This document shows positions 1-64,000 of a stretch of 64,000 nt of DNA, piece after piece. The DNA is from Rhizophagus irregularis. Taxonomy: Eukaryota; Glomeromycota; Glomeromycetes; Glomerales; Glomeraceae. A program made the position numbers and the translations under genes. Every line of letters starts with the position of its first letter. Position 1 is the stretch's first letter. The notes beneath the pieces are model-generated. The model was given only the letters and a program-made list of their open reading frames with translations, was not told the origin of the DNA and made no database searches. The DNA is taken from the NCBI RefSeq assembly GCF_026210795.1, contig NC_089434.1, forward strand, positions 2,542,001-2,606,000. Direction: 5' to 3'.

Positions 1-1363
1 GAAAATTCGATCTGAATTTCTTATGGATCCATGACTTGTAAAATATTCTTTAAACATTATCCACTCCTTTTTTAAAAAGTCAACTAACTTATCGGCTCTT
101 TTTTTATCAAAAATATTTACGAGTATATTCCATTGTCTAAGCAATTTTTCCATCATTTCACAGTCGATCTGATCAATACCTTTATGAACATGGTTTTGTC
201 TGTAAAACATTTTTGGCTTGATAATTAATGGTGATAATGTACCGTTAATCATCAATTTTTGTTCTTGTCGAACACATTCTATTAATTTGTTACGATATTT
301 CAAATAAAAAGTTTCATCATAATATGAAATTTTTGCCAGCATCCAAGGATGTAATATCCAAATTTTTGGTTCCAAAACTGCAGTGTTCACTTCTAGATAA
401 GGTAGTCTTGGTTTTTCATCAACTATTGACAAAATATAATCCAGTAAAGGTCCATACATATTTGCTGATCTAATTGGTTCTCTTTCACCTTTATCAAGAT
501 ATCTTTCACGAGTCTCGAGTGTTATTATATAAGCATGAAAGAGAATTTCCTAAAATGAAAATATTGACATTTAACCTTATGATGATAAATTTTAAACTCA
601 ACTTCTTACCATATTTTGTGGCGATTTATTAATATATTCAGAAAAATTTTTTATTATTAAATATTTATTATATTGGGGTAGTCCACCTTCGGTGGTATCT
701 CTTGAACAATCTCGTATAAGTAATTTTGCGGCGGCGCGATATGAAATAGTTTTCGGTAACAATTTAAAGGAGTATTCTTCTTTCAATAATGACATAATAT
801 TATTATCTCTAGCATTTGTTGGGTGATTTATACTTCTGAGATAAGATGCGCTTCCCAATAAAGTCATCTGAACTTCTGTTAATACATCAGCTGTCACCGC
901 AGGTTTGCTTCCTATTGTGACATCCTAATTTTAAAGGAAAAAATTATTATAAAATAAAATAAAATATTTTTAATTCGTAATTAATTACCTCCACGATCCT
1001 CTTTTTTATATCACCATCATAAGTTTCTATGACATAAGCAAGAATATCAAAACTTAGATATGGATTGGTTAGTAAAGTTCTGTATAATAAACGTTGACTG
1101 TTAAAAATCTCATCTATTGTAGGTATTGTTTTTTCAACGTCACAAGCTTTTGTTGTCTCTTTTATTTTTTCTACAAGTTTATTAAAAATATGTTTTTTAT
1201 ATTCTGTATTATTTTTAATATCGGATAAATCAAATACTACTTCAGTTGCAAGCTTTATACAATTTTGTATTTTTTCTCTGTCCCAAGTACCGATCAGCAT
1301 TGTTTTCGCTTCTGAAAGTAACAAGACAAATTTATAAATTTGATCGATTAATTTTATATCCAT
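1..1363 (-). CDS. Hypothetical protein, 3 exons visible, runs off the left edge
   Basis: Three exons on the minus strand join without a frame break: 1363-989, 924-610 and 549 to the window edge, separated by GT-AG introns of 64 nt (988-925) and 60 nt (609-550). The start codon at 1363 opens MDIKLIDQIYKFVLLLSEAK and about 410 residues are visible, all open; the C-terminus lies outside the window. The protein is mostly helical-looking, rich in K, E, I and L, with no catalytic motif, signal peptide or membrane span that I can see. I do not recognise the family. It differs from the rest of the window in having no internal stops, so it is probably a functioning host gene. The upstream region (from 1364) is AT-rich and holds its presumed promoter. 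Confidence 0.8.
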
Positions 1364-1650
1364 TTTAAATTGAGAAGAAAGAAATCTGAAGTTACGCGTT
1401 TTTTATAGCTGTATTACGTCATCATCTACATATCAAAATTTTTGGCGTAACAAGCAGTACTATTATGCTCCGCTGAATCTTTATATAAAAAATTTTCATA
1501 TTTAGTTGAGTAAAAATTATTGAATCACTTTTATAAATTTATTTTGTAAATTATTAATTTCTTATACTTTTATACTTTACATAAAAAATTGCTTTTTTTT
1601 GATATATCTGATATATTATTATAAGTATACATGTTGCCAAAAATATATTA
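1364..1650. other. AT-rich upstream region of the partial gene
   Basis: No ORF or repeat recognised. It probably carries the promoter of the minus-strand gene that starts at 1363, but I see no specific element I can defend. Confidence 0.4.
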
Positions 1651-1654
1651 GACA

Positions 1655-2330
1655 AATCCCAAATCCCAAATTAATTATGGCATCCCAAATGTACAAATCC
1701 CAAATTATTACGGCATCCTAAAATAATTATGACATCCCAACCCTGCAAAAAATCTGATCTGTGTTTTATCTTTCCATGTTTTTTCTGTGAATGTATCATT
1801 TTAATGGAATTTATAGCCTTAATCATGGAAATTTTATAGCCTTAATCATGGAAATTTTCATTTCACTAACATGGATATCATTTTTATGGAATTTTTACGG
1901 AAGACACGGAGAAATAATGGAAATATTCAGATAAAAATTTTTTATAGGGCAAATGTACAAATCCCAAATTATTATGGCATCCCAAAATAATTATAACATC
2001 CTAAAATAATTGACATTCCAAAATAATTATGGTATTTCAAAATAATTATAATATTCTTTTATATTTTAATTTTAAAAATCTATAATTATTATAATTTTAT
2101 AATTTTGATTCAAATTTAAAAAAATTAATTATGATATTTTAAATGTATGTCTTAAATTATTGTAATATTTCAAATTAATTATATCATTTTAAATTAATTA
2201 TAGCATCTCAAATTAATTACAACATTCCAAATTAATTATGACATTCCAAATTAATTACAACATCCCAAATTAATTATAAGGCTTTATAGTATCTCAAATT
2301 AATTATAGCATCTCAAATTAATTTATATTT
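1655..2330. repeat. Degenerate short repeats, CCCAAATTAATTATGGCAT type
   Basis: About two dozen degenerate copies of a 20-25 nt motif of the form CATCCCAAATTAATTATGG follow one another with varied spacing, with a 140-nt stretch of different repeats (ATGGAAATTTTATAGCC, 1795-1880) inside. There is no coding potential. The array decays into plain AT-rich DNA by about 2330. Confidence 0.6.
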
Positions 2331-2890
2331 ATTAGATTATTAAAATATGATTATCAAAAATATGATGATTTTATAATATGATAATCTTGTAATACTTATA
2401 AATATCTTTTAAAAAAATTTAAATTACAAAAAATATAGAACAATTCAGCTCGCCTTATAATGAATTTGGCGTCCCAGCCGATTGAATCTTTGTTATTAAA
2501 ATTCATTAACATTATAACAGATTATTTGATAAATATTACAAAAATCTGGTATAAATTTTCTGCATCATGTGACATTATAGATTATACAATATTTGTAATA
2601 ATTAATAAAATTAATTGAAAAATGTAAAGTTCGTTTATTACTCATTTACAATTTATTATATTATGATCTAATATTATAATAATTATAAAATATACTAGTA
2701 TCCTAAATTAATAATTACATTAATTAACTATATAATTATTTTTTTTTTATTAATATATTATCAATTTTAGTTACAACTAATCAAGCTCTGAAAATCGAAA
2801 GAGATGAATTTGCAAAAAAATAAAAGCAAGTACACAATATGAAAGTGGGGGGTTTGAGGACTGAAGGTCTGATCCCACTGAAATATTGGA
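2331..2890. other. AT-rich DNA without recognised features
   Basis: No supported gene. A 62-codon minus-strand reading frame near 2781-2969 overlaps the inverted repeat described next and has no coding character. Confidence 0.4.
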
Positions 2891-3204
2891 TGTGTAGGCC
2901 ACAAAGACCCCGGAAAATACTTATATAGGTAAGGTCCCAAAAATATTTTTTATTAGTAGCTCTAAGCATAGGTTTTTACTATGATCGCTAAGCATTGTTG
3001 ATATCTAACCTTAAAAATTATATAAAAATAAGCAAATCAATCTTCTAACCTAATTAAATTTTTATTTTAACACATATAATTTATAAAATATATTTATTAA
3101 TTAATATATTTTATTAAATCCAATTTTAAATATGTTGTGAAGCTAAACTAAACATAATATACAAATAGATTAACAATATTCAATTAATAAAGTTAATAAA
3201 CAGT

Positions 3205-3900
3205 AAAAGAAAAATTCGAAATTAATACTATTACAAAAAATGTAAATTTCTCCATAAGTATTATACTTACACCCATAAAAATTAATATTTAGGTAGTTTC
3301 GACTTTGCTGAACAATTTTCAATTAATTTAGAAAGTCGATTTCATTTGACCAAAGAGGTGTAATTATGCTCTGAAGTTGTAAACGGAGAAACGAAAAATT
3401 CAGAAGTTAGTACCGTTATGAAAAATGCACTTTTCTCCATAAGTATTATACCCACACTCATGAAAATTAATATATAAGTAGTTTCGACCTTGCTGAACAA
3501 TTTTCAATTAATTTAGAAAGTCGATTTCATTTGACCAAAGAGGTGTAATTAAGCTCTGAAGTTGTAAACGGATAAATGAAAAATTCGGAAGTTAGTACCA
3601 TTATGAAAAATGCACTTTTCTCCATAAGTATTATACCCACACTCATGAAAATTAATATATAAGTAGTTTCGACCTTGCTGAACAACTTTCAATTAATTTA
3701 GAAAGTCGATTTCATTTGACTGAAGTGGTGTAATTACGCTCTGAAGTTATAAACAAAAAAGTGAAAAATTTAAAAGTTATTACCGTTAAAAAAAATATGC
3801 TTTTCTATATAAATATCATACTTAGCCTTAAAATACAAGTAGATTTAACTTGCTGAACAAACTTACTTAAACATAAAAGATAATTTGATATAACCAAAGT
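3205..3900. repeat. Tandem repeat, about 184-bp unit, roughly 3.7 copies
   Basis: The phrase CTCCATAAGTATTATACYYACAC followed by TAGTTTCGACYTTGCTGAAC and a GAAAGTCGATTTCATTTGAC block recurs at about 3248, 3432 and 3615, with a more diverged copy from 3797. Noncoding in all frames. Confidence 0.75.
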
Positions 3901-3975
3901 GGTGAGTAGTAAAATTATATTTTAAAGTAAAACATATTTATAGTAATTTTATTTAACAAAATAAACATGTATAAT

Positions 3976-4762
3976 TAGTGCTCCTAACAGATCGGTTCAG
4001 ACCGGATTCAGCTTAAATCTGATCCGATCTGATTTTTATTTTAATAGATCTGATCTGATCTGAATCTGATCAGATCTGGTTCAATTTGATCTGAATCTAG
4101 TTCGGATCCATTTGAATCCGATTTGAATCTGATCTGAATCTGGTTCGGATCTGGTCCTTGTCCTAAAAAAAGGAAGGGAACGTTAATTACGTTCCTCAAG
4201 TAAAAAGAAAAAAAACAAAAAAAAGAAACGAACTTACCATAGTTTGTTCTTTTTTTGAATCCCGGTCGTTCAGCTTCGTCTCACGTCCAGGTTTCCTAAA
4301 AAAAGAAAGGTAACGTTAATTACGTTCCCTTAAATAAAAAATAAAAAATAAAAAAAAGGAACGAACTTACCATAGTTCGTTCATTTTTTTTAAATCCTGG
4401 TCGTGTCATTAGGCTTCGTTCGTCCAGGCTTCCTACTAAAAAAGAAGGGAACCGTTAATTACGTTCCTTCAAGCAAAAAACAAAAAAAAGAAATGAACTT
4501 ACCTAGTTCGTTCTTTTAAATCTTGGTTGTCCGGCTTCATCCGTTCGTCTAGGAAAAGTTTTTTAAAAAAAAATCTGATCTGAATCTGTTCAGATCGGAT
4601 CAGATTTTCTTGTGTTATGATCTGATCTGATCCGAAATTGATCGGATCAGATTTTTTTTAAATCTGATCTGATCTACGGATCAGAATTTTGAAACCCGAA
4701 CCGGATCTGACTTGGATTAAATCTGCAGATCCAGATCAGATCAGATTTTTTTCGGAGCACTA
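3976..4762. mobile_element. hAT-like non-autonomous element, copy 1
   Basis: The 787-bp element begins TAGTGCTCC and ends GGAGCACTA, and is flanked by a perfect 8-bp duplication TGTATAAT (3968-3975 and 4763-4770). An 8-bp duplication with a TAG-type terminus is typical of hAT elements. Subterminal regions are dense in GATCTGATCT-type repeats; the core has about three 120-130 bp units with the palindromes CCTGG...CCAGG, GAACGTTAATTACGTTC and CGAACTTACCATAGTTCG. There is no transposase. Read on the minus strand, the core units carry GGTAAGTTCG donors and TTTTTTTAGG acceptors (see findings). Confidence 0.85.
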
Positions 4763-4770
4763 TGTATAAT

Positions 4771-5207
4771 ATAGTAATTTTATATTAAAAATAATACACT
4801 GAGTTTAATAAAAATTCAAAAGATACTATTGACAGATAATTAATAAAACATTGAAAAAAAAAATGAAATTTCATCAAAAAAAAATTTTTGTTTATAAAAT
4901 TGCGAAATGTAGTACAAAATTAACACTCACTGTTAGTGAAAATAAAATAAAAATTAATTATAAATTCAATATATAATATTTTAAAAAGTTATATAAATAT
5001 GAAAAAAAGCAACTAAAAACTCTTAGTATTTTAAAATAATACCAAAAATATGCAATTTAATTATCTTACATAGTATAAAATTTTCTTAAAATTAAGTATT
5101 ATAAAATTCTTACATCATAAAACTTTACTATGTTAGCTAAGCACCTTGGTACCTTACATATATAAGCATTTTCCGGGTCTTGGCCACAAAACGTTAAAAA
5201 CAATATC
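4771..5207. other. AT-rich DNA without recognised features
   Basis: Apart from the right copy of the inverted repeat near 5140-5197, I see no gene, RNA or repeat here. Confidence 0.4.
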
Positions 5208-5400
5208 GATTTTTCTTATTATATTAGAAGAGCTTCTATCAGCTCTAGAATCTTAATTTTGATATTATATTTTTAAGCTTTGTAGGGGTTTGCCATCTTC
5301 AGAAAGCATATCAATTTTTATCAATATATTAGAAAAGCTTCTAACAGCTCTAAAATCTTAATTTCTATATCAACTTTTCAGTTATATTTATTAAATCTAA
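5208..5400. repeat. Tandem duplication, about 110 bp
   Basis: Two diverged copies of TATTAGAARAGCTTCTAWCAGCTCTARAATCTTAATTT occur at about 5222 and 5327. Each contains a small AGCTTCT/AGCTCT palindrome. Noncoding. Confidence 0.6.
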
Positions 5401-5439
5401 CAAAAATTATTATATCAGAAATTGATTCTGCGTGAGTTA

Positions 5440-6144
5440 ACTCATTAATTATCATATTAACTACTTAAGTCTAATGAAAATCATGAAAATAAGTCTAACA
5501 GTTCTTATTACCCCTTAAATAAGTCTAATGAAAAAATAAGTCAAATGAAAATAAGTCTAATAGTCCTTATTACCTCAGAATTAAGTCTAACAGTTTTTTT
5601 AAGTCTAACGAAAATTTATAAATAAATCTAACCAAAAAATAAGTCTAACCAAATAACTCTAACTGCCCTAAATAAGTCTACCCAAAAATGTGTATAACAG
5701 AAATGGTTTTAGGCGTGTTATCTCATTAAATGGCATATCAAATAAATAAGTCTAACAAAAAAAATTGTAAATAAGTCTAACTGTCCCAATTTCTCCATCA
5801 TAAATCTAACGAAAATATATATGCCATGTTCTATATCTATGCGTGTTAGCTTAATAAATGGCATATCAAATTATTAAGTCTAACGAAAATTTGTCCCAAT
5901 TCCTTCTGGTATAAGTCTAATGAAAAAATTTAAGTCAAATAATTGTCCTAAGGTTTCCATTAATAAGTCTAATGAAAATTATGAATAAAGAACTGGTTTT
6001 GTGCAGGTAAAAGCTCGTTATCTAGTATATTTTATATAAAAGTCTAATAAAAATAACTTCTGTAAAAATCCTGAAAAATTTGCAGAATTGTCCTAACTTT
6101 TCAAGCAAGGTTCAGCAATATCGGAAGATAGCAAATTATCAAAT
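5440..6144. repeat. Short repeat field, AAGTCTAAYGAAAA
   Basis: More than twenty copies of AAGTCTAAYRAAAA, some with AACTGTCC or CAGTCCTT extensions, are spread over 700 bp. The same repeat resumes at 24118 (AAGTCTAATGAAAATT), directly to the right of the CACTA-like element 6145-24082, which confirms that the 17.9-kb block was inserted into this field. Confidence 0.75.
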
Positions 6145-6334
6145 CACTAATCAAAAAAGGAATATTCAGCCTTAATACAATTTGGCCTATATTCGACTAG
6201 AATTAATAAAATTTGACTTTAATTAGTAAAGATCTATGATTAGACATATATTCAACCTAGTTGAATTATGTTAATCAAATATTACGCATTATGCATTACG
6301 TGTATTAAAATAAAAGTTCATCTTTTTTTAAACT

Positions 6335-6495
6335 TTTTTAATTTTCTTTCTTCCCTCCCTGCCCTTTCCCTTCCTTCATTTCCCTTTTCCTTTGTCCCAG
6401 TTTCTCTTCTTCCCTTTTCCCTCCCTTCATTTTCGTTTTCCTTCCTTCGCTTTTCCCTTCCTTACCTTTTCCTCTTTCCTTTCGTCACTTATCTC
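6335..6495 (+). other. Pyrimidine-rich leader of element A
   Basis: About 160 nt of CCCTTCC/CTTTTCC tract precede the first intron-like unit. Element B has the same kind of tract at 50980-51130 in the same position. A Leu/Phe/Ser/Pro-rich reading frame over it is a composition artefact. The conserved position suggests a promoter or leader of a transcript across the array; that is inference. Confidence 0.45.
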
Positions 6496-7473
6496 TTTCG
6501 AAGGTATACATATACTTTCAAATTTTTACTTCTTTTAACAAAACGTTTCACTGACATTTTCATTTTTTTCTTTTTAGATTTAAGACGCCCATTTAAAAGG
6601 CTCGGGTGGGCTTCTGAAATACAGAAACCCCAAAGATTTGTAAGTACGAATTCTTTGGAGTTTTTTTTTTATTTTTTTTTAATATGAATGGTTACTAACT
6701 GTTCTTTTTTTACTTTTTTTTAGATTCGGCTGTTTGGGTGAGCTTCCAAAGTATGGAAAAACCAAGTTTCGTAAATACGAAACTTAGTTTATTTTTTATT
6801 TATTTTTTAATTTAGTATGAACAGTTACTAACCATTCTTTTTTTACTTTTTTTTTAGGTTCAGCCGTTCAGGTGGGCTTCCAAAGTATAGAAATCCCAAA
6901 GATTTGTAAGTACGAATTCTTTGGAGTTTTTTTTTATATTTTTAATATGAACGGTTACTAACTGTTCTTTTTTTACTTTTTTTTTTAGGTTTGGCCGTTT
7001 GGATGGGTTTCCGAAGTATAGAAACCCCAAAGATTTGTAAGTACGAATTCTTTGGAGTTTTTTTTTTATATTTTTAATATGAACGGTTACTAACCGTTCC
7101 TTTTTTACTTTTTTTTAGGTTCAGCTGTTTAGGTGGGCTTCTGAAGTATAGAAACTCCAAAGATTCGTAAGTACGAATTCTTTGGAGTTTTTTTTTATAT
7201 TTTTAATATGAACGGTTACTAACCGTTCTTTTTTTACTTTTTTTTAGGTTTGGCTCTTAGGTGACTTTTGAAAAATGGAAAAAACCAAGTTTCGTAAGTA
7301 TGAAACTTGGTTATTTTTTTTTTGTTTATTTTTAATATTATGAATGGTTATTAATAACCGTTCTTTTTCTTTTTTTTAGGATCAGATGTTCCGAAGGACA
7401 GGAAAATTCCAAGATTCGTAAGAATCTTGGATTTTTTTTTATTTTTTTTTAAAAAAAATATTACAAATGGTTA

Positions 7474-7626
7474 GGGCAGTGACATTTATTACGTAATATT
7501 TTAGGGTGGGAGGGTATTTAAAGGTCATATAACATATAAGTGTAACATAAGATTTTTCATATTACATGGGGGTGGAGGAGTATGGACTTATAGTAAATAG
7601 ATATTACGTAATAAATGTCACTGCCC
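7474..7626. mobile_element. PIF/Harbinger-like MITE, 153 bp
   Basis: Terminal inverted repeats GGGCAGTGACATTTATTACG at each end are flanked by TTA (7471-7473 and 7627-7629). A TTA/TWA 3-bp duplication with a GGG-type terminus suits PIF/Harbinger. Removing it restores the array palindrome GGTTACTAATAACC. No coding capacity. Confidence 0.8.
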
Positions 7627-7794
7627 TTACTAATAACTGTTCTTTTATTTTTTATAAATTTGGGTGGGCTTCCATATTTCAAAGAACGGGAAAATTCCAA
7701 AGATTCATAAGAATCTTGGATTTTTTTTTATTTTTTTAAAAAATATTATGAACGGTTACTAATAACCGTTTTTTTCTATTTTTTAGGATCTGGC

Positions 7795-8080
7795 ACTGGT
7801 AAAAAAATGATTTATCCTACACATATCTTACACATATTGGGTACTTAAAATGTAGAAAATAAATGCAACGAAATAATACACATATCATGCAATATCGAAG
7901 GGTGCTAATATATATATCGTACATATATCAGTGCCTGATAGGTATACTATATATATAAGTACCTGATATGTGTATGATATGTGTATTATTTGTGTATGAT
8001 TTTCTACATTTTGAGTACAATATATGTAAGATATGTGTAAGATATGTGTAGGATAGACCATTTTTTTGCCGATGTAGTGG
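7795..8080. mobile_element. Palindromic CACTA-type MITE in the array
   Basis: The left end CACTGGTAAAAAAATG and the right end (inverted CACTACATCGGCAAAAAAATG) bracket a near-palindrome with repeats of CTACACATATCTTACACATA. The whole insert could fold as one hairpin. A relative with similar ACACATATC and CGGGTACC content lies at 56545-56842. Exact ends and the flanking duplication (GG) are uncertain. Confidence 0.6.
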
Positions 8081-8799
8081 GATGGGCACTGAAAAAGGAA
8101 AACCAAGAAACCAAGATTCGTAAGTAGGTACAAATTTTGGTTTAATTTTTTTTGTTTTTTTTTAATATATGAACGGTTCTAACCATTCTTTTCTTTTTTT
8201 TTAAGATCTGGCGGGCTTCTAAAGAACGAAAAACTAAGAAACCAAAATTCGTAAGTAAGTATGAATCTTGGTTCTTTTTTTTTGTTTTTTTTTTAATATA
8301 TAAACGGTTTACTAATAACCGTTCTTTTCTTTTTTTAGGATCGGGTGGGCTTTCGAAGAACGAAAATCCAAAGATTTGTAAGTACAAATCTTTTATTTAT
8401 TATTATTACGAATGGTTTATTAACCATTCTTTCTTTTTTTTTATAGGATCGGATGGCTTCCGAAGAATGAAAACCCAAAGATTCATACGAATCTTTAATT
8501 TTTATTTATTTATTATTATTATGAATGGTTTACTAACCATTCTTTCTTTTTTTTTATAGGTTCGGGTGGACTTCTGAAGAACGAAAATCCAAAGATAAAG
8601 ATTCGTAAGTAGTGCTCCTAACAGATCAGTTCAAACCAGATTTAGCTTAAATCTGATCTGATCTGATTTTTATTTTAATAGATCTGATCTGATCCAAATC
8701 TGATCAGATTTGGTTTAATTTGATCCGAATCTGGTTCGGATCTATTTGAATCTGATTTGAATCTGATCTGAATCTGGTTCGAATCTGGTCCTTGTACTA

Positions 8800-9565
8800 A
8801 AAAAAGGAAAGGGAATGTTAATTACGTTCCTTAAAGTAAAAAAAAATAAAATAAAAATAAAAAAATGAATTTACCATAGTTCGTTTTTTTAAATCCTGGT
8901 CGTTCAGCTTCATCCTACGTCCAGGTTTCCTAAAAAAAAGGAAACGTTAATTACGTTCCCTTAAGTAAAAATAAAAATAAAAATAAAAAAAATGAACTTA
9001 CCATAGTTCGTTTTTTTAAATCTTGGTCGTTCAGCTTCGTTTCGCGTCCAGGTTTCCTAAAAATAAAAGAAAAGAACGTTAATTATGTTCCCTTAAGTAA
9101 AAATAAAAAAAACCTAAAAAAAAGAAACGAACTTACCATAGTTCATTCTTTTTTTTTAAATCCTGGTCGTTAACGTCTTAACGACTTCGTTCGTCCAGGT
9201 TTTCTAAAAAAAAAAGATAGAGAACGTTAATTACGTTCCCTTAAGTAAATTAAAAAAAAAACTTAAAAAAAGAAACAAACTTACCATAGTTCATTCTTTT
9301 TTTTAAATCCTGGTCGTTAACGTCTTAATGACTTCGTTCATCCAGATTTTCTAAAAAAAAGAAAAGGAACGTTAATTACGTTCCCTTAAGTAAAAATAAA
9401 AAAAAACTTAAAAAAAGAAACAAACTTACTATAGTTCGTTCTTTTTTTTAAATTCTGGTCATTAACGTCTTAATGACTTCGTTCGTCTAGGAAAGGGAAC
9501 GTTAATTACATTCCCTTAAGTAAAAATAAAAAAAAAAACTTAAAAAAAGAAATGAACTTACCATA
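8800..9565 (-). repeat. Core tandem units of hAT-like copy 2, left part
   Basis: About six units of 120-130 bp. On the minus strand each reads as ATG/GTAAGTTCG, an A/T-rich stretch, GGAACGTAATTAACGTTCC, a T-rich tract and TTTTTTTAG/GAAACCTGG. Example: donor at 9001, acceptor AG ending at 8930, 72 nt. The array continues at 13248-13850 beyond the inserted transposon. Confidence 0.75.
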
Positions 9566-9962
9566 GTTTACATATGCCCTAATCTATACCCTAACTCTAA
9601 TTTTTTTGAGATAACTCCAAATTTTATGGACCAATCATAACGATAGTCAAATCACCTGACATTATGTGGTAACACTAATGACGCCACTAATGACGCCAAA
9701 AAATTTTTATACATACGATATAAATTTTTCTGTTATTGTTACGAAAGTTAAGTGGTAAAAAAATATGGTATTAAGACTCATATTGAATTTTTAATAACCA
9801 GAAATTTTTATACTTATCGCATTTTTATAGATCTGTTGTACAATTTTTTATATGCTGCTATTTTTTAACGCGTAAAAAAACTGTTACTTTCAATGTCAAA
9901 TTCTAAGCAGCAAAAACCTTTTGAAAAAGAAAATTACCCTATTTCATCTGAAATAATATACT

Positions 9963-12074
9963 ATGGTGACCGAAAATTTACTTACTGTTGTTATTCAAGA
10001 AGGTACCTACCCACCAACTGTAAATCATACCGAAGCACCTAATTATTTTCCTATACCTGATAATTATATTATTAAAACTACCTGGGGTCAGGCTAGTAGA
10101 AGTCGTACTATTCAATATTCTATTTATTACGCAGAAGAAAAACCTCATTACCTAATTTGTTTTGGAGATAATTTACAATATCAAGTTGTTTTAGCTCAAT
10201 CACCATTTGATGCTTCTGTTGAACTGCACAAAGTAAGTTATTATTTTAAAAAAAAATCATAAAAGAATGTATTTTAATTTATACATATTTTATCAGATTA
10301 TAACATCAGATAAGAAGACTGCTGTTTCTGGAGTTTATTTTTTTGGACTTCAATTAAAATGCATTGATAGATATCGCAAAGGTAGACCACGCGAATTGAA
10401 ACTACATGAAGAATTAAGCAAAACTATACAAATTAAACGTGCAAAAGGTCTTGCGAAAAAAGAACAAATACACTTTGAGAATTCAATTAAAAACTTCTAC
10501 AATCCTAAAGATCGTGTAGTTTTAAGAACTTTGGATTTTACTATAGAAAATAAAGAATATCATGTAACATTTGAAGATGATGATAGTGTTAAAAAAAAAC
10601 AAAAATTACAATCAATGGCATATGTACAAGATATAGAAAATATACCTCGTAATGCATATTGCCATTTTGCAGCTGTAGAATCAACATTACCACGAGAATA
10701 TGCTATTTCTCAAACCCGTCAAGAGATTAATGCATGTATAGGAGAATTAATACCCATTAATTTTATTGATTTAAATTCTACTATTATACAAAAAGGACCA
10801 TTGGAAGAACCTGATATAACCGATCCATTAATTATTGAACAAGTTGTTAGTGCAACAGGAAAGGGTGCTTACCGAAGTGTTAAAAAAATTCTTGAATATA
10901 TAATACCATCATATATTAAAAAAGGAGTATTAGATCCTGCAATACCAACTATTCATCTTCGAATATCTGGTGATGGGCAGAACGTAGGATGAAAAGTGAA
11001 GCATGTGATGATTACCGTAGCACTATTGGATGATTCAATGAATCTTTTCAAGCCTGATTGTCATTATACAACCGTTTTATTTTCAGGAACAGAAAATTAT
11101 CTAACTTTAAAAGTTGCAGTAAATGCCCTAATTCAAGAATTGCAAGAATTAAGTAATAATGGAATGATTATAAACAATATTTTTTGGAATTTTGAGCTTT
11201 TTTTTAGCTCAGATTGGAAGTTTCTCGCTACCTGTTTGGGTTTTAATGCCGCAAACTCCAATTATTTCTGTCCATGGTGTGAGATAACTAAAAACCAACG
11301 TGGAAATAGGCAAGTTGACTGGGTGATTAGTAAATCAATGAGTATTTTAAATGAAAATCCAATAGCATACCCAGGTCATAAATTACCACCACTTTTCAAT
11401 ATGATTTTGCTTAAAAATCATGTTCCTGATAAGCTTCACATAATGTTACGTATAACCGACCGCTTGTGGGAGTTAGTTTTACAAGAAATCAAAAATGAGG
11501 GATTATTTAATGACATATCTCAGAATATTATAATCAAAGAGATGGAAAAATTAAAAATCCGATTTGAGTTTTAGAAAATTCGTGGTACTGAGAATTGGGA
11601 TTACACCTCTTTAATGGGGGATGATAAGCTTCATGTTCTTTGGAACTTTAATTTGGCAAAGTTTTTTAATCCAGAACGTGCTGCATTAATTAAAAGTTTG
11701 TGGAATGGATTTGCTAAGTTATATGACCTTTTAGGAGAAATAAAAACAGATCCACAATATTTTCGTTTAAAAGCAAAAGTATGGTACGAATTATTTTTGA
11801 AAAAAACTGTGATAGATCCTAAAACTAATAATATTTTAGAACAAGGACTTTATCGATCATCAGATGTAACCCATATATTCATGTTTTGGTATCACATGTT
11901 TGGGAATTTATGCTTATCCATAAAAGGTGGGGATTAAATGCATTTTCGTGCAGTGCTATCAAAAAAAAGAACCACAATCATGTTTGTTATTTTTTTAAGA
12001 AAACTCTCAAGAATGGTGGAAATTTTCAAAATAAAACATCAGCAATCTGCGAAATTTTGGAACATGAAAACTGA
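9963..12074 (+). pseudogene. Transposase-like gene, broken by two stops and a frameshift
   Basis: Exon 1 (9963-10232) joins exon 2 (from 10297) across a 64-nt GT-AG intron with no frame loss. The reading then passes a TGA at 10990 (where CGA is expected, NVG-stop-KVKHV), a TAG at 11572 (FEF-stop-KIRG) and a one-base loss in an A run near 11923, after which WGLNAFSCSAIKKKNHNHV continues in another frame to 12074. Features include ISGDG at the start of the core, FSSDWKFLATCLGF, then a CPWC pair and VPDKLHIMLRITDRLW. An acidic residue followed by a Cys pair recalls DDE transposases with a Cys insert, but this is inference. An alternative ATG at 9893 opens a short frame that does not join. The family is multicopy in this type of genome as far as I know; the exact superfamily is unknown to me. 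Confidence 0.7.
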
Positions 12075-12241
12075 CTTCTATTTTATACTCAAAATAATGT
12101 CTCACTTTCCTATCTAAAACCTCAAAATATTCACATTTTATAATTTTAAAAATTTATCTTTGGTTAATATTTAGATAGAAAAAAATATCAAAACACTTTA
12201 TTATAGACGTATATAATTTTTTTTTCTATTACAATAAAGTT

Positions 12242-12910
12242 TTAAATTTGTTTCACCCAAAAACGTATATATATAAACCCTGCTTCACAATAATTCTCCT
12301 TTGCATCTCTTTCACCCTTAATTTTCCATTCAACAACAACTTCTCCAGGATTATAATTAGATTTGCGCCTTTTAGTGTTTACACCTTCAGTAATACAACG
12401 AGTTGCAATGGCTAATAGGTTATTTTTTAAATGCTGAAGTGGATCACTAAATAAAACAACATAAGTTTGTTGTTCATTGTCATAAAATTTTTGACCCCAT
12501 AATGGATTATTCAAGATTTCACTTAATATTTGATATCCAGAAGATCCTTGGAAAACACACTTGTAGACATTTCTATTACTATGATGATGATAAATATGTC
12601 CTTTAAAAATATTAAAAAACTGATGTTCGGTACAGGCAAGAGACACTAATTGACGACCTCCTTTTTTAAATCCATGTGGAAGTTTGCGGTAAATTAAGTA
12701 AACTAGAATACTTCTAAACTTTTCATTGTTTGTTTCTGACAAATTATCCAAGTCATTACGCGGAATATTATATTTTTTCACAATATTCAAATGCCGTGAA
12801 AGCCCACTTTGTTTCTTAAATCTTTTTTGACAAGTAGAACAGATAAATTCTGATGTAGATGTAGTAAAAGACGTTGTAAGTGAAGCAAAACTTGTATTAG
12901 TGCTTGACAT
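12242..12910 (-). CDS. Transposon-borne C2H2-like zinc finger protein, 222 aa
   Basis: A single open exon. After an S/T-rich N-terminus (residues 1-20), residues 24-42 form FICSTCQKRFKKQSGLSRH, which is Cys-X2-Cys-X12-His of a classical C2H2 finger; the second His is replaced (LNIVKKY), so the finger may be non-functional. The rest carries YHHHSNRNVYKCVFQG, QQTYVVLFSDP and GEVVVEWKIKGERDAKENYC segments with no known fold to me. It converges on the transposase-like gene, and the pairing suggests a DNA-binding accessory or regulatory subunit of the same transposon. Unlike its partner it has no internal stop. Confidence 0.7.
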   Translation of the reverse strand: MSSTNTSFASLTTSFTTSTSEFICSTCQKRFKKQSGLSRHLNIVKKYNIPRNDLDNLSETNNEKFRSILVYLIYRKLPHGFKKGGRQLVSLACTEHQFFNIFKGHIYHHHSNRNVYKCVFQGSSGYQILSEILNNPLWGQKFYDNEQQTYVVLFSDPLQHLKNNLLAIATRCITEGVNTKRRKSNYNPGEVVVEWKIKGERDAKENYCEAGFIYIRFWVKQI

Positions 12911-13247
12911 ATTAGTAGTAATTAAATCTGAAAAAGTATAAACATGTTTTTAATATTATTTAAAAAATAAAAAGTAATTTTGCAATAACTAACTTTATTT
13001 ACAGTTAACAACTGGTAATATTCAAAAGCGCGAGACACCAATTGCCAATTACTAGTCTTCCACTACTCAAACTCATCGGTTTTGGGTTGTGTTCATCGGT
13101 TTGACGCGTGTTTTAATATGTTATTTTTTTTTTCAGGGTGCGTTCGCTAAATTGATCACAAAAAAAATTTTTTTTACTATTTGTGATGGTGTAACATTAA
13201 TCAAATTACTATATAAAATTAGGCCCAATCTTGATAGTTAGCCGATA

Positions 13248-13850
13248 TGGTTCTTTTTTTAAATCCTGGTCATTAATAGCTTCGTCAACGTCCAGGTTTT
13301 CTAAAAAAAAAGAAAGGGAGCGTTAATTACGTTCCCTTAAGTAAAAATAAAAAAAAAACTTAAAAAAAGAAACGAACTTACCATAGTTCGTTCTTTTTTT
13401 AAATCCTGGTCATTAATGGCTTCGCCCATGTCCAGGTTATCTAAAAAAAGAAAGGAAACGTTAATTACGTTTCCTTAAGTAAAAATAAAAAAAAACTTAA
13501 AAAAAGAAATGAACTTACCATAGTTCGTTATTTTTTTAAATCCTGGTCATTAATGATTTCGTTCACGCTCAGGTTTCCTAAAAAAAAAGAAAAGGAACGT
13601 TAATTAAGTTCCCTTAAATAAAAAATAAAAAAAAACCTTAAAAAAAAGAACAAACTCACTATAGGTTTGTTCTTTTTTTTTAAATCCTGGTCGTTAGGTT
13701 TCGTTCGTTCAGGCATCCTAATAAAAAAGAAGGGAACCATTAATTAAGTTCCCTCAAGTAAAAATAACAAAAAAAAAGAAACGAACTTACCTAGTTCATT
13801 CTTTTAAATCTTGGTCATCTGGCGTCCGTTCGTCCAGAAAAGGGTTTTTA
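13248..13850 (-). repeat. Core tandem units of hAT-like copy 2, right part
   Basis: Continuation of the minus-strand intron-like units, about four to five copies, up to the GATCTGATC-rich right end (13880-14081). Confidence 0.7.
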
Positions 13851-14284
13851 AAAAAATGAATTTTTTTTTTTTAAAAAAATTTAAAAAAAAAATCTGATCC
13901 GAAATCTGTTCAAATCGGATCAGATTTTCTCGTGTTTGATTTGATCCGATTTGAATCTGATCAGATCAGATTTTTTTTAAATCTCATCTGATCTACAGAT
14001 CAAAATTTTGAAACCTGAACCGATCTGACTCAGATCAAATCTGCAAATCCCAGATCAGAACAGATTTTTTTCAGAACACTATTCGTAAGTACGAATCTTT
14101 ATATATATATATATATATAGTCAACTCTCTTTATAGTCACACATTTGGGACAGTCCATATTTGGTGATTATAAAGAGATGTGACTATATAAAAAATTTCT
14201 TATATTTGTATATCATAATTCCGGCCAAAAATTAACATAATTTTAGCTAGAATTATACTTAAAACTTTATTGTATCGTAACTTC

Positions 14285-14782
14285 GCCAATATTAATCGTA
14301 GAGAGATGATCTTACCACCATTCGATTCGTCTTGATGAGACGGTTCTAATGGTATTAAATACATCGAAATCCAATCACTAGATTAATTTCCGAAATTAAA
14401 AAAATATTAATGGTTTTTGTGTAATAACTCTGCCAATATTGATCCTAGAAAGACGATCTTACTACCATTCGATTCATCTTGATGAGACGAATCTAATGGT
14501 ATAAGATATAACAAAATTCAATCACTAGATCAATTTCCGAAATTAAAAAATATTAAACGGTTTTTAAGTAATAACTCCGTCAATATTGGTCACAGAGAGA
14601 TGAGCTTACCACCATTCGATTCGTCTCGATAAGGCGATTCCAACGAGCTATAAATCGTCTTTTTACAATCACTAGGTACCGAGAAATCTAGCAAAATGTT
14701 AAATGGCGCAGTAAACGTAAATCAAGAAATATTATAATGCCGATGTTTAACATTTTGTTGAATAACTCGTCAGCCAGTGATC
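14285..14782. repeat. 146-bp tandem repeat inside the pogo-like element
   Basis: Three full units start near 14287, 14430 and 14575, each with TTACCACCATTCGATTCGTC and CAATCACTAG. A fourth is cut by the LINE at 14783 and resumes at 22799 (ACCACCATTCGATTTGTC). Noncoding. Confidence 0.8.
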
Positions 14783-14798
14783 GGAAAAAGATAAAACT

Positions 14799-15116
14799 CC
14801 TGGCCCTTTTGTCACTAAACCTCCTTCCTACATCCCTTCCTCTATGCAAGGATGGGATGATACAGTAAATCAAAATGATAATAATATCCTCGTTGATGTT
14901 ACTTCTCCTCCTTTGCAATCAACAAGTAGATTTTCCCCAATTCCTCATTTTGCTCCCATTCCACCTTCTAACGTCACCCCTTCCTCTCCTATTGATATGG
15001 AACAGCGTCTCTCCTCTCTTTCCGATACTGTTGCCTCTTTGGCTGGCTCGATTAAAGAAGGAATCCAACAAAACAACCTCATCTTAGCTCGGCAACAAGG
15101 CCAAGCTAATCAATAA
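14799..15116 (+). pseudogene. LINE ORF1, C-terminal 105 codons only
   Basis: The frame is open from the truncation point (PGPFVTKPPSYIPSSMQGWD) to the TAA at 15114. The Pro/Ser/Thr-rich stretch is followed by a short helical segment (DMEQRLSSLSDTVASLAGSI) like the C-terminus of ORF1 in the second LINE. The RRM-like and zinc-knuckle parts of a normal ORF1 are missing because of 5' truncation. The ATG at 14844 is internal, not a real start. Confidence 0.75.
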
Positions 15117-15164
15117 TTGTTCTCTTTTTCCCCTTCTTTATTACCGATTTATCAGTGTGTAATA

Positions 15165-18100
15165 ATGATGGACAACAAAAAACATAATTTTTCCCCTCAC
15201 CCCTCTCCCCTTATCAAATTTGGTCAATTAAATGTTAATGGTTTATGTTCCCCAGTTCGACAACAACATTTGCTTAATTTTTTTCTTCACTCCTCTTTTG
15301 GTGCTTTATCTATTAATGATATGCGTCTTTCTCCTTCAAATGCTAAATTTATTTTTAAAAATGAACACTCCCAACATCACTTTAAGTCCTATTGGGCTTG
15401 TTCATCTTCTTCTTCTCGCCCTCATGATGGTGTTGGTATTTTGTTACGTAATCCCCTTCATAAACATGTTCAAACAATTGATCCTTGGAACGGTCGACTT
15501 CTTAAATTAGATTTGTTTTTTCATCAAACAAAAATTTCTATTATCTCTATATATTATCCTCCTTCTGGTTCTGTTCATCAATCTATTTGCAATGATCTTA
15601 TTGCCAAACTTCTTTCTTGGCTCGATTATGCCCGAGCTAATAATTATTTTGTAGTTATTCTTGGCGACTTCAATGCTGATGTAATCGCTCATTCTAATTA
15701 TTCACCTAATCATTTTAAGCTTCTTCGCTTGCTTTCTTCTCGGTTTTTTACTGATCATCAAGCTCACTCCTCTACAAATGGTCCTGATCCCACCTTCTTT
15801 TATGATAATGGATCTTCGAGACTGGATTATATCTGGTCTTTACCTGGTTTTCCTGCTCCTGGTCTTTTTTCACAAGTGGTTACTTGCCCGGGTCTCCTTG
15901 ATCGTCCTTTTACCGATCATAAAGTTCTTACAACTGTTTTTGACTTCAGTTCTTGCCTGGCCATCTTGGCTAAATCTCGACTCAAACAGAAAAAAGAAAT
16001 GCGTACTATTTTCTCTTATACTTCCACTTCAACTGAACAATGGAATAATTTTACTGCTGAAGTGGATGATTCTCTTGGTGTTTATTTGGATAGACAATAT
16101 CATCCTAATTTTGATTTCTCCTCTCTTTCTCTTGATCGTATGTGGCATGCATTGAAAGCTGCCATAATTAGTGCTGCAATTGAAACTTTACCCTTTCAAA
16201 AAGTCTCCAATACACACCGACATTCGTACTCTCCTGAATTAACTAAACTTATTGCTATTAACAAGTTTTTAGATCGATTCTTATATCGCCTTACTACTCG
16301 TCATTCTAATCGGTCTACTCAGATTGCGCAAATGACTGCCGCTTTACCCTCCCATCTTGAAAATCTTGCATCCTTACTACCTGATTACTCAGTTCCTACC
16401 TATTCTATAATCCCTGCATCTGTATTTAAATCGTTTTTACGATCACAGAAGAATTTAGTTTCTGCTTTTTTATCTACTAAATTCGCCCAACACCTTACGG
16501 ACTCAGTGGAATATTATACTGCTCTACGTGACGAACACTTTTCGAACTCGCTCAGCACCTTTATAGATTCTGCCTTATCAATAGAAAAACGTTCAATTGT
16601 TCTTGACCGTGTTCTGGTCGTTTTGGACTCATCTCCTACTTTATTAACGGATCCTTCGGATATTAAACATGCAGCTATTTCTCATTTTCAATCAATTGTT
16701 TCTCCTCCGTTGACCCGTTACTCTTCCATCATTTCATTTTCCGCCCGATGGCAACAAGCTTACACTCCTCTTGCTAATGTGTCTGCTTCACTATATGATC
16801 CTGTTTTGGCGCCTATTTCGCTACAAGAATGGTCTACTGCGATTTCCTCCATGCCAAATAACAAAGCTTCCGGCCCTTCAAAAATTTCTTATGAGATGAT
16901 TAAACATCTGTCCGGTGAAGCCTTGGATTTCTCTCTTTTACTGGCCAATACCTGCCTTTCTCGCGGTGATATTCCTGCTGACTGGCGTGAAGCTGTGGTT
17001 TATCCTATTCCTAAACCTCACGAATTTGATGCTCAACTTAAGAACACTCGACCTATTACTCTTCTGGAAACAGTTCGAAAATGTGTAGTTAAGGTCGTCA
17101 CGAATCGTCTCTCCAACATTCTTGCTGATAATAAAGTTCTCCAAGGTGGTAACTTTGCTGGCTTACCTGGTGGTTCTACTGATGTCCCTATCAAAATGCT
17201 TGATGCGATTATCCATCAACATAAACATGACTTTACTGATGATCAGGAACTATGGATCGTTTCTCAAGATATCTCTAAAGCTTTTGATTCTATGGATTTA
17301 AATATGCTTAAATTAGCTTTAGATAGGCTACATATCCCTGCCCTTTTAGTGCGATTTATTTTAAATCTTTTTACACGACGAAATAATAAGATTATTACTT
17401 GTCATGGCGATACAGCTACTTATAGAGTACGTGTTGGTATCGATCAAGGAGAAATCATTTCCCCTCTTCTTTGGGTTATTTATTTGGATCCTTTACTCAC
17501 TGTTTTGAATCAAGAAGCACGAGATCCTTTTATTTTAAAATCTTCAGCTCTTTTAAATTATTCTCCACTTGAATTTGAACAACATTCTTTACCGATTTCA
17601 CATTTAACGTTTATGGATGATTCTACACTTATTGCTTCCTCAAAATCTGGAATAGAAGACCGTCTTTCTATTACTGCTGAATTTTATACTTTAAATAATG
17701 TTCAAGCTAATTCAGCTAAATATGTTCTTCTTTCATCTTCTTCCCCTTCTTCAAAGATTATCTTTGACCTTACACCTTCTTTTTTAGTCTCTGATTTGTC
17801 TCTTTCCCTTTCCTCTTTATCTTTGCATGCTTCCTTTCGCTTTTTAGGCGTTTGGTTTTCTTTATCCGCCTCTTCTGATTTTGTTCTCAAACAAGCGCGC
17901 TCCATGGTTAAAGATATGGCTGCTCTCCTGGGACCGAAGAAATTATTAGCACAACATGTGGCCTATCTCTATAATGCTGTTTTTCTTCCGCGATTGGAAT
18001 TTCGTCTTCAAACTACCTTTTCTCTGAAAGTACTATTCAATCAATTGTCAAGCCTCTGTTTTCAGTACTTCGAAGAAAAGCTGGTCTTGCTACGACTACT

Positions 18101-20552
18101 CCGTTGCCCTTGTTATTTCTCAAACTTCCCTTTTCGATTCAAAATGCTTTCTATCGCTTTCTTTCTTCCCATATTGCATCTTGGCAAAAAATTTTCACTC
18201 ATCCTGATTTTAAAGATTTTGCCCTTTATGCTATCTCCTATCTTCAAGGATATTTGGGTGCTGAAAGTTGCCCGACTACTATTAACTTAGAACCATGGTC
18301 ACAGATCGTTTCTTTGCGAACGCACACTTTGTTTAATTCGCTATTGTTTTCTTCGCATTTGAACATCACGTGGTCTCTTTCCTTCCGGCCTCCGAGGCAT
18401 GATTTACAACCTGCTCTGCCACTCCGATCTATTCTACCTCATTCCATTTTTCAATCGAGTTGGAAACTTTGGAAAAACTTGAATATATTTGTGCTTGCTC
18501 AATTGGTTTCTCCTTGTGGACGTTATCTTATGAATTGGCCTGACCTTCGTTATCTTGGCATCGTTGGTCGTAAAGGACGGATCCCTAATTGGTTTACTTT
18601 TATTAATAATAATTTTCTTTCTTCTTCCTCTTCTACTTTACTTTTATCTTCATATTTTATTAAATCTTCTTTTACTTTAGCTTCTCCTTGTTTATTAGAT
18701 CATACTGTTAAAGATTATTCTTTTTATCCTCAATGGGCTATTAATCTTGACTCTGCTACTCAAACGTTATCTGTTGGTCGTGTGTGTATCACTTATAAGA
18801 AACAAAACTCGGCTATTATGTCTCATTGGCTTCCTGTATCTACCTCGGCTGATGAACGATCCTATGACCCTTGTCCTGGTTGTGCTCTTAACATTCCCGC
18901 CTTATCCATGAAATCTGCCATCAGACAACGCTGTAATAGCGAGAAATGTTTTTTTAATGTAACTCTATCGGATACTGTGGGCTATCCTACCAGAAATGCC
19001 AAAGTTTTCGCGGCTTACCTTCCCATTACTTTATCTACTTCATGGAGTTATGCGACTTCCTTGGCTCTTGTTCACTTTTCAAACGCGTCTCCCGCTCTTT
19101 CTCCTCTCTTTAAGGATAGAATTGATGGAACTGAAGACATTATCTTACCACTTTCTGTGCAATCTTTGTACACAGATGGTTCGTTCCATCCTGCCAATGA
19201 TTCTTCGCCTTCTTCCATGACTTCTGCTTGGATTGCTCTTGATGATGTTGGACTTGTTCTGGAATCTTCTTCCATGCATCTCCCTTCTTACTTTCCTTCC
19301 GCTTTGCGTTCCGAAATTTTTGCTGTTCTATTAGGATTGAACGCCCTTTCCCGTGATTCATCAATCTCTATTCATACTGATTGTAGTCAGTTAATTTCAC
19401 TATGGACACGGTTTGTTGATGCTCCTTTCTCACCGAAGTTGCCCCGAGAACCTAATCATCTTCTTTGGCTTTCTATTCGACAACTTATCATGGATCGTAA
19501 TCTTAATGTTGAATTGATTAAAGTTCCTGCTCATGGCGATGATATCTACAATATACAAGCGGATTCTTTGGCAAAAGATGCTCATTCGTCTTTACAACCC
19601 ACTGCTCTACTTTCAACATTTTGTTATGCTCCATGCTTGTTGACTTTTAACTCCTTGCCTATTGACGTGAATGTTCGACATTTTCTCCGCTCTATTGCAG
19701 ATTCTCGTGCTCTTTTATCTTTTTGTTCACTAGCGCGTTTTACTGCTCTTGGTTCTCCTTCACTTTTTGATTGGGCTGGTATTTATTTTTGCCTTTCACA
19801 AATTAAAGGTTTTGCTTCGCATAAGAATGGTCGTCCTGAATTTTGGATCTTCCGTATCAAACTTCTTTTGGATATGTTACCTACCTTAACTACTCTTCAA
19901 CAACGCAAGCCTTATTTATATTCTCCTGATTGGCTTTGTCCGCAGTGTAATTCTGCTCCTGAAGATTTGAATCATCTTTGGACTTGCCCTTATATTCTTC
20001 CAGAGCTTAATCCATGTTTAACACATCGTTCTGAAGTCATTAAATTTAGAGATTCTTGTTTATCTTCTTTCCTATCCTTGAAATCTTTGGATATTTCTTT
20101 TCAAACCGAATTTTCTGCTTTGGATTGCTGGAACTATGATGCTCCTTCTTCATCCTGTCTTTGGCTTTACTCGAGGATTGTTGCCTGCGCATTTAACGGC
20201 ATTTTTGAATCAACACTTTCCTCTCTCTGTTATATACAAGACTATTTCTCCTCTTCTTAATGACTTCCAAGTCGAATTATATGGTGAAATTTGGCTATGT
20301 CGGAATGTTCTTTTCCATGCTTGGGAAGAGTCGCAGGGTATCTCGGCTGCTTCCAAATTACGTGGCCCATCTATAAATTCTTCTCCTATTGTTTCTTCTC
20401 CACATACAAATAACTCTTCTTTGGCGACAGTTTCTCAGGATTCCTGGATTTCTTGGATATCCTCTTCTATAATTCGGGGTGGATCATGGATCTCGCACTT
20501 GGATTTTCTGCGCCGCTTAACAGTTCAACCTCTTAGGATTTCTTTCTGGTAA
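15165..20552 (+). pseudogene. LINE ORF2 polyprotein, two frameshifts
   Basis: The likely start is ATG at 15165 (MMDNKKHNF); reading frames upstream rely on a TTG. N-terminal AP-like endonuclease (about residues 15-265): FGQLNVNGL, GDFNADV, SRLDYIW and TDHKVL; the usual Glu motif reads INDMRL, so the metal-binding Glu may be lost. Reverse transcriptase: PIPKPHEF, KNTRPITLLE, SQDISKAFDS, GIDQGEIISPLLW, and FMDD at 17610-17621. RNase H: YTDGSF, LRSEIFAV, HTDCSQ, NIQADSLAK. C-terminus: CPQC-X9-H-X4-C knuckle. The frame changes near 18022 and again near 20210 (a CT-rich run), so the element cannot make full ORF2. The RT catalytic residues are intact. Confidence 0.9.
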
Positions 20553-20802
20553 CGGACTGGATTTTTGGATGTTGGATAGTTGACTCACACTGGCCTTCGG
20601 GTAAAGTTGGGGTATGCGATTCTGTAATAGTCTAGTTTTTCTTTGCTTTAATTTTATTTTAGTTTAGATTTCTTTACTTGTATGAGTCGTGAAGCTACTC
20701 TTTTTATTTTTATTAGTTTATTTTCTTATTTTTGTAATATTGTTCGTTTGAATTTTCGATGTTAAATATAAATAAAAATAAAGTCATAAGACTGTTTGCA
20801 CA
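20553..20802 (+). other. LINE 3' UTR and junction
   Basis: Noncoding; ends in an A-rich tail near 20780 and then CATAAGACTGTTTGCACA before the next copy of the insertion-site sequence. The last bases TTGCACA resemble TTGCAAA at the end of each tRNA-derived unit, which could be a shared 3' recognition end. Confidence 0.5.
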
Positions 20803-20835
20803 GGAAAAAGATAAAACAGGGTTGGTCACCCTATC

Positions 20836-20903
20836 TCGGTGGTTAGTCACTGAGACCCTCATTAAGCCTGAGTATGGTGAGGTCGCAGGTTCGATTCCTA
20901 TAA
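20836..20903 (+). promoter_or_regulatory. tRNA-like A and B boxes, module 1 (repeated near 21829-21896)
   Basis: TCGGTGGTTAGTCACTGAG resembles a D-arm/A box, followed about 45 nt later by GGTTCGATTCC, a perfect B box. Copy 2 has CAGTTCGATTCCC at the same place. The acceptor stem does not pair (GGTCACC against ATCACGG), so this is a tRNA-derived promoter and not a tRNA gene. Confidence 0.6.
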
Positions 20904-21206
20904 TCACGGAAATAAAAAGAATTTTACTGCGGACGCTACAACCAATAGCGTGAAGGTACAGGGATTAGTGTAGTTGGACTGCATTATGGTGAATTAGTGT
21001 GTACGGTTAGGTCGCACATTTCAACTAAGCGGGTCATGGTGTCCTTCTAACGTTCCCTATGAGGCCATTGGCACGTGCGCGGTCTGTCCCGAGGGGTCAC
21101 TACTATACCTTGCCCACTCCTGGGGTCCGCGGTCACTCTACGATACCGCTTGGGGTCAGTAACGGCTAGATGGTCGTCCTAGATGGTAAAGCTGAGGTGC
21201 AATGTC

Positions 21207-21294
21207 TTAGTGGTAGTTAGACCTTCTGTTAGGTCTTAGACCAACCAAGGTGTTCGTGCGCAGAACAGGTAGCATGGCTATGGGGTTCGATTCC
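21207..21294 (+). promoter_or_regulatory. tRNA-like A and B boxes, module 2 (repeated near 22197-22284)
   Basis: TTAGTGGTAGTTAGACC (A-box-like) precedes GGGTTCGATTCCC. In the second unit the T arm is perfect, TAGGG-TTCGATT-CCCTA. There is no convincing acceptor or anticodon stem. Confidence 0.55.
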
Positions 21295-22798
21295 CTACTT
21301 CTTGGGTCCTGGTTGGTGATCCCTGGTGGTTGATACCCACCATAAGGGAGGGGTGTCTCGGACAGATGCTGCTACTTATGTCCAGAGTGGTCGCTACAAA
21401 AGTATACCACTTGGGGTAAACAACTGTACTATCGGTGCTGGGTAATCGCGGGTTGTAGTGGCCTTTGAGTGAGACTTAGTATCTAAAATGGTGGTATGGA
21501 AGACTAGATGGTTGATGTTACCTGTCGAAAGTCCTCCATGAAAGTAGATGCTCTCTAAAGGTCGTTAAATAAATTGTGTATCAGTATCATGCAATGGGTA
21601 TAGGATGAGTAGGCGGCGTGTCTGAAGCTTCGGATCAGCCTAAATGGCCCGATGGGGGATGTCTTCTATAGTGGTGCTGTTACCTGAGGAATTAAGTACT
21701 CGGTTTAATGGTTGCCCATTGAAGATGATAGGACACAGACCCGAGATTAGTCTCATAAGAGGCAATGGGTGGTCTGGCCGTAAACACTTGCAAAGGAAAA
21801 AGATAAAACAGGGTTGGTCACCCCTATCTCGGTGGTTAGACACTGAGGCCTCATTGCCCCTGAGATGCGAGGTCCGCAGTTCGATTCCCATGATCACGGA
21901 AATAAAAAGAATTTTACTGCGGACGCTACAACCAATAGCGTGAAGGTACAGGGATTAGTGTAGTTGAACTGCATCATGGTGAATTAGTGTGTACGGTTAG
22001 GCCGCACATTTCAACTAAGGGTTATGGTGTCCTTCTAACGTTCCCTATGAGGCCATTGGCATGTGCGCAGTCCTGTCCCAGGGTCACTATATCCTTGGGG
22101 GGGACTTCCCTGTCCGGGTGGTCCACTACGATACCGCTTGGGGTCAGTAATGGCTAGATGGTCGTCCTAGATGGTAAAGCTGAGGGTGCAATGTCTTGGT
22201 GGTAGTTAGACCTTCTGTTAGGTCTTAGACCAACCAAGGTGTTCGTGCATAGAACAGGTAGCATGGCTATAGGGTTCGATTCCCTACTCCTTGGGTCCTG
22301 GTTGGTGATCCCTGGTGGTTGATACCCACCATAAGGGGTGATCCTGGACAGATGCCTGCTACTTCCTGTCCAGTGGTCACTACAAAGTATACCACTTGGG
22401 GTAAACAACTGTACTATCAGTGCTAGGTAATCGCGGGCTGTAGTGGCCTTTGAGTGAGACTTAGTACCTAAAATGGTGGTATGGAAGGGTACTAGATGGT
22501 TGATGTTACCTGTCGAAAGTCCTCCATGAAAGTAGATGCTCTCTAAAGGTCGTTAAATAAATTGAGTATTAGTATCATGCAATGGGTATAGGATGAGTAG
22601 GCGGCGTGTACCTAGCTTCAGATCAGCCTAAAAATGGCCCGATGGGGGATGTCTTCTATAGTGGTGCTGTTACCTGAGGAATTAAGTACTCGGTATAATG
22701 GTTGCCCATTGAAGATGATAGGCAAGCACCGAGATTAGTCTCATAAGAGGCAATGGGTGGTCTGGCCGTAAACACTTGCAAAGGAAAAAGATAAAACT

Positions 22799-23078
22799 AC
22801 CACCATTCGATTTGTCTCAGTGAGACGATTCTAACAAGCTATGATACATCTTTGTACGATTATTAGATGCCAAGTTATTTAATATATTCTTTATATAACT
22901 GTGATTATAAACGGTTCTTTTTAATATAAGATTTTTGAGGATAGGTGTGATAGTGACTATAGATAGATTGTAACTATATAGGATAGATTTTAATAATAAA
23001 GTGTTTTAAACATTCAACTGGTGTGACTATATAGTAGAATGTGACTATAACGGGAGTGACTATAGAGGGAGTTGACTG
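22799..23078. other. Right flank of the pogo-like element
   Basis: Remainder of the fourth 146-bp repeat, then AT-rich sequence with three GTGACTATA motifs that mirror the left subterminal region. No gene. Confidence 0.65.
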
Positions 23079-23084
23079 TATTTT

Positions 23085-23710
23085 TATTATTTTGGAATGG
23101 TTTACTAACCGTTCCTTTCTTTTTTTTATAGGTTTGAGTGGGCTTTTATGTGGAAAAATCAAGATTCGTAAGTACGAATCTTGGTTTATTTTTTTTTAAT
23201 TTTTTTTTTAATATTACGAACAGTTATTAATAACCATTCTTTCTTTTTTTTTAGGATCGGGTGGGCTACTGACCTTTGGGAAAAGAGGAACCAAGATTCG
23301 TAAGTATGAATCTTGGTTTATTTTTTTTGATTTTTTTTTTTAATATTAATGAACAGTTACTAATAACCGTTGTTTCTTTTTTTTAGGCTTCAGGTTGGCT
23401 TCCGATCTTCAGAAAAGTGGAACCAAGATTCGTAAATACGAATCTTGGTTTATTTTTTTTGATTTTTTTTTTAATATTATTATGAACAGTTACTAATAAC
23501 CGTTCTTTTCTTTTCTTTTTAGGTCTTGGGTGTCTCAGATGTCTTCCGAAAAATGAAAAAAACCAAAAATTCATAAGTAAGTACGAATCTTGGTTTTTTT
23601 TCTTATTTTTTTTTAATATTATGAACAGTTACTAACCGTTCTTCTCTTTTTTTTATAGGTTTGGGTGGATTGCTAAAGAACAATCAAAGATTCGTATATA
23701 CGAATACATG
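23085..23710 (+). repeat. Intron-like tandem array of element A, right part
   Basis: About five more units in the same orientation and phase as 6570-8609, with GTAAGT or GTAAAT donors in AAGATTCGTAAGTACGAATC palindromes, GGTTACTAACCG or GTTACTAATAAC branch sites, and TTTTTTAG/G acceptors. Confidence 0.75.
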
Positions 23711-24082
23711 AATTATATAATTGTGGAATTGTATTTGAATTAGCAATATTTTTTGTAAATTAGATAGATGCAATAATAATAATATAATTATAAAGTATTT
23801 AAGCATTAATAAATACATTTATTTAATAAATTGATAAAAAAAATTAAAATAAATTTATAAATAAATGGGTTGTTATTAGACCATAATTCGGCTTAAAGTT
23901 TTAATGTCGAATATTGGTTAATTTAAGTTTGAATAATGGTCGAATAATTTGTCCAAATTTGGAATGATTGGCACTTTAAATGCGCCTAAAAATTCGACTT
24001 CAATTTGACACAGATTAGATCATCATTCGACTTATATTCGACCTGGTCAAATTTAGGTCGAATTGTCTTTTTTCAACTAGTA
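23711..24082. other. 3' terminal region of element A
   Basis: AT-rich, with the same AGATAGATG(C)AATAATAATAAT and TTTAAGCATTTAATAAATAC phrases that close element B (53110-53200), then TTCGACTT-type repeats up to the terminal inverted repeat. Confidence 0.6.
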
Positions 24083-24227
24083 AATAGCATAAAACTTTAA
24101 CAATAAAATATAAAAAAGCAAGTCTAATGAAAATTTAGCAAATGCCTATTGGATATTACGCTTAAAATTTAAGTTAGTCAAAATAATTTTTTCATTTATT
24201 CTGGTTGGCAACTAACACAATAATCTT

Positions 24228-24355
24228 TTTTTTTTTTTTAAATGTTGAATCATGTACTATTTTATTAGAATATATTTGGACTACATAATAATCACAAATA
24301 TTCTATGAATGATACTTCCAGCTCCAGGGCAGTCCGATCAAACATTAGATATTAT
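24228..24355 (-). mobile_element. Retroposed poly(A) fragment, 128 bp
   Basis: On the minus strand the insert ends in about 14 A residues, has an AATAAAA signal about 25 nt upstream of the tail, and is flanked by an 18-bp duplication AACTAACACAATAATCTT (24210-24227 and 24356-24373). This is what LINE machinery leaves when it retroposes a 5'-truncated polyadenylated RNA. I cannot name the source RNA. Confidence 0.75.
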
Positions 24356-24373
24356 AACTAACACAATAATCTT

Positions 24374-24850
24374 CTTCTTCCATTTTTATTAGAATGAGGC
24401 ATTTTCTGCAAAGAGAAATATTAAGATTTGTAAGCGTATTTTCATAGGTAACCATTATTTTCTCATAACTTCTTTCTCATATCTCTAATCGAAGTCTATT
24501 ATAGAATTGGCTAGCAAAGAATTGGCCAACATAAGTTCTTTCTTGTTGAAGTCTATCATAGTTGAATAATATAATAACCTCTAACATGTAGTGAAAATCG
24601 TCCACAAGTAGAGGTTGTAAGCTTTTCGCAATCAGAACAAGGTATACATTTTTTAGCTTTCCAATGGAATCAACATCCTTCAGGCCTAGTACTAGCATTC
24701 TCATAAACCATTTTGATATTGCAGAAAAATGGGCAAGAATATCCACTAATCATCCTACTTTTTTATTACTAAATTCAAAAAGATTAATTAATAATTAGTT
24801 AATGCTTCAGTTTTGCAATAGCTATAAATGCTTTAGAAAGCTTGTAAATA
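24374..24850 (-). pseudogene. Decayed ORF of unknown function
   Basis: The longest frame (24746-24477, 89 codons, MDILAHFSAISKWF onward) continues past a TGA as a lysine-rich stretch (SYEKIMVTYENTLTNLN) to the retroposed fragment. A second minus frame across the same bases reads CPFFCNIKMVYENAS and then KCIPCSDCEKLTTSTCGRFS, which looks Cys-rich, so I am not sure which frame was coding. It adjoins the Polinton-like remnants and may belong to them. Confidence 0.4.
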
Positions 24851-24938
24851 CTTATCTTCGGTAGAATTTCTATGATCAAAAAGTGATAGGTACATAAAAA
24901 ATAAATAATTAAAGAAAAAATTATATACAAGTAATAGC

Positions 24939-26241
24939 ATGACGGTTAAAGCTAACACCATGGTTAGAAAAACAAGAAGTAATAAAAAAGATACAATCTG
25001 TAAACATTGTAGTCATAAATGCTCAACATCCCAAAAACTTCATGAGCGTCTTAAGCAAAAAAATCTATGCAAACTATTACAAAAGCAAAAGGAAGTAGCT
25101 TATTATATTCAAATGCCAATTCAGGTGCTTATTCAAAAAGCTAATCAACAGGCTATCCAAGCTTCTGAAATCAAAGCACAGGTAGAAAGCTCTAGTATAA
25201 ATATAAGTAACAAGAAGAAGCCACGTGTGGTAATCCCAACTCTAGTTCCTAAGCTAGAACCTGAAAAGGAAGTTCCAGTACTTGGTGTCGACTACATCAC
25301 AGAAGAGGAGGAAAAGAATTGAATCAGTCCAAATACTCATAAACCCAGAGAGCGAATTAAGTCATGAGGAGCAAAATTGCAAAAACATTGAAAAGAATTA
25401 GATCTGAGTGTTGAGCTATATGAAGCAAATGATCTAGATGGTTGTAAAACCCTTTTCCATGATCTTGAACTAAATGATTCAGAGGCAGTTTACAGGTAAA
25501 TAGATAAACTGTACTGTACGGTCAGCTAAACTGTACTGTACGAAAATATTTTAGCCAATCATAACTCATTGTATACTTTTCAAATTTTTTAAATTTTTTT
25601 TATTTATCGTACAGTAAAATTTGATTGGTGAGTTCTCACTTCGTACAGTACAGTTTAGCTAACTGTACAGTACAGTTTATATGTATACTCGCAGTTTACC
25701 TATCAATATTAAAAGAGTTAGAGTCTGAAAGCAGTTTTGAACTTGAAACACAATCATTTAGGAAAGGTAATAAATTTAAGAATTTGATCAATAAAGAATT
25801 TGAACGCTTAGGAGAAATTAAGGAGCACAAAAGGTTTGAGAAGGATTTAGAATTTAGGGAACAAGAAGAATTGGGAATTGCGATTAAAAGAAGAGCTATA
25901 GCCGTATGTACATTGTGCAAAAGTTTTCAAATCCCATCCAGATAATAGAAACGATATACGAAAAATGTTAGAAAGCTAAAGAAAACAGTTTAGAGAAATA
26001 CTTGAAAAGGAATTCAATAAGCGTAAACAATTTAAGTTCGCCCTATGTTCTTTTACTAAATTTCTTATAAATGATAAACCTGGGAATGAAAAACAGGAAT
26101 AAAAGAATTTACGAATTGACTGGCTTAGAAATAAGCAAATTATAGTTTATAATAGAGATGAAATAGATGATTACTTAAGCAATACTTTTGAACAAATCCT
26201 ATACCAAGTAAAGGAAAGAGAAGGTAAATTTAATGCTTGAA
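24939..26241 (+). pseudogene. Zinc-finger/basic protein of a Polinton-like set, broken
   Basis: N-terminus MTVKANTMVRKTRSNKKDT, then CKHCSHKCSTSQKLHERLKQ, an incomplete C2H2-like finger, then a basic linker and PVLGVDYITEEEE. Beyond the TGA at 25320 the reading continues through several stops to DLDGCKTLFHDLELNDSEAV, is interrupted by a 197-bp MITE (25494-25690), and resumes with LKELESESSFELETQ, RKGNKFKNLINKEFERLGEI, CTLCKSF and LRIDWLRNKQIIVYNRDEID. The second half is strongly charged and helical. It ends overlapping the tail of the convergent integrase. I associate this protein with Maverick/Polinton-like elements in glomeromycete genomes, an inference from family memory. Confidence 0.6.
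25494..25690. mobile_element. MULE-like MITE, 197 bp
   Basis: Flanked by a perfect 9-bp duplication GCAGTTTAC (25485-25493 and 25691-25699). Ends carry about 40-bp inverted repeats with paired ATAAACTGTACTGTACG and CTAAACTGTACTGTACG motifs. A 9-bp duplication points to Mutator-like elements. It interrupts the coding frame; the left junction happens to read ACAG/GTAAAT and the right duplication contains GCAG. Confidence 0.8.
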
Positions 26242-27640
26242 AATATATTTGGAAGGTAATACTGTGTCTAGCGGGATGATTTGTAGTTCTTCTTTTACAA
26301 ATAAATATTTAGGACCCTTGTAAAACTTGTAGAGAATAGGCTGATTTTCTTTTATCAAATAAGAACCAATTGTAAAGACTTCAGGAGACCAATTGCAATC
26401 AGTTGCCCTTTTTCTCCTACCTTCTAATTCACCAGGTTTTAAAAGGTAACGAACTTCAGTATAGCTAGGTAAAAGTGGTTCATTATAATCAACTGGTCTC
26501 CTATGTTTGACAGAAAGTCTAACTATTATTGTTTTATTATTTAATGCCTTTTTTACAGCCTCATTCCCTATAAAAAGTATTATACTTAAAATATACTTAA
26601 AATATATTATGAAATATATTATAAGAATATTTTAAGTATGTAAAAAATATATCTATAATATACTTAAATTTTAATTTAAATATAATTTAAGTATATTTTA
26701 AGTATTTGAGTATTTGAGCAAAAATTAAATATATTAGAAATATATTTTAAGATAATTTTAAATACATTTTAAGTATATTATAAGTATTTCGCAATTTTTA
26801 AATTAAATATATTTTAAGTATATTTTAAATATATTTTAAAAAGTTTTTAATTATATTTTAAATATAAATACTTTTTATAGGGATTAGGAAACATACATAT
26901 TAACTGAGTAGGAGTATTATTGTAAATATCATCATTTATACAAAGTCTCTTAAACCATGCTCTGGATCTATTAATTAAAGGCAAATGAAAATCTTCAGCA
27001 TCTTGCCAAAAGGAAGCATATTTTTCAAATTCTTGATGGTCACGTTTAGCAATAGCTACATTACATTTAGAGTTAACATACTGAATTCCAACATTATAAT
27101 TGAGTAATAAATCTTTACATTCGCTCATATATTCAGTACCTCTATCTACAATAAAATCTTCAGGCGAGTTAAAAAAATCATTAGGATCATTGTAAATTTT
27201 CTGAATTTCTTTAGCCATTTATGCAGAAGATTTATCAGTTAATGCAAAACTACGTCAGTACCTAGTTGCAACATCTTTGATAATAACCCTATACTTGTAA
27301 ATATGATTACCTACTTTATCATGAGGCATGGAGGTAGTATCAGATTGGTGCACTTTATTTAAAAATTGTATATTATTAAAGGAGGCATACTGAATAAATT
27401 TTGGTCAAGTCTTGTGAATCTGATGCAAAGCCTGCTTGTTTAGCCAATTCTTTATAACAGCCAAAGTAAACTCATATCTGGCTTTCTTACAAGCGGTTTG
27501 CATTTTTTCAGCAGTCCGATAATATTCCTCAGGTCTGTAATAAAATTTCTGTAAAGTAAAATTCTGATCTAAGTTTCAAGTTTTCTAAAGATCGATATAA
27601 ATAACCAATCTTTTGGCTTGGTGCTTTTTTATTCCAATTT
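26231..27640 (-). pseudogene. Polinton-type integrase, decayed and interrupted
   Basis: Reading leftward: ENFTLQ-like start region, YYRPEEYYRTAEKMQTACKK, KFIQYASFNNIQFLNKVHQS, then SDTTSMPHDKVGNHIYKYRV (first catalytic Asp), FIVDRGTEYMSECKDLLLNY (second Asp), AIAKRDHQEFEKYA (Glu), INDDIYNNTPTQLICMFPN, then a 317-bp MITE, then EAVKKALNNKTIIV, KHRRPVDYNEPLLPSYTEVR, LLKPGELEGRRKRATDCNWS and a chromo-like C-terminus ending at 26231. Stops: TGA at 27407-27405 and 27257-27255, both where CGA is expected, and TAA near 27221. The D-D-E spacing and context indicate a retroviral-fold integrase of the Maverick/Polinton kind; a retrotransposon integrase is the alternative. Confidence 0.65.
26566..26882. 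mobile_element. MITE with 3-bp duplication inside the integrase
   Basis: Terminal inverted repeats CCCTATAAAAAGTAT/ATACTTTTTATAGGG, flanked by ATT (26563-26565 and 26883-26885). Removing it joins MFPN to EAVKKAL in frame. The interior is a near-palindromic set of AAAATATACTTAA repeats with no coding capacity. Likely PIF/Harbinger- or CACTA-type; the superfamily is not settled. Confidence 0.8.
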
Positions 27641-28309
27641 TTATAATTACGAAAAAAAATTAGTATCTATGAAGTCAAATTCTACTCATTAGCTGAGGCA
27701 CTTTTTTCCTTACGCTTTTGTTTAACTTCTATCTCCTTCTGCAGGTTTAATAGAGTACATCAGGAAATTTTTTGGGGAGCAGATCTGCACAGATCTTATA
27801 CCCTGGCGCAAAACATTAGAGAAAAAATCCAATAAAAAACTGCGCAGATTTTATAAATAACAAAGTTCTGCACAGATTTTTAAATAAAAAACCTTCGAAA
27901 TACCTCAGCAATTTTTTTCAGTAAAAATCTGCGTCACAATAATACAAATTAATTTATTGCATTAATTACTAACTTATTTATATAATCAAAATTACTTTTT
28001 TATTATATATTAATAAGTTTACAAATACAATTGAAATCTATTATTAGTCATTGCTATTCATCATCTCTTTACTGCACATTTACATATTGTTAATGGTTTG
28101 GAACATTGTTCCAGTTGGTTTGATTCCAACAAACAATTAGCAAAATGGAAAAAAAATCTATACAAAAATAAAGAAAAAATGAACATTAGTATAAAGTTCG
28201 TAAAGTTCATTGAAAAAAAAGTAAAAGAAGAATTTCAAAGTAATTACCTTGAATATTACTTTGAAATTTTGTTCAGAAACCCGTCTAAAGTCGTAGAACC
28301 TAAAAAAAT

Positions 28310-30110
28310 TGAACGTTAGTTAACATTCATCAAATAATTTATTAAAAAATAAACTTTTAAAGGTTTTACCTTCAAAAATGAGTCCAGAACTATACCTCAG
28401 TATTCTGGACCTACAAAATATAAAAACGAACGTTAGATAACATTTGTTAAATTAAAAAATATATATAAAAATTAAAGAATTTTAAAGTTTACCTTTGAAA
28501 TTCGCGTCCAAAAAGCCATGGGCCTACAAAACCTATAAAAAAAATACAAATGAAACGTTAGTCAACATTTCACCAAATAAAATTAAAAACTTTCAAAGAT
28601 TATATTTTCAAAATGATGTCCAGAGTACTTTCGGTGTTCTGGACCTACAAAAAATAAAAATGAATATCAGTAAATGTTCGTTAAATAAAATTAAAAAAAA
28701 TAAAAAAATTTTAAATTTTGAAGTTTTACCTTCGAAATTCTGTCTGGAGAGTCAAACCCCTAAAGAAAAAGAGAAAGCTGAAACGTTAGTAATGTTTCGC
28801 TAAAATAAAATAAAAAAAAATAAAAGTATACCTTTGAAATTCTTTTTAGAAGGTATCCGAAATGATGAAGACCTACAAAAAATAGAAACGTTAGTAAACA
28901 TTTCACTAAATAAAAAACATAAAAGAAAGAATTTTGAAGGAATTTTACCTTCGAAATTCTGTCCAGGAGCTGTAAAGTCAAAACCTACAAAAAATAAAAT
29001 GAAGCATTAGTAAACGTTTCATTAAATAAAATCAAAAAAAAATGAAAAAAATTAGTATTTCGATGATAAATACCTTCAAAATTCTATCTTAAAACGGCTG
29101 AAAAGCCGTGGATTTATAAAATAGAATGAAACGTTAGTTAACGTTTTATTAAGTAAAAAGCAATAAAGAAAAGAATTTCAAAGTTTTTTACCTTTGAAAT
29201 TCTGTCCAAATAGGCGATTGGAAAGTCGTGGAAACCTATAAATGAAAAAACCAAAATGTTAGCCAACGTTTCGTTTAAAAAACAAAAACTGTAATTTCGA
29301 AGTTTACTTTCGAAATAATGCACAGAAATCAACATGAGTCAAAGGTAAATACCTTCGAAATTCCGTTGGAAAGCTGCAAACCTAAAAAAAAAGAAATATA
29401 AATGTTAATGAACATTCATTTAAATAAAAAAATTCAAAGGTTAAATTTACCTTCGATTTGGGAATTCAGAACTCAGTTTCAGATTCTTTTGCCTAAAAAA
29501 AAAAGAAACACGAACGTTAGTTAACGTTCGTCAATAAAAATATGAAAAAAAATAAATTTTTTGAAGGGTTTTACCTTCGATATGAGAGTCTGTCAGCTTC
29601 CTTTACCTAAAAAAAAAGTAATATGAACATTAGTTAACGTTCACTAAATAATATTAATAAAATAAAAATCCACTTTTTTTTGAAGTATACCTTCAAAATT
29701 CTTTCGTTCAGGAGCCAGAAAACCAAAGCCCTACAAAAAATAACCAAAACGTTAGTAAACGTTTCGTAAATTAAAAGCAACAGAAAAAAAATATAAAGAA
29801 TTTAGAGGTTTTACCTTCAAAATTCCATCAAGAAGGTTGAAAACCTGCAAAATAAAAAAATTGAAACATTAGACGTTTTGATTAATTTTTAAAATAAAAA
29901 AATAAATATTTTGAAGGTAAATACCTTTGAAATTCTATTCCTAAAAGCTGGAAGTGCCTGCAACCCTACAAAAAAGATAAATAAAACGTTAGTTAACGTT
30001 TTGTTAAGTAAAAAACAATAAAAAAAATTGAATTTCGAAAGTTTCAGTTACCTTCAAAATTCTTCTAAAAATCTCTGAAACCTACAAAAAAATTCGAAAG
30101 AAAAAAATTA
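28310..30110 (-). repeat. Intron-like tandem array of element C1
   Basis: About 15 to 16 units of 105-130 bp. On the minus strand: GAATTTCGAAG/GTAAAACCTTCGAAAT-type donor palindromes, GAACGTTAACTAACGTTC-type palindromes with CTAAC or TACTAAT, then a T-rich tract and TTTTGTAG/G. Example: donor at 29073, TACTAAT at 29012-29006, AG ending at 28985 (89 nt), then a 36-nt exon-like piece to the next donor at 28948. Plus-strand frames over it (28098-28319, 28495-28803) are repeat artefacts. Confidence 0.75.
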
Positions 30111-31110
30111 AAACGGAACATTAACGTTCTGATAAAAAAAAGAATTAAAAAAAATTTTGAAACGTTAAATAATTTTGATAAAAAAAAGTTATTTCAAAAC
30201 ATTTTTAATGTTTCGATAAAAAAATTAAGAAATCAGAACGTTTACAAACGTTCCAATAATAAAAATTAAAAATAATAATAAAAATAAAATTCAAATCGTT
30301 TATTAATATTTCGATAAAAAAATAAATTTCAAAACGTTACTAAACGTTTCGATATAATATTTATAAAAAAATAAATCAAAACGTTAAATAACGTTTCGAT
30401 AAAAATTTTAAAAAAAATATATTTTAAAACGTAAAATAACATTTTGATAAAAAAATTTTTTAAAAAAAATAAATTTCAAAACATTTTTTAACGTTTCAAT
30501 AAAAAAATTAAGAAATCGGAATGTTAGCAAACGTTCTAATAACGAAATTAAGAAATTGGAATGTTAGCAAACGTTCCGATAAAAAAATAAAAAATTTTGA
30601 AATGTTTTTTAACGTTTCGATAAAAAATTAATATATCAGAATGTTAACAAACGTTCTGATAAAAAAAAGACTAAAAATTTGAAACGTTTTTAACGTTTCG
30701 ATAAAGAAATTAAGAAATCAGAACGTTAGAAAACGTTTTGATAAAAAAATAAAAAATTTCGAAATATTTTTAACATTTCGATAAAGAAATTAATATATCA
30801 GAACGTTAACAAATGTTCCAATAAAAAAGGACTAAAAGTTTGAAACGTTTTTAACATTTCGATAAAGAAATTAAGAAATCGGAATGTTTGCTAACGTTCT
30901 GATAAAAAAAATAGAAAATTTCAAAACATTTTTTAACATTTCAATAAAAAATTAATATATCGAAACGTTAAAAATATTTCGATAAAGAAATTAATATATC
31001 GGAACATTAACAAATGTTCCGATAATAAAAGAACTAAAAATTTGAAATGTAAAAACGTTTCAATAAAAAAATTAAGAAATCAGAACGTTAGCAAATGTTT
31101 CAATAAAAAT
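30110..31110. repeat. Palindromic short-unit array, AACGTTNNCAAACGTT
   Basis: About 18 units of 50-65 bp, each with an inverted pair such as AAACGTTTTTAACGTTTCG or GAACGTTAGCAAACGTTC and an A-rich spacer. It lacks consistent donor and acceptor sequences, so it seems a decayed or simplified version of the neighbouring array. Confidence 0.65.
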
Positions 31111-31645
31111 AAAAAAAGAAACTTTTTAAAAAGATTAAGTTTTGAAATAGTTTAAATAAATGTCTAAATTTAGCTGATCAACTCACATGACTAATCAGCA
31201 GCTCTTTTCAATTTGCGACATAAAAAAGTTTTAGTATTATAAAAGCGGAAATCTGCAAAATCGCAGATTACCGCAGAATTTTTCTAATAAATCTGCAGAA
31301 ACCTGCAAAATTGCAGATTACCGCAGAAATTCATACATAAAAAATTGGAAACTTGCAAAATTGCAAATTGTTGCATAATTTTGTAAAAAATAAAAAGCAG
31401 AAATCTGCAAAATCGCAAATTTCTGCATAAATTCACAAAAAAAATGTGGAGATCTGCTAATTTTACAGATCTCCGCAGTTCTGCATCTTAAAAAATTTCC
31501 TGATGTATCAAACCTTAGGCGAATTGCAAGGGGATTATCTTCTGGCTTAGTGAGATTAAATACAACAAACTCACCTTTTTGAAGGTAACTATTAATAACC
31601 AGCAATGTATTTTTTACATTATTATAACGTCCAGAAATGTTATTG

Positions 31646-32340
31646 CGCCATAGTCACGTGATACTGTTCTGGTGCCAGAACACCCTTAACACATATTCTG
31701 ATTTTTTTAGTATAGTAATACCTGATAATTGGATTTGCTTTTTTTCTGCTTTAAAATTCGCTAATCAACATATTGATTTTAGAAATCACACAATGATGTA
31801 ATCCTACATCTTGTACTTGTGATAATTTAAGTACTACTTCTAGCAGGATAATCTTACACACCACCTCACATGTTACGAATATTAATAGTATTGGTTACAC
31901 TGCATAAAGGGTGTGACGTTTTATGTAGGTGACAAATAGAAATCAGACCACAAAAAATTTTCTAAGTCGCTGAGATAAATATAAATAACACGGTCGCTGC
32001 CAGCATAGATAAAAGTCCTGATGATCAGCAGATTACACAAAATTTCATATAGAAATTTCATATGCCGATTAGTAACTTTGTTCATGATAAAATTCCGATT
32101 TGTTATAATAACCCTATTCAAATTTTACGCAATTATTCTTTTCAACTTTCTTTAATGTACTATGTTATTACATCGCAATACATCGCAAACACTTAAAACT
32201 TTACTTTGATGCGTAAATTACAGTTTTGTAAGGTAGCAAAAGAAAGTTAAACCAGGTTTTTTTGGAAGTTATTCGCTAATATATAACCAATAATTATTTA
32301 TTATTTTAATAGTTTCAAATATTGGAAATTAAAGAAAACT
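31646..32340. other. Intergenic, nothing recognised
   Basis: AT-rich, with a GTTCTGGTGCCAGAAC palindrome at about 31667 and no coding frame that continues either neighbour. The 66-codon minus frame at 31921-32121 has no supporting features. Confidence 0.4.
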
Positions 32341-32342
32341 AC

Positions 32343-35180
32343 TTTACTAACTATCCATCTTTTGAAGTCGTTCGTTTAAATTAATATGTATATTTTCAAC
32401 TTCATTATTATTTAATGGTTCATCTTCATTGTTTTCTCTATCTTGACTACCTTCTATATTTTCAATATCTTTATCTATTAGCTCATTCATGGAACTATTC
32501 AAACGGTTTAAAAAGGAATCAACATTTTTTTGTATTCCTTTTTTAAAATACTCAAGACAATAGCGGCATCAAAAATCTAATGATGCATATCAATTAGTAT
32601 GATAACCATGGCTGCAAATAAGAATCTGGCATTGTTCTTGTTCATTTAATACTTCATGATAATGATTACATTTTCCTAAAGCAGGAGGGTATCCAGTACT
32701 ATATCCAAGAGGTAATTTAATTACATCTAAAGTTCCCATAGTAATAGATTCATATTGTAATTTAGATCTTTTTCTTTTTTTTCTTTTAGGAGGAACAGAA
32801 GAACTCAGCTCAGATTCTTTCTGTTTAATTGATTGAAAAATAATTTGGAATTGATTTAGCAGAAAAATACTGGTTTTGTGTGTAAAGAAATCTAATTCAG
32901 TTACTGAGTAAGGGTAATTCTTAAAATTGCAGTATACTTGTTTAAAAGTAGAATACTTGTGGGAATCTTAAAAAGAAAATGAATTAAATTTTAATAAAAA
33001 CAAATATTAAAAGTCAAATCAATAGATTATCTAATAGGTAAGCTTACTGTTATATAGTTATACTATTGTCTTTTAAGGAAGTAGTAGTTCAAATTTGAGA
33101 ATGCATATTTTCCACCCAATAATCATTAAAATTAACTAAATATTTTGCTATTGCTTCTTTCATAGGATGTCTATTTTCTTCCCAATAGAATATATCACAC
33201 AGGTCAAAATGCTAAAAATCAGCAAAAAAAATGGTGTGAAAAGCAGTAGTTATTCTTGGCTATTCTTGGCTATTCTTGGCTGTTTTTGGCAATTTGTGAA
33301 TTAACCTATATTATTTGTAAATAGTTTATATAAATTTGCGAATAGTTTATGCAATTCTAGCCATTTTTTTTTGCCTGTTTTTGGTCATTTGACATGTGTC
33401 AAATAAAAAAGCCAATGGTGTTTTATTATAGTTTTTTCTATTCCATCTTAATGCAAATGTCCAGATTCTAAAGATTGTTTCAACGTATTCATTAAAAGTA
33501 CCAGAATGAAATAATATAGCGTAAATATCTAGAGCAGCAGGTGTAGTATTGTCTAATAGATCTATTAATATTCGAAATTCAGGATCTTTTGTATTTCCAA
33601 ACTTATCAATAATCTGAATTCTAATAATTTGCCATCCTTTATGTAAAAGTTCTAATAGTAGATTAATTCTCCAAGACTTAGGCTTCTTTGCCAAAACTTT
33701 TCGAGTTCCAAAGACACTATGAAACATTTTTTCAATAAATGAATAATAAACTTTTACAATTTGTTCACGAGTATTTAAAGAGACCAACATGTAATAGGCC
33801 AAATATAGGTAAAAATGATTTGATTTCTGGTTTAATATTTCTTCCATTTTGTAGTTGTGTTATAGCTTTACAGATAAAAAGTTGTCCTGGCCAATCTGCA
33901 ATAATTGGCGCAATATAACCATTTAGATGTTCATTATACTGAAGAATTATATCTAATCCTTTTAGATAATCTTCTAAGGAATGTAATTGCTGTTTTTGAA
34001 TTTTTACCAATATAGTTTTTTTCATTTTGCGTTCTTCTTTTCGTTCTTTAGTAGCATTTTTATACATATAAATAGTAAGTTGTTCAATTGGATTAAAAGT
34101 AAGTAAAACATTATTTTTTGCTTTTATCCATTCATTTTTTTTTTGTTGTATAAGACTTATCTAACCATTTTTGATAAATATTTATTAGGTTTTTACAAAT
34201 TAAGATCCAATCTATATTAATTGGATTGTGGACTGATATTTCATTATATATTATTGGTATTTGATTACAATTTTCAATTTTCTTACTTAAGCAGGTAGCC
34301 ATATGAATAGCTTTACTCAATATTGTATTATCTGGACATCTTTTTTCATGGATATTATGATAATCATTCAGATTATATACAAGTAAGTTATCTTTTTATG
34401 ATATTTTATTAAATTATTTTAATTAATATTTATAGGTTTATATATAACAAATTACTTACATTATTATTAAAAAAATTTTTAATTCTACTAGAATGTTGTG
34501 TTGATATTCATTTTTTTTTGATTATATAAGGTCATGTAGGTTATTGTAATTCCAGCATTATTTAAAGTATTTAATGCTTCTGAAGATGATTCACAGGTAT
34601 TTAAATATATTCCAAATTCAATTTTAAAAGTGTTTACTTACATATTTCGAATGCTAGCTATAAGATATAATATTGTAATAATTTTTTTTTGTTTTTCCAC
34701 TTTTTGACTTTTTTTCAACCTTTAGGCAAAAATATATTACAAATTTTGTTTAAAAAATTATTAAGATCTTCATTTCTTTCAGTAAGACAATGATCGAATT
34801 CTTCAGGATCAAGAATAAGATCCATAGATTCTTTATGCTGCATTTGATAAAAAACTGTAGTTATTTTTTAAAATTTAGAAGCTAAAGATATTCCTTCAGA
34901 AGATAATTCAGGTTCTGATTCATTTTCATTGTTCTGATGGTTTATTTTATTACCTTCTACAATAGACATATAATGAGGAAAACAAATTGTATCATATAAT
35001 TTTAAATATGGATATATGATTAATGTTCCATGATCTTTAGCTTTATTATAAGCTAATTTTGTTAATCTTCAAAAATTTGAAGAATTTTTTGAACATTGTT
35101 GAATAGAACAAGAACCAAGTAATTTTTGAGGTTCTATTTAGAATGTATTTTGGAAAATTTTTTTATTAATCTTAGAAAAT
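32343..35180 (-). pseudogene. Large multicopy-family gene, transposon-associated, decayed
   Basis: Pieces in order from the right: IEPQKLLGSCSIQQCSKNSS, LAYNKAKDHGTLIIYPYLKL, DTICFPHYMSIVEGN, GIYLNTCESSSEALNTLNNA, HIHEKRCPDNTILSKAIHMA-like segment, KAKNNVLLTFNPIEQLTIYM, GYIAPIIADWPGQLFICKAI, LPIFGLLHV/SLNTREQIVKVYYSF, AKKPKSWRINLLLELLHKGW, YVETIFRIWTFALRWNRKNY, ENRHPMKEAIAKYLVNFNDY, and a C-terminal Cys-His part (CSHGYH...CRYCLEYFKKGI) ending at 32343. Frames break near 34140 and 33785, and there are at least four in-frame TGA codons. IADWPGQ followed by a C-terminal zinc-binding end resembles proteins of large DNA transposons, but I cannot assign a superfamily. Confidence 0.55.
33244..33292. 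repeat. 12-bp microsatellite CTATTCTTGGCT
   Basis: About three and a half perfect tandem copies in a small insertion that separates LAFLFD from the next coding piece (DLCDIFYWEENR) of the surrounding pseudogene. Confidence 0.7.
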
Positions 35181-35312
35181 AAAATAAAAAAAACTGTCGC
35201 TAAGCCTGCAATCACGTGATAAAATTTTAACCAATAAAATTAACTATCCAATAATATTGCTAAATTTCCAACCACGTGTTAATAAACAAATCATTAGGAC
35301 TTTTATCTATGC

Positions 35313-36422
35313 AACAGGGCGGACATGCATTATATCACAATGTCGATCACTTGCCGATCATGATATAAGTGATATCACGTTAAATTTGAAGCTTTATTCT
35401 AAGCAATAAATGTTCTGTTAAATTATTTTATTTAATAGTTTCATTTATCAATAAATTAATATAAAAGTATTGTGGCAAAATAAGGTGTGTTTCCAAAGTT
35501 AGATTTTACATCAAATTTTCAATAATTAATATATATGCTATATATATGCTGATTATCTGCTAACGTGACTTTGAAGCTTTGGGCGAAGCCACAGATCTTC
35601 GGGCGAAACTTGAAACTTTTACAGTATATTATTTAGGTATTCAAGAATCAATGGCTAAAATAAACCTGGATAATTTTTGATAACCCAAAAGTTATCATTA
35701 AATAAATGTTTACAATTATTGTAAAATTAATATATGTCTGATATTTGACAAAATCTTTATGAATTACAGGGCGGACATCCCCATATTATCACGATATTGC
35801 CGATCATTTTGCCGATCACTTGTCCAATATTATCACATAAAAAAATACCGCTGAATTAGTTTTTTCACAAATTCTACATAATAATGTATAAAATTTCGAT
35901 TTTATTTACTTTATTTTATTTATTGTTAATAAATTAGTTCTTAAAATAATTCATAAAGATTTTGTCAAATATCAGACATATATTAATTTTACAATAATTG
36001 TAAACATTTATTTAATGATAACTTTTGGGTTATCAAAAATTATCCAGGTTTATTTTAGCCATTGATTCTTGAATACCTAAATAATATACTGTAAAAGTTT
36101 CAAGTTTCACCGAAGATCTGTGGCTTCGCCCGAAGCTTCAAAGTCACGTTAGCAGATGATCGGCATATATATAGCATATATATTAATTATTGAAAATTTG
36201 ACGTAAAATCTAACTTTGGAAACACACATTATTTTGCCACAATACTTTTATATTAATTTATTGATAAATTAAACTATTAAATAAAATAATTTAACATAAA
36301 TTGTCAGAACATTTATTGCTTGGAATAAAGCTTCAAATTTAACGTGATATCACTTATATCATGATCGGCAAGTGATCGACATTGTGATATAATGCATGTC
36401 CGCCCTGTTGATGTCCGCCCTG
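35313..36422. mobile_element. Foldback MULE-like element, 1.1 kb
   Basis: Two arms of about 450 bp (35315-35768 and 35948-36409) are inverted copies of each other around a 180-bp centre. CAGGGCGGACAT marks the tips, with one extra copy at the right tip (36411-36422) and one at the start of the centre (35769). An 11-bp duplication TTTATCTATGC flanks it (35302-35312 and 36423-36433). Very long inverted arms with a 9-11 bp duplication fit foldback Mutator-like elements. No ORF. Confidence 0.8.
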
Positions 36423-36433
36423 TTTATCTATGC

Positions 36434-36998
36434 TGCCGCTGCTATCACGTGGCCATGTGACAAAATCATCACCCTTCTAGCAAACGTAACCTAGCGAATA
36501 AAATCGTCACACTTTAACCTAACGAATAAAAATCTAATAATGGCTAAAGGAAAAACTCGTGCCGGTAAATATTTTTTTTTTCTATACTTCCTGTAAGCCC
36601 GCTAACCGTTTATATTACCCTAAGCTTCTTTACGTGCGGTAGGTTTTTATAAATCTTTTCTTTCTTAAAGTTTATCGATGGTTTTGTAAGAAAGAAAGAC
36701 GCGTCTGCGGTAGACTGTCATGTTCTATCGGAAGCCAATAATTTGGCAAGTCACATCGTCCAGTTGGTGGCCGGCTGAATTCTGGATACAGAGTTATTAA
36801 GTGTTTGTTGGGCACGCAAGGCGTCTGCGGTAGACTGTCATGTTCTATCGGAAGCCAATAATTTGGCAAGTCACATCGTCCAGTGGGTGGCCGGCCTTGA
36901 GTAAACAACAGCACACTTTAATGGTTATTTATTGACTTTAATCAAACAATATACTCAACACTTTTTTTGTTAAAATTTCCGTTTATGAGATATCAAAT
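36434..36998. promoter_or_regulatory. Upstream region with a possible stray exon
   Basis: CACGTGGCCATGTGAC, AACCTAACGAATAAAA-type repeats, and an ATG at 36540 (MAKGKTRAG followed by GTAAAT) suggest the 5' end of some small gene, but I find no continuation. The intergenic block includes the 75-bp duplication described next. Confidence 0.3.
36701..36895. repeat. Direct duplication, 75 bp, period 120 bp
   Basis: 36701-36775 and 36821-36895 are identical except for one base (T/G in CCAGTTGGTGG). Both contain GCGTCTGCGGTAGACTGTC, GGCAAGTCACATCGTCCAG and GTGGCCGGC, and are GC-rich against the surroundings. The 80-codon minus frame spanning both is probably not a gene. Confidence 0.75.
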
Positions 36999-39337
36999 AT
37001 GAAACCTGTACGTGAACAAGTGAAAAAACGAAACCTCGATTGGATGATTACGTGTAAAAACCCCACGCCGATAGAATTCTTTCGTTTTATTCAACCGACA
37101 CATAAAGCTCGTGCGATCGAAAAGTATGGAAAAATTCTCAATGAAGCTATGAGGTTGTGTAAAGTTCCGGACGAACAGTCGAAACTAAAAAACATCAAAG
37201 AAACCGTTAATGTACGTGATCAAATGTTCTGCTTAAAGCATATTTGGAAAGCAATACTTTTAACTTCTGTTTTTTTTCACAAAATAGTGCAATTCAGATT
37301 GGGATGTGTGGCTATTAGAGAAAAGAGCGGTATTGTTCAAACATAAAATTTCGACAAGGTTCTTGGCTAACCATGATATCTTCAGATGAAGATTCGTAAC
37401 GAGGTCCATGAGAAGGTCGTCAGTAATAGGGCAATAGAACCGAATGAAGAAAGCTTGCGAAAAAAACAAAAACGATTGGATGGTAAGTTAAATTTACGAT
37501 TGTTCACGAAACATTTATGTAGATCCTTATAAACATTTATCAATCAAAGAACAAGAGGATGCCGATGAAGATGTATATTCATCTAACTATGCATCATCTT
37601 CCCTTACGAACAAGCCACAATTGGATGGTGAGTTAAATTTGCGATTTTCCACGAAACATTTATGTAGATCCTTATAAACATTTATCAATCAAAGAACAAG
37701 AGGATGACGATGAAGATGTATATTCATCTAATTATGCGTCATCTTCCCTTACGAATAAGTCTTGTTCACAACAAAAAACATCTGAGCGAGGAAAAACAGG
37801 CGAAGATATAACTGTGGAGGAACAGGAAAGACGTGAAAATGGGGTTAGTTTGGTAGATATATAGCTGATTGTGCAATTTTTAGTCACTTTAACTGCGTAG
37901 TCAAGAATTTTTAATGATTCAAATAAATTTCACAGAGCGATCATGATCATAATCTGGTTAAAAATCTTCTCAACGAACTGCAACAATGCTCTGAGAAAAT
38001 GGCTAGTTTGGTGTGCAGTTTTCAAGTATACTGTGATGATTCCGTTAATGAATTAATTCGGAATGAAATTATGGACCTAACCCCGTCTTCGGAGTTCGTT
38101 CTAAGATATACAAATGAGGATGACTACATGCAAGTTCTAAAAGAGATCTTTGAGCCTGTCGATAAGTTGTTTCCGGAAAGTGCGATTGAATTTCTTGAAG
38201 AGTTTTTTTCAGAGGTATCAATATTATTTTGTACTATCCTGTACTAATTTGTCTTTTTGCTTGCCAATCACATCATCGCTGTTTTATTTTAACAGAATTG
38301 TACCCATCAACAATGGGATAACAGGCTGGAAAGTTTATTGGAACCGGAAGAGGATCCATTTTTTATAAAGTTGAAGAGATTTTTATTTGAGACATTGCCG
38401 GCCTTGCAAGTATAATTTTTTTATTCTCAGTTTTACGTTCATTTGATAAATATATTATTGTTCTGCCCTGACAGGAAAACTACAAAATTAATACCTACTA
38501 TTTTTACCAGAATTTATTAACGTTCTTATTTATCTTTTAGCTTTGATGCGTATTCTTTGCTACATAACAATCCTCTCAAGAACCATGATATGCTGGAAGA
38601 TGAATTTATGAATACGTACATCCATCCCGTTCTAAAGAGGGCACTGTGGAGGTTTTCGGGTATTCGTTATATACCGTAAGTATTATGTAAGCATTTCTAA
38701 CATCTTTTTATTGTCGTGTTAAATTTATTTGTTATGATTCTTTTAGGGGAAACCAAGCTATTCAAGCATCTGCATATAGAAAGTCGATCATGAAACAAGA
38801 GGGGAATGCAGACCGCTCAGATGGGATTGCGTACACCACCACCGAAAAACCGTATGAAATTTGTATAGTAGAAGGTTCCAGACCATATGTTGTTGATGAC
38901 ACGAAAGAAATGTCCGATTATGTCCAAAATGCGAGAGCAGGAAAAGATATAATAAACTATACAGTTGTATCCGAAGTTAAATTGAAACGAGCACCGCCAC
39001 TGCAATTCAAGTCCTATATGGTACAGAGCATCGGACTAAGTCTTCGATTTTACCTTATGGACTATTTGGGTATGTATACAGTATATACGAACATTATTAT
39101 AAGAAGAATAAATCACTTTGCTGACGAATTTTTTAAGGAATATATCGACTTTTTGAAATCGAAACATGCGAAATTCCAACGGATCTAGAAAGTGTCGATT
39201 TATTCCCATCTTTTTTTAGGACAGTTGTGACTTGGGCGGTAAGTAATAACTATTGATACTTTGGGTTTGGCTTTTACTGATTTCATCTATTATATATATG
39301 TGTAGTTGATGGTCAGGGGCACTGATCAAGAATTCTG
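36999..39337 (+). CDS. Multi-exon protein of a lineage-specific family (possibly decayed)
   Basis: Exons by splice signals and frame: 36999-37482, 37523-37627, 37668-37843, 37936-38214, 38296-38409, 38541-38675, 38747-39069, 39138-39238, 39306-39337. Recognisable blocks: MKPVREQVKKRNLDWMITCK, LNELQQCSEKMASLVCSFQV, PEEDPFFIKLKRFLFETLPA, MLEDEFMNTYIHPVLKRALW, RYIPGNQAIQASAYRKSIMK, DGIAYTTTEKPYEICIVEGS and FPSFFRTVVTWA, ending LMVRGTDQEF. Most junctions keep frame. Two do not: in exon 1 the reading shifts near 37270-37280 and 37380, and exon 38541 needs a two-base phase that the 38409 donor does not give. KPYEICIVEGSRPYV has a restriction-nuclease-like feel (E and K pairs), but I do not claim a function. 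Either a recent pseudogene or a gene with sequence errors. Confidence 0.6.
37474..37765 (+). repeat. Tandem exon-plus-intron duplication
   Basis: A 146-bp unit (TTGGATGGTRAGTTAAATTT intron, then an exon starting ATCCTTATAAACATTTATC) occurs twice, at 37475-37620 and 37620-37765. The exon copies DPYKHLSIKEQEDADEDVYS and DPYKHLSIKEQEDDDEDVYS differ by one residue over that stretch. Both introns are phase 1 and the exon is symmetric, so the duplication preserves frame. Confidence 0.8.
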
Positions 39338-39647
39338 ATCAATGAGAAACAAAAGAAGTGCGCGCTACAGTAACGCCCACAATTTACGAGTTCTTTCAAA
39401 GATAAATCATAATAAGCCTCGTATGGGCAATACAAAAATCATTAAAGAAAAAAAAATTATATAGGGCAAAGAAATGCTGAGTAATGAAAAATCGTAATGC
39501 AACTTCAATCCTATTATTATCACTTTTATGATTTAATACTGTAATACATGTAGAATATTAGTATATCAAAAAATTTTTTTATATGCCATTGTAAAAACGT
39601 ATTTTCCAACTTTGTCCAATGCAGTATACTAAATAATATAAGTGGAA
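39338..39647. other. Intergenic between convergent genes
   Basis: AT-rich 3' flank shared by the genes at 36999-39337 (+) and 39648-40584 (-). No feature seen beyond possible polyadenylation-type AATAAA-like runs. Confidence 0.4.
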
Positions 39648-40584
39648 TTAGATAACCGATAAAGCATTTTGAAGTTTCAAGTTTATTCTATGAGACCCAG
39701 GAATAATTATATATGGGTCTTCGTAATACCAAACATATCTTAGTGCAATCCGATTCTCTTCGCATAATTCTTTCTTGAGTTGGTTCCGCGCTTGCTGTTT
39801 GATAAAATTATTGGAATTGCCATTATGGAAGAATTTGATATATTTTTCGTGTTGTATGCCTTGTACTTCGATTGCAAAGCCATATTCTGGGTAATAAATA
39901 TCAAGTTCTAATCCTGTGGGACATTCTGGTGTTTTGAGAAAATTAGGTTTGTGGATTAGTGAAGGAGGGCCAAGATATTGTTAAAATCTTGTGACATAGC
40001 TTTTCTCTTTTATATTTCGGGCAGAATGGGCACCACGAGTTTAAATGTTTAACATTATCAAAAGTAGCAAACCATCTATACTTTTTATCACACATCCATA
40101 ATAAAGCTGAACAATTATTAATATAATATTCAGAAAGACAAGCTCCTTTTCTATTATAAGCCAATTGTTTGACATCTTCAAGTGTACAAGGCCTATTATT
40201 TGCACAATATGGACACCACTTCTTATTATTTTTTACAGTGTTAAAAGATGCATTCCACTCATGCCTTTCAGAACAACGCCATGATAAAGGTGAAAAACTA
40301 TTATCATACATTTTGGAAAGGCATTCTCCATTCTTACTAAAAGCAACTTGCTTAGCATCTTCAATTGTATGACTGGCCTTATTTGCACAATACGAACACC
40401 ATGTCTTACTGTTATTTATATTATTAAGAGATGTAGTCCACTCATAACTATTTGCACATTGCATGTTAGCATTAACATATTCAGTAGAAAGACAAAGCCC
40501 ACCACGTTTTCCAGCAATTGCACAAGCATCATTTATTGTCAACTTTCTCATTGCAAATAGGTGATTCTTCATCAAAAAGATCAA
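39648..40584 (-). pseudogene. Zinc-ribbon repeat protein with C-terminal nuclease-like domain, one frameshift
   Basis: Three zinc-ribbon repeats of the pattern LSxxYxNxxxxLxWxCxxxHxWxxxxxxxxxxxWCPxC: around WTTSLNNINNSKTWCSYC, WNASFNTVKNNKKWCPYC and WFATFDNVKHLNSWCPFC. This matches the Pfam probable zinc-ribbon (DUF4379-like) repeats. Near 39985 the frame shifts by one and continues as LGPPSLIHKPNFLKTPECPT, GLELDIYYPEYGFAIEVQGI, QHEKYIKFFHNGNSNNFIKQ, ELCEENRIALRYVWYYEDPY to TAA at 39648. ELDIYYPEYGFAIEVQG (D-x-E-x-Q core) then QARNQLKK looks like a Vsr/PD-(D/E)XK nuclease. Without the shift it would be a plausible DNA-cleaving or DNA-binding protein; the first repeat has a damaged Cys/His (CANSYEW). 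Confidence 0.7.
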
Positions 40585-40832
40585 AACTTTAATTTCAGGA
40601 GTAATGAATCCTTATGATCCTTTTTTTCACTTCTCTCGTAACTCTACCTCTTTTTGAAGGTCTAATGGAGTATCAAATCTCAACTGAATTGCCAGTGGAT
40701 TATCATCTGATTTATTTAGATCAAAGACAATAAATTCACCTTTTCGAAGATAACTATTAACAACCATAGAGGTATTTTTCACATCTTCAGTATATCGTCC
40801 AATGATCTTGAAAATATCTTGATAGGAACTGC

Positions 40833-42321
40833 TAGAGCTCTGAATTTGACTTGATGGATTGGATGACCTGACGGGTTAACCAGGTCAGGTAGCAGATTTA
40901 ATGACCTGACCTCAAGTCGGGTCAATTACAGTCAGATATCCAACCCGACCCATTGACTTGACATATTTTGGTCATAAATAAGATTTTATATATATAAAAA
41001 ATGCCAACCTGACCTGAATCTGATGTTTTTTCATTAAAAATAATTACAAAAACGTCTTTTTTTATTAAAAATGTCAGGTTCGATTAAAAAACAAAAAAAA
41101 ATGTTTTTTTTATTAAAAAACATTGAACCTGACGTTTTTTATTAAAAGAAACAAAAAAAAATGTTTCTTTAATTAAAAAATGTCAAGTTTGACATTTTTT
41201 TATTAGAAGAAACAAAAAACGTTTCTTTAATTAAAAAACGTCGGGCTTGACATTTTTTCATTAAAAGAAACAAAAAAAATATTTCTTTAATTAAAAAATG
41301 TTAGATTTGACATTCTTTCATTAAAAGAAACAAAAAAAATGTTTCTTTAATTAAAAAACGTCGGGTTTGACATTTTTTCATTAAAAGAAACAAAAAAAAT
41401 GTTTCTTTAATTAAAAAATGTCGAACCTGACATTTTTTTATTAAAAGAAACAAAAAAAAGTTTCTTTAATTAAAAAATGTCGAACCTGACATTTTTTATT
41501 AAAAGAAATAAAAAAAATTGTTTCTTTAATTAAAAAACGACAGGTTTGACATTTTTTTATTAAAAAAAACAAAAAAAATGTTTTTTTTATTAAAAAACAT
41601 CGAACCTGACATTTTTTATTAAAAGAAACAAAAGAAAATGTATTTTTAATTAAAAAATGTTGAACCTGACGTTTTTTATTAAAAGAAACAAAAAAAAATT
41701 GTTTCTTTAATTTAAAAATGTCGGGTTTGACGTTTTTTCATTAAAAGAAATAAAAAAAAAGTTTCTTTAATTTAAAAATGTCAGGTCTGACGTTTTTCAT
41801 TAGAAAAACAAAAAAAATACATTTTGGCGTAATAAAAACTTTACTATCAGTAGTGATTTTTTTGGTAGTATTTTATAATGCTTTTTAAATAATATTAATA
41901 AAAATTTTTGACATATCATGTAAATATCATATTTAATAACATATATATTAATAAGTCTATTATTATTTTTTTACATTTTATTGTAATATGGTATTTTAAT
42001 ATATATTAAATTATAATAGCAATTATATTGTCAATTATTACAAAATATACATTATAGGATTATTATATGGTAATCAAAAAAATAGGCACTGATAGCTAAA
42101 AAGTGCTGAAACGTACTTTTCCATAAAATAATTGTAATATAATTTGATATATTAAAAATGCAGAAATGTTTTTTTGACCCAAAATATACTAGGTCAATGA
42201 GTCAGATCAGGTACCTAAACTGACCTGTAATATTCAGGTCAGGTCACCAAATTCATGACTTGCTTTGGATCAGATCAAGTCAATTAATTATCTAACCTGA
42301 TCTGACCCATTCAGAGCTCTA
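40833..42321. mobile_element. hAT-like element with palindromic array
   Basis: Ends TAGAGCTCTGAAT/ATTCAGAGCTCTA, flanked by GGAACTGC (40825-40832) and AGAACTGC (42322-42329), 7 of 8 positions identical. Excision restores NGGSSYQDIF in the ATPase frame. Subterminal regions contain many GACCTGACC and GGTCAGGTC motifs. The interior is a 60-bp tandem array and an AT-rich spacer. No transposase. Confidence 0.8.
41030..41825. repeat. Tandem palindromic array, about 60-bp unit, 12-13 copies
   Basis: Each unit combines AAAGAAACAAAAAAAATGTTTCTTT with AATGTCGGGTTTGACATT-type inverted repeats (split here into two palindromes). Unlike the other arrays it has no GTAAG donor or TAG/G acceptor, so it is not intron-like. 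Noncoding. Confidence 0.75.
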
Positions 42322-42374
42322 AGAACTGCCACCATTAAAGACTACTAGATGTGAAATATTTTTCTGAATAATTA

Positions 42375-43760
42375 TTAGTATATGATGGTTAAGGTTGCTT
42401 GCCAAAACCTAGGGGTTTAGGCAAGATGGCGTTTTGCCAAAAAGCGAAATTCTGCTGAAACTATATTAAAGTTATATTAAAAAACTGGCAAAACTTTGAA
42501 GAAAGGCGAAACTGCCAAAACTTATTATAAATGCCAAAACTACTAAAACTCTGCCAAAACTATAATAAATCTATAGTAAAATTTTGATGAAACTAATCGT
42601 AGGATTTTGAAGAGGTTTAGACAAGTAACCTTAATGATAGTAACGTTATGTTACATATATGCTTGAAATGTTTCTATGACGTCCATATGTAAAAAATGAA
42701 ATGATTCGATTTTGGATGGACTCAGGAAGTGAAAGCCACACATAAATCTTCAAAAACAATTGCTGTACTTTGTTCAGGTGAAAAAACTCTTACACTAGGG
42801 ATTTTTACTGGTGATATATAGCTAAATTGTATATTCTCATAGCATATGGACTGATTTGTCTACTCTGAAAAAGAGTTATTGAATTGATTTGCACAATTTT
42901 CGTTACTCAAAATTGTTTTGTAATACCAAAAAATCATCTGATTGATGATCACTTGACTAAATAATAAGTTGAACAAAAATTTACATTTGTGAAACTTAAA
43001 TTATTAAATGTAAAAGAGGTGTGAAAAAACCCATTTCACTAATAAAAAATCCATTTCTGATATATATGGAATTTTTAACATATATTATTAAAAAGTAAGT
43101 ATATTTTAATAAAATATAAAGTAAAATAAAAATTTATATAGTCTTAATAGCTATAAATGTTTATAAAAGTATAATAAAAATATCATATAAAAGATGGTAT
43201 CATAATAGATATTTTCAAACAATAAAAATAATTATTTTATATCAAAATTTGTATTACCATCTTTAGACGCAAATATATCAAGATTCACTAATCCGTTTTC
43301 TATAATTTTAGGCTCGTTGGAAAGCCCTTGTTCTGGACTTTATAGGCGAAAAAAGAGCTTGCCGATTGAATTGTTAGATCCAGAGATATTTACGTTTAAA
43401 GTTGAGGTACGAACTTTTTAACATGCTTAAATGCAAATTCTTGGGATCCACTAATCCGTTTTTTATAAATTTAGGCTCTTCGGAAAGCCCTTGATCTGGT
43501 CTATATGAGCGAAAAAAAAGCTTGCCGATTGGATCATTAGATCTGGAGATATTTACGTTTAAAGTTGAGATACAAATTTTTAATATATATAGTAAGTGTT
43601 AAGAATTATATTAATTTAAAAGAAATATTTACCACCTTATAGTATAGTAACATCAAATAAAAGTTTTTTAATACTCACTCCCAATTTACTGTATATTATA
43701 TAGTATTTTGTATAATAAAAATATAATAAAATCAATATTTTAATTAAAGGTAAACAAATT
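42375..43760. other. Unassigned insertion inside the ATPase gene
   Basis: Interrupts the ATPase between KASYHMD and HLVVFNGG. Contains GCCAAAACT-type short repeats (42400-42600) and two tandem copies (43277-43435 and 43446-43590) of a 160-bp repeat with CACTAATCCGTTTT, GGAAAGCCCTTG, AGCTTGCCGATTG and GATATTTACGTTTAAAGTTG. I could not find terminal repeats or a duplication, so the element type is unknown. Confidence 0.5.
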
Positions 43761-43958
43761 AGTCCATATGGTAAGATGCTTTTGGATCTTTTGAAATTAT
43801 ACCATACATTTTTCTTACAAATGCCCACTTAGGCTCGTCAGAATGATAACCACAAACTATCAAATCATCACATGCAATATATCTAGACCTGCCTTTTTTA
43901 CCTTTATATATACATTCAGCTTTATTACCAAGAAAAAGATTTGCCAAAATATTAGTCT

Positions 43959-46900
43959 CATTGGGAAATTTTTTGGGAAGCAGATCTGCGCAGATTTTCA
44001 GAAATTATATCTGCGCAGATCTTATACCCTGGCGCAAAATATTAAAGGAAAAATCCAATAAAAAACTGCGCAGATTTTATAAATAACAAAGTTCTGCGCA
44101 GATTTTTAAATAAAAAACTTTTGAAATACCTCAGCAATTTTTTTCAGTAAAAATCTGCATCACAATAATACAAATTAATTTATTGCATTAATTACTAATT
44201 TATTTATAATCAAAATTACTTTTTTATTATATATTAACAAGTTTACAAATACAATTGAAATCTATTACTAGTCATTGCTATTTATCATCTCTTTACTGCA
44301 CATTTACATGTTGTTAATAGTTTGGACATTGTTCCAGTTGGTTCGATTCCAACAAACAACAAAATAAAATAGAAAATCGGAGATGTTTATTAGAAATAAG
44401 AAAATTATTTCAAAGTTATTACTTTCGAAATGTTTGACACGAAATCTCAGGATCTAAAAAATAAAGTAAAATGAACGTTAGTAGAACGTTCGTTAAAGAA
44501 GAATAAAAAAAAAATTATAAAGAATTTTGAAGATATACCTTCAAATTCTTTCGTCCAGGAGCCAGAGAAAAAAACCCTACAGAAAAAAACAACTGAAACG
44601 TTAGTAAACGTTTCGCAAATTAAAAAATATGAAAGAATTTCGAAGGAATTTTACCTTCAAAATTCCGTCCAGAAGCCGTAAACCTGCAAAAAGTAAAAAG
44701 AAAAGACAAACAAAAGGTTAGTAAATGTTTTGTTAAACATTAAAAAAAAATTAATTTCGAAGGTAAATACCTTCAAAATCCTGAAAAAATCTCCAAGTCT
44801 AGTTCGTCTAAAGAAGCCCGGCGTTCTTATATAAAGAAGAAAGAACGTTAGAAACGTTCTTTAAAAAAAAAAATAAATTTTAAAGTTTCGCAACTCTTAT
44901 TGCGAAACTTACCATTTACCCGTTTTAGGAACCTTGGAGTACTGAAATCTACAACAAAAAAGAAAACGAAATGTTAGCTAACATTTCGTTTAAATAAAAA
45001 CAAAAAAAACAGAATTTCGAAGGTTACCTTCGAAATTCTGTTCAGGAGCGTCCAGAGAGCTGTGTTCCTACAAAATACAAAAACGAACGTTAGAAAACAC
45101 TTCGTTAAGTATAATTATTAAAAAAAATTTTTTTCAAAGGTTTTACCTTCAATATGGGAGACTGAACTCATTTTCGACTTCCTTTACCTAAAAAAAATAA
45201 AATACGAACGTTAGTTAACGTTTGTTTAAATAAAAAGAAAAAAAAAATTTGAAGGTTTTACCTTCGATATGGGAGCTCAGAATTCATTTTTGGATTCCCT
45301 TGCCTAAAAAAAAAGTAATACGAATGTTAGTTAACGTTTGTCAATAAATTAAATAAAAAAAATTTTTTTTTATGAAGATTTTACCTTTGTATGGGAAAAC
45401 TTTCGTATGGGAGTCCAAGTTTCCGGCTTCCTTTATTTAAAAAAAAAGGAAATATGAACGTTAGTTACGTTTGTCAATAAATTAAATAAAAAAAATTTTT
45501 TTTTACGAAGATTTTACCTTCGTATGGGAAAACTTTCGTATGGGAATCCAAGTTTTCGGCTTCTTTTATCTAAAAAAAAAGGAAATACGAATGTTAGTTA
45601 CGTTTGTCAATAAATAAAAAAGAAAAAAAAATTTTGAAGGTTTTACCTTCGATATGGAAGTCCAGAACTCGTTTTCAGATTCCTTTGCCTAAAAAAAAAG
45701 AGATGAAACGTTAGAAACGTTTTGTCAATAAATTAATTAAAAAAAAATTAATTTTTGAAGGTTTGTTTTACCTTCGATATGGAAGTCCAGAACTTGTTTC
45801 GGCTTCCTTTATCTGAAAAAAAAGAAATGAAACGTTATAAACTGAACGTTTCGTTAATAAATTAATTAAAAGAAATAATTTGAAAGTTTTACCATCAAAC
45901 AGAATTTTCAAATGGGTCCAGAACATACCTTCAGTGTTCTGGACCTATAAAATACAAAAATGAACGAAACTAACGTTCGTTAAAGTTAAATTATAAAAAA
46001 AATATTTCAAAGATTTTTACCTTCGAAATAAATGTCCGGAGCCATTCTTCGGTGTCCAGGACTTATAAATATAAAAACGAACGTTAATTAATGTTCGTTA
46101 AACAAAAATATAAAAAAAAAATTTGAAGGTAAAACCTTTACCTTCAACTAACGTTTGTTAAAGTTAAATTATAAAAAAAATATTTCGAAGATTTTTACCT
46201 TGAAATAAATGTCCGACCATTCTTGGTTGTCAGGACTTATAAATATAAAAACGAACGTTAATTAATGTTCGTTAAACAAAAATATAAAAAAAAAATTTGA
46301 AGGTAAAACCTTTACCTTCAACTAACGTTTGTTAAAGTTAAATTATAAAAAAAAATATTTCGAAAATTTTTACCTTCGAAATAAACGTCTGGAGCCATTC
46401 TTGGCGCCCAGGACCTAAAAATATGAAAAAGCGAATGTTAATTAATGTTCATTGAAATAAAATTAAAAAAATATTTCAAAGGTAAACTTTACCTTTGAAA
46501 TAAACGTTTGGAGCCATTCTTTGGCATCCAGGACCTATAAAACGTAAAAACGAATATTAATTAACGTTCGTTAAATAAAATTAAAAAATATATTTCGAAG
46601 GTTAACTTTACCTTCGAAATAAACGTCCGGAGCCGTTCTTTGGCATCCAGGACCTATAAAATATAAAAACGAACGTAACTAATGTTCATTAAAGCTAAAT
46701 TATAAAAAAAATATTTTGAAGATTTTTACCTTCAAAATAAATGTCCAGAGCCGTTCTTCAATACCCAGAACCTAAAAACATGAAAAATGAACGTTAATTA
46801 ACGTTCGTTGAAATAAAATTAAAAAAATATTTTGAAGGTAAACTTTACCTTCAAAATAAACGTCCGGAGCCGTTCTTTGGCATCCAGGACCTATAAAATG

Positions 46901-47582
46901 TAAAAACGAACGTTAATTAACGTTCATTAAAATAAAATTAAAAAAATATTTCAAATATAAACTTTACCTTCGAAATAAACATCTGGAGTTGTTCTTCAGC
47001 GTCCAGAACCTAAAAACATGAAAAACGAACGTTAATTAACGTTTGTTGAAATAAAATTAAAAAAAAAATATTTCAAAGGTAAACTTTACCTTCGAAATAA
47101 ACGTCTAGAGCCATTCTTTGGCGCCTAGGACCTAAAAACATGAAAAATGAACATTAGCGATATTACGTGTTGTAGAAAAATTATTTTTTAAAGTCTTGTA
47201 AAATTTTTTTTTTTAAAAAGTATTGTAAAAAAAATCATTTAGGTATTAAATCAAGTTAGAGTTAATTAAAGTTTAAATGATGAAATTGCAGATCGAACTG
47301 ATATTTTAATGAAAAAAAAGCAAATATTTGCAAAATTGCAGACTTCCGCATAAATTTCATATAAAAAAAAGCAGAAATCTGCAAAATCACAGACTTTCTG
47401 CAGAAATGCATACATAAAAAATCAGAAACATGCAAAATTGCAGATTATTGCATAACTTTGTAAAAAATAAAAAGTGAAAATCTGCAAAATTGCAGACTTC
47501 CGCATAAATTCACAAAAAAAATGCGGAGATCTGCTAATTTTACAGATCTCTGCAGTTCTGCATCTTAAAAAATTTCCTGATG
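43959..47582. mobile_element. Array-carrying element C2, 2-bp duplication CT
   Basis: Left end CATTGGGAAATTTTTT and inverted right end CATCAGGAAATTTTTT, flanked by CT (43957-43958 and 47583-47584). It lies exactly between the codons for Lys and Thr of the ATPase Walker A motif (SGK/TN). Subterminal AGATCTGCGCAGAT-rich regions and the minus-strand array match element C1. The different 2-bp duplications (TA and CT) argue against a strict TA-specific Tc1 family. Confidence 0.8.
44390..47160 (-). repeat. Intron-like tandem array of element C2
   Basis: About 24 units of 90-130 bp with minus-strand GTAAA donors in TTTCGAAGGTAAAACCTTCG-type palindromes, GAACGTTAATTAACGTTC or GTTAGTTAACGT palindromes, and TTTATAG/G or TTTTTAG/G acceptors. 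Two 120-bp blocks at 46095-46205 and 46215-46330 are near-identical, so part of the array grew by recent duplication. Confidence 0.75.
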
Positions 47583-47852
47583 CTTACCTGATCTACTTTT
47601 CCCAGTAACTAGCATAGAGAAAGGCTATGATGGACTTGTACGGTGATAACGAATTCGAGATGATTCGTGCTTTATGGTCTCATCCATATCTATAAGGTAA
47701 AGTTTCATAGGAAGCAGCCCTGTCTTTTGGTTCTTCTGTGTATTAGATTGGGAATCTATAACTATAATTTCTATTTATGGGTATTTTATAATTCAGAAGA
47801 TTTTTTCTTCATTAATAAGTGAATTAAAAGAATATCAATAAGAGAATATGTA

Positions 47853-48570
47853 CTATAGAATGTATATGATTAGTAATACTATTATGAAGATGAATGCATG
47901 CTGAAAAAATAAGGAATCAGGTACTTTTGAGGTTGTTTCAGGACTAGTAATGCTGTTATCTTTCTCCAGTCCGTTAATACCTCCAAGCACTTCAGATTCA
48001 CTAAATGTTTTTGGGATCTGTTTGGCTAAATGATCATTACTAGCTTCTTGAAGGAGGATCTCTTTCTCTGATAATCATATCTTTTGTACTGAGAACAAAT
48101 TATCTCTCATTTGCATTAATTCTTTTTTTTCATTCATTAATTCTATTCGTGTTGAGGTTAATTCATCCCTTAATCGCATTAATTCACCCTTTTTTTTGCT
48201 TAATTCATTTTTCTTTAGATCTAAGTCAACATTCTTTAGCTCAACATTTTTCCTTGACAGTGCCAACTCTCGTCTAAGAGAATCCATTTCTGATAAGTTT
48301 TTCTGAACTAAAAAATACTTCATTTCCAACTCTTTTATTTTTGATTGGAAAGCTTGTATCTTTTCCAATTTTATAGAGATCTTGTTCTCAGTTTTTGAGA
48401 AAGAAATATCTTTATAGATAATCTGATTTTTGAGTTCTCTCACCTTATCTTTAAGCTGGCGTATATGCTCTGAAAAACTCTCATTATTTTATATCAGGAG
48501 AGTGTTTATAATGCCAAGCTGAATACTTGAGCTTAAAGCGATATCTAAATCATGTTTTACACAAGCAGGT
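47853..48570 (-). pseudogene. Coiled-coil protein with C-terminal membrane anchor, broken by stops
   Basis: From the right: PVNNQPACVKHDLDIALSSS, IQLGIINTLLI, TAA, NNESFSEHIRQLKDKVRELK, then a long heptad-rich helix (LRRELALSRKNVELKNVDLD, KKNELSKKKGELMRLRDELT) to QKI, TGA at 48077-48075 (CGA expected), then LSEKEILLQEASNDHLAKQI, SSPETTSKV-like linker and a hydrophobic tail FQHAFIFIIVLLIIYIL ending in TAG at 47853. The last 17 residues look like a tail anchor. It lies upstream of the ATPase in the same orientation, perhaps part of the same element. No family name recognised. Confidence 0.6.
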
Positions 48571-48959
48571 TGGTTATTCACTGGTCAGAATAGTCCATTT
48601 CAGCAAAATTTTAAATTGCCGAATGTTGAACGAAATTCGGTCTGACATTAGCTGATCAGTACCAAAAAAATCGGCAACTAATTTTATGGACGATTTGCAC
48701 CATAACGCCTGCCACTCGCAATTAGAAATTGGCAAAATTTCAGAATTAGTTAAAAAAATCAGCTGTATATATCAATAAAATTCGATCCTGCCATGCAAAT
48801 GAATTTGTCATAAACAATTAACTATTCGTTTAAAAATCGATATTGATTTAATTTGCCAATTTGCAAAATAAATAAAATTGACCATAATAATTTTGACGAA
48901 ATTTAGCAAATTTAAGTTTTAAAACTGATTTTATTTCGATTGATTTACCAATTATTTTA
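48571..48959. other. AT-rich intergenic
   Basis: No ORF. Contains several AAATTCGG/GCCGAAT-like and TTTGCCAATT motifs, perhaps an old insertion, but no bounded element. Confidence 0.35.
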
Positions 48960-49375
48960 ATTAAATCAATTAAATCGCAAAAATTTCCTATAAAAATAGT
49001 AAAAATTTCCTACGAAAATAATACTAAAATAATACGAAAATAATACTAAAATAATAAAAATTTCCTACGAAAATAATATGAAAATAATACGAAAATAATA
49101 CTAAAATAATAAAAATTTCCTACAAAAATAATATGAAAATAATATGAAAATAATACTAAAATAATAAAAATTTCCTACGAAAATAATATGAAAATAATAC
49201 GAAAATAATACTAAAATAATAAAAATTTCCTACAAAAATAATACTAAAATAATACGAAAATAATAAAAATTTCCTACAACAATAATACAAAAATAATACG
49301 TAAATAATACGTAAATAATATGAAAATAATACGAAATAATACTAAATTAATAAAAATTTCCTATGAAAATAAAAA
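48960..49375. repeat. Simple tandem repeat, AATAATACGAAAATAATACT
   Basis: Seven or so blocks, each starting TAAAAATTTCCTACRAAAAT and followed by two to four AATAATAYGAA repeats. Noncoding. Confidence 0.8.
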
Positions 49376-50727
49376 AATTCAATCCACAATTCCACAAAAA
49401 ATCCCATAATTTTCAAAAAAAATCCAAAAAAACCGACAAATTTACAATCTAAAATTTGAAAAAAAAGTTAGTATAATAAAAACTCAAACAAAAATTAAAG
49501 TACAAATTTATATCATTTATCTGTTTCATCTTCTGTTTCCGGTGATTCTTCTACTCCCATTGGTTCTGATTTTTCCATTCCCGTTAGTTCTGAATCTTCT
49601 ATTACAACTATTTCGTCTATTTCTGCTGACACTTCCGCATCTTCTGCCATTATTAGATTCTTCATCGTTTGAATTGGCATTTCCAACTCAGAAAAGTCAG
49701 TATCGGCCAGCATATTCTGCTCCACATAGGTCCAATTTGGAGCACCTCGTAGATGACGAGAGACGATATTATATATCTCATCATCATAATTTCACATTCG
49801 TATCAATTGTGCAGATTGAAGAGAGAAAGCGTATTATTCCAAGACATTTCGTAATAAATCTATTAACTATTATTAGAAAAAAAATCAATCCTATTACGAA
49901 AAAAATAAAATAAATAAAAAATAAAAAATAAAAAATGCGACAAATAAGTTATCGAACCTCTTCAGATCTCCAAGACGGATTATAAACATTGATATGTCTT
50001 TTACCGTCTGGTTGCTCCTCATCTGATTCAGAATACTCTGGAGAGTGATATCGGTTGTCACTTAAAGTTCTTATCGATCATAATTCTCCAGTTTTTCATC
50101 ATTTTTGTCGAAAAGCGATTTTACGCCTTTAACTCGATGTGCCTTTTTCTATATTTAAAGTTTTGACAAATGATGAGATTTTTTTTTTTGAAATAATAAA
50201 GAAATTATTTACCTCATTTAACTGATTGTTTTGATGTAGACGGTGATTATCTTTGTCTAAAGTGCCACGTTGTTTATATAACAAGTGCACTCTGCGATGT
50301 TTATATAAAGCGGAGAGCCAAGATTTGACTTGCCTGTATTGTGAAGTATACCTTGGCTTTATTGCTTCAATTAGTCGAGGTATAACCTGTTGAAGAATTT
50401 TATCATTCAACTCACTGGTAAACTTTTCATCGTATTTTAATTCTAGTTCAATCAGAAAAGTTTTTAGAATCGTCTTCATCTTGGCCTAAATTGTACAAAA
50501 TATCAGTTTAGCGAACGTTAAAAGCATACATTGAAAGAGGATTTTTGGATGAACCCTGGCTTCTTCTTCATCTACTTCCATTTCATCTTCAGAATCGCGC
50601 ACAAGATTTTTTCCTTTCCTACACTTTGTTGGTTGTTAATCCTCTTTAAATTCGATATCTTGAAGGTCAGATGAATGTCAGTGACACAAGCGATCATTTT
50701 CCTGACTAAGTATATTGTTATACGATT

Positions 50728-53465
50728 CACTAGTCGAAATAAGGCAAATCAGAAATAAGGCAAATCGTCCTTATTTCGGCTAAATTTCGGCTAATAATTG
50801 ACGATCGTCTGTATATCAGGTGACATTTGGCATAGCCGATTTCCGATTTCACTAGTCAAAAAAGGCCAGCTTATATTCAATTAAAAATTCAACTATGATC
50901 TACGATTAGACATTGGTCGAATAGTCTAATTAAACGTCACATGTTACGCGTATCAAAGTTTAAAAAAGGATCTTTTTTAAACTTTCCCCTTTCATCCCTT
51001 CCTTTCACTTCACTTCGTCCCTATTTTCCCCTGTCCTTTCGTCCTTCCTCTCCCTTCCCCTATTATCCTTTCCTTTCCCTTTCGTCCTTCCTTGCTTCCC
51101 TTTCACTCTCCCCCTTTTCTCACACCTTTCTTCCGCCTCTTTTTCTTGGAAGTAATGTAAGTTTCATTTCGAAACTTACATATTTTTTTTTTAATTTTTT
51201 TTTTTTAATTTAAGAAATGAATTTCTTTATATTGTTTTTTTTTGTAGGATGCCAGCTTTAACACAAAACTGGACTTTAAGGTAAAAAATGGGAAAGTGAA
51301 GTTTTGTTAATTTAAGAAACGAACTAATGTTTCTTTTCATTATTTTTTTTTGTAGGACGCATAGGAGGACGCCGGCTTTAACACAAAACCGGACTTTAAG
51401 GTAAAAAATGGGGAAAGGGGGAAGGGGAAAAGGATTTAAAACCAAGATTCTTAAGAATCTTAGTTTTTATTTTTTTTAATATTTCAGAACGGTTACTAAC
51501 CGTTCCTTTCTTTTTTATAGATTTCGGGCAGGCTTCCTAGTTCCGAAGAATGGAAAAGAACCAAGATTCGTAAGTAAACGAATCTTGGTTTAATTTTTTT
51601 TGTTTTTTTTTGTAATATTAATGAACGGTTACTAATAACCGTTTTTTCTTTATTATTTTAGGTTCGGGTTGACTTCTGAGTTCCGAAGAACAGAAAGAAC
51701 CAAGTTTTGTAAGTACAAGTACGAAACTTGGTTTATTTTTTATTTTATTTTTTTTCCTATTATATGAATGGTTACTAACCGTTCCTTTCTTTTTCTTATA
51801 GGTTCAGCCGTTTGGGTGAGTTTCTGAAGAACGGAAAAAAACTAAGATTATGTACTACGAATCTTGGTTTTTTTCTTCTTTTTTTAATATTTGGAATGGT
51901 TATTACTAACCGTTCTTCTTCTTTTATTTTTTATAGGTTCGGTGTCTCAGGAGGGGCTTCCGAGTTCCGAAGAACAGAAAAAAAACCAAGATTTGTAAGT
52001 ATATATAAATCATGGTTTTAATTTTGTTTTTTTTTAATTTTATTAATGAACGGTTACTAATAACCGTTTTTTCTTTTTTTAGGTTTGCGAGTTCTGAAGA
52101 ATGGAAAAGAACCAAGATTCATAAGTATATACGAATCTTGGTTTTAATTTTTTTGTTTTGTTTAACTTTATTAATGAACGGTTACTAATAACCGTTCTTT
52201 TCTTTTTTTAGGTTCAGGTGGGCTTCCGATCTTTGGAAAAAGTGGAACCAAGATTCGTAAGTAAGTACGAATCTTGGTTTAATTTTTTTTATTATTATTA
52301 TTATGAATGGTTACTAATAACCATTCTTTTCTTTTTTTTAGGATCGGGTGGATTTTTGAATTCTGAAGTACGGAAAAGAACCAAGATTCGTAAGTATATA
52401 CGAATCTTGGTTTAATTTTTTTTATTATTATTATTATGAACGGTTACTAATAACCGTTCTTTTTTAGGATCAGGTGGATTTTTGAATTCTGAAGTACAGA
52501 AAAGAACCAAGATTCGTAAGTATATACGAATCTTGGTTTAATTTATTATTATTATTATTATGAACGGTTACTAATAACCGTTCTTTTCTTTTTTTTAGGA
52601 TCGGGTGGATTTTCAAATTCCGAAGTATGGAAAAGAACCAAGATTCGTAAGTATATACGAATCTTGGTTTTGTTTTTGTTTTTTTTTTATTATTTGGAAC
52701 GGTTTACTAACTGTTCCTTTCTTTTATTTTTTAGGTTTCAGGTTGAATTCCGAAGATCGGAAGAAAAGGAACCAAGATTCGTAAGTAAGTACGAATCTTA
52801 ATTTATTTTTTATTTTTATTTTTTATTATTTTGGAACGGGTACTAACCGTTCCTTTCTTTTATTTTATAGGTTCGGGTGGACTTTCAAGTTCCGGAGAAC
52901 GGAAAAAGATTAAGATTCGTAGGTATATACAAATCTTGGTTAAATTTTTTTTATTAATATTAATGAACGGTTACTAATAACCGTTCTTTTCTTTTTTTTA
53001 TAGATTTGGGTGGATTTCCGACGAATGGATGAACTAAAACCAAGATTCGTAAGTACGAATCATGGTTTATTTTATTATTATTATTTTATTATATTTTTGA
53101 ATTAGAAATATTTATTTGTAATTTAGATAGATGCTAATAATAATAATGTAATTATAAAGTTTTTAAGCATTTAATTAATAAATACATTTAATAAATTTGA
53201 TAATAAAAATTGAAATAAATTCAGAAAAAAATAGTCTGATTTTTGTCCGATTTAAGTTCTGAAGTACATCTGATTGACTGTCCGAATTTAGTATGATTTA
53301 ATTCTGATTTATGTCCGATTTAAGTTCCGAAGTACATCTGATTGGCAGTCAATCGGATAACAATCGGAATATATTTTTTTTGTAAAAATCAGATATATTT
53401 CAGCCGTAATTTGACCTAAAATCGGATATCCGATTTTTAGCCAATTTGCCTTATTTCGACTAGTG
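50728..53465 (+). mobile_element. CACTA-like non-autonomous element B
   Basis: Perfect terminal inverted repeats CACTAGTCGAAATAAGGCAA, flanked by ATT (50725-50727 and 53466-53468). It lies inside a coiled-coil exon of the split gene. Structure: 250-bp left end, pyrimidine-rich leader (50980-51130), intron-like array (51150-53070), AT-rich 3' region similar to that of element A, terminal repeats with ATCGGATATCCGAT palindrome. No transposase. It is the cleanest example of the array-carrying elements in the window. Confidence 0.85.
51150..53070 (+). repeat. Intron-like tandem array of element B
   Basis: About 13 units of 115-140 bp. Example: donor GTAAGT at 52257, TACTAAT near 52307, pyrimidine tract, AG at 52340-52341 (85 nt), then a 48-nt exon-like piece (GGATCGGGTGG onward, ending CCAAGATTC) to the next donor at 52390. 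Three consecutive exon-like pieces are 48 nt; others are 38-46 nt. A few donors are mutated (ATAAGT near 52121). The first units near 51240-51400 have GCCGGCTTTAACACAAAACC exon-like pieces of another sequence. Confidence 0.85.
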
Positions 53466-54377
53466 ATTGTAATTGGCCAATGTCTAGCCATAGGTCACGC
53501 AACTCGCCATTTGCATTATCGAGTTGCCAATTTAATTCATTGATTCTTTCCCGTAAGTAGGTATTTTCTTCTCAGAGATCATACGTATCTAAAAAAACGT
53601 TAAAGTCGACTAGAACTCTAAAATGAATACAAAAGTCAATTGTAGCTCACCATTTACATCTCTAGTCCAATTACTACTATAAGGTTCACATATAATTGGC
53701 GTTAATTCTCTCCTATATGGTTCGGCAGTGCGTACATTGCTTCTATACGGTTTGGCAATGCGTACATTGCTCCTATATGGTTCGGTAGTGTGTGTAATGG
53801 ATGTTAATTCCCTATGTATATTGCTCCTATACAGTTCGGTGGTGTGTGTAATGGACGTTAATTCCCTATGTACATTGCTCCTATACGGTTTGGCTGTGCG
53901 TGTAATAGTCATTAATTTCCTATGTACAGTTACATTACGAATTGGTAGTACCATCCTGCTTTGTTGCGAGTATAAGCTGAATGGTACCACTAAGCGAAAT
54001 GGCTTATTATCTTCTGAAGCTTCTGATATTGACATTTATTTTTGAGTTTTGGTAGAACTGAAACCAGAAGCTGCAGATTCCTGTTTTGACACTTGTTTTT
54101 GAGTTTTGGTAAAACCAGAACTGAAAGCTGCGGATTCCTGTTTCAATGCTTATTTTTGAGTTTTGATAGAACTGGAACTGGAAGCTGCAGATTGTTGTTT
54201 CGATATCGATATTTGTTTGGAAGAATCGGAACTTACAAATTCCTGTGAAGAAGTTTGTTTGTGAGACTCTTGACGACTTTTTCGACACTTTTTTTTCCAG
54301 ATCGTTTCATTCTTTATAGAGATTTTAATAAACAGAAGAATAGTAAAATTAGTAAATAAAGTAGAACTTTCTTTCAA

Positions 54378-54640
54378 AATAACAAAAAATATTGTTCGAT
54401 TTATATAAAGTTACGTTTGACAATCAATATAAAAATGTATTGCAGATTTTATAAAAATTTTATAAAAATTATGAAAATTGTTTATTGAAAAAATAAAATT
54501 ATTTTTGCGAAAAAAATTCAATTGATGGAGCTTTATAAATTCAAAATTCAAAATAAGCTTTCCTGGAAAAAAGTCTATTTGATAAAAATAAAACTGAAAT
54601 TTGATTTAAAAGTTAATTAATTGTTAAAAAAAGTTTAATC
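54378..54640. other. AT-rich upstream flank of the split gene
   Basis: No gene or bounded repeat. It presumably held the promoter of the minus-strand split gene. Confidence 0.35.
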
Positions 54641-55450
54641 AAAATTAGACTTATTACTTTTATCAAATCAATTACTAACAGATCAAATTTAACCAAAATT
54701 TTCAAATTAAAAAAATTCTTATGATTGAAAATTTAATTAATCAAAATCTCGAAATTAAACTTTTATTAAATCAATTACTAACAAATCAAATTTAACTGAA
54801 ATTTTCAAATTAAAAAAAATTCTCATGATTGAAAATTTAATTAATCAAAATCTCAAAATTAAACTTTTATTAAATCAATTACTAACAGATTAAATTTAAC
54901 CAAAATTTTCAAACTAAAAAAAATTCTCATGATTGAAAATTTAATTAATCGAAATCTCGAAATTAAACTTCTGAATTAAATTTAACCAAAATTTTCAAAT
55001 TAAAAAAAATTCTCATGATTGAAAATTTAATTAATCAAAATCTCAAAATTAAACTTTTATTAAATCAAGAAAAAATGTATTTGTAACAGCCTATTACATA
55101 TTTTATTTGTAACATCCTTTTTTTATTTTTTTTTAATAATAAATTTAATGTGTTTCACAAATAAAATTTTTATATGCAAAATTTAATTTGGAAAACTTTT
55201 ACTTAATGTATTTAAGACAGTTTCATAAACAAAATTTTAAGTTATAAGCAGTTTCTTGAAAAATTCTTTTGTCTTAGTTATACGACTGATCTTTTGTTTT
55301 TGTTTACATTACACCTGATCTTAAATTTTAATTGGATAAAATTGGGGTTGTTACAAATAAGACGCGTAACAGGCTGTTACAATTAAATTTATCCTTAAAT
55401 CAATTACTAACGGATCAAATTTAACCAAAATTTTCAAATTAAAAAAAAAT
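54640..55450. repeat. Tandem repeat of about 108 bp, four-plus copies, with MITE
   Basis: Units contain ATCAATTACTAACAGATCAA, TTTAACCAAAATTTTCAAAT and ATGATTGAAAATTTAATTAA at about 54662, 54770, 54880 and 54970. A further copy at 55393 is separated from the rest by a 300-bp MITE. Noncoding; continues to about 55540 as plain AT-rich DNA. Confidence 0.75.
55082..55381. mobile_element. MITE, 300 bp, 3-bp duplication ATT
   Basis: Ends TGTAACAGCCTATTAC and inverted TGTAACAGCCTGTTAC, each followed by a TTATTTGTAACA second block; flanked by ATT (55079-55081 and 55382-55384). No ORF. Superfamily unclear (3-bp duplication). Confidence 0.75.
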
Positions 55451-55718
55451 TTCATAAAATTTTAATTTTCAAGAGAAAAATTGACTTCATTTGTCAAAGT
55501 TTCGTTAAATTTTAAAGTACATATTAATTATAACCGATTCTTTATCAAATTTTATAAAACATGACGAGAAGAAAATCGATTATTAATCAAATAATGGGTT
55601 TGAAAAGGATAGCAAACTGACTATCTTTTAGAAGGTTTAGCAAAAAAAGAACTAAAGTCCCTTATTATTGTGAGTTTGTGACAAATGTAATGGAAAACTG
55701 GTTATAACACGAACCAAA

Positions 55719-56545
55719 ATGCTTCACGAAGCGGCAGAAAACACAACTGACTCGAATCTTAATAGTGATTTGGCTTTATTGTTACTAATTAATAAAGAAG
55801 AGGATTTAACAATAACTTCGTTAGAAGAAAATATGATAAATGAAGATATTTTGGTACCTCCAAATGAAGAGATTTTGGTAATAACTTCTTTAGAAGAAGA
55901 TTCGACAACAATTCCATTAAATGAAAAAGATAATTCGACAACTCCAGAATACAATAAAAACGAATATATTTTTTTACCTCAAAGAAGTACAAGAAGCTAC
56001 GCAAATTGCCCACAAATTATGCTTGAACATTCAGGAACAGAAGATTTGAGCAATTCTGATTATGAACAACATACTGATACTTCTTCTTCTGATGGCAATG
56101 AGTCAGATGATGAAACTTTTGCCGATACTTTTGAAAATTATTCACTGCCAGATTTTAAATCATATCAAGAGGAAGAAAAAATGACAATCAATGATAAATT
56201 TTCATAGATTTTATTATGGATAATGACCTTTCGAAAAAAGTTCAATCTCCCTGAAATAGCGACCAAATCTCAACTAAAATTCATAAAAATAGTGTTAAAA
56301 GAAATCGGTAAAGATATTTACGATAGCTTTCCTGACTCTCTATATCTGGCAAGAATTCAACTTGGCCTGAAAGATCATTTCCATAGTTTTGTGCCATGTC
56401 CAAAATGTCATAAATTATATAATAAAACAGACATGGACGAAATTTAAAAAAATGACAGTATCAGTATCATAAGATGCAGTCACGTCAAATTTCCAAATTT
56501 TGCGTCTTGAAGGAGGGCCTCTGAATATACTATTAAAAACCTTCA
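55719..56545 (+). pseudogene. 5' fragment of a large transposase-family gene
   Basis: Acidic, S/T-rich N-terminal part (DLALLLLINKEEDL, TDTSSSDGNESDDETFADTF), TAG at 56205, then, in another frame, FRKKFNLPEIATKSQLKFIK, DIYDSFPDSLYLARIQLGLK, SFVPCPKCHKLYNKTDMDEI, TAA, and RCSHVKFPN. The CPKCHKLY...C..H pattern is a zinc-binding start typical of large Plavaka/CACTA- or KDZ-type transposase families in fungi. The rest is missing; a palindromic MITE begins where coding stops. A remnant, with no catalytic core present. Confidence 0.55.
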
Positions 56546-56842
56546 CTGGTCAAAAACCAATATATCGGGTAGCAGATATGTATCAGATATGTACCCGATA
56601 TGTGTAGTATTAATGCAGAAAATCGGGTACCCGATATGTAAAGATACGTGTAAATATATATATCATATACATATCGGGTACCGATATGTATATGATATGT
56701 AAACGATATGTAGACGATATATATATTTACACATATCTTACACATATCGGGTACCCGATTTTCTGCATTAATACTACACATATCGGGTACATATCTGATA
56801 CATATCTGCTACCCGATATATTGGTTTTTGACTAGTAGTGAC
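56545..56842. mobile_element. Palindromic MITE, CACTGGTCAAAAACC ends
   Basis: Near-perfect inverted arms (CACTGGTCAAAAACCAATAT on the left, matched by ATATTGGTTTTTGAC followed by TAGTAGTG on the right) around repeated CGGGTACCCGAT and GATATGTGTA-type motifs; the whole 300 bp could form one hairpin. Termini resemble the CACTAGTC ends of elements A and B, so it may be a small CACTA-type derivative. Confidence 0.65.
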
Positions 56843-56979
56843 CAGTAGTAACTCTCTCCTGAATTTTTCAAAAACGAAAATTTCTGACGAAAATAATTTT
56901 TTTATTATTTTTAAAAAAATAATACAAGCTACTAATAAAATTTTATATTTTATATATTCCCAACTCAAAGCCCTCTACT

Positions 56980-59107
56980 ATGTCTGGTAACTATGCCAAG
57001 AGAGGCCGTGGAAGTCATAACCCTAACAGTAGGAAAGCTTCCCGTCAAGAACGAAAAAATAATAATAACTCCGATAACTCAAGCTCTGATGGCGAAAACA
57101 CTATCCAGCAAAAGCGTAATCGTACATTTACCGAAAATTCTATGGAAGAAGACTACGTTGCCGATGACCAGACGGCTGACGTTGGAGTAGATGGACTTTC
57201 CTCTTCTCCTCAACAAAATATCTCTGGCGAAAATACTTCAACCTCCTCCCTGAAAAAATCTGCTGCGCCAACTGCACCCAGTCACGTCGCGTCTTCTGGA
57301 AATGTGGACGCGTCCATGCATGCACCTTTAAACAAAGACTTGCAACAACCCCCTAATGCGTCACCCAATTTGGATACCAATGGTGCTCCAGATGATGATC
57401 AAACTCCAGATCCAGTGGTGACCCTCGCCATAACCAGAGATGATTTTCAGGCTGCGGCTGCGCCGAATGCTGCCCCTGAATCTCTTAAGAAATTCCCTAC
57501 CAATAAAGCCCTTATTGAGGCTGTTAATAACCTTTTTTTAGAAACTTACGAGTCTTTTACTGGAAAAGCACGTATGACTGGCTCTGGTGAAGCCAAACGC
57601 CTCGTTATCCACTTCCATACCGCTGAAGCACGCGATTTGTGCGTTGGTTCCACTCATCCTGAATTCCTTGACTTAATCTTTTATGCACATGACCTTCGCC
57701 AACTCCGATCTAATAAAGATCTCCGGGCTATCCAAGTTACTGATATCCCTTTCTTCATTAAAAAAGACAACCTCATGGCTTATTTTAAAAAATTTGGTAA
57801 TATCACCTCTTGCCGCCTCTTCTCCAGGCCTAATGCCAAAGTCCAGCAAGCCCGCATTGTGTATGATCACGCCGATTCAATTGCTCGTTTTACTGACCAA
57901 TAGGCCGTGTACAGTGTACTGTTTCTCCACCTGCCTCAGAATTACTCCATGTTTCTATACTGTGGATCAAAAGGCTGCGCGCCGTCAATACGTTGCCACC
58001 CTCACTCAACTTCCTCCCAATGTTAAGGATATCAACTTGGCTCCTCTTACCCGTAACCTTGGCGCTAAGGCTGTCAATGTTCCACTTTTTTTAAATTCTT
58101 ACAAACCCAAAAGATGGGCTTACGTCACCTTTAACTCCCAAGAAACCATGGATGCTGCTATGGAACAGACTGTCAGCTTCCAAGGCAAAGTGCTTTTCTG
58201 GTCCTTCCCAGATAATACCAATAAACTTTGTCACAGATGTGGCAAATTAGGTTGCGCTCCAAATTTTTGCCCACTTAAACAAACCAGAGGTAGAAGTCGC
58301 ACTCGCGACCCTGTAGCAAAACTCAAAGAACGATTTAATGTCAATCAACCTCGCCGCTCCAATTCTAATGCTGCTAATACACGTTCTCACTCCCGATCTC
58401 GCTCAAAATCCAAAGATCGATCTACTACGATTCCGGACGTGCTAATAACAGTTCTCATGACCGCAATAATAATGTTAATAATCATAACATACACAATCCC
58501 AATACCTCCCAACGTGCTCGGCATAATAGCAAAGAACAATCAGTCTCTTTTTCTTCCTCTTCTCGTTCTACCGCACGTCCCTTGCCCCGACAAACTCCTA
58601 ATTCTGCATTATCTTCTGATGATGCTAATAATATTTTAAATCTCTTACGTGAATTGCAATGCGAAGTCGCTAATTTTCACAAACGCATTTCCGCTTCGAA
58701 CTTGCTGACCAAAGGATGACTCATATTGAATCACACCTTGGCCTTGATCCGCTTTCTACACCTAATGAACCTGACTTGGATCTCATGCAAGAAGATGCTC
58801 CTATATCTCATGTTCCGCTTATTATTCAGCCTTCCGCTAAATCTCCTTTACCCCCAGAAGTATTTTAACGCGACCTCCGCCTCCTACTATTCTTGTTCCT
58901 AACACGTCGCCCCCTCCTTCTCACCTTTTCCCAAATGCTCCTTCTTTTACCCCTATCTCCTCCACGCAAGAAGAAATTAACGATCTCAAAAATAGTAGAG
59001 TCGTTATTGAAAGTAAATTGGACCAACTCACTGGTCATATCAAACAATTCATTAGCTCCATTGGTGGTGCTCCCCTGGAACAAGCTGATTCAGCTTCTTC
59101 TGTTTAA
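56980..59107 (+). pseudogene. LINE ORF1: RRM-like and zinc-knuckle protein, broken
   Basis: Starts MSGNYAKRGRGSHNPNSRKA, a basic then S/P/D-rich disordered region (to about residue 160). RRM-like segment: LRAIQVTDIPFFIKKDNLMA and GNITSCRLFSRPNAK. TAG at 57901 (TGG expected) plus a frameshift, then WAYVTFNSQETMDAA (second RRM-like), the knuckle CHRCGKLGCAPNFC with Cys where His is usual, an Arg/Ser-rich stretch (SHSRSRSKSKDRS), and C-terminal pieces in three further frames ending INDLKNSRVVIESKLDQLTG to TAA at 59105-59107. At least four frame changes. Role in an intact element: RNA-binding nucleocapsid-like protein. Confidence 0.8.
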
Positions 59108-59157
59108 TTTTCTTCTTCAAATTTTAACTCCCCGACTGTTTTTATCATCGTGTTTTA

Positions 59158-62100
59158 ATGTCAGACAATAATTTTAATTATGATACCTTTGTACGAAACC
59201 CTCCCAACCCCGATAATGTTACTGAAATTTTTTCACATGAATCCTTATTTTCTTCTTCTAGTAACACTTCTCCTATCCCTAACTCATTTAATATTTCCTC
59301 CTTCAATGTTAATGGCCTTAAAATGTATGGTCAGACTAAATTAGAAGAAATTTCTTCTTTTTTCTCCTTAAAACATATTTCCTTTGGTGGTATCGTTGAT
59401 ACTCATCTCCACCCTAAACAAATGAAGTTTTTATCCAAATGTCTTTCTAATTATACTGTGTTTTCCTCGAATTTGGATACTTCTAAACAAATTCTTTCTT
59501 CTTGGTGTTTCCTTTTTATAGAAAATTCTCGCTTCATACGTACAAGATTTTAAATTCCATTCTTCACGACTGCTTTCTGTTGATTTATATTTCAAAGGCA
59601 ATGTTAAATTGCGTATATTTGTTATTTATATCCCTCCCCCTGCTGAAAGTATTTTGCGCACTGATACTATTGATTTGCTTATTCAACAACTTATCCTTTC
59701 TAAACAAGCTGGTTTTTATCATGCTGTTTGTGGCGATTTTAATATGCATTTAGATAAATATTATCCTATTTATTTTAATCAACCCCAAATTGCTTCAAAA
59801 CATATACATCGACTACTTTTTCATCTCCTTTCTCATGGTTATAAAGATTTTACACCTATTAATCTTTCTGACTCTTTAGGTACCTTTCATCGCAATGACC
59901 ACGTTACTCGTGTTGATTATGTATGGTCCTGCCCTCTTCTCAAAGGATTTGCTCTTACTGCTTGTATTTTTAATGCTCAAGACATCTGCACATCTGATCA
60001 TAACCCTGTCATCACATATTATGATATGTCTTTACTTTTTGCCTCTACCAAATTGGCTCGCGCTCGTCAACTTAAGCGCCAAACCCGTCGCGTCTTCAAA
60101 TTTGATTCTGTAACTGATACTCAATGGACGGAATTCGCTGACAAAGCTGATGCTTTATGTGATGTTTCACCTTCAACCTTTTCCTCCTGGCATATCAACC
60201 AAATGTGCGAATATCTTCAATCACGAATCCTCAAAGCTGCCAACGCTACTTTACCTTCTTCTATTGTTGGCAACAATTACACTCCTAAGGTCCCTAAAGA
60301 TCTCGAAATTTTAACTCAACATTATTGGTTTTTAAATCGCCTAATGCATTCGATACGTTTATTGCGCAAATATCCTTTAACTTATTCTGTTGTTCATGAA
60401 CATAAGTGGTCTATACATTTGCATAGACTTCAAAACATTCTTCAATTATACAAAAAAGTCTTTACTTTCATTCCTACTTTGCCCTCTTCTCTCTCATCAT
60501 GTCGACAAGACAATTTCAAGTCACTTCTTGATGATTTCTCCCATATTTCAAAATGCTTACGGGATTTCATTTACTTCAAGAAAAAGAATTCCAAGACTCC
60601 TCCATCCGTGCTCACTTGGACGATAGGAATAATAATTTTGAAACTGACCTTTCCTCCTTTATTGATTCAGCGCTTTCTCGCACCCGTCGCCGTATCACTT
60701 TGGACCGTGTCTTCATCGATCATCCTACTCAACCTCAGTTGCTAACTGATCCTAAGGACATAGATGATGCTGTTGTTAACCATTTCCAAAATTTTGTACC
60801 TATAAAGTCCACTCTTCCTGTATCTATTGATACACTACCTGATAGATGGTCTTCTGCCTATCAACCTATGGATGATGTGTCCTCCTCCATCTATGATTCT
60901 TTAATGAATCCCCCTACCCTTGATGAATGGTTATCCACCGTTTCTTCTACTCCTAACGGTAAAGCCTCTGGTCCTTCCATGATTACCTATGAAATGCTCA
61001 AACATCTCGGATCTCGTACCTCGGCTTTACTCCTCATTTTAATTCAAGCATGCCTTTCCAAAGCTGATATTCCTGACTTATGGTGACAAGCAATGGTTTT
61101 TCCCATCCCCAAACCTCACGAATGGAAGTGTCAATTAAAAAATACTCGCCCTATTACCCTACTTGAAGTGATTAGGAAATCTCTTGTCAAACTTTTTTAT
61201 AATCGCCTTTCTACCATTATGGCTTCACATGATGTCCCTAAAGGTGGTAACTTCGCTGGTCTTCCTGGAGGTTCTTGTTCTTTGCGAACCCTATTATTAC
61301 TTTAGAATCTATTATCCATGATGCTGATATCAACAAAAACCCACTTTGGATTCTTTTCCAAGATATTTCTAAAGCTTTTGATTCAGTTGATCTAACGATG
61401 TTACGTTTCGCTTTAGAACGTATACGTCTTCCAGCCTCCGCTGTTAAGTTTATCCTTTCCCTTTTATGAAACGCACTAATCGCGTTTTCACCTGCTCATG
61501 GATCTACGCCTGCCTATAGGGTTCGCATTGGTATTGACCAAGGCGAAGTTATTTCTCCTCTTTTATGGGTCATTTATATTGATCCCTTACTTACTATTCT
61601 GAAGAATGAGATGATGGACCCTTATGTTCTTTCTACACCGTCTTTAATTGATTCTTCAAGCTGCTCTTGATTTGAAGATTAATAATTTAGTATTTATGGA
61701 TGACTCTACTCTTATTTCCTCGTCAAAAGCTGGCATGGAATTTATGTTATCCATTACTGAAGAATTTTATCAGATCAATAACACTTCTGCCAATCATAAC
61801 AAATATGTGTTAATCACTAATTCGTTGCCTTTGACTCCGAATTCCACTTTATCCCCTATCACTTTTAATTTGGATTTATCCTCTTTAAATAGTGTTCCTT
61901 CCATTACTATTACCCCAATTTCCATGACAACTTCTTTTCGTTTTTTAGGTGTTTGGTTTAACATTAAGAGCTCCCATGATTTTGTCAAGAAGCAACTCAA
62001 ACGTGAATGCTGCTCCTTTGCTGCGACCATCCGACCCGCAAAGCTCTCTTCTAAACAAGTCGTGTATTTATATAATGCTGTTCTTGTACCAAAACTTGAA

Positions 62101-64000
62101 TATCGGATGCAAGTTACCCACTTGTCTGAATCTGAATGCCACCTAATAACGAGAAGTATACGATCCGTTGTAAAGCACAAAGCGAACTTTTCTCGTTTTT
62201 TACCCAACCCCATTCTATTTTTGTCCCAAGCTTTGGGCTTGATTAATTTGTTCGCTCATCAACGACAATGTCATATTACTAATTTATTTTTAATGGCTAA
62301 TTCTTCTTCTTCTTTTATTCAATCTCTTTTTATTTACAGATTGTGTTTAATTCAATATAATTTTTTGATTCCTATTTCTCCTTTATTAATTAAGGACTGG
62401 TCTATATGGTCTTCTTTATTTTCTTTTAAGAAAGATTATATCGCATGCACTATTGCTCTTCTAACTTCTACTCCCTTTCGTTTGCTTCATACTCAACTTT
62501 TGAAGCTTCCAAATTTATCCCTACCAGATGGATGCGTTCCTTTATTCGAATGCACGACGCCTAAAGCCTTTAAAGCTTATTTCCCCATTTTGCGAAACGA
62601 CAACTGTTTTATTTATCTCAACTTGTTACTCCTCAAGGAACTCATTTAATTTCTTGGAAGGCTTATTATGACAATTTGGTTGGACGACGTGGCCCTGGCC
62701 GTATCCCTTATTGGTACAAAGATATTCAACAAGTTACCACTATTTCTGACTCCAACAATCGTCTGCTGGATCATTTCACTATTACGCCCAAGATTGTCTC
62801 TTCATCTTATGAATTGGCTCCCTGTTCATCCTCTCCTTCTACTACAAAAATTGGATTGTCACGTTGGACGATTATGGTTCTCCCATCTTTGGCAAACAAC
62901 TCTTGGTCCAAACAAGTCGTGTACTTGTTCTATTGTTCACTGGATTTCTCCTGATTGCGAATCTTCGCCTGGCGATCTCATTAGACTCTCTCCTTGCCCT
63001 GGTTGCGCTGCTTCATACTCCTTTGCCTCCTTCCAAAAAACGGAATGCTGATTTAACCCTTTGTACGCCTACGGTCTCTCTACAACATTCGCTTATTTTG
63101 CCCACTACTAATGAACGAATTAGACGTACTACTTCTGAAGTGGCTTCACCTTTTACTTGGGCTGATATAGAAGATGGTGTCCGTCTTTATTATAGTAGAT
63201 TGGATTTTGATTCCGATTCTTCTTCTGCAGATACCGTTATAGTCTCTAATACTCCGCTCACAATTGAATCCTCGGCTGCTGCTGTCTTTGCAAATTCCCC
63301 GTTGGTCGTTTCCTCGATTCGTGCTATACCTTTTTCTTTTACGCTGATGGGTCTCTTATTAATTTAGGCACTCCCGATGTCTCTATGGGCTGGTCTTGGA
63401 TGCAAATAGTCCCTGATGCAGGTTTTCCTAACTCCATCGCCACTTATGCTCATGGCCTTATACGAGATAATCTCTCTTCTTCTCGAGCTGAGGCTGCTGC
63501 TATATATGCAGTTTTAACTATTTCTCCACGCGACTCAGAAGTTACTATTTATACTGACTCACAAACTGCCATTGATGGCCTTCGAAGTTGTTCTTCTTTT
63601 GTCTACTCAAACAGTCGTCTGTACTACAAAACTACAAATTTTGAGCTTTGGGCGATTATTGAGCGAACCATCCTTTCCAAAAATCTGACAGTTTTTCCTG
63701 TTAAAGTTAAAGCTCACTCCGGCAATTATTTAAACGATTTTGCTGATTCCTTGGCCAATACTGCCCATACCGCGTCATCTAGTATTCTGATCTCCGGAAT
63801 GGACCTGGCCTCTGCTCATGATTTTGTCTTAGTGTATGATAACGATGTTGTTTGTGAATCTAATCCGCGACACCTTCTCAAACTATATTATCAAACGCAG
63901 TTAATGCGTGATTTGTTAAATTTAACGCGTTTTCACTTCACTTCTTTATTGACATCTAATATAGATTATATTATTGACTGGAAATTACTTGGTTTACTTT
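59158..64000 (+). pseudogene. LINE ORF2 polyprotein, multiple frameshifts and stops, 3' end outside window
   Basis: Endonuclease: SSFNVNGL, GGIVDTHLHP, CGDFNMHLDK, TRVDYVWSC, SDHNPVIT. Frame breaks near 59530 and 60560. Stop TGA at 61084 (CGA expected, DLW-stop-QAMVF). Reverse transcriptase: PIPKPHEWKCQ, KNTRPITLLE, FQDISKAFDS, GIDQGEVISPLLW, LVFMDDSTLI (FMDD at 61693-61704); breaks near 61275, 61470 and 61655. Thumb and linker region in frame 61648-62649, then shifts near 62600, 62880 and 63340. RNase H from 63340: FYADGSLINLG, SSRAEAAAIYAV, IYTDSQTAIDG, FADSLANTAH. Catalytic residues are still readable, but the element cannot make ORF2. Confidence 0.9.

Follow-up and report, generated by a model that had tools for sequence, protein, structure and literature searches.

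The 64-kb window analyzed here (the whole stretch of DNA, C6:2542001-2606000) comes from Rhizophagus irregularis, a root-dwelling mycorrhizal symbiont of the phylum Glomeromycota, and contains a non-autonomous CACTA-type transposon, element B (50728-53465), whose interior reads as a chain of mini-introns. A sequence-only reading had proposed such an element, and the TIRs, target duplications, sense-only introns and conserved donor and branch bear this out. The observation holds and is broader than first noted: the predicted mini-intron plan is shared by three TIR families, least clearly by family C. Our favored and fairly probable reading is that B is a non-autonomous CACTA transposon carrying a non-coding, Pol II-type, repeatedly spliced cassette. 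That its introns are truly spliced in the fungus is likely. The cassette would consist of a C/T-rich leader, short spliceosomal introns (3 in the leader, about 11 array units) and an AT-rich tail; transcription would start from the C/T-rich leader, followed by many splicing events. B is a variant that combines known kinds, namely non-autonomous TIR transposons and spliceosomal introns. Searches of the open PMC literature (subscription papers lie outside this scope) listed no work with a title or abstract opening on intron arrays in transposons.

The TIRs of B are 22 bp long, start with CACTA and are exact inverted copies: the left one, CACTAGTCGAAATAAGGCAAAT, lies at 50728-50749 (+ strand) and is adjoined by ATT, and its exact inverse at 53444-53465 (- strand) is followed by ATT, a 3-bp target duplication. 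Genome-wide searches covered 146.7 Mb (146,748,485 bases) in 32 contigs. At up to 2 mismatches the TIR has 99 genome matches (against 0 for a reversed control), and a DNA search with B itself gave at least 138 matches (40 of 502 candidate places scored). We fetched 20 array loci, 15 of which have both ends; among these and the window copy the 3-bp flanks are identical in 12/16 and differ in 4/16. The TIR pair of B was also found at 12 loci of partner size (6.6-7.1 kb), 7 of them with matching 3-bp flanks. The one partner scanned of the 12 (L039) encodes an 810-aa frame with Transposase_21 / tnp2 (PF02992, 9e-13). With its CACTA TIR, 3-bp duplication and tnp2 relative with the same ends, B belongs with CACTA / CMC-EnSpm elements and is presumably moved by the transposase of these 6.6-7.1 kb relatives. 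It shares CACTA ends, 3-bp duplications and a tnp2 partner of the same TIR with known non-autonomous members, but differs from them in that its interior is a directional mini-intron chain instead of a deleted version of the partner.

Comparison of the 12 partners with B (E 1e-5) showed similarity confined to the first ~118 and last ~234 bases of B and no match to the B-type array. Since the partners share only the ends with B and are without the array, the array is cargo and not the remnant of a transposase gene. A role of the array as transposase-binding site is ruled out by the same 12 array-free elements. CMC-EnSpm families, of the same superfamily and fungus as B, are already annotated in R. 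irregularis and reported as expressed (PMC8647823 and PMC11075540); the word 'intron' has 0 occurrences in the main text of either paper.

The C/T-rich leader of B (50985-51140, + strand) was judged by eye to be a putative promoter. Downstream, a looser intron rule recognizes 12 introns of 75-120 nt (3 in the leader and 9 in the array); 2 further units have lost their donors. The leader introns (51157-51247, 51281-51355 and 51401-51520; block 51157-51520, + strand) are read from the sequence alone, and the gene model on B starts at 51550. In the second of them the branch lies inside another palindrome, AGAAAC-GAACTAAT-GTTTCT. The array of exon-like pieces (38-58 nt) and mini-introns spans 51521-53048 (+ strand), with a last donor at 53049. 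It holds introns at 51570-51661, 51709-51801, 51995-52082, 52121-52211 (donor broken here), 52257-52341, 52390-52467, 52516-52598, 52647-52734, 52781-52870 and 52919-53003 (all + strand). In the AT-rich tail (53049-53443, + strand) AATAAA words can be made out by eye, and it has subterminal repeats that also occur in the partner-size elements (element positions ~2505-2738).

The worked example of the sequence-only reading is exact: GTAAGT at 52257, TTTTTTTTAG up to 52341 (85 nt), a piece at 52342-52389 (48 nt) and GTAAGT at 52390. Its statement that every unit is a complete intron applies to most of them, with exceptions at 51851 (+ strand), where a GTRRGT donor is absent in 15/15 readable copies, and near 52121, where the donor is mutated to ATAAGT in the window copy.

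To score introns we used a strict, generic fungal-intron rule (donor, branch, acceptor), devised after the arrays had been inspected. Across 51100-53200 it yields 10 introns on the sense strand and 0 on the antisense strand; the reversed sequence has 1, and 30 dinucleotide shuffles have a mean of 0.4 (maximum 2). This agrees with the claimed order of donor, branch, pyrimidine tract and AG. The same rule gives 8 introns in element A, 4 in the 23-kb array, 3, 6 and 4 in the D arrays and 6 in L073, a cleaner array of the B-type unit outside the window. Controls for the B-type and D arrays contain 0 antisense introns, with shuffle means of at most 0.4; ordered signals above chance, as in spliceosomal introns, are a property of both. 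Family C yields 2 introns, equal to its best shuffle (2) and not above chance, and its second copy 0 (on 29500-31200; 4 with the looser rule). The strict scorer misses both because their donors read AAG/GTAAA and the like, and the looser rule selects introns by their signals, so that it is incapable of showing enrichment in C. On the array at 41000-41900 the strict scorer finds 0 introns on both strands.

Two further B-type arrays are present in the window, each with one end found. Element A (6145-8609, + strand) has a CACTA-like left end, CACTAATCAAAAAAGG, a C/T-rich leader and the B-type unit, and is broken off at 8610 by an inserted D element. The other (23050-24082, + strand) has a CACTA-like right end, CAACTAGT, finishing at 24081, and its unit array spans 23.1-23.7 kb. 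The D arrays lie on the - strand and are built of a non-B unit. D1 (3976-4762) has TIRs TAGTGCTCC...GGAGCACTA and an 8-bp duplication, TGTATAAT; it is hAT-like by this duplication and its short TIRs, as seen in one copy. D2 (8610-9570), the second copy, is situated inside A with one end found and a truncation placed by eye, and D3 (13240-13860) is a D-type array. The third TIR family comprises C (43959-47582, - strand; right end from outside CATCAGGAAATTTTTTAAGATGC, donors AAG/GTAAA in TTTCGAAG/GTAAAGTTTACCTTCGAAA) and C2 (27758-31505, - strand). This family has ends CATCAGG, 2-bp flanking repeats (TA and CT) and a third unit with weaker donors.

Genome-wide, the branch palindrome of B occurs at 1,140 places (up to 2 mismatches), the D palindrome at 274 and the C palindrome at 117 (self-palindromes counted on both strands), with 0 for the reversed control in each case. 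For D we counted orientation on contigs C1-C11, using 34 of 85 listed TIRs and, of the 274 palindrome places, the first 100: a listed D palindrome lies within 3 kb inward of 18/34 TIRs, and the arrays have one orientation relative to the TIR in 17/18.

An introner is the intron itself, sited in a host gene. The arrays described here resemble introners in having repeated intron-like units tied to TIR DNA transposons, as described in part of PMC9860276, but differ in that many tandem introns occur in one transposon with exon-like pieces of its own. It is quite unlikely that they go back to an introner lineage that larger transposons picked up and that then multiplied in tandem. Such an origin would fit the frequent TIRs or target duplications of introner families (same portion of PMC9860276) and the hairpin-bearing intron units of Amoebophrya (PMC7789003, in part), yet here mobility is seen for the TIR element as a whole, and each palindrome is local to a donor or a branch site instead of lying at both ends of the intron. 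Amoebophrya introners and our arrays do share inverted repeats that fold into hairpins at introns; according to the same part of PMC7789003 the Amoebophrya arms join both intron ends, whereas here donor and branch hairpins are separate and the signals canonical. The stwintrons of Hypoxylaceae are likewise sequence-similar fungal introns with internal symmetry, but they are nested introns, and transposon ends or a tandem chain are not mentioned in the title and abstract start of PMC8469720.

Conservation between copies of B was analyzed in an alignment of 16 copies, namely the window and 15 of the 20 loci (5 omitted at <82% identity or <1 kb). Transversions affect 10/1645 donor and branch cells, compared with 313/15084 cells of exon bodies and linkers (p 2.5e-6), although these cell counts are optimistic because the copies share ancestry and cells are not independent. 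Substitutions hence fall preferentially outside donor and branch, the outcome on which the sequence-only reading had staked its case. Counted by site, transversions occur at 3/104 signal positions against 111/1006 controls (p 0.003) and 27/308 positions of the palindrome arms (p 0.03); in donor hexamer and branch, 0/493 T cells are changed. Variability is highest in the exon bodies (185/397 sites polymorphic), compared to 140/609 in linkers and 18/104 in the signals. Moreover, GTRRGT is intact in 144/160 readable donors at 11 units and YAG is kept in 167/171 readable acceptors. The expected conservation does not extend to the acceptor columns, where no depletion of transversions is found (5/348 cells). 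Protection of the donor G is not clear either (G-to-A in 24/335 cells), and the fifth donor base (14/175 changed) is no better kept than other non-CpG G (7-9%).

These data bear on a sober alternative to any benefit, namely that the introns are real and spliced and that one unit was simply amplified by unequal exchange or slippage, its arrays hitch-hiking on transposition. We consider this a serious though minority possibility. Gap runs of at least 60 columns mostly measure 128, 141-142, 149-164 or ~311 (one 693), which amounts to steps of about whole units; copies contain from 6 to 17 sense profile matches (partial ones counted), and the window also holds intron-free tandem arrays. Passive expansion of a unit that was useful at one time accounts for almost as much as selection does, the constraint on donor and branch excepted: these are better conserved than exon, linker and loop, and the plan is found again in three TIR families whose units differ, both of which speak against amplification without benefit. 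Under the repeatedly spliced cassette that we favor, arrays would equally grow and shrink by whole units, with the palindromes as cause or by-product.

The sequence-only reading had placed donor and branch each in a small palindrome of its own. Folding of 61 introns from nine arrays agrees with this: donor windows have a mean z of -4.2 (50/61 below -1.5) and branch windows a mean z of -3.1 (47/61), against -0.06 for acceptor (1/59) and -0.34 for linker control windows (13/61). The donor GT of B, on the other hand, lies mostly inside the stem. In predicted ensembles it is 0.08-0.09 unpaired, compared to 0.7-0.99 in the hAT-like D arrays; overall, only the D arrays are predicted to leave the donor GT free; in A, B and C it is mostly paired. 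Pairing as modeled could hinder U1 in A, B and C. As a small control that gives a hint, four tubulin introns (placed by eye) have donor z values of -0.3 to 0.5 and no hairpin.

The arms differ between families and, within B-type arrays, covary: donors form 7.00/8 pairs with their own arms against 6.24 when shuffled (reached by 0/2000 shuffles), and branch arms pair better with their own partner than with exchanged ones (P 0.003). Covariation is not significant for donors in C (P 0.07) and D (P 0.96) or for the branch in C (P 0.35) and D (P 0.59). Exons may also fold, with means of -2.5 to -3.0 in D (8 exons) and -1.6 in C (11 exons); exon hairpins are absent from A, B, the 23-kb array, L073 and C2.

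It is unlikely, though worth weighing, that the palindromes are the functional part (as sites for dimeric proteins or as replication hairpins) and the splice-like words incidental. The arms are conserved as well (70/6444 cells with transversions against the same 313/15084, p 1e-7), so that part of the constraint may act on hairpins. In addition, palindrome arrays devoid of a GTRAG word are found at 41083-41818, 30193-31120 (both strands) and 47312-47534, the first two of which are cited as intron-free; palindromes are consequently a wider habit of repeat arrays in the window, with introns as an extra layer. Several observations disagree with incidental splice words. In B-type and D arrays the ordered signals keep to a single direction despite differing arms and units (less strictly in C), and the donor hexamer is better conserved than the remainder of its own loop (transversions at 1/60 against 8/60 sites, p 0.016). 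Furthermore, the 12 partner-size elements without the array show that the transposase does not require it as a site.

If the repeatedly spliced cassette does bring a benefit, shielding of transcript and locus from silencing by splicing is the leading candidate, which we put forward tentatively. According to reports from other organisms, introns shield transcripts from silencing, and introns that stall attract it. Young transposon loci of R. irregularis produce 24-nt small RNAs, as reported in part of PMC8647823. A spliced transcript might not be treated as a silencing substrate, and the element would then stay accessible to the transposase; a chain of efficient introns would keep it off the 24-nt small-RNA pathway and in open chromatin. 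More speculatively, and with rather low confidence, the arrays could represent a convergent class of non-autonomous DNA transposons with splicing itself as cargo: hairpin-dressed mini-intron chains that arose in, or were exchanged between, three or more TIR families within a single fungus and were selected as a 'self' mark against the 24-nt small-RNA pathway. Donor and branch hairpins could then latch splicing and, when closed, feed intron detention and small RNAs.

If spliced, these would be transposons with introns by the dozen and no protein to interrupt. Intron shielding from silencing would become testable copy by copy, using array and array-free elements that share their ends. The arrays also form a natural series of near-identical introns that vary at donor, branch or hairpin.

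Two other uses suggested for the chain did not hold up. Splicing of the whole element out of host transcripts would leave behind ~430 bp upstream of the first donor, all exon-like pieces and the ~460 bp that follow the last acceptor. The idea that the repeated small exons matter gains no support, since the exon bodies vary more than any other part and their stop counts are close to those of shuffles (see below). Searches for processed copies with the joined exon chain gave at least 227 matches, the listed ones covering about one exon each (40 of 99 candidate places). A junction pattern matched 11 times, each time with 3 mismatches (control: 5), and the two inspected were unrelated. Within this scope neither search brought up a processed copy.

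The remaining alternative, a genuine protein-coding gene with many repeated small exons, is very improbable. Exons of B contain 8 stops against 9.4 in dinucleotide shuffles, and the B-type arrays as a whole are slightly below expectation with none significant (8/9.4, 9/11.4, 3/4.5 and 0/1.7); D exons have as many stops as shuffles (7/8.0, 19/21.3 and 13/13.0). Against mononucleotide shuffles the deficit appears larger (8 vs 21.2 in B, 0 vs 10.4 in L073, 20 vs 37.4 in C; no deficit in D2 with 19 vs 21.5), which is explained by dinucleotide make-up in B but not wholly in C. Exon lengths in B are not all multiples of three and the gene models on the arrays switch reading frame between exons. No single conserved reading frame was found in B and D on these grounds (stops and frame switching), and we reject a coding origin of their arrays. 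The rejection is weaker for C, where stops are fewer than in dinucleotide shuffles (20 vs 29.2, P 0.005) and several exons measure 42 nt, so that a coding past is conceivable there. Pfam gave no match to E 0.1 in P0001, P0003 and P0006 and one sub-threshold match in P0011.

What favors a coding gene, besides the figures for C, is the existence of gene models on such arrays, including OCT59_026297, RIR_jg13247.t1, RirG_181500 and others. Models cross predicted junctions in both B-type and C-type arrays, with one R. irregularis model crossing C junctions in the search with a C-type query. Part of the joined B exons, read as a 92-aa sequence, matches ten predicted proteins, all from R. irregularis. 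The NCBI model OCT59_026297 maps letter-exact on B via 11 GT-AG introns (one exact path): 10 acceptors and 5/11 donors coincide with our predicted list, and another four donors sit four bases past the predicted ones. Its intron at 52348-52494 looks frame-driven. The annotation of R. irregularis was built with RNA-seq and Nanopore reads, according to part of PMC10234402. The junctions of OCT59_026297 are compatible with splicing, not proof of it, since some sites look frame-driven. Orphan multi-exon 'genes' in R. irregularis catalogues are probably such arrays, OCT59_026297 by exact mapping and the others by similarity.

The public R. irregularis gene model OCT59_026297 sits on B itself, the non-autonomous CACTA-type element at window 50728-53465, while RIR_jg13247.t1, RirG_181500 and others (among the predicted proteins P0001-P0011) are tied to the mini-intron arrays by similarity. 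These models resemble spliced transposon arrays and are probably spurious orphan genes.

As intron-free controls we used the regions 41083-41818 and 30193-31120, where palindromes stand in tandem with A/T tracts between them; donor words are absent from both arrays on either strand. In the clean B-type array of L073, a locus elsewhere in the genome, a row of branch-like palindromes (positions 180-360) lies upstream of the first acceptor. These are of the same kind as in the elements of family C (the third TIR family with such arrays), which hints at an exchange of arrays between families. The two family C elements (27758-31505 and 43959-47582) have an identical orientation and are flanked by TA and CT; a target duplication of 2 bp is possible for this family. 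The partner-size CACTA elements that share the TIR of B (L039-L050) are 6.6-7.1 kb long and contain subterminal repeats; L039 carries a tnp2 (CACTA transposase) frame of 810 aa as well as additional frames on the opposite strand.

Elsewhere in the window, long open frames (15117-20552 and 59128-63367), read by eye, may encode LINE-type endonuclease and reverse transcriptase proteins. Additional tandem arrays are found at 3197-3821 (period 185, 3.4 copies) and 49011-49352 (period 11, 31 copies). A big foldback structure occupies 35312-36410, with inverted arms at 35413-35602/36110-36299 (96%), 35602-35766/35947-36111 (99%) and 35312-35430/36292-36410 (96%).
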